From positions 4,079,001 through 4,143,000 of the forward strand of contig JAUKPH010000022.1 of assembly GCA_030549335.1 (NCBI GenBank): DNA of 64,000 nt, written 5' to 3'. Shown one piece after another: positions 1-64,000 of the stretch (position 1 is the stretch's first letter; each line of letters starts with the position of its first letter). The position numbers were made by a program, and so were the translations under genes. Origin of the DNA: Pontederia crassipes. Taxonomy: Eukaryota; Streptophyta; Magnoliopsida; Commelinales; Pontederiaceae. The notes beneath the pieces were generated by a model, which made no database searches, was not told the origin of the DNA, and was given only the letters and a program-made list of their open reading frames with translations.

Positions 1-1919
1 CTCATTGTAAATTATGCTAGCTCAAAAATGAAATATTTTTATGCTCACGTACATTTATGAACTTGCTTAGCATGCTAAATGTCTTCATGTGAAAATCTCA
101 TATGTTTCATATTTAGTGTATTAAGAAAGTCATGAGATGTCTATTATGATGTTTGAATATCAACATGTAGTGACCATGTTAATGTATGTAAGATTTGGAA
201 TCAAATTATGTAAAAATCGAGTATCTTCCGCCCCAGAACGGGCGACCGATTCCTTATCGGTTGATCATTCTGGAGGGGCAGACATATTATGTGATTAGCG
301 AACGTCCGAATGCTTCGATTCGGTCGTCTGAAAGTCTGGAACCGGTCGACTGATATACAAACGGTCGTCCAATATATGGAGTCGAAACATTCTGTGATTA
401 GCGGATGTCCAAGCACCTTGCTTCGGTCGTCTGAAAACCATGTAACGGTCGATCGATTTCTCCAGCGGTCGTCCAATTTGAGTAGCAGTTACATTTTGTG
501 ATTAGCGAACGATCTGAAGTTCACTTCGGGCGTTCGAAAGTCATGTATCGATCGACCGATAATCCAGCGATCGTCCGATTTAGAAGAGTGTTACATTATG
601 TCATTAGCGGACGAACCGAAACTCTATGTCGGTCGTCCGAAATGGCCAAATCGGTCGACCGATAATCTGACCGGTCGTCCGATATGTGGTCCAGAGATCG
701 ACCGCTAAAGAAACGGTTGTCCGTTTTGGACAGATGATTGGTTATGATTGAATGTCCACACATAGTATGATTTGAAGTATGTATGACATTAAATAGAGTT
801 AAAACATGCAATATGTGATGAATGATTGTATGTGATGATGAATGAAAGTAAAAGATGGATTGGCATGAATGTGTCTTTTTGTAATCGTGGAGGGGAATAA
901 AGTCTTCACATGCTAGCTGATGTGTCGTATTCCTAAGGAAGAATCATTCCAAAAGTGGGGCAATCGTCCCGACCTAGCTAGCCAAGTTCTCGTGAATCAA
1001 CATGGTCTTCCCAATCACCAAGATAATAAGCTATCTTAAACAAGATAGAAGATGAAAAGATGATGTAAAGTGGAAAGTAAAGTCTTACAAATATATATGT
1101 ACTTTACAAAGATGATTTGTGACATAAAGTTAAAGATGTTGATGAAAGCTCCAATCGGATGCTAATGTATGTCCCCATGTCATAAGATGTTATGAAAGAA
1201 GATGTTAAAGTAACGTAAGATGAATAATGATATGCCTTAGCATAATGATAAGTTATGATATGCTTTGACATAATGATTATGATGCTATATGTTTATCTTA
1301 TCTTGTCATGATGATATGTTCATATGCCATATAATGTGCATAAGTAGCTCATAGCATGCATATGATTTATGTTCCATGATGATGATATGCATATGTCATG
1401 ACATATAGAGATTATATCATACGATCATAGCATGCATGCGCCTCAACATACTCTAACGGGAGAAATTTCCTGCACCACATGGATCCGTGCAGGTATGGAC
1501 GAGGCTTAGGTTCGACGGCGAGAGCCTCATGACGGAGACGTTGCACATGGGTTGGTCGGGCTAAGGCCCAAGTTATCACTTAGTCTTTTATGTTATGACG
1601 ATGAACTCTTATAAGAGTTAAGTATGCATGGCTTATGGACCTTCAAGTCTTTTACTTTTATTTGGACTCCTTTATGTATTACGAACCTTATGTTGGGTCT
1701 TGATGTTAGAGCATATGTGGCCCATGTGCTAGTATTGTTGTCTTGGGATTTTATTTACCTATGAAGTCTTCAACTATTTTACGATATTATTGTTTATGTT
1801 TATTATTATTATATTTCCGCTGCAATGTTTATGAAATTAGGTCATGTCAAAGTTGACGTAACGCCATCCGGGGTTCGACAAAAGTTTTAAATTTGGGGCC
1901 GAATTTTGGAGGCGTTACA
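1..1919 (+). mobile_element. Ty3/gypsy LTR, 5' end outside the window
   Basis: This is the 3' part of a long terminal repeat. It ends in ...GGCGTTACA immediately before an initiator-Met primer binding site, which fixes the boundary. The TG start is not seen, so the LTR is at least 1.9 kb. It has a block of about 103-bp tandem repeats at 286-705. Its GGTCGACCGA/GGTCGTCCGA motifs recur in the solo LTR at 15860-19903 and in the LTR-like stretch at 49140-49610. Long LTRs with this kind of end fit the Tekay/Del group, but that placement is inference. Confidence 0.75.
286..705 (+). repeat. Four tandem copies of a ~103-bp unit in the gypsy LTR
   Basis: Units begin at about 286, 389, 493 and 595, each opening with a variant of ATT(A/C/T)TGTGATTAGCG. 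Spacing is 103, 104 and 102 bp. Each unit carries one or more palindrome-like GGTCGACCGA or CGGTCGTCCGA words. Copies are clearly diverged. The short open frames here are by-products of the repeat and not genes. Confidence 0.8.
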
Positions 1920-1921
1920 GT

Positions 1922-1933
1922 TGGTATCAGAGC
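1922..1933 (+). other. Primer binding site, initiator tRNA-Met
   Basis: TGGTATCAGAGC lies two bases after the LTR end. It matches the complement of the 3' end of plant initiator tRNA-Met, the usual first-strand primer of many copia and gypsy elements. Confidence 0.85.
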
Positions 1934-2163
1934 CATAGTTTGACTCGTATGTATAGGATCTTAGTATGTCTAAGCCATAGTTTGGCTCGTATGTATAGGG
2001 TTTTAGAATTTGTAAGTCATTGGTTAGCTGAAATGTCTAAGTAAAATGTCTAAGTGTAAAGTCCATGTGCAATCATCATGAGGTGCCACCGAACCTGAAG
2101 GTATGTGTTTTACTTTAATTGGGTAATGGTAGACATTGATGTATGGTTATTGTATGATGATAG

Positions 2164-3060
2164 ATGAATGTGAATTATCCAACGAATGAAGGCACGACTC
2201 AAGTTATGGAATGTGATGAAGGCTCATGCCAAGATTCTTTGATGATGTTCTTAAGCTTCAATCCCCCTATGTTCAATGGCATTGATGATCCAGAGGAAGT
2301 TGAAGCATGGTTGGATAGCATCTGTGATATCTTCACGATGATGAAATGTCCAAGGGAAAGTAAATTGGAGTATGCCGTGTATAGCCTAACGGGAAAGGCG
2401 AAGCAATGGTGGAATTCCACCCTTAAATCTGAGTACGGCAAAGAAGAAAGTCCATCATGGTGGAAATTCATGATGGATTTCCAAGACCAATACTTTTCAT
2501 AAGTATGAGAGAGCAAAGACAAGAGGAGTTCCTTAACCTCCAACAAGGTGACATATCCGTTAATGATTACGATCAAGTACTTTCAACTCGAAATGTATTG
2601 TACCTTGGTCAAGACGGAAATGATGAGAGTGAATCACTTTGTGAAAGGACTTAAATCCGAATTGAAGACTAGGATGATGTGTGAAGCTCCTAAGACAATG
2701 AGTGAAGCTATTGAGCTAGTTGTTGAATTAGAACGAAAGCTCAAAGATGGAGTTGTGAACTCTAAGGACAACACATCAAGAAAAATGACGAAGCAAGAAA
2801 AAGGGAAGAGTTCGAAGAAACCTCCTTACCATTCTCTGAAAAAGATGGAATGAGTCCGTGACATATGTCATCATTGTGGAAGATGTCACCTCGATGAATG
2901 TCGTTTCAAGGCCGGAACTTACTTAAAATGTGGCAAGGCAGGACATTTCGTGAAGAATTGCCCAGAGAAGCTAGGTGTCAACTCTCCAAAGGTGTTGGAA
3001 CAAGTTCACGCCATGCAAGTCGAAGAAGTTCACCAAGTTCCGAATACGATTCAAGGTAAC
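2164..3060 (+). pseudogene. Decayed gypsy gag with zinc-knuckle remnant
   Basis: The start at 2164 opens 112 codons that read as a retrotransposon Gag capsid: FNGIDDPEEVEAWLDSI, then LTGKAKQWWNSTL. The frame breaks at a stop near 2502 and continues in other frames to 2853 (SEAIELVVELERKLKDG). After another stop at 2851-2853 the nucleocapsid region follows at about 2860-2970. It has one degenerate zinc knuckle and a second, LKCGKAGHFVKNC, whose first cysteine is missing. The protein would package element RNA in cytoplasmic particles. Several frame breaks make it non-functional. It belongs to the element whose LTR ends at 1919. No gypsy protease or reverse transcriptase follows, because copia sequence begins by about 3650. 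Confidence 0.75.
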
Positions 3061-3645
3061 CGTCGCTTAACGTCTAATTAATCATACTAATTATAATGTG
3101 TGTGCTTGATAGACATAAAGATTATTTGAAGTGTTAAATGGAATATTCTAAGTATAAGACACGTAATCATAATTCTTAAAAATGAGGAAGGTTAAGGAAA
3201 ACCACCAAAGTCATAAGAAGGATGATTAATGTATGAAGAAAATGAGAATTGTTCTACTTGGGCTATATGACCTCAATAAGGACATGAAAGGATCAAGGAT
3301 CAGGGTCGGTAACTTGACACTTAGAGTAAGTTAAGCATTAAAGTGGCGCAACGGAAGCGTGGTGCAAGAAGGATCTCCATTTCATAAAGATTGATTAAAG
3401 ATTTGAGATTCACACAAGAATCTTGGGAATACAAGATAATATGATGGCATAGTTAGGACTATCACCAGGAGTCGTTAACACTAGACTATTAAGTGCTGTT
3501 ATTTAGGACGCATGAGGAAGGCCACGTGTGTGCACACGAAGGACTGAAGATAGATGAAGTGACGAGAATGAAAGATTTTCGTTCAGATTAAGTTAATGAT
3601 TAGAGTTGCGCAGCAAAATTGTAGCTCAAGGATGATCTCGACTTC
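3061..3645 (+). other. Non-coding internal remnant of the gypsy element
   Basis: No open frame or recognisable pol motif is visible. The purine-rich text lies between the gag remnant and the copia fragment and is probably decayed internal sequence of the first element. Confidence 0.4.
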
Positions 3646-5576
3646 TTGATTCCTTCGTGTCTTCGGGTGCACTGTTTTCCATACATTCATCCATACAATA
3701 AACATAAATTTGCTTTCCTATCAGTGAAATATTTTTTTCTAGGATATCCTTCTTCCTATCATGGTTACAGGTGCCTTGATCGAGTCTCTGGTCGAATTTA
3801 TGTAGCTCAACATGCTCGATTCAATGAGTCCTCATTTTCCTTTACTCAACCTCCAATGTCCTCTCATGCACCTTCTCCAATGTCCTCCACTCCATGGTTT
3901 GCGATTGCTTCTACTCCACCCTCTATTGCTTGCACTCCTCCATCACAATCGATTTCTTTGCCACTCGTGGAGGTGCTCTCACTGGCATGAGAGGGACGCC
4001 AATTGAGGAATAGACCTCGAGTGAATTATAGATAACTTGATCTTTCTAAGAAACACTCAGCACTTGTTTCCACTACTACATTCATGACTCCTCCTATGTC
4101 CACTTTGCCTCCGCTTGCTCCCACTTGCCACTCCACAACAATCAAATTGCCACACTGGCATGGAACCATGATCAATGAACTGAATGCCCTGCTATCAAAT
4201 GGTACTTGGTGTCTCACTCCACGACATCCTGACATGAATGTGATAGGCTGCAAGTGGATATTTTGCATCAAACTTAACCCTAATGACACCATTGATTGTT
4301 ACAAGGCACGAATAGTTGTAAAGGGTTTTCATCAACAACCAAGTGTTGATTATGGTGATACATTCAGTCCTGTCGTCAAGCCAACCACTATACGTCTGGT
4401 GCTCTCTATTGCAGTTTCCAAAAACTAGCCAATCCATCAATTGGATGTTAGCAATGCATTATTGCATGGAGATCTCATAGAGAATGTTTTCATGGAGCAA
4501 CCACCGGGGTTTCGTGATGAACAACATCACAACTTTGTGTGCCATTTAAGAAAATCCATATATGGTCTCAAGCAAGCCCCACACGCTTGGTTTCAACTTC
4601 TTCATGCGGAGCTTACTTCTTTTAGTTTTTCAGCATCCAAAATTGATGTCTCTCTTTTCAATTTTCAAAAAGGTACCTTAGTCATGTATGCTTTGATATA
4701 CGTATCATCATCACCGGATCCAATGATTCTCTCTTGTAATGCTTGATATCTCATCTTTAGTCTAGGGTAGCTTTCAAAGATCTTGGACCGCTCAGCTTCT
4801 TCTTGGGGATTGAAGTTATACCTCAGAATGGTGGTCTTCTATCGTCTCAGCGCAAGTATAGCAAAGACATCTTGAGTCGAGCCAACATGAACAATGCTAA
4901 GCCTCCAGCGGCTCCACGACAACAAACCTCATCTATCTCGATGACATCTTTTAAAGATGTCACTATGTATCGAAAAATTGTTGGTTCCTTACGGTACTTG
5001 GCATTCACTAGTTCTGATATTTCATATGCTGTTGGTGTTGTTAGCCGACATACGCATGCACCATGCGATAATAATTGGCAAGATGTCAAGCGAATTCTGC
5101 GATACCATCGCCATACTATGGATTATGGGATCTTCATCTCGACTTCACTTGAGATCCATTTTTATGCATTCTCAGATGCAGACAGGGCAAGCTCAATGAA
5201 TGACCGCAAGTCTATTGGTGATTTTGTTATCTTTCTAGGCAAGAATTTGATTTCCTGGACATCCAAGAAACAATGATATCCAAGAAACAACGATCAGTCT
5301 CTCGCTCATCTACTGAGTCTGAATATCATGTCATGGTTGATGCTACCACTGAGTTGTTATGGTTGAAGTCTTTATTGTGTGAATTGCACCAGCAACCACC
5401 TGTCCTATGGTGTGACAATCTAAGTACTACATACTTAACCTCCAATCCTATATTTCACTCTCGCACAAAGCATATTGAAATCGATTTTTATTTTGTTCGA
5501 GATAAGGTTGCACAACGCCGCCTTATTGTGAAGTTCATCTCTTCAAAAGATCAACTTGCCGATTCTTAACTAAGCC
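3646..5576 (+). pseudogene. Copia pol fragment: integrase end, reverse transcriptase, RNase H
   Basis: Consecutive frames spell the C-terminal half of a copia polyprotein. An integrase C-terminal piece (FLGYPSSYHGYRCLD) comes first. Reverse transcriptase follows ([51 protein letters not shown]). The region where the YVDD-type catalytic motif is expected, near 4690-4800, is broken. RNase H comes last ([38 protein letters not shown]). Gag, protease and the integrase core are absent, so the copy is 5'-truncated at its junction with the gypsy remnant. Stops at 4426 and 5274 and several frame changes disable it. A polypurine tract and 3' LTR follow. Confidence 0.85.
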
Positions 5577-5654
5577 AATCACCAAGCATCAATTCCAGTT
5601 TTCAAAGACAAGTTTCGCCTCCTCCCTCGTTAGTAGGCTGTGCTTGCGGGGGGA

Positions 5655-5858
5655 TGTTAGAGAAGATATCACTTAGAATCTTAACTACACAATTAGCACT
5701 TAGTTATAGATTTGATCTTCTCATTACAATTTGTTACAACTTATTCATATATTGTTATGGATAACTACTGCTACCGTGTATATAAAAACATATCAATATA
5801 CAAGAGATGATCAAGGGAAAATATTGTTGTAACACTTTCTTATTTTGTCGCATCAACA
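5655..5858 (+). mobile_element. 3' LTR of the truncated copia element
   Basis: A polypurine tract (TGCGGGGGGA) ends at 5654 and the LTR opens TGTTAGAGAAGATATC. A plausible CA end is at 5857-5858. No partner LTR exists upstream because the element is truncated, so the end is approximate. Confidence 0.6.
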
Positions 5859-6322
5859 CCATTTATATAAAATAAACTGCATGTCCAATGAGCAAAACCA
5901 ACTCGACCCGATCTAATTGGATTCAATAATGACATTGACGGTGATGCAGGAGGCCGTGGGCGATTCCAAAGATGTTGTAGAGTTCGGGGCAGAAGCAGCT
6001 GCCGACCACAACAATGGCACTGAGTCCTGCAACCGCGGCATCTCCTTCACTTCTGATGGATCCAACGACGAGCGTGATGATTCAAATTCCAGCAAGAATG
6101 GCACGGCCATGATATGGGTGAAGATCGCGACGGTCGCATTGGATGGCGCCGCTGCGGCAGATTCAATGATGTGATGCAGCTAAACTCAAAATATCTCAAA
6201 CTTTTAGCTAAATTTGATTGACACATTTTATTAGCGATATAGTAGTCTCAAATTTGACTCGTTAATTTTGTTTTAAATGATTATTATATTCTTCATTCCG
6301 ATTGCAAATTAGTTAAATGTTT
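5859..6322. other. Spacer with one GC-richer open frame of unknown nature
   Basis: A local GC rise contains an 85-codon plus-strand frame (5917-6174, starting MDSIMTLTVMQEAVGDS) and a 65-codon minus-strand frame (5913-6110). I recognise neither. Base composition is gene-like compared with the flanks, so a captured or broken host exon is possible, but no splice context or domain supports it. Confidence 0.25.
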
Positions 6323-6847
6323 GGATTATTTCTATAAATCTCCCCTAAACTATCACGATTTTCCACATCTAACACGAGACTACGAGCTTATTTTTTTATA
6401 TCCCTAAACTATCATTTTTTTCACTTTAGTCCTTTCGTCTACTTTTGTTATATTTTTCGTTACTTTTGATTTTTCTCATTTATGAATAGACTAAATTACC
6501 CATCCCTTCATAACACATCAAATAATAAATATAAAAAAGAAATAAAGAAAATCGGGAGAGGGTAATTTAGGCTTTTCATAAATGACAATTTTTTTGTTTA
6601 CCACTTTAATTCTTCCAACGATTTTTTAAATTTTTTTAAATTTTTATTTCATATTTTCTAGAGGGAGGGTAATTTAGTATTTTCATAAATGGGAAAAACT
6701 AAAAGTAGCAAAAAACATAATAGAAGTAGACAGAAGGACTTAAATGAAAAAATAGTGACAGTTTAGGGATACAAAAAAATAAATCCGTAGTTTGAAGTTA
6801 GATGCAAAAAATTGCGATAGTTTAGGGGAGGTTTATGAAAATAACCC
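6323..6847. mobile_element. Mutator-like non-autonomous element (525 bp)
   Basis: The element has long terminal inverted repeats. The left end runs GGATTATTTCTATAAATC and the right end, read on the minus strand, GGGTTATTTTCATAAACC; similarity continues inward through CTAAACTATC. It is flanked by a near-perfect 9-bp duplication, TAAATGTTT (6314-6322) and TAAATGTTA (6848-6856), the size typical of Mutator-like elements. The interior is AT-rich and codes for nothing. The same family recurs at 36797-38273. Confidence 0.8.
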
Positions 6848-6856
6848 TAAATGTTA

Positions 6857-9800
6857 ATAACGTGAATCTCAATTTTTTTTATTAATTAGGACCTATGGGC
6901 TCCTTGTTGTAATCTAAAAATGAATAGAATAGAAACAAGGATTCTAGTATAAAAGATCGATAGAAAAAGAAGAGATAAAAATGAGCAAAAGAAAAAGGAA
7001 AGCCTATTGAAATGATCACATGTTTATTCAAAATATTTTTGGCCTTAGATCTTGGTAACAAAAAAATTCAAGATGCCTTATTAATTGATTTGAAATAATT
7101 AACTGCTTAAGTTATTTAATCCTAATAAAAATTGGGTCGCGAAAATATAATAAAATATTTTTAACTTATGTAATATAAGCGATCTTAAGTTGACCTTGGG
7201 AGGCAAAAACCTTCAAACCCGTACAATTTTTGTTTTTTGTTTTGCATTTTTGAAGGTATCTATATAATCTTGGGAATTAGGTTAACGACATTTGTATCAT
7301 CTACCGCTTTTTTTTTCTTTCAGATAGAAGAAAAACTGCTGCCGTTGTCGGAGAATATAACCTAAAAATTAAAAGAAAATTATAGATTTTCTCTTCATCG
7401 ACCTATTTCTCTCATCAGCGGTCTTCCCCAAAAAAGAAAAGAAAGGAAATAGAAGACCAAACAAACAATTTTGCGAGAAAAAAAAGAGAGAGGCAAACTT
7501 AATTGATCCAGGATGAGAAGCCCACATATTATTTGTGTTTTTTACAGCGTTTTTAAAATCGAACTGAACGGTCCATCCAGTTCAATCGCGAACCAATCAT
7601 CGGTCTAGTTTAACATTAAAATTTATTTTTGAAAAAAAACTGGATTACAGTTCGATTCGGACAAAACTGGGTTGAACCGAAAAATTGGTTCAAATCAGTT
7701 TTTTTTCAAATCAATAAAAAATTATTATATGGACAGAAATAATAAAATATGGAAGGTATAATAATGAAATAAATGTGGAGATACTAGGTAATAGAGTAAA
7801 TTATGAAGTGTGAATTAGAAAGGAAAGCTATTATAAGGAAATTAGATTTGGAATTTGTAGGGAAAAAATAAAGGTGAAAAGAGTAGAAAGTATAAAAAAT
7901 AGGAAAGTAATAATGAGGAAGTTAAATTTATGAATAAGAAGGAAAGAAATTAAATATATATACAAAATTCTAAAGATAATATTTTAAAATAAGAAATTTA
8001 TTTTATTAAAATTATTATAATAAATATATGCTTAAAAATTTTAATTAATGCTTAAAATAATGATTATTACATGATTACTTAATTATTTAATATTTTATAC
8101 TTTTATTTATACTATATTTTTTGAAAGAAATTTAAATATTATTATTTTAATAAAAATCATGTTCAATTCGATCGAATTCGGTCAAACCCAATGATTTGAT
8201 GCCCAGTCCAATTTTTTTAAAAATTGATTTTTGGGATTGTCCAAAAGCCTTGACTAATGAAACATCAACTATGAGAGATCAAAAGTCAAACTTTTGCCAT
8301 TTTATTTAGGAGGAAGAATCATTCCACATAATTGATAAGACAATAGATTTTTTTTAGAAGTGTTATTTTGGGGTTATAAAGGGAGTTGCAAAAATCTAGT
8401 ATAAAAAAACTTAAATGAAGTCCATTCTCTCTAATATATGTATCATCTTGAATAAAATAGATCAAATCCAGTATTTTAAAACATATGTGACAGTTTTCGT
8501 TTTTTTAAAAAAGGAATATCTCATTTTATTCATAAAAAAATTAAAAAATAAATGACCCAGATATAAGTTTTAGTGATGAAATTTAGATTCGAGATGTACA
8601 AATCAAAAGAATTACTATTAAGAACTACTAATAGTTAATCCCGTTGGCCGAAAAAGTGTATGTAACAACCACTGAGAAAAAATGATAAATTAGGAAAACT
8701 AATCAACAATTATTAATCACTTGAAAAAGATCCTAATTCCCATTGAAATAAGATCCAATCCTATCCAAACAAACTTCATAAAATATAAGATTTAAACGCC
8801 TAACTAATATCCTCACAACCCCTTAATCTGGCCACTAATTTTAGATTCCTTAGAGACATAAAAAGGGGTGAGGACTCTCTCTTCATCGTGTTTTTCTTCC
8901 CCCCTCTCCCTCTCATGATCCCATCTAATGGCAAGTGGAGGATGCACCATGAGGTCGCCGACAGCGGAAGTGATTGATAGGAACCTTGGACGAATGACAT
9001 TGTCAAATGGGTGAATAAGGAATCACCTTAATTAATCTCTTTAGAATAGATTTGATCAAATCCTGTTTAAGTTTTCCTCCATTTCTTGCTGTCCAGATTT
9101 CATAGCAAAAATTATTAAATGATTTAGGATAAGATTTTGTCGTACTTAAATAATGAAAAAATTGAACGATAGCCCTTGAAATCTAATTTTTAGATTCAAG
9201 AATAATGTCAATTAGAGTTATCGATCAAAAGTTATTAATGAAATATCGTCATGCTGTCAGACTGTCACGGACAATAGCGAAATAAAATTGTAGAATATGC
9301 TAAAAACTATATTGATGTGATAAAAATCTAATAATTTAGGAGATGCTAGAAGAGATTGTTAGCTTTCTTTTTCAATTGGAATCTTTGAAAAATAACATTT
9401 GTAGATCGAGTTATTATTTTTGCAACTCTCACCACTTAAGACATCATGACAGAATAAGTTCAAATAGATTGTGACATTTTATGAGAACAATTGTCGAGGG
9501 ATTAAAATATGAATTTTTTATGCATGACATCCTTGATTGTCTATTTTTAGGGAAATTAAAAGTCATGAAATATAACGTAGATAAGTAAAGTTATAATTTA
9601 TTTATTGATTGTAGGACAAATATGTTCACACATATCCAACGATATCTCATTATTGATTGATTATTGATCACTTTGTTCTCCATTTGATTGTATAATTACC
9701 CTAATTGATTATTCATTTCACACATGATTTATTGTAGTGACATTATGACATTATTGATTTGTTTGTTCATCAATGAACCTCAAGATGATGCCTACTGATT

Positions 9801-10878
9801 GTAGTAATGTAAAGTTTACCAAGATGATAATAAGATAAACATTGGGTCCACAGTCAAAGCCAAATGCATTATCATTACCGTTCATTGTTAAGGGTCATTC
9901 TCTTTCCTCTTTGGAGGGCACTGTCATGGTTTGATCGCCCATTGATCATTGGCACGCGGTTATATTGTTTGCTCGGCACACCCCCGAATTAAAGAGCCCA
10001 TCCTATAAATGAAAAGATGAGGGATTTTGAAGTCACTGTTAAAGTCACTTGTATGTTAATCACATAATTATTGAACAAAGTTACCGAAGCATTGCTAATA
10101 AAGTATCGAATAAGTGTTACAGTTATTGAAGCATTGTCGCCATTACAAAATATGTCACTATTAATCATATTATTGTTACTATGGATTATCATATCATTGT
10201 GCCATCATCATGATGTTGTTTAATATGAAGCTCATTGATATTGAATAAAATATCGAATCATTGTTATCGAACATGTATATCGAAGCATTGTTACCAAATG
10301 GACATCGAATCGTTGTTACCGAACATGAATATCGAATCATCGTTATCATACATAGTTACTGAATCATTGTTACTATTACCGATTATGACTACCAAATTAT
10401 TAATACCGAACATGCTTACTGAATCATTGTATCATTGCTCATTTATGTCTTATCAGATAATTGTTATCATCATCAATAATGATAGTGCTCTAACATGTTA
10501 TACCTCATTGTTCATATGTTTATTGATTATTATTATCAATTATTATCATCAACCTCTTGATCCCATCTCAATAAAATGTATGCTTTTAATATGAATTTAT
10601 CGATTTATTCTATTGAAGATTAATCATTGTTTCCCTACTTGGGATGTCAAGTTTACGGAAGAATTGCCTCTCCTATGTTTGATTCCCACATACCTAAGTT
10701 CGTGATGGTTGAAGTGATGTGCTGCGATGATGCTCAAGAGACAACAAGGCACATAAACTTAGGGATCTATTTATCTTGTTTTGTGTTTTATTAGATTATG
10801 ATGTAATAGCTATGAAATATGTTATTTGAAATTATGTAGTAACTCTTAAACTTCTACACTTATTAATTCTCCTATTCT
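6857..10878. other. Gene-free AT-rich spacer
   Basis: No convincing gene is present. Between about 7545 and 8240 both ends carry poorly matched inverted sequence (TTTTTAAAATCGAACTGAAC on the left, a related AAAATTGGACTG-type end in reverse on the right), as in a degraded hAT-type MITE, but I could not fix its ends. From about 10060 to 10440 there are degenerate direct repeats built on ATCGAATCATTGTTACCGAA. Otherwise I see only AT-rich text. Confidence 0.4.
10060..10440 (+). repeat. Degenerate short tandem repeats (ATCGAATCATTGTTACCGAACATG-like)
   Basis: The words TATCGAA, CATTGTTA and ACCGAACATG recur about every 24-35 bp with many substitutions. The 119-codon frame over this stretch (10235-10594) is a repeat artefact of low complexity. 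Confidence 0.5.
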
Positions 10879-11512
10879 TGTAACATTCACCACTAGCGTG
10901 TGATATTATCCGCTCTGCCCTCACCCTAGACTCACGGTTTTCTAACACATCACACCTGGTGAAGGACATGTTCTAATATATACCCAGCATCTCTCCCGTG
11001 AGTTATGCATGTGAGACTAATCCAAGGCATTCCTCATGCACCCTTCCCCCCTTAGGGGACTCAACGTCATCGTTGAGTGATCGCACCCCACCATGCACAG
11101 AGGTCCACACGGGGTGGCTCTGATACCATATGTAACATTCTCCACTAGCGTGTGATATTGTCCGCTCTGCCCCCACCCTAGGCTCACGGTTTTTTAACGC
11201 GTCACACCTGGTGAAGGACATGTTCCCATATATACCCAGCATCTCTCCCGTGACTTATGCATGTGGGACTAATTCAAGGCATGCCTCATGCACTGTGATC
11301 GCACCCCACCATGCACAGAGGTGAGCCACTGCGTTACTCTGATACTAGGTGACGCATTAGAAAACCGTGAGCCTAGGGCAGAGCGGACAGTATCACGCTG
11401 ACTATAGAGGTGAGCCATTGTGCTACTTTGATACCAGGTGACGCGTTTTGAGAATACCGTGCGGGCCGAGGCCCAGAGCGGACAATATCACACGCTAGTG
11501 AAGAATGTTACA
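10879..11512 (-). mobile_element. TRIM-like retroelement, internally duplicated and inverted
   Basis: The element runs TGTAACATTC ... GAATGTTACA and is flanked by a perfect 5-bp duplication, ATTCT (10874-10878 and 11513-11517). Two direct ~220-250-bp units start at 10879 and 11131. Between them, on the minus strand, an LTR end is followed by TGGTATCAGAGCC (about 11115-11127), an initiator-Met primer site. A third, inverted partial unit fills 11338-11512. There is no coding capacity. The minus-strand order LTR, primer site, about 100 bp, LTR is that of a terminal-repeat retrotransposon in miniature. The inverted third unit is unusual. Confidence 0.7.
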
Positions 11513-11601
11513 ATTCTACTTTTATGAATTCCTTAATGTTTCTTCTCTCCTATTCTATTTCTATGAATTCCTTAATGTTGATCACTAGTTTTAGTCAAAT
11601 G

Positions 11602-11966
11602 TGTTAATAATGCCTTGAATCCTACTCCAACTGGAAACCCATCTGGACTCAAATCCTGAAATAAAAGAAAAATTGTCTGACATATTCTGTATATTTCTTT
11701 ATCATGAAATTGTTAAGGAATTGATTTATTTTCTTATCACAAGGTAAGTGTCCTATTTTTTTAGATTAATATAGAGTTTCAATTGATCTCTAATTCTTAT
11801 CATTTGTTAAAGAGAGTGCCTATATAAACTCCCTAGGAGTCCAAAGAGAAATTAATCTGATCTTGTAATCCTCTTCTGTTTCTTCCATCTAATAAAATTC
11901 TGCGTCGCCTTAAATTTCTCGGATTTTCTCGCGGTGCATAATTTCTCTCGTACAGAAATCCTCACA
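11602..11966 (+). repeat. 5' LTR of the copia element
   Basis: It starts TGTTAATAATGCC and ends AATCCTCACA. A TATATAAACT promoter-like box lies near 11821, followed by the likely transcript start region. It pairs with 14443-14803. Confidence 0.9.
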
Positions 11967-11969
11967 AAT

Positions 11970-11981
11970 TGGTATCAGAGC
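11970..11981 (+). other. Primer binding site, initiator tRNA-Met
   Basis: TGGTATCAGAGC sits three bases after the 5' LTR. Confidence 0.9.
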
Positions 11982-12016
11982 GAGGCTTCATCGGTGATCC
12001 TCTGTCAGACATAGAG

Positions 12017-13345
12017 ATGACATCGCACAATGTCAACATTGAGAAATTCATAGGACGAAACAGTTTCAGCCTCTGGCAGATTAAGATGCGGGCACTTCTG
12101 AAATAATAAGGAGTCTGTGCGCCGTTTGCAAACGCGCCGAAGAACAAACCGAAGGAGGAAGACTCGAAAGGCAAAGAAAAGGAGATCGTCCTCGTTACTT
12201 TGGCGGCACATGAGGAGAATGTGTACTCGATGATTCTGTTGTGTCTGGCGGATGAGGTGATAATCGAGGTCGCAAATGAAGAAAAGGCAGTCGGTCTGTG
12301 GTTGAGACTCGAGAGTTTATATATGCCAAAGTCTCTCACCAACAAGTTGCTATTGAAGCAACATCTGCTCTCTCTTCGCATGCAAGAAGGTATCCCTCTG
12401 AAAGATCATCTTGATCAGTTAAATTTTTTGTTGATGAAACTGAGAAATATCGATGTTAAGATCGAAAATGAAGATGCCGCCCTAATTCTGTTAGATTCGC
12501 TTCCTTCATCATACGAGAATTTTATTCAATCTATGATTATCGAGAAGGAAGCTATAAGTCTGGAAGAAGTAAGATCAAGTCTTCATACTCGTGAACTTCG
12601 GCATAGGGCATCTGAAAATTCTGCAGAGATTCAGGTCACAGGGTTGATAACAACCACAGAGAAGACAAATCCTAAAAAGGGTAAGTCAAAGAAGAACGTC
12701 AATCCAAAGGACATATGCAACTATTGTAAAGAATCTGATCACTGGAAGAAGGACTACCTCAAGAAGAAGAAGAAAGACATAGTTGCTGCAGTAGCTCACC
12801 AGGATAGTGAATCTGATGACGATTTGGCTCTCATGGTGTCTGATCAGAGATGTTCGAAAAAGAGTTGGATTCTCGACTCAGGATGTTCCTATCATATGAC
12901 TCCGCACAAAGAGTGGTTCTCAACTTATCAGAACATTGATGGTGGAAACGTCATCATGGGCAATGATGCAGTATGTAAAATAGTTGGAATCGACTCAATT
13001 AAGATCAGAACTCATGACAATCGGGTGAGGACATTGACAGAGGTCCGTCATGTTCCGCAATTGAAGAAAAATTTGATATCATTAGGAATTCTGGACTCCA
13101 AAGGATATCGGATGGATGCCGTAGAAGATATTCTCATGGTCATCAAGGGTGATGCTGAAGTCATAAGAGGAGTCAGTCAAAAGTCCTTGTACATACTACA
13201 AGGCACAATAATTTCTAATATGACTGTAGTAGGTAGTTCGTCCAAATCAGAATCAGAAGCATCCACGTTATGGCACATGCGACTTAGAAATATGAGTCAG
13301 GCATGGATGGATATCCTCAATAAGCGCAATCTTTTGGATGGTTAG
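12017..13345 (+). pseudogene. Copia gag, protease and pre-integrase part
   Basis: ATG at 12017 opens in frame with the long 12200-13345 frame. Two consecutive stops (TAA TAA, 12104-12109) interrupt it 29 codons in. Gag features follow (KSLTNKLLLKQHLLSLRMQEG, a copia capsid signature). The zinc knuckle at about 12715-12756 reads CNYCKESDHWKKDY, with tyrosine where the last cysteine is expected. The aspartic protease carries DSG in WILDSGCSYHMT (about 12870). The pre-integrase domain ends at a TAG at 13343-13345. The products would have formed particles and processed the polyprotein. The stops and the altered knuckle make this copy inactive. Confidence 0.88.
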
Positions 13346-14442
13346 AAGATATCTGAAATTAGATTTTGCAAGCACTGTGTTTTTGGCAAGTAAAGATGAC
13401 ATCAATTCAGCAAAGCCGTGCACAAGACGAAGGCAACACTCGATTACATCCACGCTGAGTGTTGGGGCCCATTGTGTTTCATCTCTAGGAGGTTCTAGAT
13501 ACTTCGTATCTGTGATAGATGATTACTCAAGGATGACATGGGTATTCATGATGAAGCACAAGAGAGAGGCATTCGAAACTTTCAAACAGTGGAAGACTCT
13601 AGTGGTGAATCAGACATCGAGAAAGGTGAAACGCTTTCATACTGATAATGGCTTGGAGTTCTGTTCGTCTGAATTTGATCGATTCTACAAGGATGAAGGC
13701 ATTGCTAGACATCGCACCGTCAGAGATACACCACAGTAAAATGGTGTAGCAGAACGTATGAACTGAACTCTTCTGGAGAGGGCACGGTGCATGCTTTCTA
13801 ATTCTGGTATGAACAAGTCATTCTGGGCTGAGGCTGTTAGCACAACATGTTACCTTGTCAATCGAAATCCTGCAACCGCGATCGATATGAAGACTCCCAT
13901 TGAGGTATGGTCAGGAAACTCTACTGATTATACTAATATGAAAGTCTTTGGTTGTCCAGCATATTATCATGTCAACAAAGGAAAGTTGGAACCAAAGGCC
14001 AAAGAAGGAGTCTTTATGGGATATGGTGCAGGTGTAAAAGGCTTCAGAATTTGGTCTCCTTCATATCAGAAGGTTATTCACGGTAGAAATATATTTTTTG
14101 ATGAGATGTCTATGCTCAAGTAGAAATCAGATGTTGTTGACTCAGCAGAGGAGGGTGTCAACAAACAGGTGGAGTTTGGATCTCATCTGAACAACCAGAG
14201 TCTGAGGAGCAAGTAGAAGAAGCAATGACAAGTTTAGCTGCCGGACGTGCACGCAGATAGGTAGGTCCTCCTAATCATTATGACTTTGAGGACATGGTTG
14301 CATATGCATTTTAAGTAGTTGAAGAGGTGGAATCACCAGATCAAGTTATGAGGATGCTATCGCACGTGTAGAATCAGAACAGAGACTGGCGGCGAAGAGA
14401 GCGTTAGATATCTGATTGGAGAATTCAATTCAAGGTGGAGAT
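13346..14442 (+). pseudogene. Copia integrase core and abrupt 3' end without RT
   Basis: After a frameshift the pre-integrase/integrase region continues. FVSVIDDYSRMTWVF contains the first catalytic Asp area. FHTDNGLEFCSSEF holds the second Asp, and the NGVAERMN block holds the Glu. Stops lie at 13737-13739, 13764-13766 and 14121-14123. A short tract like the linker before reverse transcriptase is readable at about 14270-14400 (NHYDFEDMVAYAF). The polypurine tract then arrives with no RT motif, so RT and RNase H were deleted before or after insertion. Confidence 0.85.
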
Positions 14443-14803
14443 TATTAATAATGCCTTGAATGCTACTCCAATTGGAAATCCATCTGGACTCAAACTCTAA
14501 AATAAAAGAAAATCTGTCTGACATATTCCGTATATTTCCTTATCATAAGATTGTTAAGGAATTGATTTATTTCCTTATCACAAGGTAAGTGTCCTATTTT
14601 TATGATTAATATAGAGTCCCAATTGATATCTAATTCCTATCATCTGTTAAAACCAGTGCATATATAAACTTCCTAGGGGTCCAAAGAGAAATTAATCTTA
14701 TAAAATCTTATTCTGTTTCTTCCATCTAATAAATTTCTGCGTCGCCTTAAATTTCTTAAATTTTTTCGCGGTGCATAATTTCTCTCGTGCAAAAATCCTA
14801 ACA
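14443..14803 (+). repeat. 3' LTR of the copia element
   Basis: Aligned over its whole length with 11602-11966. The first dinucleotide is TA instead of TG, a point change, and the LTR ends AATCCTAACA. The polypurine tract precedes it. Confidence 0.9.
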
Positions 14804-15343
14804 AAATGTATAATCAAAATTATAATATTCTTAGTGTCTTCAAATTGATTGTCATGCGGCAAGGATCGAGATCGATTTAGGGATGTTACATTTTATGTCT
14901 GAACGATATATTTGCCAAGATTCAACGTCGAGATCTAGAACTCAGGAGACATCGCCCATTGGTAAAAGAAATATCCTTTTAACATTATTTACGTGCAATA
15001 TTATGCATAAAATGATCACGGCAACTTTTTGCATAAAATGTGCCTAGTTGAAAACAACACGACGCAATTCCTTTCATAAGCCGCTTAGAGTAAAGTCAGC
15101 AGCCTTGCAAATTGATCCTGATGCGCCTCGTATCGACCACCAAAGTTTTATTTGGCACAGTGCATTATTGAACCAAACCATTACATAGTAACATGTCACT
15201 GAATTCAGCACCATGCCATTTGCTTACAGAAATTGCATACAAAATTCCACGCATTCAAAGCCCATGTTTTGTCTTCACCAAGTTCAAGATATGGGTGATG
15301 AGGAATTTACATGGCAGAAAACCATCGTCACAAAGCTATTCGA
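14804..15343 (-). other. 3' flank / probable 3' UTR of the syntaxin gene
   Basis: Unique-looking sequence lies between the copia target duplication and the syntaxin stop codon. On the minus strand it is where the 3' untranslated region and polyadenylation site should be. I could not fix a poly(A) site. Confidence 0.4.
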
Positions 15344-15498
15344 TCACGGCCTTATCACAGCCAGCACGATGACCAAAACTATGATGAGAAGAATGATAAT
15401 CGCAATGAATGTGCATTTCCGTGTGTTCTTCTGCAGCTTTCTTGCCTTGTGCAGCATGTTCACTCCAGATTGCACGTGACTGACAGCGCCCTCAACCT

Positions 15499-15553
15499 GC
15501 ACGCCAGAAAAATCTTTTTTTTTTTTTTTGAGAAGGCACGCCAGAAAAATCTT
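15499..15553 (-). mobile_element. Tiny poly(A) retroposon insertion with 18-bp target duplication
   Basis: The 18-bp word GCACGCCAGAAAAATCTT occurs at 15499-15516 and 15536-15553, enclosing T13-GAGAAG. On the minus strand this is CTTCTC followed by a poly(A) tail. That is the signature of a LINE-mobilised transcript truncated almost to its tail. It lies in the last syntaxin intron, three bases upstream of exon 13. Confidence 0.7.
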
Positions 15554-15859
15554 AGTTGGAGACTGAATAGTAGCTACATTTAACACCGCAAATTTGTTTC
15601 AGGAAAGTATGACTAGTGAAGAAGAAGGTATTGACATGTTACATGAGATTCAATGTTGTCGAGCATTTCACCTTGCGCCTCCACCAGGATTGCCATGTCA
15701 AGGAATATCTGCACGAGAAAATGGACATAGAAGATTCACATCTGATGCATAAATTCAGGGGTTAGATAAAACTGAATTGAACAATGAGCATTTAACAAAG
15801 ATGTCTCCAATTAAAATGATAAAAACAATGTGAAGTTTTTTTTATTTTTAGGCAGAAAC

Positions 15860-18800
15860 TGTAATACCCCAAATTTTCCATAAAAATTAAAATGTATTAT
15901 TATCTGACGTCGGACTTCCGGGCGACCGAAACCCAGTGGACGCACTACCGGACAATCTCTTTCGGACGTCGAGAAATGCAATGGAACGGAAAATCCCAAT
16001 CGTTTTCTGATCTCTTCACCATACTCTTCATTAACACATATTTTGTAACTCTTGCACTCATGATCGTGAGGGATTTAAAGGATCACGAAAACCCCCACAT
16101 TGAAGGCTATAAGAATCCATTTATCTCTCCCTTTCCTTTTCATCTTTACTGTTGTTCCTCATTTTCCTCTACGTGTTTCATGCTCCCTCTCCATCGGTCT
16201 CGACAGAGCACGAGAGGGCAGGTCCGACAGGTCTTTCAGGCGTTGATGACGCAGGAGGGAGCACAGGAAGAAGCTAGAGGCTCCATCCAGCGAGGACGAA
16301 CCAGGAAATGCGACTAAAAAGGTGTGTTTTCGGGATCTAGTTCATGAGGTAGTTTCCTGAGAATTTTTGCATGTTTTTAAGGACTCCAATAAGATTCAGT
16401 TCATGCTAGTGTGGGTAGAAATCGTGCCTCATGATTATTATGAGATTTTAGATATGATTTCATTGACTACATAACTCGGCCGAATGATATTGCATGATAT
16501 TATGACATGTTTTGTTTGATGAGTGATAAGATAAGTTGGCATATGATTTAGACAAATAATCGAGAGATTATTACATGCTTTGGATTGATAACTTTCTGCT
16601 GTTTGAGTTAAGATAGATTGGAATAATTTTCTATGACAGATGATAAACAAATCGGCAAGTTATTTCATATAAAAGAAATTTTTAAAAACGACATGTTTAA
16701 GATGAGATTGATATTTAGTTATGTTTCTAGAGCATGATATACGTAAAAAATAAAGTTAGTATAAGTTTAGAATTGTTTTGTATTAAAAACTGATTGAAAA
16801 CCTAAGGATTCCGCAATGACCTTCTATCAAACTGAAGCGGACGATCGAAACCCTTACGGACGTCCGATTCAACTCGGCAAGAGTATGGCGACATCTATGT
16901 CGGACGTCTAAAACTCGATCGGACGACCGATGTGGACCATAACAGAAGTCGGAAATGTTTTTGGACGACCGAATTGAAAAATATCGAAACTCGAAAATGA
17001 CGATGATAACCAGCAGGTCAACCGATCTGGATTATCAAGTCAGAAGAGCTTCCGATGGTGGACGGGAAAACCACCCTCGAACAACTGAGGAAGACAATAT
17101 TGTTCTCGCCTGACGACCGGTTAATTTTTGATCGATAGTTTAAAGTCCTAGAACCTTCTCATGTTATAATGGAGGACCGAACCTCTCTCGATCGACCGAT
17201 ATATAGTCTTGGAACGGTCGAAAAATGAACTCAGAATGGACAATTGCATCCTTTTCGGTCGATTGATGAACACAAACAAAAACGGGTGCCCGCTCCTCTT
17301 TCGGATGACTGTTGAATACGACAGAACATGACCTTAATCTAAACCCCTTTGATTTGACAAGCTTCAGTCCACCTGATTGATATCGATCGATTATGAACCT
17401 AAAAATGATTCAGAGTCATCTTGCTCCCTACAACCTTGATTGATCCAAGTGACAAAGAGGCTCATGACTAATAAGATAAAAGAAGGATTACCATTTACCT
17501 ATCTAAATGAGAGTTTCTCTCTATAGATGTTTCCGCCTAGCGCGAGGTCATTTTGCCCGACGAGGCATTGGCCGTGGCACTGATCCTCATCAGTCTAGAT
17601 AGTTACACACTTGTGTGTTTGCAATGGTATTCCTAAAAGCGGAGAGCTCTTCCAACATGGATAAGATGAAAGAATATGCATGGCTAAAGATTAATGGAAG
17701 GACTTTGTCCTTATAAAAATGAATATGAATCATGAATTATAAATTATGAACATGAGCATTGGGCTATGAACATGAACATGAAATGAAATAAAAAGGCATG
17801 AACCATGATGATGATGATATCTTTATTGATTCTCCATGATGATTTCCTCTCATACTTAATTTATATACTTGCTTCATGCATATTCTGATGGATTATCTTA
17901 TGACATATACGAACTCACACTTAGCATTATGCTAGTGATGCATGCATAATATAACATATAATTAGCCATGCATTTAATCACATTTCGATTCCTTTTCATA
18001 TAGCAAGCATAATTTTTCGACCTTATTTGCTTTAATTTTATAAAAATGAAAATCCACCCAAATTATATGTTTTATTGCAAAAAGAGCAAAAGAATAGAGT
18101 TAGGAATCCACAGAAACAAATTGAAGGCTGCCAAGGCTAAATTAAATATAACGGGTCATTATATGATCATAACGGCCGTAACAATAGGGCGTGAAAAACC
18201 CGTTACGGCCTGTTAAAATGCCCAGTTTCAGTCCTACTTCGATTTGGACACCGTAAGGACTGTTAAATCCATGTTATGGGCCGTTATGAAAGTTGTTTTC
18301 AAGATTTCTTCGACTTTTCTTGTGAATTTCAAGTCCAGATCAAACTCAAACTTTATCCTAAGCCTCAGGGATGATTAGGAAACATATTTACTCAAATTTG
18401 AAGAAGTTTTAGATGGTTTTAAAGACCTATCAAAGTCTATTCTGAATTTACTTGTTTTAACATGAAAAGACTTCGAATCAAACTGAAACTTTATGAAAAC
18501 TCGTGAGACCCCGAAGGCTATAAATAGAGGCCATAGGAGACAAAAAAAACGTGTGCTTGTGGTGCTTGGAGGTGCTTGAGACCTTGGGAGTCGTGCTTAT
18601 TGCAAAAGAGACATTCAAGTTGAAGAAGATTGCTGGAGAAGAACGACGAGCAACTCAGCGATAGGGCTCTCTAGAGATCGTCTAAAGCAAGAATTCTTGT
18701 TCTCTCCCTATTGTTTAGATGTTCTTTACCCATACTTTTTATGCTTAATTAATTCTGTAATAGAGATATTTAATCTTTATGAGAAAACTACATGAACTAT

Positions 18801-19903
18801 TTGTTAAATTTGGATTAATATAGTTATCTTAGTTTCTTTTGATTATGATTGTTGTGCTTAATGCTTTTTACTAAGATTATTATATTTTGAGATAAAACTA
18901 CAAATCAGATTTGGGGTGATTAATTTTAGGATTTAACAATTCTCAACGAATCGATTCTTAACTTAAAGTTGAAGCAATCATAACACGAAACTAGTAACTC
19001 ATCGTTTGTGCTAGATTTTGTGCGGTCTATCAATTTTTACCCAGCGAGGATAACTGTTAGTTTAAGAATTACAATTTAATGCATCTTAATATCTTTCTTA
19101 ACTGAAGATTAACTCATCGTTTGTGGTCTTAAGTTTTGCGAGAATTAAGATAGTTTGATTTACTCAACGTAGAAATCATTAATTTAGGTAATCCTAATCT
19201 GTCTCAAGAATTGAATCTATTCATCATCGTTATAATTCAATCTTCATAGTTGTTCATGTTAGTTAATCATCATCATTAATCATCCAAAATCCTTAGTCTC
19301 AACACTAATTTATTTTATTATTTAATTTTATGCACATTTATTTTCTGCTTTTATATCGCAACACCATTTTATTCTCTTAGTAAATTATTAGGATAGATTA
19401 AATTTAACTAATCCCTAGTGGGATCGGCACTCTACTCTCTACTTTATTACTTAATACGACTAGTGCACTTGTTAGCAATTTTATTTGTTACAAATTTAAC
19501 GCATCAGCTAGCTTGCTCCCCTGTGTGATCTCCATAAGTACATGAGATGATTGCGAGCCAATTGATGTGTATGCGCTGACTACAGTTCGGATGGCTTGTG
19601 CACATGGTTATCTAGAGTCGTTATTGAGTCATTTATTTAATATGGAGTTGTATGGGACCTTTTGATTATGTACCATGGCATGAACTTTTGTATGCCTTAT
19701 GTCGAGACATTTGATGTACTTTTTATTTATCTAGCTTCCGCCTTTCTTATATTATTTGTTGTAATACTTTTATTTAAGTCTTCCGCTTACGTCTCAATTT
19801 TATTGACCATCTGGGTCAACGAAAGAGTCAAAGAAGGATTGAATAAAGTAGCGACTGAAAGAAGATTTCGCCACGTGGCAGGGTAAAATTTTGGGGCACT
19901 ATA
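15860..19903 (+). mobile_element. Gypsy solo LTR with a second solo LTR nested in it
   Basis: It opens TGTAATACCCCAAATTTTCC and ends TTGGGGCACTATA (a decayed CA end). It is flanked by perfect 5-bp duplications, GAAAC, at 15855-15859 and 19904-19908. Without the nested insert the LTR is about 2.47 kb. No pol or gag is present, so it is a product of LTR-LTR recombination. It shares CGGACGACCGA-type motifs with the LTR at 1-1919. It lies in intron 11 of the syntaxin gene, on the strand opposite to the gene. Confidence 0.85.
17936..19506 (+). mobile_element. Nested solo LTR, TGATGC...GCATCA family
   Basis: Ends TGATGCATGC and AACGCATCA are enclosed by perfect GCTAG duplications (17931-17935 and 19507-19511). 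CTATAAATAGAGGCC at about 18517 is a good TATA box on the plus strand. The 3' part carries CTAGTGGGATCGGCACTCTACT, a phrase I associate with LTR ends of the Athila/Tat gypsy lineages (inference). The same family is inserted in reverse at 42163-44039. Confidence 0.85.
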
Positions 19904-20691
19904 GAAACCTCAACAATATGTAATAAAAAGTATGTGGTAATTAAGAAACAGGTCAGCTATCTTAAATCCAAGCTAAGGCAAAGTCCAGTGAGGGACATCA
20001 TCACAAAGTACCGCACAAAATGAAGCCAAACCATCAGGACATAATTAGTCAGAAGGCAGTATGGACCTTAGAGTGAATTATCGCATGGCAACAGAGTCAC
20101 CTTTTCTAGATACTTTGGAGTTAAGGTTCTACTTCTCATTTTTTGAATATAAATATTCCTTGAGCACTTCATCTTAATAGTGTATTTCAACATATTGTCA
20201 CGAGGCTAGATGTCTAGAACATATCTTACTTTTACTTGTGAGCCAGCATGAAAAAGTTATGGAAAAAATAGTAATATCCATTTTAATGGCGCTTGGTTCT
20301 ACAACACATTTCAACCTTGTTTCTCTAGACTTCTGATTCAAGCTTCTGTGTTAAAAGTGGAATTACCTGATGTAACTCAAGAAGTTTCTTTTCAATGTCT
20401 TTCACAGCATCATGACGCTCTTGGATTTCTACAAGGGTGTCCAGCACCTGCAAGGAAATGGGAAAATGGACTTGTATTTTATACCTACGTTGCTCTCCAG
20501 AAAGGTTCAGAAAGTTTATCTATATCTTATAACCATATATTGTTTGTTAAAGAACAGAGAAGGACGACATTAAGTTTGACAAAAAGTTATTGGAGTGCTA
20601 ACATTTTTTTAAAGAGCTCTAAAAAAGCATTTTTTAGAGATAAGAGCGATTGATTAGCACTCATATAGTGATCAACATGCTGAGGGAAAAC

Positions 20692-20876
20692 CTGGCCTCG
20701 GCCTTGTTCCTCAATTGCTTTCTGGAATATGTGCTCATCTTTCCCGTTTCTATTAGCCGGTCAATTGTCTGATTGAATAAAACGGGACATAACAAAAATT
20801 AATCTAAAACCATTAAAAGTGATGATAAATTTTGTGAAGCATGATCTTACCTCTTAATCGGGATGAGTTCCTGTTA
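20692..20876 (-). other. Two inactivating lesions in syntaxin exons 9 and 10
   Basis: Exon 9 (20851-20876) joins exon 8 in phase and reads VTGTHPD, then TAA (20854-20856), then GAG. It lies in a position where relatives have acidic residues. The stop is codon 174. Exon 10 (20692-20768) is 77 bp where 26 codons are expected. The reading switches frame within the A-run near 20739-20743, between LIETG and DEHIFQKAIEEQGRGQ. Skipping exon 9 does not help, because exon 8 joined to exon 10 gives a stop at the third codon. Confidence 0.85.
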
Positions 20877-21204
20877 CTGGTTTTTTTTATGGAAATCAGA
20901 AGAAAATATAAGTTAGATAACAATGCATATCTGAAAGAAATGTTGTCAAAGTAACAGTGGAAAGCTACATAGCAAAGCCTGTTTAGATAAAGTTCAGAAA
21001 AAACCTGTGTATACCCTTCTCTGAACAACCTCATGATATTCTGTTTGGATTTTCTTTCTCAAGCTCTACAAGAGATTAAAGCATTACAAGATGGATTTGC
21101 AGGTTAGGAAGAACAATTAACAATGGAGAAACTACTATATTTACATTGTTCATATTATTTCAACATCATCCCGAAACATAATTATCAGTGTGAAGTTGTT
21201 TGCC

Positions 21205-21370
21205 TTTTTTATAGCCAGTCCCAAGCCCGGATAAAGGAGGAGGGTTGTATTAGGCCTTGACAGCCAGCGTAAAACTCTGTCGAATCTCATGAACATGAAT
21301 CAACGAATATGGCGTCGTATGATCCATGTAGCCGACCCCACCTAGTGGGATAAGGCATTGTTGTTGTTGT
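21205..21370 (+). mobile_element. Au-type SINE with 14-bp target duplication
   Basis: The body runs from AGTCCCAAGCCCGGATAAAG, through ACAGCCAGCGTAAAACTCTG and CCGACCCCACCTAGTGGGAT, to a GTTGTTGTTGTTG tail, as in the Au SINE family of angiosperms. Perfect duplications TGAAGTTGTTTGCC lie at 21191-21204 and 21371-21384. It sits in syntaxin intron 7 and looks near full length. Confidence 0.88.
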
Positions 21371-23008
21371 TGAAGTTGTTTGCCATTTATTGTGTTGTAC
21401 GCATGAATCAGCCAGCCAAAATCCATTTGATATTCAATAATAGCATAGTGGAATTATGTTAAAAGACAGCAATGAGTAAGAAATTCTCTGCAGAATATTT
21501 CCAAGCGCTAAATGCATCATCCACTTGGAAGGGGTGGATGAATGGTTGGAAGGAGAAGAGAAACTAGTGTTAAATGAGATTTTGAACTCGTAGGTAAACA
21601 TTATTAAGTTGTAGGAGGCCAAAAATGCCCTGCGAAGAGAAATTGCATAGAGATATATCATACCTGAAAGTCAGTCATCCTTTCTTTTAACTTTTTTCTC
21701 AAGGCCCTGCAGATATTAACAGTTTGGTGAACGTTATGCATCCAGCCATATATTCATCACAAAAGAACGACTTTTCTGTTGACTTGGCGAGAGAAATTAC
21801 ACAGTTTGTGCAGTTCTAGTTCTATCTGTGCTTGATCCCTTTCCACATCCAGGCTTCTTCCTGCTGGCTAAGTTCTAGCAGGACCAACAGACCCAAGGTA
21901 CATAAAGCTCAGTACATGTTGCATATTATTTGTGGAGAAAAAGAAGCATAATAATCCATATATAATAGTCCAACTCAACTTCAACTGGAGTGCCAATAGT
22001 GACCTTAGACAGGACAAAAAGAAAAAAGGAAAACAGAATAGGCTTACATCTCTGTCCAGCTCTTCAATTTTTGATTTAGCCACACGGGCAACCTTCAAAG
22101 CTTCATCTGTTTCTTTCTCCATTTGGCGCTTGACAGCTGCAATGTTTCATAATTGTACACTTTGTTGTATTTCAGTCATAGAAGAAACCAGCACATGAAA
22201 AGGCACATGTATTTTGTGGAAAATTGTAGCAAAAAGCTCTATTATTTTCTGTCTATTTAATCACTTATATACAAGACTTGAATCTTTAAACATATTAGGA
22301 AAGATGAAATCTGGAAGGCTGGAATCAAATCCCATAATCCCATAATTATGGGGCAGCCTGTTAGGAATAGGAAAGCTACCTATGTGCTCCTATTTCTAAT
22401 AAATACAATATATTGTCAAAAGAAAAACTTCCTAAAATAAAATAGATCCTGCATGATCTTGCATATGATTTCTCAAACTCCCCCTCAAGCTGGTGAATAC
22501 GTATTGTCCATTCCCAGCTTGGATAAAATAACCTGAAAATTGAAGTTACTTAAACTCTTGGTAAGAACATCAGCAAGTTGACTATGCGTAGAAACATAAA
22601 GTGTGCATATCGGTCCACTATCCAATTTCTCTTTGATAAAGTGCCTATCAATTTCAATGTGCTTCGTCTGATCATGTTGTACTGGATTGTGAGCAATATT
22701 GATTGCGGACTTATTGTCACAATAGAGTCTTATGGGGCCTTCCCACTTAATCTTCAAATCTTAAAGAATGATTTTCAACCAAAGTAGTTCACACATACCT
22801 TGAGCCATGACTCTAAATTCAGCCTCTACACTTGAATGAGCTACCACATATTGTTTTTTACTTCTCCATGTCACAAGGTTTCTACAAAGAAATGTGCAAT
22901 ATCCTAAAGTTGACCTTCTATCAACAATTGATCCAGCAAAATCAGCATGCTTCAAGTATTAAGTTTCCATTCCGCCTAAATAAAATACCTTTTCCTAGCA
23001 TTCCCTTA

Positions 23009-23085
23009 GAGCGGAATGGCGTCGTATGATCCATGTAGCCGACCCCACCTAGTGGGATAAGGCTTTGTTGTTGTTGTTGTTGTTG
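23009..23085 (+). mobile_element. 5'-truncated Au-type SINE inside the copia pol
   Basis: Seventy-seven bases match the 3' half of the Au SINE (GTAGCCGACCCCACCTAGTG ... GTTGTTG). They lie between 17-bp direct repeats, TTCCTAGCATTCCCTTA, at 22992-23008 and 23086-23102. The insertion cuts the copia frame just before RNase H. Confidence 0.88.
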
Positions 23086-24474
23086 TTCCTAGCATTCCCT
23101 TAAGATAGTGTAACACTCTATAAGCTGCTTGCAAATGAACTTCCTTCGGATTATGCATAAATTGACTAATCAAATTCAATGCATATGCAATATCTGGCCT
23201 TGTATGAGATAAGTAAATAAGTTTTCCCACAAGGCGTTGATACATTTCTTTATCTACTGCAACATCTTCATCTGCTGTCCCAAGTTTAAAATTAGGTTCC
23301 ATGGGGGTACTTGCTGGTTTGCATGTTGTTTTACCAGTTCCTTTGAGAAGATCTGTGATATACTTTTGTTGAGAGATAAAAATTCTCTTCTTGAAGTGAG
23401 CAACTTCCATTTCGAGAAAATATTTCAACCTCCCCAATGCCTTAATCTCAAACTCTTTAGCCAAGTATTGACTCAAAGCTTCTTGTTCCTTGATATCATT
23501 TCCTGTAACAATTATGTCATCAACATACACCAAGAGAATTGTAACATTTCCTGAAGAGTGCTTAATAAATAACGTGTGATCCCCTTGACTTTGTTTGTAT
23601 TCCATGGCTAGCATAACTCTTGCAAACCGTTTAAACCATGCTCGTGGTGATTGTTTAAGGCCATACAATGCCTTTTTCAGCTTATAAACAGTTTGTGCAG
23701 CCAAATTCCTTTTATATCCTGGTGGAACCTCCATATAGATCTCTTCTTCTAACTCCCTATGTAAAAAGGCATTCTTGACATCAAATTGATGCAACTCCCA
23801 ACCACAATTAGTAGCTACTGATAGCAACACTCTAACTGTATTCATCTTTGCAACTAGAACAAATGTCTCTACATAATCAATTTCATATGTTTACGCATAC
23901 CCCTTAGCTACCAACCTTGCCTTGTATCTTTCAATTGATCCATCAACTCTATATTTCACTGTATATAATCACTTGCAACCTACTGTCTTTTTTCCTTTGG
24001 GTAGCTTCACTAACTCCCATGTCTTGTTCTTTTCTAATGCCTCCATCTTTACATTCATAGCTTGTTTCCATTTTTCATTGGATAAAGCCTCAGATAAAGT
24101 AGTAGGTAGGATTATAACATTTAGGCTTACAAGAAACGCTCTTGTGTTGGAGAGAAATTCTTAAATGATAAGAAGTTTGCAAGAGGGTACACTAGCTACT
24201 TTGTGCATTTTCTTGTTCCTTTTCTAATAGCAATTGGAAGGTCTTGTTCGAGATTGCCAACATAAGGTTCAGATTCTTGCACTGTTGGTTCAAAAGTGTG
24301 TACCTCATTCAAAGAATTCGAGTTGGACTCTTGGATCTGCATAGGTTTAGGAACATTTGCATTCCTTCTTGTGTACACCTTGTCGAATATCACATTATTA
24401 GGGTTAGAATTGGCTTCTATATGTTTCAGTCACATATTCATGCACATGGGTTTCAACAATTGGTTCAACCCCAA

Positions 24475-24602
24475 CAATAACAACAACAACAAAGCCTTAT
24501 CCCACTAGGTGGGGTCGGCTACATAGATCATACGACGCCATATTCCTTGATCCATGTTCATAAGATTCGACAGGGTTTTACGCTGGCTGTCGGGGCCTAA
24601 CA
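24475..24602 (-). mobile_element. Au-type SINE, minus orientation, inside the copia
   Basis: The reverse complement matches the Au SINE body and ends in the GTTGTTG tail (AACAACAACAAAG on the plus strand). A 9-bp direct repeat CAACCCCAA occurs at 24466-24474 and 24603-24611. It lacks the 5'-most box seen in the copy at 21205. Confidence 0.8.
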
Positions 24603-27600
24603 CAACCCCAAGTTCAGAAGGATTCTTAGGCATCTTATTAGAACACAAAGGAGGTACACGTGTGGAATTTGGTATTTCAGATAAAAGAATTGAGAACAAA
24701 TCAAACAAGGAATCTTCCTTATCTTCTATATTGGAATTCTCCCCCTGAAGATGAGGATTAGGAAGTAAGGCTTTTGTTCATTGAATGTGACATCCATTGA
24801 GATATAGAATTATTTTTATGGAGGATGATAACATTTGTAACCTTTTTGAGTTAAAGAGTAACCCACAAAAATACATTTGAGAGCCCTTGGGTCTAACTTT
24901 CCTCTATTGTGACTATGAACATGAGCAAATGACACACATCCAAAAATTTTGGGAACCAGATTGTTTGTAGTGCTCACATCAGGATAGAATGTTCATAGCA
25001 TATCCATAGGGCTCTTAAAATTTAAGACTCTTGAAGGCAAACGATTTATAAAATAGGCGAATGTAAGAATTGCTTCTCCCCAAAACATCTTAGGAACATG
25101 ATTCTAAAACAATAAAGCTCTGGTCTTCTCAAGGAGATCTCTATTTTTCCTCTCTGCTATCCCATTTTGTTGTGGAGTATTAATACAAGAGGACTTATGT
25201 ATTATCCCTTCTTTCTGAAAATATGGAGTAAGAAATTGGTTAAATTAGTCTCTTGCATTGTTAGACCTAATCTTTTTATTTTAACACCAAACTGATTGTT
25301 GATCATAGAACAAAACCTTGGGAACACAACACTAAGATCATATTTTTGTTTAAGCAAAAAAATCTAGGTAACACGAGTGCAATCATCAACAAAAGAGAAA
25401 CCACGTGCCCCAGAAACTAGAAATAGGAGATGGTCCCATATGTTTGTATGAATGAGATAAAAAGGAACATAACTTCTTTTATTGTTGATTGGAAAAGAGA
25501 TACGCTTGTGTTTAGCAAGTTCACACACCTCACAATGAAAGCTTTCAACATCTAAATTCTTAAATAAAGAAGGAAATAGAACTTTAATAACCCTAAAGGA
25601 TGGATGTCCAAGTCGACAATGATGAAGTAAAACTTGTGGATAATTTTGGAACATGAAGAACATTTCTTAGAATTATTGATGGGCTAATTTTGACATCTCC
25701 AAATCCGGCTACAATAGTCAAGTATCCATCAGCAATAGCTATTTTTCTATTGCTTGGGCAAAGGGTATAGGTTGAGAAAATATTGGAGAAATGAGTCATG
25801 TGATCAGTAGCTCTTGAATTCATTATCCAGGAGTTGGTAAAGGTTGTACCTGAAGAAGTTAATCCAATGGAAGATGGAAGTGCACCTGAATGCACCAAAG
25901 AACAAGTACCTTCAGATTTTTCAAATTCTCCAAGATTATTAATCAGTGATCTCAACCTATCAATCTCATCTTAATTGAAACCATTTGGCTCTTGTGGTAG
26001 TGGTTTCGATGCATTTTGTGTTCCTATGGAAATATAGGTTTGCCCATCTAACATGTAAGAGGCACGAATATTCTGCAATGCTTTAGATTGTTGAATTTGG
26101 ATTGCTCTTCTAATTGAATTACTGTAGTAAATTCCTAGAGCTTGGACATCTTGAATGACAATATGTAGATAAACAATCCTTTCGAGAATGCAAGGATTAC
26201 TGCTTGGCAATGAAGGGCACAAGTTTCAAAGGCTAGAAACAAGAATCTCATAAGAAAATTGTAGCAAAAATCTCTATTATTTTATGTCAATTCAATCACT
26301 TATATACAAGACTTGAACCTTTAAACATATTAGGAAAGATGAAATCTAGAAGGCTGGAATCAAATCCCATAATTATGGGGCAGCCTGCTAGGAATAGGAA
26401 AGCTCCCTATGTGCTCCTATTTCTAATAAATACAATATATTGACAAAAGGAAAACTTCCTAAAATAAAATAGATCCTGCATGATCTTGCATATGATTTCT
26501 CACATATTTCTTTCACTTAAAGTGAAAACACATGTTTCTTTAGAAAGGTTTGAGAATTAAAATCTATGCAAGTACATTACCCTTCATATCAGCTGCCCTG
26601 GTAACAGACTTGGACTCTTCATTTGCATCCTGCAGGTTAACAGAATTTTAGTGTACAGAGTAACCCAAAACATAAAGAAAAAAAGATGCCAACCAAGACA
26701 GGATACAGGATTCCAAGGTGACTTCTGCATAATTTCAGTTGCTATCTATCATCATAAGAATCAAAATTTATTGTAAGCTATGTAATAGAAGATATAAGAT
26801 CTGGCATCAAACACAATTAACAACTCCATCTAAATTTGTCTGGTTCGGAATAGTAGATTTCATACCTGAAGCTTCTTGAGCAGATCGGATAGCTTCTGAA
26901 TATCTTTTTCTATAACTCGAACCTAAGGAAGATAACATTAGTAATCCAACTATTCAACCAGTAAGTTAATAACTAAAGAGGCCAAAAAAGAAAAAAAAAG
27001 AAAGAAAGAACAATTTGAGTGAGTAAACACAGAAAATCAAATCAGTTTCTCATTTGTACATTGCTCAATTTTTTCCATTGTTTTCTTTAAAACATTAATA
27101 TATAGGCACCTGTTTGTGGAAATCTTCCAAACCCAATTCAGTTGAATTCAAATGCGACTGTCCCATCTCTATATCTCCTAGTCCGGAGCCTTCATCTCGA
27201 GCAAGCTCGAACGATTGCTAACACAGTGGCCATCAATAAATTAGCTACTTCGTGATTGTGAGCGAAAAGAGGAAATAAGACAAATATATAAAGAGCCAAA
27301 AGCTACGACGTATTACACAGGAACACGCATTTTTTTCATTTAATTTCTTCTGTGTTGAAAAATCCAGACAATCAGATACTTTAACTCTCCAAAATCAAAG
27401 CCAACTTTTGCCTAAAACACATAGAATCATACCATCATAAGGTAAAACGATGCTTAAAACGGCAGGAACCCAAATTGAGAAATACTTCTTTTCAGAATAA
27501 AACAAGTCTTGTGTCAGAGCAGTCGCTCACAATTTCAAGCATCAGAACAAAAATTTCTCTTTTACGACGAAAACGGTAGACTCAAATCCAACTTAACACG

Positions 27601-27634
27601 GAAGTTTCGGGATTACCGATAGAGGGTTGTTCAT

Positions 27635-28035
27635 CTTGCAAGGAGCAAATCGAACAACAAAGAGCCGCCCGGAGCACCGAAATCGCAGCAGGAGGGGTCG
27701 TCAACTCGAAATGGTTATCCAGGTAGCAAGAAGAAGCCCAAATCCATTCACTAGAAGGCTTCATTAGGACTTGGTCCCGGTCGCAGACGATTCTGGAGAC
27801 CAAAACCGAGTCTTCTTCTAGGGTTTGCAAGTTCCACAAGCAAAACAGAGGAAGAACGGAAGGAAGACGAATGACGAGGAAAACGCCCGGCAGAGTTTTT
27901 TTCTTCTAATGTTTCTTTTTAAATGCATAAGAATAAACAATAACAATAAATCATACATTTTAAACAAAGCATCATGTATTTTTTATTGATGAAAATTTAA
28001 ATGGATTTTTATATTCGTAATACTTTTCTTAAGTG
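27635..28035 (-). promoter_or_regulatory. 5' flank of the syntaxin gene
   Basis: Sequence immediately upstream of the ATG (27632-27634) on the minus strand. It is GC-richer to about 27895, as a 5' UTR might be, then AT-rich. No TATA box or element is convincing enough to name. Confidence 0.35.
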
Positions 28036-28036
28036 C

Positions 28037-28067
<31 letters not shown>

Positions 28068-28068
28068 G
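28036..28068. repeat. (AAT)n microsatellite
   Basis: About eleven uninterrupted trinucleotide copies. Confidence 0.9.
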
Positions 28069-29520
28069 TTCAAAAAGAAAGTACCAAATAATTTTTTAAT
28101 GATAAACATTCAACTCTAGCCAATGAGAGTATGACACGTTAGCATGTGAGCTGCATGAATTATCTCGCCTATACATGGAAACTGAGTCTAATTAATCATA
28201 ATTTGCATGGTTAGTTAGGTAGGTAATGACGTGGTTTTGATTTATAAACTGAATCTTCCATTTAGAAGTTTAGATTACGTGACCGACTAAGCATGTGTGC
28301 AACTTAATTAATATGTATATATATTATGTATCCATTTCTTTTTATCGTCCTTAAGAATATTCACAGATAATAAAATGTTAAGAATGAATTCAAATAGGTG
28401 ATTAGTTTTTTTTCTTCCTTCAACCTTTTTCTTCTTGGAATTAACGAGGTGGACGCTGCTTCCTATATTGGCACCGTGTGTTCAAGATTTGACGAGCATG
28501 GTTCACTCGCGATTCAAATGGGATAGGAAACAAACCGTGGCTCAGACGGTTCTGACCCTTGGACGACGCCGCCGCTGCCGCTCACCGCTAGTGACATTTC
28601 TGTTCCTACACAAGACAAGACCGAATGAACATTCCTGTCCCTGACGCCTTCAACGACTAGGCCGCCGCTGTCCTCGACGCCTCAATGACAAGGCCACTGC
28701 CACCCTCAGACAATCTTGACATCTCAATGACAAAGCCGCTGCTCAACGGTCTCCACCAATGTTGTCAAGTTCTAGAGTTTAAATAAATTTATCTTTTCTC
28801 CGATAAATTAGTATTGTATAATCGACTCGTAAATTCGTAAAGTCTATGTACCAAATAAGTTTAAATATTTAAATAATTCTATACAATTATGAACCATATA
28901 TATGATGCATAAATTAGAAATAACTAATGTATTTTACTAAAATAAAATAAATATGAAAGTAATAAAAAAAATAAGTATTATACTAATAAATACTAACTAA
29001 CTTTCTATTATTGTGTTGATTGAGATAAAAAAAACTTATACAAAATTAAGTAAAATTATTACACTATATTTTTTTTAATAATTTCATTCTAATCACAAAT
29101 ACATTAATAAATAGAACAATTAAGATTTTATAACTTTTTTATTGTGCAAAATAAATAATTGTACTAATTGTAGAAAATTGTAAGCTCGTATTCGTATAGA
29201 CTCTATAAGAGTTTACAAGAGTCTACAAAATTGTTTAAATTAATTTTTATGTAAAATCTAAGAGTCTAGATTATTTCAAAGTTTATGTCGATTTAATTCG
29301 TTTTACTTACTTAAGAGTTTAAGAGTTTGGCTCGAGAGTTTAACGTACGTCCTCAAAGTTACTCAATGCCGCCACCCTTGACGATCTTGATGCCCTCAAA
29401 GTTCATCATCTTTGTGCGTCACTGGCCTCAACATTCCTCATCGCTGCAATAGGGTGGCGAAGTCGAGGGAGGGTGAGGTTTGGGGGATTTCGGTGAGGGG
29501 CGAAATCACACACTACTGTT
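28069..29520. other. Gene-free spacer
   Basis: Mostly AT-rich. Two GC-richer islands (28430-28760 and 29340-29520) repeat words such as GCCGCTG and CCTCAATGACAAGGCC but show no domain. A 69-codon frame at 28435-28644 is arginine- and leucine-rich and not recognisable. Confidence 0.4.
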
Positions 29521-29889
29521 CAGGGATGGAGATATGTTTTGAATCCCCGCCCTGCCCAATTTTTTTTTACACCTTATAATGATATGAAAGTCTCACATAT
29601 AATTTAAAATAATACTTAATTTGGCCCCCCAATGAATGGACATTAAATATATATGTTTCCTTTTATATTTATCTTCTTATAATTATAGTTATAAATCACA
29701 TAATTACTTATAATATATATATCTAAAATTTCCATTTTGAATCTTCTAATTGACACTAATAAAATTTATTATCAAATATTGTAAAAATAGGCATATATCC
29801 TATATAATTATTAATAATAAATTTTATATTGCCCCCCTCCCTCCACCCCCCCCCCCCCCCTCTAATATTTTGGGCTGGCTCCGTCCCTG
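29521..29889. mobile_element. hAT-like MITE (CAGGGAYGGAG ends)
   Basis: Left end CAGGGATGGAGATATG and right end, in reverse, CAGGGACGGAGCCAGCCC match the CAGGG(G/A)CGGAGCC termini common in plant hAT MITEs. Flanking octamers CTACTGTT and CGACTGAT agree at 6 of 8 positions. A C-run (29846-29860) lies inside the right end. It is non-coding. Confidence 0.65.
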
Positions 29890-29923
29890 CGACTGATCAT
29901 CATGTGATCTCACCGCCACCTAT

Positions 29924-30003
29924 CCACCTCTGTTGCTGCTGATCCAACTCTGTCGCTGTCGATCCACCTTTGCTGCTGTTGATCCAACTCCGCCATCGCA
30001 AAT
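29924..30003 (+). repeat. 20-bp tandem repeat, four units
   Basis: CCACCTCTGTTGCTGCTGAT repeats at 29924, 29944, 29964 and 29984 with a few substitutions each. Confidence 0.85.
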
Positions 30004-31472
30004 CATCATCAGATCTCGCCATTGAGATCTGCCCTTGACGAGGGTTGCCATCCTCGTTGCGAGCTGAAGTAGAAGAGTGAAGATGAGTCTAGTCGCTCGG
30101 GTTTTTTCCTTCTGAGCCGCGAGTTTTTTTCTTTTTGTCTCACTCGAGCCGTGCATGAACCATGCTCTTGATCGTGTCCAGAAGGAGCATCCACCCCACT
30201 AAACCATTAAACCCTCTTTTCTTTGAGTCCTTCAACTTTTCTCTTGGTGCCATTTGGTTTCTCTAATTTTAGTTCATAACTATTTTGATCCTCTGTCTAT
30301 ATATTTTTGTAAGATTAGTTCTCTTCATTTATGATAGTCATTATCAAGATACCTGGTCATTATCAAGATAACATGACTACCACATCAATGTTGACATATG
30401 AGTAAACAAATTCATGCTGGCATTAAATTATTAAAAAATAGTGGCTGAAATGTTCATTTAAGTGTTGTGTTTAGAAATTTATTAATAAAGATACTTTGAG
30501 AGATGGGACAATACATATGATCAATTCAACCAAATATTTTGCAGTAGCTTTCACCTCAACTCATGTGATCTTATATGGGTTAAAAAAATATTATTTTGTC
30601 CATAACTTTAGAGAATATTCAATTTATTCATAAAGAGAGCCTTAACAAGCATGAAATAATAGTCACAATAAAATAATAGTCACATTCGTCCATGGCAAAC
30701 TATTATCCATGGCATTCACAGTCCCTTGACTTAAGAATATTGGGTGATTGATCCCCCTTTCCTATTTGAACCAAATGAGAAGTGACTTACTTATAATAAC
30801 AAATTCAAGACTGTCACACACCACTCCATCATTGCATAGGCTGGCTAGCTATCATCTCCTTCTAGACTCGCGATCGACCTCTCGACTCAGTAATCTTTCG
30901 AGTATTTCCGATTTGACCAAAATCATATATAGGAACTTAGAGTAAGAACGAATCCGCTGTACATAAAATCATACTTAGAATAGCTCTCGGAATTTTGTAG
31001 TGGATATGCAACTTGTTCGAAATCGATCAAGAAAAGGATTAGCCATCGATCTCATACCACTCTAATTTAGAGAGATATATCACATTCTCTCGCATCATAA
31101 TCTTTGTCAATTAAAATAAATCATAAATTTATAGATTCATCACAACTACGAGAAATCATCCTAAGGCTTGGCTCAAGTGAGAAACTCATGTTGGTGAGAG
31201 TGAAAAAAAAACTGAACTTCAACATATTTTAAAATCAAGCTAACTAGTATTTGTTGATAAAAAGTTAATGATAATGAAATGAGTAGAGTTAACCTCTAAG
31301 TTCTTCTCGTCATTATCTCCTTCCTTTATGGCCAATGGATTTGATTTCTTTTTTTTTTCTCTCTCTTTTATCTGGCTTTAAGTTGGTCAAATCAGACAAA
31401 TCTATGTATAATTCTCTCGATTTTCTAGGGCGGTCCTTTCCTAAACTATAAGGACTTATTGTGACAAATAAC
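30004..31472. other. Spacer, nothing recognised
   Basis: No gene, domain or element ends found. Short frames on both strands show no recognisable motif. Confidence 0.4.
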
Positions 31473-31488
31473 CAGGGATGGAACCATG

Positions 31489-31529
<41 letters not shown>
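31489..31529. repeat. (TA)n microsatellite
   Basis: About 20 dinucleotides, inside the outer hAT-like element. Confidence 0.95.
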
Positions 31530-31536
<7 letters not shown>

Positions 31537-31839
31537 GAAATAATAATAAGACTTTAGAATTAACATATAATTACAATAATTATTTTATTTAGATTAAAAT
31601 ATTTTTTATTCATCATGCATTTTTTCTTTTTACATTTATCATGTTAAAGGAAGATATATGAAAGTAACCTTTTTATGACAACTAATTAATTTGATTTTTA
31701 TATAAAGAAGTCAAAATTATTAGTACATATATTATATTTTTTGATAAATACACATAGTATACTATAATCTTTTATAAATATACACATATTTCTTGTCATT
31801 AATATAATGACACAAAATTAGGGGACCTTACCATATATT

Positions 31840-31947
<108 letters not shown>

Positions 31948-32131
31948 TTGTACATAATGTTTAAAAAAGTTAAGAGGGGCTTAGTTATGTCAAATTCATA
32001 AAATTAAGAGGTGCTTATCATATATTTTATATATGTAAATAATAATATATAATATTATATAACTAATATCCCAAAAAGTGGGGGGGGGGGGGGGGATGGC
32101 TCCCCTAACTATATGCTGGCTCTGTCTCTTC

Positions 32132-32981
32132 TAGGACTGAGCACGGGCCGGGTCGCCCGGCCCAGCCCGACCCGAAAAATCGGGAAAATAACCCGGCCCG
32201 GATTAGATCCGGGCCGAGACCCGATCTATTGACGGGAAAATTCGTCGGGTATCGGGTCAGGACCGGGTCTATAATGCAGATACCCGAATTGATATTACTT
32301 ACTATATAAATTCACTCTCTCCTCTCACCTCTCATTTCAATCTCTCTCTTTCTCTCTCCCACCTCTCTCTCCCCCTCTCTCTCCCCCCTCTCCCTCTCTC
32401 TCACGACGGCGACGGCGGCAGCACCGACGACTTCAGCGCCCTCTCCCTCTCTCTCCCTCTCTCTCTCACGACGGCGGCGACCCTCGATTTCGGCCGTCCT
32501 CTCCTCCCCTCTCTTGATTCTCTCTCTACTCCGATCGTCTGAGCGGCCAGATCGATCCGGCCGTCTAGCGGCCAGATCCGATCGCCTGGGGCCGGATCTG
32601 GCCACGCGGATCGGCCACTCGCGCGGTCGGATCGGCCACTGGCGGCCAGATCCGACAGTTGGATCCGCCAGGCAACCGGATGTGGCCGCATCAGTGACCG
32701 ATCCGGCCGGTCATCGACCGCTGGCGGCCATATCCGGCCGCCAGGCGCCGGATCTAGCAGCTATCGGCCGATCCGGCCGCCAGCGATCGGATCGGATCGG
32801 CGTGATTTCGGATTCTCGGATGCAAACTCAGTCTGATTCCCGGTCTACCGGTTCTGACCCGGTCCCAGACCCGGTCGGGTCCGGGTCCAGTACCGGGTCA
32901 AAAAATTTTCGACTCGGCAAAAGTCGGGCCAGGACCGGGTCCGCCTAGACCCGGACCCGGTCCCGAGTTTGCTATGCCCTA
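32132..32981. mobile_element. Inner hAT-like element with CT-rich / GGCC-rich interior
   Basis: Ends TAGGACTGAGCA and, in reverse, TAGGGCATAGCA are inverted and lie between perfect 8-bp duplications GTCTCTTC (32124-32131 and 32982-32989), the hAT target size. Subterminal sequence is rich in GGGCCGGG/GACCCGG words. The interior (about 32340-32790) holds CT-rich tracts, then repeated GGCCAGATCCGATC/GATCCGGCCG words. The overlapping frames of 96-144 codons here are Arg/Ser/Gly-rich repeat artefacts. Confidence 0.88.
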
Positions 32982-33108
32982 GTCTCTTCAAATAACTAAT
33001 AGAGGGATGATGGTAGAGTGGTGTAGGGAGTGATGTGTAATAAAAATGTATGGTGATATTAGAAATTTCATGTTTGAATAATAAATTATAAAAAATGTAT
33101 GGTGATAT

Positions 33109-33652
33109 TAGGGGTGTAATAAAAATCCGACCTACTTAAAAAATTTACCCGATTCGAAAAATTTAAAAATTAGGGGACCAAATATGATTTAGGACGTTTT
33201 GTATTAAAGAAAAATTGACCCACTTAAACTAGGGTCTCACACGAAAAATCGTAGAGGCCCGTGGAGCCCATATTTATTCATTATTTTTTGTTTATACAAT
33301 TAATTTATAAGTAATTATTTTTATTATTGGGATAATAGTTTTTTTATATAGTTTAATATGTTCCTATCACATTATTAAACTCTAATTTAATAGTTTTAAT
33401 ATGGTATCCTATATTTAGTAAATATATTAATTATAATTTTAATTTATTATATATTTTGAAAATATAATTTTATTAAAATAAAGATCCGAAAAAATCACCT
33501 AAAAATGTTGACCTACTAGCTAATGTTTTTTTTTCTTTTTTTCTAAATGATTTTATGGTGGCTTTTATAATTTAAAAAAGTTGACTTGAAAAATAATGGA
33601 TGATTTTTTTGAATTGAAACACTAGCCCGACTCGAACCACTTTCACCCTCTA
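33109..33652. mobile_element. hAT-like MITE (544 bp)
   Basis: Left end TAGGGGTGTAATAAAAATCC and right end, in reverse, TAGAGGGTGAAAGTGG are related. Flanking octamers GGTGATAT (33101-33108) and GGTGGTAT (33653-33660) agree at 7 of 8. The interior is AT-rich and non-coding. Confidence 0.65.
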
Positions 33653-33820
33653 GGTGGTATGACGGCAATTTTATTTATGAAAAAGTTATGTTTACCCTTT
33701 ATTGTATATTAAACTACTTATAATATTTAGTAACTAACAAATATTTATCATATAATTTTTTATCACATATTATTCTTTTTTATTAAATTTAATTCATTAT
33801 GATTTATTATCATAATTTCA

Positions 33821-33870
<50 letters not shown>

Positions 33871-33873
<3 letters not shown>

Positions 33874-34410
33874 CGGACCTACGTGGTCAAGTATGGGTTC
33901 AATTGACCTCATAATTTTTAGGTTATGTATATTATTAGGTATTTAAATAGTTATACAATATACTAATATTAGTTAACTATAAGTTAAAATTTTGAATCCA
34001 CCTAGATTTCTTTAAATTGTTGATAAAAATATCTTTGCATAACCAATTTTATTATTTTCTAACATAATCATGTATAAAAAAAATACTTCTTCTTTATGTT
34101 ATTTAATTCACTTTTAAAATAAATCACTATAAACAATTTTAAAATTGCCTTACATCATTGTTAACTATTTTATTGAAATAATAATTTATAAGTACATGGA
34201 ACCAAATGGCTATATTTAATTTTAGATGATATAATTAGCTAGATTAAAAGGATAATAATTAGTTATTTTAGATTTTTTTAAAAAAATTTAAATGGCTTGT
34301 AACCACTTATTTAGTCACTTTTAATTAATTGTATTTAATTGTGTTAGATTATTATAAAAAGTATAAAATAATTATAATTTGCACCCATTGTACCCGGATC
34401 CTAGGTCCGC

Positions 34411-34412
<2 letters not shown>
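33871..34412. mobile_element. Inverted-repeat element inserted in a (TA)n tract
   Basis: GAGCGGACCTACGTGG at the left is inverted at the right as GGGCGGACCTAGGATCC in reverse. (TA)n runs of 43-50 bp flank both sides (33821-33870 and 34413-34455), so the target duplication cannot be told from the repeat. It is non-coding; probably a hAT-type MITE. Confidence 0.55.
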
Positions 34413-34456
<44 letters not shown>

Positions 34457-35549
34457 CACTAATGAAGCATTTTTAATAAATAATATAATTAAGCTAGTAA
34501 AATTTATTTTAATATTTTTTTTATGTAAAGCACACGGGCCTCTCACCCATCCATGAATAATTTAATCCATTGCAAACATTCTATCTTATAAAAGCTCTCA
34601 ATTTTTTTTGTAATGAATCTCAAACGTGGGACTAAATTGTTATACATTTCATATATAGTTCAAAATAGTTAGAAAAGATAATAGATGACGAAAAAATTAT
34701 TAGAGAATATCGGATACATTTTTACATATTATTATGTATCATATTAAAAATATTATAATTGTACACATTTCATGATTTGTTTCTAGTTGTGTGATTGGTT
34801 TGTTACAATATCTTATAGTTAAATTAGTAATTATTTTATATTTCATAACTATGCCTTAAATACATATATATATCATGAAAATAAATTAACTTATATAAAA
34901 TTATATATAAAAATAATTAAAATTTTGTTCTTAAGAGAAAACACGTATGTGCTTTTCTCTTGAAGATGATGTAAATTGTGTTGTTGTCAAAGATACAATT
35001 TCAACTTCTATGACGTTATATTTATAGTTACAAATATAAAGCATATAAAAATAATTAAATCAGTGATTGTTTGATAACAAACTTTTGAAAATATCTTAAT
35101 ACATATTGGATAAGTACATCACATAAATAGTTTTAGGATATATGAATTATAAATATAATTTATTATTTATTTAATATTAACTATCATAATTAATATAAAT
35201 ATTGTGGCAATTTTTTACTTTGGTTATAACGCATGCAATCTTAATATAATTATTATTTAAACATATTTTAATTTTAATGTTTTCAACCATATCATATTTT
35301 TATTATTGCTAAAAATTTCATTTGCATATTTATTAAATAATTAAGCTACAATATAAATATTATTGAGATATGATAATAAAGAGTTATTGCGTAACTATAT
35401 TTATTATAATTCTGAAATTATATAGTCGATATCTTGTAGTTATCCTTTATAATTATTATAAGATATTATATATTTAACAAAATTATTTTGAACATTCATA
35501 TATTTTAATTAATTAAAAAATCTTATAAAATTATGGACATGCCATGCGC

Positions 35550-35749
<200 letters not shown>

Positions 35750-36409
35750 TACTGTAGTTATGGTATAGGTGTGGGACTAATTAAATAATATAAATTACTC
35801 TCCGTATATTTGAAATTGCTTTACGATAAATTTATTTTTTAAAATATAAAATATTTTTTAAAAATTAATTATTCTGAAAGGTTCTTCTTATACGTAATAT
35901 AAATTCTTAATATAATTAAATATATATTTGATTTCATAATTAACACATAAAGTCAATTTTTCTAATAATATAATATAGATATGAGATTAATATTATATTT
36001 TATTTTTATATAAATAATCATTAAAACTTATTTAAATAAAATTTTATTTTTAGTATCAAACACATTTTTTTTTATCAAAGTTATGAACCTTATTGATAAA
36101 AAATTAACTTCATACCGTAAGATAGCTAGGGAGATTATAAATTCATTTTTTATAGTCCCACTCTTGCCTTTTGATTTTGTAAATTTCAAATGTAGGACTA
36201 AAGTAAATGACACGGATAATAGTTTTGAATTTATTGTCAAATTTCAAATTTTATATTATTTATTTAAATAATGTATATTATCATATATAAAATTATTTAG
36301 ACATTATGTAAAACATTTTGCCTAAAAATAATTATCTAAACAAACGCCAATTATTTAGATTTTGTTAAAAATTTTAATGCAATTAAGACATAATTTTAAC
36401 ACCACTTTC

Positions 36410-36480
36410 TCCTAAGACTTCTTTCCTTTTAATCTATTTAAAAGGAAAGAAGTCTATTTAGAAGGAAAGAAGTCTTAGGA
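36410..36480. repeat. Perfect 19-bp inverted repeat with an extra internal copy
   Basis: TCCTAAGACTTCTTTCCTT (36410-36428) is exactly inverted at 36462-36480. Between them a shorter third copy, AAAAGGAAAGAAGTC, ends at 36453, so two alternative hairpins are possible. Confidence 0.85.
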
Positions 36481-36796
36481 CAAATTATTTAAGTAATAAA
36501 ACTTTGTCTTAACTAAATTAATTTTTTTGACAATATCTAAATAATTTTAAACTTGTTGGAGTAGGTATTGTTAGATAAATACATTGCATAATATTTGAAT
36601 AATGTTATATTCTAGATATGATAGATAATATATTATGTAAATTGTTAGACTAAATAATAAATATATTTAAACTAATTATTTTTTTTATTTTTGTCCCACA
36701 TTTCAAATTTGCAACATCAAAAGAGACGATTAAGACTACAAAAGAGGGAGAATTTGTAATATTGATAGTTGTCGGATGTAGTCGATATTTAATCAA

Positions 36797-38273
36797 GGGT
36801 TATTTTCATAAACCACCTCTAAACTATCAAAATTTTTCACATCTAACCCAAAATATCGAATTTATTTTTTTAGATCCCTAAACTATTATAATTTTTTCAG
36901 TTTGATCCTTCCGTCGACTCCTGTCAAATTTTTCATTAACTTTGTTATGAAAAGTCAAAATTATCCCTCCATCGATAACACATTAAAACAATAAAAAAGT
37001 AGATTTCTCCGGTCACATCGCATCGAGGGGGGAGGGGGGGTTGCCCACTTGTGACTGACGAAGCGAAGGCCGTCGGTCACAGCAAGGGGCGAGACCCGCC
37101 AGCTGCGACGCGACCAGCAACAGTCGCCAATTGCAACCGGCGAGCGGGGGAAAGAGGGGGATGGCCCCCCATGCGACTAATGACCTTTGACGATCGCAAC
37201 AGGGGGAAACCCCCTCCCCGCCCTGCGACACGATCGGCGCCGGTTGTCGGTTGCAACCAGCACACGCAGGGGGAAAGGGCGGTGGGGGGGGGGGGGGTGG
37301 GGGCTGCTATGACCGACGACGGTCGCAGTCGGCCCACGCAGGGGGAAAGAAAGGGGATCATCGTGGATCGCAATCGACGGTTGTCGATTGCGTCGCAGCA
37401 GGGGGTAACCCTCCCTTTTTCCTGTGCCAACGCGCGCAGGGAAAGGGGGTGGGGGGTGCTCGCTCCTTCGCTGTGATCGGTTAAGGTCGTCGCCATCGCA
37501 GAGGAGGGCGACCCCCTGTGTATTGGCTGCGACCAACGATCATTGCCGATCGCGTCACGGTAGGGGGGTCGCCCTCTGTGTGTCACCCTCCTCGCCGACA
37601 CGTGCAAGGAAGAAGGGCGGGGGTCGGCCCTTGCTGCGATCCTTCGACGTGAAGATTGCAAAAGAAGGGTGACCCGCTTTTCGCTGGTCACAACAGAGGG
37701 TGACCCCCCTTTTCATACGTCCATCGAAATAGGGGAAAGGGAGGGGGGTCGCCACCTACTGCGACGTGACCCCCCTCTTTCCCTTGCACCGATGCTCAGG
37801 AAAGTGGGGCAGGGGGATCACCACCCACTGCGCCCATCGAAGGTCGCCAGCATCACAGCAAGGGGGGATGACCCCCCTCGCGCACCGGCTACGGCCATTG
37901 ACGGTCACCGAGCGCGTTGCAGCAGGGGGCGACCCCCTTTCCCCTACGCCGATACTCGCTGGGAAAGAGGGGGGGGGGGGGGGGGGCACCCCTTGCTACG
38001 ACCCTCTGGAATGAAAGTCGCATAAGGAGGGGGGAGGGGGTGACCCCCTTTTCAGCAAAGCATTTGCCGATGACATCAGAGGAGGGAGATGAAGGGTAAT
38101 TTTGAATTTCGTAAATGGAAAAAACCGAACATAAAAGAAAAGTTGATAGAAGTCGATGAAATGATCAAATTGGAAAAATTGTAATAGTTTAGGAGTCCAA
38201 AAAAATAAGTTCATAGTTTGGGATTATGTGTGAAAAATCGTGATAGTTTAGAGGTGGTTTCTGGAAATAACTT
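36797..38273. mobile_element. Mutator-like element with GC-rich interior (Pack-MULE-like)
   Basis: Terminal inverted repeats of roughly 170-200 bp begin GGGTTATTTTCATAAACC on the left and AAGTTATTTCCAGAAACC on the right in reverse. Perfect 9-bp target duplications TTTAATCAA lie at 36788-36796 and 38274-38282. The AT-rich ends enclose about 1.05 kb of very GC-rich DNA (37015-38065). It is the same family as 6323-6847, which lacks such a core. No transposase is seen, so it depends on another element for movement. Confidence 0.88.
37015..38065. repeat. GC-rich degenerate minisatellite core of the Mutator-like element
   Basis: Units of about 90-120 bp recur. Each combines a G-run, a GGGTGACCCCC-type palindrome, a CCTTTCCC-like tract, a GCACCGACGC-like tract, GGGAAAGGGGG and a TGCTGCGACC-like tract. 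Frames up to 204 codons (minus strand, 37077-37691) stay open because stops are rare in such DNA. They are rich in Arg, Pro and Gly and shift register between units, so I do not call genes. Confidence 0.6.
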
Positions 38274-38282
38274 TTTAATCAA

Positions 38283-38629
38283 TAAAGCTCATAACTTTAA
38301 TCAAAGATATTTGGCTCATAACTTATGACAAATAATGTTGGGATAATAATACTCATCATCATCCATTTATAAATAATATTAAAATAAATAATAATATTTT
38401 ATTATAATTATAACTATTGAGACTGAAAAATGTAATAATATTTTTTAAGCATAACCACAAAAGATAATGAAATATCTCATAAGTTAAAATAATATATATA
38501 TTTATTTAGATTAAATATTTGATTATTTAAATTTAAAATACTTTATTTAAATAGTTAACTCATTTGTTGGTTTCATTTATTATGCTCATCAAAATTTAGT
38601 GTCCCAACAACTTTTCAAGGCATAGCTAA

Positions 38630-38665
<36 letters not shown>

Positions 38666-38739
38666 CATATTTCTCTCATATAATTATTTGTTTGATAACA
38701 TCATATATATTATCTATATTTATATTTATCTATGTATAA
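38283..38739. other. AT-rich spacer with (TA)n run
   Basis: Nothing but low-complexity AT-rich sequence and a (TA)n run at 38633-38663. Confidence 0.5.
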
Positions 38740-39982
38740 ATAAAAGTTTACCTCTCAAATCCAGCAGTTTGGTCGTTGGGTCTAGACGCAAGCGACAGAT
38801 CCGGTTGTGAAGTGGCCCGATCGACCACCCTACACGATTGATTGCCCTATGGCCACTTGGCGGCCTGATCGACTGCCTGACGGCTAGTTCCAGCCGCTCG
38901 ACGACCAGATTCGACCTCTTAGTGGCTCGATCCAATCGTCGATAGTCCGATCTAATGGCAGGTGGCCGGATCGGCTGCTCCACGGCTAGATCCGGCCCCT
39001 GAGGGCCTCTCCTGCGCATCCTTTCTCTCTCGGTTCAGGCGACCTATGATTCTGACGGGCCCATGGCTCTCATTTACGGTCGCTTGGTGGCCAGCTCCAA
39101 CCTCCCTCTCCCTCTCTCTCAACAAGATCGACTGACAGTCGATCGATTTATTTTTACATTTTAAAAAAGATTTCCGACGGGCAAACCCATCAAAAACTTT
39201 GACAGATGAGTAGGCCCAGTCGAAACTTTTGATGACGATTCTGACAACCTCCGACCCTCTCCCTCTCTCTCTCCGTCTCAGATCCCGCTACCTAGTGGCC
39301 GGATCCGACTGCCTGTGGCCAAGTCCAACCGCCTAACCATCGGATCTTGGTGCATGTGATGGATGCAGCTGCCAGACGGCTCGATCAGCCACCCTATGAT
39401 TGCTGCCAGGCAGCCCATTTCGGCCGCATGTTGGCTCGATCGGCCGATGACCGGACTCGGCCACTTAGTGGCCCAATCAGACTGTTGGTGGCCCGATCCA
39501 GTGGCAAGCGGCCAAATTGGCCACTCCACGACTGGATCCGACCGCGTGAGAGCCTCTCCCCCATGTCCTCTCTCTCTCTCGACTTCGACGACCTATGATT
39601 CCGATGGCCCAACCGCCCTGTGATCGCCTCCAGGCAGCCCGATCATTTCGGCCGCATCGGCCGGATCCGGCTTCTTAGTGGCCCGATCCGATGGCAAGCG
39701 GCCAAATTGGCCACTTTGCAGCTGGATCCGACTGCGTGAGAGCCTCTTCCCCACGTCCTCTCTCTCTCTCTCTCTCTCTCTCTCGCTCTCTCTCTCTCGG
39801 CTTCGACAAACTATGATTGTAGCGGGCAGCCATTGTGATCGCTGCCAAGCAGCCAAATCATTTCGGCCGCATGTTGGTTTGATCGGCCGATGGTCACTCC
39901 ACGGCTGGATCCAACCACGTGAGAGCCTCTCCCCCACGTCCTCTCTCGACTTCGACAACCTATGATTTTCGGCGGGCCCGCG
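38740..39982. mobile_element. CACTA-type element, left part
   Basis: GC-richer sequence full of TGGCCCGATC/GATCCGGCC words and CT-rich tracts, with short stretches like GACGGGCAAACCCATC that also occur in the part at 47966-48421. No CACTA terminus is seen at the left, so the end appears truncated. Three tandem units of about 185-190 bp, marked by GTGAGAGCCTCT(C/T)CC at 39546, 39736 and 39919, make up its right portion. The gypsy element starts at 39983. Confidence 0.55.
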
Positions 39983-40853
39983 TGTCACCCCTCTCCTTAG
40001 GAAGACATGTTAGGACATGGCGGGTGGCGCTAACGAGCACCGGGCACCCTCTATAAGTGCACCGGTCGACCATTATGTGAGACGTGCCACCTAAGGGCCA
40101 TGTCCATCCCAAAATGCAGTGGGGACATCGTGGGACCAGAGCAACTAGATCCCGATGATCAGGCATCGAGCAGGAGGCTTGATAGAAGATCCCAAGAGGA
40201 GTGGGATGAGCAGAAGTCATCTGGGACGATGGGGTGTGCCCGGTGCACATGTGGCATGTACCAAATGTCCACTTTGGCATTCTGAGATGGTTACATCTCA
40301 CGATCAAATTGACTCGTCTCATTCACTCCTCCGAAGGAAGGAAGTCACGAGGAGGTCATCGGCCAGAGAATTCTATGATGATGACAGTTGGTGGGAGTGT
40401 GCAATTATAACCACCATGGCGCTAAGCGAGTGGTGGCGGATGGGCATAACACTTGAGTGGGAAGCTCGTGGGTGTTCTGCATGGACAACGATGATCAAAT
40501 GATAGGAGGATGGAGGGAGGGGCCGCATAGGGGTTTTGGTGCGAACCGGCGCCATGGAGGGGTGCCCGATTGTGTGGGCGGTTGTTTGTATTTGGATTAT
40601 GGGACGACAGTTGGTCCTCCCCTCCCTGTATAAATACATGTACTCATCCTAGTTTTGAATATGAGGGAAAATGCACATTGCTTTCCCCTTACTTCTATAT
40701 TCTTCTATATTGTACTTGAGCGATTCTTTGTATGACTTCAACGAGTAGTTAGTCCTATCGACATTTCCGAGTGAGAGGCTGACTTAAACATTTCAAGTAA
40801 GGAGTGTTAAGGCCGCACACCACTATCTCTAAGAGGAGATTAAGGGTGTGACA
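39983..40853 (+). repeat. 5' LTR of the gypsy element
   Basis: It pairs with 47056-47965. A TATAAATAC box lies at 40629 on the plus strand. Its ends TGTCACC and GGTGTGACA are short inverted repeats of each other. Confidence 0.9.
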
Positions 40854-40857
40854 TTTG

Positions 40858-40869
40858 TGGTATTAGAGC
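40858..40869 (+). other. Primer binding site, degenerate
   Basis: TGGTATTAGAGC differs at one base (C to T) from the standard initiator-Met site and lies four bases after the LTR. Confidence 0.8.
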
Positions 40870-40882
40870 ACGAGTTGGTACA

Positions 40883-42162
40883 ATGGTAGAGGAGAACAAG
40901 GGACCGGTGACGCGCGGACGCTAGTTGGAGACCAATGCAGCCACAAGCGGTGGTGGCATTGACAATGGCAGAGGGGAGAAGAAAACATCCACTGACCCCT
41001 TGACTTATCTTGAGAGGCACATAGACCTATTGGATCATAACCTCCAAGGCACAAACATGGCGGTCCGCAACCTTGAGATGGTTATGGTTCAGCAGGGCTT
41101 GGCCATTAAAGAAGGGCGGTTGGTGCCATTGAAGAAGGGTGGTCGGCGGCTGAACTACAGATATCAAAGTTGAAGTCTTTGGAGGAGGCTATGGAGGTTA
41201 GAATGAAGGCAATGGAGGCTGACATTCCACTCGTCCGTAGTCACCTAATGAACTCCGATGGTCTACAGGCAAGAACGGCCGTGCCCAAGTTCATGGGGCC
41301 TGAACCTAAGAAGTATGATGGGGCACGAGAGGTGACGGCCATCGATGACTTCTTATGGCGCCTGGCAAAGGGCTTCAAGATGAGCAAAATCACAATGAAG
41401 AAGAACCAAATAGACATGGCCGTGCGGTACCTAGCGGAGGACACACTACTATGGCGGCGGCGGATGGAGGAGGAAGTGGCCAAAGGGAAGATCATGATCG
41501 ACACTTGGAAAACCTTCACCAAAGAATTGAAGAAGCAGTTCTATCCTAGGAATGCCCAAGAAGTTGCCATGAATAAACTCACAACACTAGGGCACCAGCT
41601 CGGTTAAGGAGTATATCGAGCGGTTCTAGCGCCTAATGCTAGAGATGACGAGCACCATGGATGAGAGGACATGGGTCTTTCTTCTTGAAGAGACTCAAAC
41701 TGTGGGCCATTAGGAGGTCAAGAGGCAGAAGGTGACTACCATCAAAGAAACCTTGGCGGTGGCTAAGGCCCTCATCGAGTTCACGGCCAATCGGGACCTT
41801 AGTGTGGCCAAGGACAAAGGCAAACCTGAGGACAACGGGTGTGCCTACAGGAAGAAGGCCGAGAAGAAAGAGAAAAAGGAGAAGGACAAGAAGGCTACGA
41901 AGACTGTAAAAGGGGATTCCAAGAAAGCAATGAAGTGCTATGTGTGTGGGGGCACATTATGCTAGAGAGTCCAACCGGTGGGCGAGCCTGGCTGCTATGG
42001 CATCTACTTCAGAGGAGGAAGAAGGCATGGCACACATGGGGTCCATAATGGCCCTGACTACGGTGGCAGCCACTCTACCTACCAAAGGCATCAAGAAGGC
42101 TACGAGGGGACTTATGTTTGCAGAGGCAACCTGAACGGCCATGCCACGGCCGCTTTGGTGGA
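40883..42162 (+). pseudogene. Gypsy gag, zinc knuckle and start of protease
   Basis: An ATG at 40883 is followed by a stop at 40921. Gag then continues in pieces (40925-41173 and 41170-41607), with capsid signatures KFMGPEPKKYDGAREV and DTWKTFTKELKKQFYP. A lysine-rich linker (41840-41930) precedes the zinc knuckle, where CYVCGG at 41938 is followed by a frame change and a HYARES reading. The protease starts (NGHATAALVD) and is cut at 42162 by the solo LTR. Confidence 0.85.
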
Positions 42163-44039
42163 TGATGCGTTGAAATGATGTAGCAAAATAAAATCGCTAA
42201 CAAGTGCACTAGTCGCTCAAGTAATATAGTAAATAGGAGTAAAGAGTGTCGAACCCACGAGGAATATTATTAATTCAATATCTAAATTTATAAATTAATA
42301 AGAGAACAAAAACATAGATTTTGGAAAAGGTTTTGTAAAAATAAAGGAAATAAGATAAAGATAAGATAATGGTGTTGAAGTTAGGCCTTAGGATGAAAAT
42401 AGATCAGGATAAATATTTGAACCATAAAAGATAAATTTAATCTTTAAAGATGGATTAGAGTCTCCCCAAATTATTAACTTGACATAATTAAATTGTGGTC
42501 TCTACAAACTGGCATCCCCCCAATCTAAGTATGCAAATTAAACTATCTTAATTTAATAAAACTTGAAGTCTCCACAAACTGGCATCCCATCAAATCATAT
42601 TAAAATTAAGATGCATTAAATTGGATTCCCTAGACTATTAATCACTCCACAAACTGGTATAGATTAACAGACCACACAAATTTAATTCTCCACACACTAA
42701 TTATCAAATTTGTGTCAATTATTAATTTCAAATAAAATCAATTAAATTAATTAATAAATTCTGAAATTAAATAGTCCACAAACTGGTAATTACTCAACTC
42801 AAAAATTCAATTAATTAAATCGAAAGCACTAAGCACAATTAACTAATTGATCAAAAAAGATTAAAACAAATAATGTAGGGTCCAAATAGTTTCCCTTCAA
42901 TAATAATTTCATAAAATGAAATAAATAGAAATATGGAGTTCATCCTAGAAATTCTGGAGAGATAATAAAACATGAATTATAAAAATTGGAAGAATTACAC
43001 CCAAATAGATAAAAGTCGAAGTTTCGGATCACGGGCAGACAGTTGGGCAGCCTCTCGGACTTGATCAGGGTCGCGATCAACTTCCAGCCATCACACCTCT
43101 CTCCTTTCGATTGTAGCCTGCAGAGCTCACGACTCAACTGTGGAAGAAACCTGAACTTCAGAGCACCCCTTGAAATGACGGATTCTTCACGTATTTATAG
43201 GTGCGGACGGCCTTTAATTTGATCCCGGCCGTAACATCGTACGGCTGGATTTAAATCTACGGGATAAACTCGGCCAAAAATGATAATTCTTCTAACTATT
43301 ACGCCCAAAAGATAAATCCTTTTATCTTTACCCCCTTTGAATCTCGGCCAAAATGAAACTCTTTTATCTTTACGCCCTTTGAGATAAATCCTTTTACTCC
43401 CTTCGAATCTCGGCCGTAAGGAAGACCTCTTATCATCACCCCCTTCAAATCTCGGCCAAAACAAAGAGGAGTCCTTATCATTACCCTCTCCAAATCTCGG
43501 CCAAAACGGAGATTTCCTTGCCATTACGCCCAAAAAGATAACTATCATTTTATCTTTACTCCCTTCATATCTTGACCAAAATGATAAACAATTCATATCT
43601 TTACACCTTTCCATTATGCCTTCACATCTTCTAATTTTGGCCAAAACGATGAGTTTTCTTTCCGTTACCCCCTCCAAATCTCGACCAAAACAGACTTCTT
43701 CTTGTAATATCGGCCAAAACGAAGAAGAGTCTTTTAACGTTATGCCCAAAACTCAAGTTGCATTCGTTTTTCCCCCAACGAAGTAAGATGTAACTTATTC
43801 AACCATGAGATCATCTCGGCCGAAATTTAATTCTTTACGGCCGAGTCATATTGCCTGCAAAATAATTATAAGAATTAAGTAAATCCCTCTTCGATTAAAA
43901 TATTCAAAACATTAATAATCAAAATCGATAAATCCGGAATTACGACTAAAAGTGACTAAAAATGATGCATTCCATGAACAAATTACAGAAAAATTAATTA
44001 AAATAATAAATTAAAATATGTTGTATTTTGCATGCATCA
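42163..44039 (-). mobile_element. Solo LTR nested in the gypsy protease
   Basis: Ends TGATGCGTTG and TGCATGCATCA lie between perfect GTGGA duplications (42158-42162 and 44040-44044). It is the reverse-oriented relative of 17936-19506: on the minus strand the TATA box CTATAAATACG is at about 43200, and the end carrying CAAGTGCACTAGTCG matches. Internal direct repeats include ACAAACTGGCAT at 42505-42790 and AATCTCGGCCAAAA at 43260-43720. The 184-codon frame over the latter is an artefact. Confidence 0.88.
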
Positions 44040-46790
44040 GTGGACATGGACGCCACTCACAACTTTATGTCCTTGTAGGAGGCTGCATGCCTAGGAATCA
44101 CCTACATCAAGGAACCAGGCTTGATTAAGACAATCAATGCCTTGTCTCATCCCATCCATGGAGTAGCAAAGGATGTGGCCATCCAAATTGGCAATTGGGA
44201 AGGAGCGATCAATGTCACCATTGTGACAATGGACGATCATAAATTTGTGTTGGGCATGAAATTCATGGACAGATTCAAGGAGGTAAGAATCACTCACAAG
44301 GGCTTGTGTTGCTATCCCAGGACGCGTCCCATGAAGTGGCCCTCACAAGGGCAAGCGTGAAATCTCGCATGCTCTCGACCATGCAACTAGGCAAGGGGCT
44401 GCGCAAGGGCGAGGTCACGTATCTGGCGACCCTCAAATTGAACAAGGATGAGCAGGTGGGACACGACGCGCCAGAGGAGGTCCGGAGGATGTGATGCCCT
44501 CGGAGTTGCCTCAGGAGCTCCCCCCCACCGCCCCCACCCCCTCCCCCGTGACATCGTTGGCACCCGACGTGGGGCCATACCGCATGGAACCCCTAGAACT
44601 TGAAGAGCTTCGCAAGCAACTAGGGGAGTTGCTCAAGGTCGGATTCATAAGGCCTTCAAAGGCACCAGAAGAAACATGATGGGTCTTTGTGTATGTGCAT
44701 AGACTATAGAACACTCAACAAGTTGCTTTGATAGAGGATCTCTTTGATCGCCTTGGGAAGGCCAGGGTGTTCTAGAGGTAGCAGGTTTGGATTGCAAAGG
44801 GAGATGAAGAAAAGACCACATGTGTGACTAGGTATGGGTCTTATGAATTCCTTGTCATACCCTTTGGCCTTACAAATGAACCAGCCACCTTTTGTACCCT
44901 AATGAATAAGATATTCCACCCACTATTGGACAAATGTGTGGTGGTCTATCTTGATGACATTGTTGTGTACTCCAAGAACCTTGCAGATCACCTGAAGCAC
45001 CTAGAGGAGGTCTTCAAGTTGCTCCGGGCAAATGAGCTTTTCATCAAGTTGGAGAAGTGCACCTTTGCACAGCCAGAGGTGATGTTCTTGGGCATAGGAT
45101 CAGTACTGGGATGATAAGCATGGATGAGGCTAAGGTCCACGCCATCCTAGATTGGCGGCCACCCTCAAGTGTACCGGAGCTACGGTCATTCCTAGGGTTG
45201 AATAATTACTAACAGAGGTTCATGGAGGCCATTCCAGACACACGACACCCCTCACAGACCCCTAGGACGTGAAGTGGCTCTGGACAGACCAGTGCCGGCG
45301 GCCTTCGACGAAGTGAAGAACTCCATGGCCGTGGCGTGCCATGCCTGGGCCTGCCAAAGGCTGGCCCTTTGAAGTGCACACCAACTCATCCGACTATGCC
45401 TTGGGTGGTGTCCTCATGCAGGGGGGACACCCTGTGGCCTAGGAGAATCGGATGTTCAATGATGTTGAGCATCAGTATGCAGTGCACAACAAAGAGATGG
45501 CGGCCATAGTGCACTACCTACGGACATGGAGACACTACCTCCTTGGGAGTGCGTCCATAGTGAAGACGGACAATGTGGCGACTTCTTACTTCCAGAACCA
45601 GAAGAAGCTCAGTCCCAAGCAAGCAAGATGGTAGGAATTTTTGGCCGAGTTTGAGTATAGCATGGAGTACAGGATCGGGCACACCAATGTAGTGGTTGAC
45701 GCCCTGAGTCGCAAGGCACGATTGGCGACAATCAGTGCGGTCAAGATGGACTTCTAGGATTAGATCAGCGAGGGACTAAATCAGGATGCCAAGTCCATGG
45801 AATTGCTTCACATGATTGAGGAGGGCAAGACAAGGAGGTTTTGGATGGAGGATGGCCTATTGTTCACAATAGGGCGGCAAATGTACATCCCAAGGTGGGA
45901 CGGCCTTCTACGCCAAGTATTGAAGGATTGCCATGATTCCAAATGGGTAGACACCCGAGCATGGCCCAAACTTTGGCTCTAGTAGAGGATGCCTACTTCT
46001 GGCCATAGATGGCCGAGGATGTGGATGCGTATGTGCGGACGTGCCTGAAGTGCTAGCAGGACAAATTGGAGCAGCGATCGACATGGTTGCTTGAACCTCT
46101 GCCCATCCTAAAACGGCCATGGCAGATGGTTACGATGGACTTCATTTCTGCCCTACCAAAGTTTGAAGGATTTGGGTCAATCCTAGTGGTGATTGACAAG
46201 TTCTCCAAGTATGGGACCTTTGTTCCAACACCGAAGCACTGCACGACTGAGGAGGTGGCATGATTGTTTGTGAAGAATGTGGTGAATATTGGGGCATGCC
46301 CGAGGTCATTATTTGTGACCATGACCCTTGGTTCACGGGGTATTTTTGGAGGGAGTTGTTCAAAGTCCGGGGTCCGAGCTCCATTTCTCAACAGCCTTCT
46401 ACCCTCAGACGGATGACCAAACCAAGCATGTGAACCATCTACTAGAGATCTACCTGCGACATTTTGTGGCCGCAAACCAAGGAGACTGGGCCAAACTCTT
46501 GGATGTGGTTCAGTTCTCCTACAACCTTCAGAGAAGTGAAGGCACTCAGTATAGTGCCTTCGAGATTGTCACAGGGTGCCAGCCTTGACCATGGACGCAA
46601 TAGCAACTAGGTATGTAGGAAAGTGCCCAATTGCATTCCACATGGCTTGGGGATGGCAGGACAATGTGGAGGTGTCCAAGGCCATCCTAAACAAGGCAAT
46701 GCGAAAAATGAATATGATTGCTGACAAGAATCGACGGCATGTGGAGTTTCAAGTTGGGGATAGAGTGCTAGTTAAGTTGAGGACATGAAT
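44040..46790 (+). pseudogene. Gypsy protease end, reverse transcriptase, RNase H, integrase
   Basis: After the nested LTR the protease resumes (MDATHNFMS), followed by FVLGMKFMDRF. Reverse transcriptase includes [30 protein letters not shown] and the catalytic VVYLDDIVVYSKN at about 44940, intact in a local frame. RNase H follows (SDYALGGVLMQGG, NKEMAAIVHYLRTWRHYLLG, VVVDALSRK). Integrase pieces are VTMDFISALPKFEGF and LVVIDKFSKYGTF, with later parts in other frames. FQVGDRVLVKLRT near 46750 marks the integrase C-terminal region. Frames change and stops recur. I see no certain chromodomain before the 3' LTR. Confidence 0.88.
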
Positions 46791-47055
46791 AGTTCAAGGC
46801 CCTCCGCAATCTACATCAAGGATTATTGAGAAGGTATGAAGGTCTTTTTGTCATCACCAAGAGAATAAGCAATGTAGCCTATCTCCTTCGATACTTGTAG
46901 CAGTTACATCCTATTCAATATGTTGAAAAGGTTTCATGAAGACTCTAAAGACCCCTGAAGGGTGAGGGATGACCGTGGCATGGTCAATGACATGGGTGCA
47001 CTCTAAGGGCAAAGATGGGTCACCGAGGTCGGAAACCCCTTTGGTGGAGGAGAAT

Positions 47056-47965
47056 TGTCACCACTCTCCTTAGGAAGAAATGTTAGGACATGGTGGGTGG
47101 TGCTGACGAGCACAAGGCACCCGCTATACGTGCACCGGTCGGCCGTTATGTAAGGCGCGCCACCTATGGGACATATCCGTCCTAGGAAGCAGTCCAGAGG
47201 AACTACATCCTGACGATCAGACATCGAGCAAGAGGCTTGACAGAACATCCTAGGTGGAGTGGGATGAGCAAAAGTCATCTGGGACGATGGGGTATGCTCG
47301 ACGCAAGTGGCATGTACCGAATGCCCACTTTGGCATTCTGGGATGTTTACATCCTAGGATCAAAGCGACTCATCCCAACCACTCCTCAGGAGGAAGGAAG
47401 TCACAAGGATGTCATTGGTTGGAGGAATTCTCAGGCAGGAGAATTCTTGGATGACGATAGTTGGCGGGAGTGGCGATTATAACCGCCATGGTGCCAAGTG
47501 AGCGATGGATGGGCATAACACTAGAGCAAGAGGCTCGCGGGTGTTCTGCAGGGCCAACAATGAGCAGACGATAGGAGGATGGTGGGAGAGTCATCGAGGC
47601 ATTGTGCTTCAGGTAGGAAGGTCGTGGGGCCGCATAGGGGTTTTGGTGCAAACTGACACCACGGAGGGGCGCCCAGTTGTGTGGATGGTTGTTTGTATTT
47701 GAATTATGAGATGACAATTGGTCATCCCCTTCCTGTATAAATACATGTACTCGTCCTAGTTTTGAATATGAGTGAAAATGCACATTGCTTTCCCCTTACT
47801 TCTGTGTTCTTCTATATTGTACTTGAGCGATTCTTTGTGAGAGTCCACGAATGAGCGATTAAGTGTCTGTCGACATTTTTCAAGTGAGAGACTGACTTAA
47901 ATTTTCAAGTAGGGAGTGTTAAGGATGCACATCACTATCTCTAAGAGGAGATTAAGGGTGTGACA
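47056..47965 (+). repeat. 3' LTR of the gypsy element
   Basis: A polypurine-like GGTGGAGGAGAAT immediately precedes TGTCACC. The LTR aligns along its length with 39983-40853, with scattered substitutions and small gaps. Confidence 0.9.
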
Positions 47966-48421
47966 CACAGCTCTCAGCTACTACCATTTGGCAGCCAGCT
48001 CCAATCTCCCTCTCTCCCTGCAAGATCGACACTTTAAAAATGAATTTTAATGGGCAAATCCGTTGAAAAATTCATGGATGGGACTCCCGTCGAAATGTCT
48101 GATGGGTAGGCCTCGTCGAAAGTTCCGATCGGGATGCCCATCGAACTTTTCGACGGAAGAATACCTTTCGAAAGTTCCGATTGACACCCATCAAAACTTT
48201 TGAATGCTAGAGTCCTAACTTCTTACGATAGTCACCCTTTGAAAATTTCAAAGAGTTCTTTGCGGTGGCGATTTCCTTAAAAAATACTAACGAATTTTTG
48301 GCATCCATTGAAAAATCATTACTGACAAACATTTTTTTATCACTATCATCGCATTGAAAATCCGACGGAAACTTATTTCCGACGGCAAAATCCATCGGAA
48401 AGAGACAAAAATGTTATAGTG
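47966..48421. mobile_element. CACTA-type element, right part and terminus
   Basis: The sequence has GTCGAAAGTTCCGAT-type subterminal repeats and ends AAAAATGTTATAGTG. Read on the minus strand that is CACTATAACATTTTT, a CACTA terminus. The left part is at 38740-39982. CCAGCTCCAAT near 47996 continues the same text as CCAGCTCCAAC at 39092. Confidence 0.7.
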
Positions 48422-48879
48422 CATATTCCATCCCACCCCCTCCAAACCCCTTAGCCACAACACACCAATTAGGCTCAAGGCGCTTCTTTAAATTGTTTTT
48501 TTATAAACTTTCCATGTTTTGTGACTATTTTGATAAGACAATCCTTCCAATTAACACTTGAAGTTAAAGAATTTTTGTATTGTTTTTTAGTCAAGGTATC
48601 TGTTAAAGATTTTGAATTTTTACTATCACCAACGATAGTTAATATGAGTATTTATATATTTATTTTCTTACGGGCTTATGGAATCTGAAAAAGAGTAGTT
48701 GATGATCGACTTCCACCAAGCATTCCATTCACAACCTTCATGCCAACCATCGATCAAGCATTTTGGATGTTTAGTAGAAGAAGAAGAAGAAGAAGAAGAA
48801 GAAGAAGAAGGCAATGTGGGCTTGTTCTCCCCAAGTTCTTCATGTGTATGAACCCTAAGTATGTAGAACATGTAAGTCT

Positions 48880-48913
<34 letters not shown>

Positions 48914-50448
48914 AAGAAGAAATGAAAAAGGAGAGATTATCCCTAATCTTCATTAGAGATTAAGGTATGTAAAGAAAGAAGCCACTCTCATTCCACCTAA
49001 AACTTGGAATGATCGCAATGTGAGCTTGTTCTCCCCAAGTTCTTCATGCGTATGAACCCTACCTATGTGGAACATGTAAGGTTAAGTACGAAATGTTCAT
49101 TAAAATGGATGTAAAATGATATAACAATGATTACGGTGAGTTCCAGCCATAGCCCGTTTGACCGGTCAAGCGACCGATCGAGTTTTCTCAACCGCTCAGC
49201 ATGAGCGTTGGGAGTTTACACCAGAACGATAGACTGATTGAAGGAATGTTCGACCAAACCTTAGGGAGCATAGTAGTTGTAGTCTTGTCATTTTTCGGTC
49301 GAGCTTCCGGTCGGACCGAACAGATGCTACAAACCAATTATATAGTTGTTGCACTTCCACTTCCGAAACGGTCTGCCGATTGGTAAAGTGGTCGACCGCT
49401 CCTTAAATGGCAAAATCACTAGGAGTCTCGGCATTTTCCAGTCGAGCTTTCGATCGATCGATCGAGGGTCATATTCGACTAATCATAAGGTTAGAAGTCT
49501 TGACGTTTATTCGATCGATCTCTCGGTCGACCAAATTGGTCATCCGGTCGTAATTTTTCTCAACCGGTCCAATAGTTAGTTGAGTAAGGTCGATCGACCT
49601 CATACTGAAATATCATTTTCAAGGTATTGATTTGTAATTCTCCTATTAGTGGTTAGTTAAATTGTTACGGATCATTAAATGCAATTATTGATCATTTTTA
49701 TATGAATAATTCTATGGATAAGTGAGATCTATGTTTTAAATCTCAAAATTGTTTTAATGAATATATGAGTCTCCCTTGCATTTGAGTTCGTGCATGCATG
49801 CAAGGATGATTAGGGAAGGTGCCATGCTTATGACAACGGATTGCACATGGAGTCAGCCTTTTTATTTAGGTCTTTTATTCAAGGTCCAATGCATTATGGA
49901 TTTAATCAATTATGTATTTCAGCGATGGATTCAATTGTTGTCTTAAACATTGTTATTTTTTTTCACGATAAAGCATTTATGGGCTTTTGATATAGTATCT
50001 ATAAGATTGACTCGAATGATTTAATATTTTATATTTTACATGGACCTTCCAATGCAATGTTTATTTTATATTTTACATGGACCTTCCAATGCAATGTTAT
50101 GATATTGGATCCTTGAATTATGTCATAGTAAGATGGGCTTTCTTCGTGCTTGATCATGGTTTTTCGCTTCTATACGATATTCTCTTGGGCTTCATGGATT
50201 GTGTGAAACAACTTGAGAATGTATTTGCGGATGAGGTTCCCGTATGAGTGATCATTCCATCCCCAAATTGGGATCTATATAGGCGCTCATCATCAAGCCC
50301 GTTTGCCCTTTCGCTGCGCCAATTTCGTCATTTCAGTCACGTCCTTTGATGGCCACTTCAACACATGTTTCCATAGGAATCGGTCGTGCTTTTGAGGAAC
50401 ACGTCATCTAGCCTGCTGATGACCATGTTGGTCACTAAGATAACTAAC
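48422..50448. other. LTR-like and simple-repeat region
   Basis: There is no gene. (GAA)n runs lie at 48777-48810 and 48885-48921, and a 74-bp direct repeat at 48811-48884 and 49015-49088. A stretch rich in GGTCGACCGA/GATCGATCGA words (49140-49610) resembles the LTRs at 1-1919 and 15860-19903. A perfect 37-bp tandem duplication covers 50025-50098. The region probably holds a decayed gypsy LTR and, near 50449, the 3' LTR of the following copia. Confidence 0.5.
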
Positions 50449-53400
50449 ATCTCCCACTTGACCAATGTGGTCATGCAATTCTAACACTTTCACTATTCGT
50501 GAAGTATTAACAGGAGATGAACTTTTCTTTTGACTCGTATATTCCTGAGTCTCATTAAACCAATATGTTTAATGCAGTTGCAATTTTTTTGTGAAGGAAT
50601 CGGCTAACATACCATTGTTAGGCATATATGTCACAATCACTTCTTTCTTTTCCACTATATCTTGAATATAGTGATATTCTATCTCAATGTGTTTCCCTTT
50701 AGAATTGTTAGCTCCACTCTTTATCGAAGTTATTGTTGCTTGATTGTCACAATACATTTGAAGTAGTCCATTGACCAAATTGAGCTGTAGTTCAAAGAGA
50801 AAATGTCTAAGCCAAACTGCATGAGTGGTTGTTATACTACATGCAATGTATTCAGCCTCTTACGTGTGTTTTGCCACAAATTCTTGCTTTTACTACCCCA
50901 AGAAACAATTTCTTGATCCAACAAAAATAAGTGACATAATGTGGACTTTTGGTCATTGATATCACTCCTGAAATCCACATTTGAATATCCTATAGCCTCC
51001 AATGTATAAGTATGTCAATCTCAATTGTCCCGTGCCTTTTAGACATCCTAAAATTCTCTTAATGACCTCCCAATGGGCCTTTCTGGGATTGTTTTGAAAT
51101 ATTCTAACCAAGTTTAATGCATAAGTTAAATAATTTCGTGTACAAAGCATCATATACATCAAGCTATCCACCACTTGTGCATAAGGTTCCTCTAAAGGTT
51201 TTTGTCCTACATTAGGATACTAACTTTTACTGACTCTTTCTCTAATCTGGTGCAGGCACATGACTACAATTTTGCATCCTAAACCTTTTTGGTATCTTAT
51301 TAATATATTGCTCTTGACTTAAGCTCAAGATTCTTGAGTTTCTATCTCGAATAGTTTGAATTCCTAGTACATAAGATGCATCTTCCATGTCTGTCATTTC
51401 AAATTGTTTGCTCAATTTATCTTTTACTTCATTAAGCATTGTGACATCATTACCAACGAGCAAGATATCATCTACGTATAGTGATAATATCATAAAATTG
51501 CTCCCACTTTTCTTGATGTACACGATCCAATTTGTTCGCTTTAAAATTAAATTGGACTATCATCTCATAAAATTTTAAATACCATTGTCTAGACGATTTT
51601 TTTAAGTCATATAATGACTTTTTTTAGTCTATACACCTTATCTTCCTGACCTTCAACCTGAAAATTTTTAGGTTGATGCATGTATATAGCTTCTATTATG
51701 TCACCATTTTCAAAAGTTGTATTAACATCCATATCCATATACGCGACTATCGTTAAGATCATCCTAATCAACGTAAACTTAGCTACTATAGAATATGTTT
51801 TCTGAAAGTCAATTCCAGCTTGCTCAGTATAATCATTGGCAACTAATCTAGCTTTGTGCCTATTAAGAGAACCATATGCTTTTTCTTGAATATCCACTTG
51901 CACCCTATGGATTACCTACCTTCTGGCAAGTCATATAGTGTCCATATTCCATTCCGATCTATTGAGTCCAATTTAAATTTCATGGCGGCCGACCATGATT
52001 TCGACTCATAGAAAGCCATTGCTTTTTTTTTTATAAGTAATAGGATCTGTACTATCTTCTATGTCAACATCAACGAAGTAATATGATGCCTCATATTCGT
52101 ACAACACATAGTCATCCAAATGTGTGGGCTTCGTTTGTAGTCTCTTGTTGTTAATTACACTCGTGGAGAGTGTGGGTTCCTCCACTTCGTTCAAAGGTAT
52201 AATATTCTCTATGTAGCATCAACTCCCCTTATTAGATAATTCAGTATATGTTCAAAGTTGACTCCACCATCTCATAGAGTCATCAATGGATCATCATCCT
52301 TTGAATGCATTGCTTTTCATTTTCTAGAAGAGTAACATTGCGACTATCTATGAGACCTTTATCTAGGTGAAAGAATCTATACCCTTCGAAATTTTGACTA
52401 CATCTAATGAATCTACATGTTTCCATCCTAAAGTCCAATTTGTCCCTCAACTGATTACGAACTAATACATGCGCTTTACATCTCCATTTTCAGAGATGGT
52501 CTAATCGAGCTTGCTATCATTCCATACCTTGTATGATGTCAATTCTATAGACTTTGTGGGAATTCTATTTTGTATGTAACTCACTATTAACACTGCCTCT
52601 ATCCAAAATTCTTTAGGTAGACCTGAGTGGGATAACATACATCTTACTGCATTCATTAATGTCCTATTTTTTCTTTCTGGCATTCCGTTTTGTTGTGACA
52701 TATATGGCATCGTACTTTGTCTATGTATGCTTTCTGCAATGCAGTAACTTTCAAATTCCCAAAAGGTATGCTCTCCTCCTCTATTTGTTCTTAAAACACT
52801 TGGTCTTCTAAATTCTTATATCTCTCAAAAGTATCAAAAGCCTCAAGCTTTCTTTCTAAGAGATAAATATACTTAGAATAATGAGCAATGAATGTAATAA
52901 AATATTTCTTACCTCTGTATGTAGGAACACTCAATGATCCACAAATATCAAAATAAACTAATTTCAACAATTTCATCAACCTTGTTCCTGTTGGAAAAGG
53001 TATACGAGTCATCTTACAGGTCAAGCAATGCTCACATGGAAGAACTAAGTTAAATTGATCCATTTTAAAATTTCCTGGGTGAAATAGTCTCTCATGCTAG
53101 AGATCAAAGTTAGACACATAATACAGAGTAATATCAAGAAGATTCATTCATTGATTCATTGTTATTTGTTATAGATAGATATAATAAGTTGTGTTTATGT
53201 ACAAATTTTCCCATGGCATAAACATTTTTGTCTTTGCCAATTGTCACATGACCATTATAGAATCTAACTTCTAAATTATTCTGCAGTAGGTTTGGGACGG
53301 AGATTAAGTTTCGTCAAATTCTTGGCACGTACAAAACTTCTTGGAGTATCATGAACCTATCTCCAACATGGAGCTTGTATTTTCCAACACCTTCAACGTC

Positions 53401-54377
53401 CAAGTAGGTGTTATTTCCCATGTAGATTCTTTGCTCCCCTTTTTGTAGTTTCTTGAATTCTATTAGACTTTCTTTTGTCTTTGTAATATGGCGGGTTACT
53501 CCAGAATCAATCCACCACCTTTCTATATCTGTCGGTGCAGCATTGCACTAAACAAAACCGAGGAATGCCATCTTGCTTGAACTGCTTTGCTCTGCTGTCC
53601 ATCGCCTTGTCCGCATTGTGGACTCTTGTTTTTGGTATATCCATATGTCGTAGGATAATTGAATCTAAAATGATCAAAATTTTCACAACCATAACAAGCT
53701 CCACCTTGAGTCTTCTTGTCTTTGGGCTTGAATTGCCTTCTATTTGGGTCGTGATTCCTTTTGCGATGAATAACATGATCCTCATCCTCTTTCCCTTCAT
53801 TTTCTTTAGCATCGAAGATTTATATTTTCTTCTTTCCCTTATGTCTTGCTCGATTGCTAAGATGGAAGGCAATTGTGCCACTTGTTTGATAGACTCATTC
53901 ACTCGAATAGTGGCCATAGCCATATTGAATGCATGTGGCAAACTATTCAGGACTGATTTTATCTTCAAGGCGTAAGGGGCATCCTGCAATCTCCAAGTCC
54001 TTGGTCATCAATATCATTTGATTGACGTGATATGATATATTGTCATATGGGAGAATTAAGTTCATATTTCTTTTGGATGACTTGTCCTTCAAGGCATTCC
54101 ATAGTTCATGTGAACTTTTATGTGTTTCAAATACTTTGATGAGATTGTCCTCCATATAGATAAGTATAAAGGTTATTGCTTTCTTGTCATTCAACTTCCA
54201 TTGTTTCCCTTTGTATGAGCTAACTTTTGTTCATCTGTGGCATCTTTTGGAAGTGTTGGAGCGACATTATCAACATATTTTGACTAACCCATACTGAATT
54301 ATTCGACTCCACGTATCATAGTTGGTGCTATTAAAGCGCTCCAACTTGGTCAGTTCAGCAGCAACAAATTTTGACAT
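50449..54377 (-). mobile_element. Decayed Ty1/copia element
   Basis: On the minus strand a polypurine tract CAAGTGGGAG (50451-50460) is followed by TGTTAG at 50449, the start of a 3' LTR whose far end I could not fix. The coding order is copia. The 5' LTR and primer site are not visible; low-complexity AT-rich DNA lies just upstream of the gag start. Confidence 0.7.
50560..54377 (-). pseudogene. Copia gag-pol remnants
   Basis: A minus-strand ATG at 54375-54377 opens gag, which soon meets stops. HELWNALKDKSSKRN (54090) and LPHAFNMAMATIR are capsid text. The zinc knuckle near 53690 reads CYGCENFDHFRFNY with the last Cys lost. The protease has DSG in a region near 53505. Integrase covers 53063-52500 (LVYFDICGSLSVPTYRGKK, QQNGMPERKNRTLM). 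Reverse transcriptase covers 51903-51240; SLYVDDILLVGN is intact at about 51460. RNase H covers 51174-50569 (MYCDNQATITSIKS, GKHIEIEYHYIQD). At least eight breaks prevent expression. Confidence 0.85.
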
Positions 54378-55100
54378 TTTTTTTTATCTAAAATGTCGAA
54401 CAAATATATTTAGTGTTCAAGAAATAAATTTTAGATTATAATTTAAAACTTTACTATAAATTTTGAAATTTAATTTCAAAAAACAATATAAAATAAGATT
54501 TGAAAATTTAGAAATTTAGATTTTTTTAGATTTTTTTTAAAATTGAATTTCAAAATTTAAAAAATACATACAAAAATTTTAAAAATATTCAGATAACTAA
54601 ATATAAAATATTTGAAAGCCGAATTTAAAATTAAAATAATAAAAAAAATCGGATATTTTAAAAAATATATTTTTCAAATTTTTAAAATTCAGGAATTTAA
54701 ATTTCTGAAATAAAAAAAGAGTATTAAAACTTGAAATTTTAGAATTTAAAAATTGATATTTGAAAATTTGGAATTTGAAATTTGAAAATTTGAAAGCTTG
54801 TGATTTAAATTTAAAATTTTGAATTTTTTTAAAAAATATTTACATTTCAAAAATTTGAAAACGACTTCGAATTTAATTTTCAAAATATGAAATTTATAAA
54901 TTTAAATTTCAAAATTTAAAAAATTAAAAAGTGTAAAATTCGAAAATTTAAATTTCAAAATTTGAAAACTTGTAATTTATACTCAAAGTTTGAAAATTTT
55001 AAAAATATTTTTAATTTCGATTTTTTAAAATATTTCGAATTTAAGTTAAAAATTCGAATGGTCAAATGAAATTAATATATATATATATATATAATTTTAT
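54378..55100. repeat. Low-complexity A/T stretch of TTGAAATTT-like words
   Basis: About 700 bp is composed almost only of AAATTT, GAATTT, TTCAAAATTT and similar words with little else. It ends in an (AT)n run near 55074-55094. Confidence 0.7.
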
Positions 55101-56645
55101 CAAAACCCAACAATTCTAGTTAACAACAAGTTTAGAGAAAGTGTACAATAATTGTCTAATAACAACTGGCTGTAATTCAAAATTGCACACAGACAAGTAA
55201 ATAATAGAGTTGTAGTTCTAATTCGTGAACAATAAGGAAGCTAAAGAAAGTTTATGGGCCTGGATTTGTTCTTGTAATAGTTCACAATATGTCTTCTTGT
55301 GGTTACTTCATGTAATTAGTAAAATATTTTTGGTTTATATTGAAGTTAGCAATTATTATGTATATAAAAGGTCGTGGTTATATAATTTTCCCACGCGGAC
55401 AAAGCCTTTTTGAAATATTTTTGCAACATAATATTTAAATTATCTCGTCAAATATTCGAGTTGTCCACATTGTTTTTTTTTTCTTCTTTTGACTCCCATG
55501 ATAGAAACCAAAGTTGACACTAGGAAAAGTGAAGGGAACAAGTGGAAGTGCTTAACTTAGCAGTGCATGCCACCGGATGCGACACAAACATTTAGTATAT
55601 GAAATTGGATTTAATTAATTAGTCATGCATGCATGCATGCATGCATGCGTACATGGCAATTCATTGGACTTCTGTCAATTTCATCAAGTAAACTATCAAA
55701 ATGAACAAAACGTCAATGAGGTATCCTTTTGAACCTTGTTGGCACGCATCCTTCCACAAGGCTACGTTCCACTCACGTTAATAACGATGTTAATCATCAA
55801 TGTTTAAATGTGTGTGTATATATATACATACACATATACGCACACTAAAAAACTCATAATTGAGAAAGTGAAAACAAAATTGTTTTATCCATTTAACATG
55901 AATTTGAAAAAGGACGTCATTTCCAGAGGTTATCCTTAAATAATTTTGGGCGAATGATTTTAGAGTACATTTATTATTGCTATTTGTTTCAGAAGACTCG
56001 AGGGTATGATGATGGATGCAAGGCAATTACTTTTAAGAGACGTTTTATTTTATAAAAGATTAGGAAAATGCATGATATTTTGGGACTATCGATCATATCT
56101 CGTCGTATACCTTTTCTTTTTTTTTCTTTTTTTCTCAAAGCAATCAAACCATCGCCTTCTTTATGTTCTTAATTGATGCGAATTTATTTATTGTTGGCGC
56201 AGAAGCTGAAAAAAAAAACTTAGTTCGCCTTTTGTATTCCTTTTTTTTCTCTCTCTGGGCCGTTCGTATTTCTGAGAGATGCAACAATAAAAAAATATTT
56301 TTCTAACAATTAAATTTTGACATAATAATGCCCGCACGGAGTTGAGTCGAAATAAAAAAAAAGGAAGAAAGGATATGAGGTGGACGAGCATGCAACCATA
56401 CGTAGATTGTAAAACTTTTAATTCAAATCTGACCTACGAATAAAAATGTTGCAATACATATATACCATTTTATACTCATTTTTTTCTGAAAAAGGATAAT
56501 AGTTTGAAATGTGATAAAAAGATAATAGTTCTCAAACTAAATTCATGAGTTTTTTTTAATTTTCAAGTGATATAACATTTTTTATAGATCTTTTTACAAT
56601 TTAAGTGGGTAAAACAAATTGTTATCGTTTATATTTCTCTATACA
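55101..56645. other. Spacer, no gene recognised
   Basis: AT-rich. A (GCAT)n run lies at 55623-55648, and T-rich/A-rich tracts at 56110-56140 and 56200-56360. Short frames have no recognisable motif. Confidence 0.45.
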
Positions 56646-58055
56646 TACTACAAGAAAAATTGCATTTTCCAATGACCATTTTTTTACGGATTAAAATCCT
56701 TCATGACGAATTTTGCGATGAAAAAAAATGACCTTCCGAAATAACGACGAGCTCAAACCGTCAATATTTTATCGTCGGATAGAGCGACTGTCAATAATTT
56801 TGAATGTGAGGACCCATCGATAATTGAATGTATAATAAAACATAGTATAATGCTATATATCAATATATCAACATATGATTTATATTTTAATATTAAGATT
56901 ACCGATAGTCTTAAACTTCAAAATTACTAACGGATAGGGCGATTGTCGATAATTCTTAAGGCTAGGAGTCGTCGATAATTCTAATGTTTAGGACCCATTG
57001 GTAATAAAATTCATATAAAGTATATTAAATAAGTACCATGCCTCATCTCTCTCTCCCTCTCCCTATCTATCTCTCTCTCTCTCTCTCCCTTCCTCCCTCT
57101 CTCCTCATCTCTCTCTCCCTCTCTCACTCTCACTCTCACGTGCGACTCCGACGATCCCGCAGCTCCGGTGACCCCTAACTCCGACGATCTAATCTCCCTC
57201 TCCCTTTCTCTGGATTAGATTCGGCCACTTATAGTCGAATCCGGCTGTCCTACGATCGGATTGGCTGATAGAACAGTTGCTGAACAGTCCGATCCACCTC
57301 GCAAGATCAGCCACTTGCGACCAGAGCAATCCCTCTCTCTCATCTCCCTCTCTCTCTCTCTCTCGACTAGATTCTTTTGACCACTTGCAACCGGATCCGA
57401 CTATCCTGTGATCGATCGGCCACTAGATAGAACGACCGTTGGACAGTTCCATCCCCCCACAAGATCAGCCACTTGTGCCCAGATCTGATCTCCTGCGGCA
57501 AGATCTAACTGTCGGGCTGCTTGTGGCCGGATCTGTCCGCACTTGTGGCTGGATCTGAACAGCTGGCTTGTGGTGGGATCCCGACCGCCTACTGTCCGAT
57601 CTGGACCCATGGCTGACTTACGACCGGGTTGCAGTCGGATCCGGCCGTAGGTGAAAAGATCGGCCATTGAGGTTTGACCGCAAATGGTCGGATCAGGTCT
57701 CCTGTGGTCAGATCCAGCCATTGGGCTACCTGCGGCCGAATCTGATCGTTTGCAGCCAGATTTGGCCACAAGCGATTGAATTTCTTTTATTTTTTTAAAA
57801 CATTTTCGACAAGTAAACTCGTCAAAAATTTTGAAGGATTGTCATTCTTCAAAGTTCTCACGGGTACTCCCATCGAAGTTTCGAACGACGTCTTTATCCG
57901 TAAAAAATATCGACAATGTTAATGTGTCCATCGAAAAAATTATTTTCACAAGCATTTTTCCGACAACATCGTCCGTTGAAAATTAAAATTTCTAGCTAAC
58001 TTCATAGAATTTCAACATATTTTGTCATTAGAAAAAACAAAAAAATATCGTAATG
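56646..58055. mobile_element. Short non-autonomous CACTA element (1.41 kb)
   Basis: It starts TACTACAAGAAAAATTGC (first C changed to T from the usual CACTACAAG) and ends ATATCGTAATG (from TAGTG). A 3-bp duplication ACA lies on both sides (56643-56645 and 58056-58058), the size used by CACTA elements. Subterminal text has CGACGGATAGAGCGACTGTC-like words. The interior (57040-57780) is CT-rich followed by GGATCCGGC/GATCTGGCC words. The minus-strand frames of 60-122 codons are repeat artefacts. Confidence 0.78.
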
Positions 58056-58058
58056 ACA

Positions 58059-59510
58059 TACTATTAATGAACATAATTGCTTTTATAAGTAATTTTTAAA
58101 ATATTTTATTTCAATAATATTATATAATTTGCGATTTCATTAAAGAGCATCTCACACACACAAAATTGTAATGCACTTTTCACCGCTGTTAAAGTCTATA
58201 TTCATCAATTGGATATTCGATAATCTTCCAAACTATTTTCCATGGGGGGACTTGGCATTTGAAATCTAATGGATATTCGTCACTCCCTTGTAGCGAAACG
58301 CATACATGATCTACTAAACAAACACCCCACACTATGGACCGACCTCGTTAAAGCAAAATATGGAGAGATGCCCCGAACCCATATCGCGGACTCCTGAAAA
58401 AAAATCCTAAACTCCATCAACACTCTTAGATCTGGATTCATAAAGTGCATTGGCTTAGGGAACTCAACATCCGTCCTTTTTATCCCTCGATATTTATCGC
58501 GCTACTCATACGCACACCTGCCTTCATCAATATGGAGACTCATCTTGACAACCTCATGGTCAACCACTTCATCAATAATGGTTCTTGGAACCACTCCCTC
58601 CTCTCAGCCACCTTTGGCCTGGATATATGTTCTCGGACAAAGCGTATTTACCTTTCTTATTTTGCCAATGATGACGCGTGGGTATGGGTGAATGATACTT
58701 ATGGACGTGCAAATGCAAAGTTAGTCTATTATTATGTTAGTCGTCGCTCTATGTCGTCGATTCCCATTGGAGGGCCACTGTGGCAAAGGGTTGGGAAGAT
58801 TCCGGCTCCACCCAAACTCCATATCTTCCTTTGGATCTCTTACACACTAAAATACCCACGCTTGACATTGTTCTTGTATTTGACAGTACTATTGATCCAG
58901 CTTGCTCCTTCTGTGGTGTCCACCTAGAAACAAATGCACACCTTTTCTTTTAGTGTCCTATTGCACAACAACTTTGGAACACCTTTGAGAACAAGTTAGA
59001 TATCCATTTTCAAAATCGCACCACGATTCTCGAATCCACAAGAGAGCCGACTTAGATCAACAGTCTAGAAAATCTTTTTTATCCCTTTTTGTTCAATGCC
59101 TTTGGGAGCTTTGGAATCTTTGAAACAATGTGCATTTCAGATCATGACACGCAACCGTGGATTCAGCTTGGGAAAGGGCTTTGGCTGACTTTCATGACTA
59201 TGTTGGCGCCCGCGCACTTGAGGCACTCTGCCTCCAAGATCTACGTATGCGGATCTGGTGGGAGCCCCTACTCCAGCACTAGGTTGTCTTCAGTTCAAAT
59301 AGTTCTTTGGGATCGACTGGGGTAGGAGGTATCAGATACTTAACCCTCTCTCACGACGGCTCTTTTATTTTTGCAGGTACCGGCACCATGTTGGCAGACT
59401 TGTTGGAGATTGAAGCCCGCGCCATGATCATCGGTATCCGGAAGTGTAGGGAGGTCGGGCTCTCTTGCGTTCAAATCTACTCAGACTCGGAGTCCCTTGT
59501 CGAGATCATC
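58059..59510 (+). pseudogene. 3' part of a non-LTR (LINE-type) reverse transcriptase gene
   Basis: Fragments in several frames match the end of plant LINE polyproteins. A zf-RVT-like region spans about 58600-58960 (WVWVNDTYGRANAKLVYYY, LWQRVGKIPAPPKLHIFLW, then a CSFCG...H zinc motif). After a decayed linker an RNase H fold of the RVT_3 type follows (LEIEARAMIIGIRKCREVG, VQIYSDSESLVEIIT), with a catalytic Asp in YSDSES. The text stops in the middle of that domain where a CACTA element begins at 59511. The catalytic reverse transcriptase part is not present between here and the CACTA at 56646. Confidence 0.75.
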
Positions 59511-60027
59511 ACACTACAAGAAAAATGAGTATTACAGACGGTGGAAACCATCTGTAATTTTCTCGAAAACCATCGAAAATGATGGTCGTCGCAAATCAAT
59601 TTCCGACGGTTGAGAAAGAAACGCTGGAAATTTCGATGGATTTCCGATGGTCACGACCGTCGATATTTGTGACGGTCAATAAAACCGTCAAAAATTCGGT
59701 GGTCGTGACCGTCGATATTTGCGGCGGTCGACGAAATTGTCGAAACTTCGACGGTCATGATCGTCAAACTTTTCGACGGTTTCGTTGATTGCCGCAAATG
59801 TCGACGGTTGCTATCGCCAAAAATTTCGGCGATCGTCCGGCGACCGTCGAAGTTTAAGCAGTCAAAATCGTCGCAAAGAATTTTTATAATATAAAAAAAT
59901 TTAGCCGCCCGGCGGCCGTCAGGAGACAGATCCGGCCGCTGCGAGCCGGATCTAGCCGCCTGGCGGTCCGGGCTGGAGAGAGAGAGAGGAGAGGGAGAGA
60001 GAGAGAGAGACGCCGACGGTCGACGCT
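59511..60027. mobile_element. CACTA element, left end only
   Basis: CACTACAAGAAAAATGAG opens at 59511, followed by many subterminal words like GACGGTCGTGACCGTCGATA. GGCCGCCTGGCGG and (GA)n tracts follow. The sequence is interrupted by the next CACTA at 60028, and its other end is not in view. A 69-codon frame (59579-59788) is a repeat artefact. Confidence 0.75.
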
Positions 60028-60715
60028 CACTACAAGAAAATTGGCGATTAGCGACTCAAGATAGGTGATGCTAGGGAGGCGCTATTACGTCTCCGTTGCG
60101 AAGAGCGTCTCTTTAGCGTCTAACTAGCGCCGCAAAATTGAGACGCTGGAAATCGGTGACTAGTGGCATTGCACTAGAGTCAAAGAAAATGAGACGCAAC
60201 TAGCGCCCCTTGTTGACGCTATATCGACGTTATTAAGACGCGATGTTTGCGACTGTGCGAAGTAGGAGCGCGTCTCTAAGTGACGCGCAAGGGGCGCTAG
60301 AGTGAGGCGCTATTCCGGCGCCCACGTGTCGCTACGGTAGGCGCTAGGAGGGTACTAAATTGACACAAATATGATCGTGCACGCGTCGCCAATGAGACGC
60401 TAAGATGGCGCTAAGTGCGATATATTTAAATCAGCGTTGACATGTATTGCGACGCCAATGAGACGCTATGGAGTCGCTACTTGCTCATTTTTTTACCCAT
60501 CCCAACCTAATTTTTCCTTTCCCACACCATACAATTTATAACGCATCTCAAAATGCATTGATATTCATCACAGGCAATATAAAAGCATCACATGCAATAT
60601 AAAATCATCACAGGCATAATATATAACATAAGAATACGAAAACTACTAAATCAAACTAACATACTATATGTATGTGTAAGTCTATAAGTAACAAATGCAT
60701 AGTTTGTTTTCTATC

Positions 60716-61870
60716 CTAGGTTTGAGAGTTATTGTTATCATTCCGGATGTTCGACCCAGACGTGCTCGGTCCATGGCCTCGCAGGGATGGATTTTGCGTC
60801 GGGATCAATCCCTGAATCGCATGCAATAGAGGAGCCAACTGCTGCGACACCTGCTACGATATCTGCGTCAATAACTGTAGCTACTATGATAGCTGAGATA
60901 GCTGCTATGATAGCTGTGTCATATCAGGTGCAGCAGATGAACTCGGAGCAGATGCACCTCCTGCATATCCTCCGATCCTCCTAGGTATCTAAGCGGCTGT
61001 GCAGAGGCCACGCAAATATCCCCTCGTGTCGTGCTGACCACCTCCTCCCAAACAACAGGGTCCTCTACGAAATAAAAAAATTATACAATCATATAATATA
61101 TAAATTATATATCAAGAAACACATAGATTAAAAATATGACTAAACCAACGAAGAAACATTACCTAGTGGCTGAGTACTCGGATCATCTCCATACTTTTCA
61201 GTCATTTTCGCATTATACTCATCCTATAAAATTTAAACATTATGTATTTCAAAAATAGTGCAACTAAATGACCATATCATGAGACTTACCAGAAGCCTAC
61301 GAGCAGTGGGCGTGACTAAATCGTTTGTCTTCCGGCTCTTATGCGTGGCCTCATAGACCACACGAAAGTCTATGTGACCATCTTCTTTCTCCTCCTACAA
61401 TAAAGTTTCAAATTTGATAACATAAGTATAAGTCAAAAGTTTGATAAATTGAATTTATATGTAAATTATCATGCGTCGTCGATGCTCGTCAAATCGCATC
61501 GATCCTCCTGTGTGGATATGGGCCTCGGGCTTCGAAAGACGGTTAACTCTTGCCTTTTCCGACTTCTTTTGCCATCGTTCATCCATCTTTTGTGAACATC
61601 AAATACTTACACTTTCAAAAAACTATAATTTTCATAAAAATAATGTAAAAGTATACATACTTACCACTTCCTACAGAGGGACTCCCAAACTGAGCGCCTA
61701 ATATGTCTTGGGCATCTTTTTATGCCCTGCTCCAAAGTGAGGACGACGAACGTGACGACCTTGCAAAACTTGTATAATCAATTTCGGAGACGTTTCGCAG
61801 CGACCTCCTCAAAAGCTCTCCGGATCATCCCTAAACTAAGATCCAGATGAAACTGATTTGCCTCCTACAA
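60716..61870 (-). pseudogene. CACTA second-ORF protein (Transposase_24-like), four or more exons
   Basis: Minus-strand exons in order. A block at about 61870-61745 is poorly conserved (RRAFEEVAAKRLRN). At 61575-61468 comes ERWQKKSEKARVNRLSKPE. At 61394-61290 GT-AG sites frame EEKEDGHIDFRVVYEATHKS and onward (35 codons). At 61223-61163 is DEYNAKMTEKYGDDPSTQPL. At about 61073-60716 is DPVVWEEVVSTTRGDIC, then, after a one-base frame change, a Gln-rich tail ending at TAG (60716-60718). KSEK...RRRM with DPSTQP is typical of plant En/Spm Transposase_24 proteins, which bind subterminal repeats (family knowledge). Four in-frame TAG codons in the Gln-rich part disable this copy. Confidence 0.72.
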
Positions 61871-62149
61871 TTAGAACGTTAAAACTTAGTAATTTTAAAA
61901 TAAATATAAATCAAATTAGTAACCCAAATAGAAGATCGTACCGTAAAGGCTCAAAAGATGTCATCGTGCACTTGAATTGGGACATCTTTCCAGGATCCTG
62001 CCCCTTGCGGCAAGTGGGAAAGAACGAGAGCACCGACATCCCGTACGGTACTAGCGGGTATGAAAGTGGTCCTGCCAATTACAAAAAAGAATTAATTTTC
62101 AATGATAACCAAAATTATAACAAAATTTGTACAAATTATTTAACTTACG

Positions 62150-62900
62150 ATCGAGCAATATTATTCACTGTGACCACCCCATTATCGTGTAACCCCTCTT
62201 CATCACTCGAAGATGAATCATCATCCGGTACAACTGGGGTAGGCTGTGAAGGTCCGACATCAGCTACAGACCCTAATACATAATAAATTATTAGTGTCAT
62301 ACCAAATTAAAATTATGATAATTGATAAATGTACAGTAATGTTCTCACCTCGATTGATGTGTACCGCATGATCAGTGGCAGTCCGCTCGTCTGAATGAAT
62401 TGAGTCAAGTGCTTGTGCTATCGACGGCGTAGCAACTGACATTATTAAAAAATAATTAATATAATTAATTGAGAAATGTCAATAATAATAAATATATCAT
62501 CTGGCGTAAGATGTCGCTCGCCAACGCTAGAATGTGGTAAAGCGTCTGGTATTCTCGACGGTGGCGGTGGGGTAGCAACTGTCATCATAAGAAAATACAT
62601 AAAATTTGGCTCCTATATAAAATTATGTAATATACAAAAAATAATCAGGTGTGACATGACGATCGTCGTCGTGCGATCAAGACGTACCGACTATGTTCCC
62701 CGTCGACGGTGGAGCAACTGTCACAAAAGCAAAATATTTAAAAAAAACTCTATCTCCTACTGTCTATTGCCTACAATGTGTCACATACCTGGAGTGATAC
62801 GCTGAGCAGACCCACCAATGGATCGCCTACTATGTGATGATCTAGCTACGTACCCCGTCGACGGCGGAGGAACTGATATTATTAAAAAATGAATTTAACT
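62150..62900 (-). repeat. Series of duplicated proline-rich mini-exons in the CACTA gene
   Basis: Four segments starting near 62421, 62558, 62699 and 62857 share a box like TCGACGGYGGAGCAACTGACA, then an intron-like AT stretch. On the minus strand each gives an acceptor AG followed by TTGCTCCACCGTCGA (Val-Ala-Pro-Pro-Ser-like) and 65-90 bp of coding-like text. A fifth, at 62150-62276, is less similar. Spacing is about 137-158 bp. Confidence 0.6.
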
Positions 62901-63314
62901 ATTATAATCAACTATAAATAAGCAGCTCACAATAAATATATTACCTGATGGTTGTGATGGCTGACTCATCTGGAGTGAACGCTTGGAAGAGCGAGATGAC
63001 CCAGATGGTCGACCCCTAGTAACCATGCCACTATTAATAGTTGAACGTTGTCGGCTATATTCTTCTGTATGGAATCGATATCCATTGACTATGACGCCGC
63101 AGTAGCTAAGAACTTGTTTCCACTGATAACATTTGCACTTCCGGCATGGACATAAGATTTCGCCATATGAAGAAGCAACACCTTCATTTTGATATGTCAC
63201 ATTAATGAATTCATCAACACCATCCTTATATTCTTCAGTTATGACGCCATGTTTATCATTCCAACGACGAATCCAACTACGATCTGGCTTTATCATTTCT
63301 GTAACGGAGAACAT
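62895..63314 (-). CDS. Transposase-associated domain exon of the CACTA element
   Basis: A minus-strand frame contains DRSWIRRWNDKHG, a middle part EEYKDGVDEFINVTYQNEG, then ILCPCRKCKCYQWKQV and NGYRFHTEE. The MDRSWI-like start and the CPCRKC zinc-binding-like motif are those of the plant Transpos_assoc domain, normally at the N-terminus of the CACTA TNP2 transposase. After it come Ser/Gly-rich residues, then probably a splice donor near 62950. The catalytic Transposase_21 domain does not follow; mini-exons and the Transposase_24 region do. The true start may be the Met just before DRSWI or an upstream exon outside the repeats. Confidence 0.72.
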   Translation of the reverse strand: MFSVTEMIKPDRSWIRRWNDKHGVITEEYKDGVDEFINVTYQNEGVASSYGEILCPCRKCKCYQWKQVLSYCGVIVNGYRFHTEEYSRQRSTINSGMVTRGRPSGSSRSSKRSLQMSQPSQPSGNIFIVSCLFIVDYNS

Positions 63315-63336
63315 TAAGTCAAGTAATCAAATTCGT

Positions 63337-63393
63337 GTACTTGAAACATGTGATTTTGAACTTACGAAGTTCAAAATCACATGTTTCAAGTAC
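63337..63393. repeat. Perfect 27-bp inverted repeat with 3-base loop
   Basis: The left arm at 63337-63363 begins GTACTTGAAACATGTGATTT. It is exactly inverted at 63367-63393, with ACG between. It lies just upstream of the Transpos_assoc exon on the minus strand. Confidence 0.95.
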
Positions 63394-63489
63394 TTCATCG
63401 TCGAATCATAATCTCATTTTATCACCAAGAATGTGGAAGTACATGCATTAATAATTAACTTAATTTACATGGTGGCGGGCTAGTACCTT

Positions 63490-63890
63490 CTTAACCGGAG
63501 GACGGCAAAGAGCGGAGGGTGGCCGAGACGGCGGTGGAGGCGGAGGGCAGTGGCGGCGAAGGCAGACGTCGGCGGCAGTGGAGGGAGGACGCGGCGGAGG
63601 GCGGACGAGGCGGCGGTGGAGGCGGAGGGCGGATGAGGCGGCAGTGGAGGCGGGAAGAGGAGAAGGCGGAGGCGGCGGGCGGCAGTGGAGGCGGAGGGTG
63701 GCGACAGCGGTGGAGGGCGGACGAGGTGGAGGGAGGAGGAGGCGAAGGGCGGCGGTCGAATGTGGAGGGCGGCGGAGGCGAAGGGCGGCAGCAGCGGTGG
63801 AGGGCGGGTGTCGGGGAGGGAGGAGGAGGAGGAGGCGGAGGGCGGCGGTCGAATGCGGAGGGCGGCAATCGAATGCGGAGGGCGTTTTTA
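63490..63890. repeat. GGC/GGA-rich minisatellite
   Basis: GGCGGTGGAGGCGGAGGGCGG-like units of about 15-24 bp are repeated imperfectly for 400 bp. Frames of 79-125 codons over it (Gly/Arg- or Pro/Ser-rich) exist in several registers on both strands, so they are not called as genes. Confidence 0.8.
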
Positions 63891-64000
63891 TATGTCTATA
63901 TGTACCCGATTAAGCGAGGGGTAAAAAGTCAGCTTAGGAGGCGCAATACAGACGCTATTGAGTCGCTATATTCATTTAGCGACACCGTAGCGCCGAACTA

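Follow-up and report, generated by a model that had tools for sequence, protein, structure and literature searches.

A syntaxin gene that is broken in two adjacent exons and appears otherwise intact raises the question of whether the gene has died, whether it is a second copy making a truncated protein, or whether the damage was introduced by the assembly. We addressed this question for a SYP13-type plasma-membrane syntaxin of Pontederia crassipes that lies in the window, that is, the whole 64,000-nucleotide stretch analyzed here (C22:4079001-4143000, on a 5.26 Mb scaffold of 5,257,743 bases), in an assembly of 1,132,208,429 bases in 43 contigs. The gene runs from window position 27634 to 15344 on the minus strand and, as an earlier note on this DNA had proposed, can be assembled from 13 exons, with AG/GT borders at 12 of 12 introns and phases that agree as far as exon 10. 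On that strand, exon 1 (encoding MNNPLS) lies at 27617-27634, exon 2 at 27110-27217, exon 3 at 26866-26922, exon 4 at 26581-26629, exon 5 at 22048-22136, exon 6 at 21801-21874, exon 7 at 21664-21706, and exon 8 at 21005-21065; the two damaged exons, 9 (20851-20876) and 10 (20692-20768), are followed by exon 11 (20367-20447), with the start of the SNARE motif, exon 12 (15643-15708), with its continuation, and exon 13 (15344-15496), with its end, a hydrophobic C-terminal anchor, and the stop codon. Because the 12 introns are present, we rejected a processed pseudogene. By eye, an upstream ATG in another frame can be seen at 27634-27764 (minus strand), and the reading frame that it opens extends into the beginning of exon 1.

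The damage consists of a stop and a lost base. Exon 9 reads up to THPD and then into TAA at 20854-20856, at a position where the copies on contigs C12, C7, and C8 (described below) have a sense codon, and exon 10 is 77 nt long compared with 78 nt in the same three copies, so that it is one base short near 20738 and the frame is lost. The earlier note was thus right about the stop, about the 11 remaining exons (all of which are open), and about the loss of one base in exon 10, but not about the nature of that loss, which it had taken for a missing A near 20740; comparison with the intact copies shows no shortened A run. Nor is the clustering of the lesions, which it had singled out, striking, given that they are ∼35 nt apart in a coding sequence of ∼900 nt. 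Exons 8 and 10 have T-rich donors that look weak, but these were rejected as damage because the donors in C12, C7, and C8 are alike. The open product of the window allele is 173 residues long and ends before the SNARE motif and the membrane anchor. Downstream of the premature stop come four exon junctions, the farthest of them at a distance of 227 nt; as a stop so placed usually makes an mRNA a candidate for nonsense-mediated decay, the mRNA of the window allele is such a candidate.

Both domains of the protein remain recognizable. The N-terminal Habc domain (PF00804, Syntaxin) scores 141.3 bits on the part of exons 1-9 that precedes the stop (cut-off 26.7), and the SNARE domain (PF05739) scores 69.9 bits on exons 11-13, that is, SNARE motif and anchor are still encoded in the window but are out of reach behind the stop and the frame loss. 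These matches are far beyond chance. They are also close to the scores of unverified sequences of AtSYP132 and AtSYP123 (146 and 151.6 bits with PF00804, 67.8 and 62.6 bits with PF05739), and neither domain therefore looks eroded; the identity of the window protein to this AtSYP132 sequence is 64.0%. A search of the PDB matched 36 sequences, by name animal and fungal syntaxins and engineered constructs (best match syntaxin-1A, E 1e-19), with no plant-named entry among the 36, and a search for relatives of exons 11-13 in prokaryote and viral collections gave 590 and 85 pattern matches, respectively, none of which was confirmed.

To place the broken gene among its relatives, we turned to the rest of the assembly. 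A PF05739 profile search returned at least 35 matches among the 150 of 202 candidates that were scored; 32 of these can be grouped by eye into 16 pairs of similar score, and three are single. In 15 of the 16 pairs the two members lie on neighboring odd- and even-numbered contigs, a pattern by which the assembly appears to hold both haplotypes, assembled apart. The one exception is the pair formed by C12 and C22, which includes the SNARE exon of the window. When the DNA of the lesion region (window 20300-21110) was used as query, eight matches were found (six of six candidates scored): the window itself, one copy on C12 at 97% identity, two matches each on C7 and C8 (70%-82%), and one each on C10 and C9 (78%). 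C11, which appears to be the partner of C12, gave no match to this query among the same six candidates. The search for other SYP13 loci that the earlier note had suggested thus led to C7/C8 and C9/C10 in addition to C12, and we refer to C12/C22 as locus C, to C7/C8 as locus B, and to C9/C10 as locus A. The copy on C12 (C12:24548015-24537467) is open in 13 of 13 exons, has AG/GT borders and its own stop codon, and encodes 300 residues, with Habc domain, SNARE motif, and anchor in one reading frame. Loci A and B are likewise open in both haplotypes across the exons traced: at locus B these are 13 mapped exons, up to but excluding the stop codon, and at locus A 12 exons, exon 1 being left out. 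The 13-exon structure, with similar exon lengths, is common to the window, C12, C7, and C8. In both copies of locus A, exon 10 measures 72 nt, two codons less than its counterpart in C12, C7, and C8.

Whether C22 carries an allele or a duplicate of the C12 gene depends on how the two contigs relate outside the gene. Using a cut-off of at least 300 bp at at least 85% identity, we found 21 blocks in one order between window positions -5303 to 69089 and C12:24517000-24561787, at 86.0%-97.3% identity, a collinear stretch that measures 74 kb on C22 and 45 kb on C12. The same cut-off yields 14 blocks at 85.7%-96.5% for the C7/C8 pair and four blocks at 95.8%-97.0% for the C9/C10 pair. Far from the window, a 3 kb query taken at C22:2.50 Mb aligns with C12:22.39 Mb in the same orientation, at 88% identity over nearly all of its 3000 bases, compared with only ∼200 bases at 77% on C11 among the 40 of 785 candidates scored. 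C11 (69.8 Mb) is ∼15 Mb shorter than C12 (85.1 Mb). Most simply, then, C22 would be a piece of the C12 homolog that was left unplaced, and from this we infer that the plant is heterozygous at locus C. An intact collinear copy is present on C12 and no further copy was found on the C11/C12 pair, which points to a null haplotype, and away from both an extinct gene and a second gene encoding an Habc-only protein. For the same reason we rejected a unitary pseudogene: the lesions are there, but so is an intact collinear copy.

Transposons occur both in the introns and in the flanks of the gene. Intron 4 holds a Copia-type LTR retrotransposon (22219-26502, minus strand, ends approximate) with an RVT_2 domain and an LTR pair that is 93% identical over 257 columns; the gene on C12 has this element too (intron 4 measures 4444 nt in the window and 4493 nt on C12), and it is thus older than the split of the haplotypes. 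Two further insertions are absent from C12: a SINE-like element in intron 7 (21205-21372, plus strand), which sits between two copies of a 12-base target-site duplication where C12 has a single target site with one mismatch, and an insertion of ∼1.6 kb in intron 11 (17937-19506), pieces of which match C10 at 74%-89%. The SINE-like element, which carries a TTG-repeat tail and which we take to resemble the plant Au SINE, occurs in three copies that are 93%-97% alike (21205-21372, 23016-23087, and 24472-24608); the one in intron 7 is private to the window haplotype, and the other two lie within the Copia element. The flanks of the gene (window 1-14800 and 29000-64000) are rich in transposons as well: eight of nine scanned open reading frames, chosen from the 50 in the window of at least 110 residues, have a Pfam match at E 0.001, all to transposon domains (Copia gag, RVT_2, Ty3 capsid, RVT_1, and transposase-associated), one of them below the Pfam cut-off.

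We then compared the divergence of the coding sequences. Between the window and C12, dS is 0.053 and dN 0.0115, compared with 0.026 and 0 between the haplotypes of locus B. With locus B as outgroup and the codon of the base loss masked, the window branch has five residue-changing substitutions (L4P, A126T, R157H, V235I, and Q266H), the premature stop, and four silent changes, and the C12 branch has three residue-changing and four silent changes; two further silent changes could not be placed. The proportions do not differ between the two branches (Fisher P 1.0) or between locus C and locus B (8:10 versus 0:5, Fisher P 0.12). The haplotypes of locus A, which have no such lesion, differ in 11 codons, six residue-changing and five silent, so that by this measure locus C is not unusual; one of the residue changes at locus A is Pro in C10 and Phe in C9, and the C9 haplotype may be losing constraint. 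The ratio of exon to intron mismatches is 19:47 at locus C, 5:65 at locus B, and 12:80 at locus A, and is thus raised at locus C (Fisher P 0.0013 versus locus B and 0.016 versus locus A); these counts were made without introns 4 and 11 of locus C and intron 11 of loci B and A (transposons or unequal length) and without the untraced intron 1 of locus A. The five residue changes on the window branch are more than the 1.6 expected at a dN/dS of 0.11 (P 0.022, ignoring the error of the silent count) and fewer than the 14.2 expected under full neutrality (P 0.005, ignoring the error of the count of four). There is accordingly modest support for a loss of constraint that covers some, but not all, of the period since the haplotypes diverged, and because the C12 branch also has three residue changes, such a loss may not be confined to the window haplotype.

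Taken together, we consider it very probable that the window carries a heterozygous null (loss-of-function) allele of a SYP13-type plasma-membrane syntaxin in an assembly in which the haplotypes have been assembled apart. By parsimony, the lesions would have arisen on the window haplotype after the split, as the premature stop falls on the window branch. The broken mRNA would be translated only to codon 173, before the SNARE motif and the anchor, and would probably be degraded, and the null allele would be tolerated with the other allele and the paralogs doing the work; redundancy among the SYP13 loci is nevertheless not assured, given the rice mutants discussed below. The suggestion in the earlier note that the gene died recently thus holds for the window haplotype but not for the gene, the collinear 300-residue copy on C12 being intact.

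Errors of assembly or base calling, by which the haplotype would be intact and both lesions would be consensus artefacts on an unplaced scaffold, are unlikely. C22 is indeed a small scaffold outside the apparent chromosome pairs, both lesions fall within one short stretch, and they are known here from the assembled sequence. However, the stop arises from a base substitution, and the lost base does not shorten a homopolymer relative to the intact copies; in addition, the exon:intron mismatch ratio at locus C exceeds that of both other SYP13 pairs, and the window/C12 pair has one gap in the coding sequence where the C7/C8 and C9/C10 pairs have none. We regard as slightly less likely still that C22 is a recent segmental duplicate, an extra and decaying copy of the C12 region, the C11 allele being missing or unassembled. 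Such a duplicate would explain why C22 belongs to no apparent chromosome pair, and if young it would show similar divergence, but C22 and C12 are collinear at two places, separated by ∼1.6 Mb on C22 and by ∼2.15 Mb on C12, C11 is the shorter contig and yielded no copy to the lesion-region query, and intron mismatch in the window/C12 pair (2.3%) is no larger than in the C7/C8 pair (3.4%).

Two other readings give the broken allele a product. In one, candidate splicing around both lesions would produce a shortened syntaxin in which SNARE motif and anchor are retained, for example, by joining exon 7 to exon 11 (245 residues) or by using an AG within exon 10 as the acceptor for exon 8 (281 residues). 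Pairing the donors of exons 6-8 with the AG sites tried as far as exon 11 gave nine in-frame joins, and the part lost would be the linker and the end of the Habc bundle; on the other hand, such joins are expected by chance, since exons 7 and 11 are phase compatible regardless of the lesions and AG is frequent, and we consider this outcome very improbable. The least probable of all is that the allele makes a stable 173-residue Habc-only protein that regulates other syntaxins or SM partners, which the earlier note had envisaged as the work of a second copy. Exons 1-8 are open, and the Habc score is close to those of the intact AtSYP132 and AtSYP123 sequences. Against this stand the position of the stop relative to the later junctions, the fact that exons 11-13 are equally open, as a recent loss predicts, and the pattern of substitutions: exons 1-9 of the window branch have three residue changes plus the stop and one silent change, compared with two and three in exons 10-13, so that the front exons, for which the note had proposed a dN/dS comparison with the back, do not have fewer amino-acid changes and are no better kept. 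In one report (PMC9158536), rice Ossyp132 mutants cut at 123 and 169 residues have no apparent mycorrhizal defect. A second gene of this kind is thus not supported, the other copy being most simply a second allele, and the stop and base loss look like an ordinary loss-of-function variant. The case calls for caution: in a phased assembly, what reads as a "dead gene" on one haplotype can turn out, once the matching haplotype is consulted, to be a null allele at a heterozygous locus.

How does the window allele compare with known systems? Like the plant Qa-SNAREs of the SYP13 subfamily (AtSYP131 and AtSYP132; clades SYP13I and SYP13II), the window gene combines Habc domain, SNARE motif, and C-terminal anchor and has 13 exons, but unlike them the window allele is interrupted ahead of the SNARE motif by a stop and a frame loss. 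According to PMC9158536, SYP13II of mycorrhizal dicots has an additional exon 14, which suggests 13 exons otherwise; a tblastn search of the whole window with the unverified AtSYP132 sequence gave one convincing last exon and no sign of an exon 14. The same report has SYP13II present in mycorrhizal and absent from 10 non-mycorrhizal angiosperms surveyed, and a second (PMC7145992) has it in 16 of 16 hosts and lost in six of six non-hosts. Of two clade trees built with unverified references, both weakly supported, one separates AtSYP131/132 from loci A, B, and C at a support of only 80/83. It is doubtful that locus C belongs to the SYP13II clade and that its loss is under way, so that a natural null haplotype of one SYP13II duplicate (loci B and C being the two) would be segregating, a short-linker splice form perhaps still being produced; if true, the plant would offer a natural allele for testing the redundancy of symbiotic-syntaxin duplicates. 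Among the 12 of 162 papers listed by a literature search for an SYP13II pseudogene or loss, none mentions SYP13II, and such reports may exist all the same.

The closest parallels are in rice and tea. In PMC9158536, CRISPR alleles of OsSYP132 cut at 123 and 169 residues were used as loss-of-function mutants, Ossyp132 and Ossyp131b single mutants have normal mycorrhiza and the Ossyp131b Ossyp132 double mutant has less, and homozygous Ossyp131a mutants are dwarf and infertile. The Ossyp132-2 protein described there, cut at 169 residues and without SNARE motif and anchor, is close to the 173 residues of the window allele; the rice alleles were engineered, whereas that of Pontederia crassipes is natural. 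For the tea cultivar Tieguanyin, the phased-genome report (PMC8346365) counts premature stops in 297 allelic pairs and frame shifts in 719, so that heterozygous loss-of-function alleles are not rare, and the window case differs from them only in the gene concerned and in the presence of two lesions in one allele.
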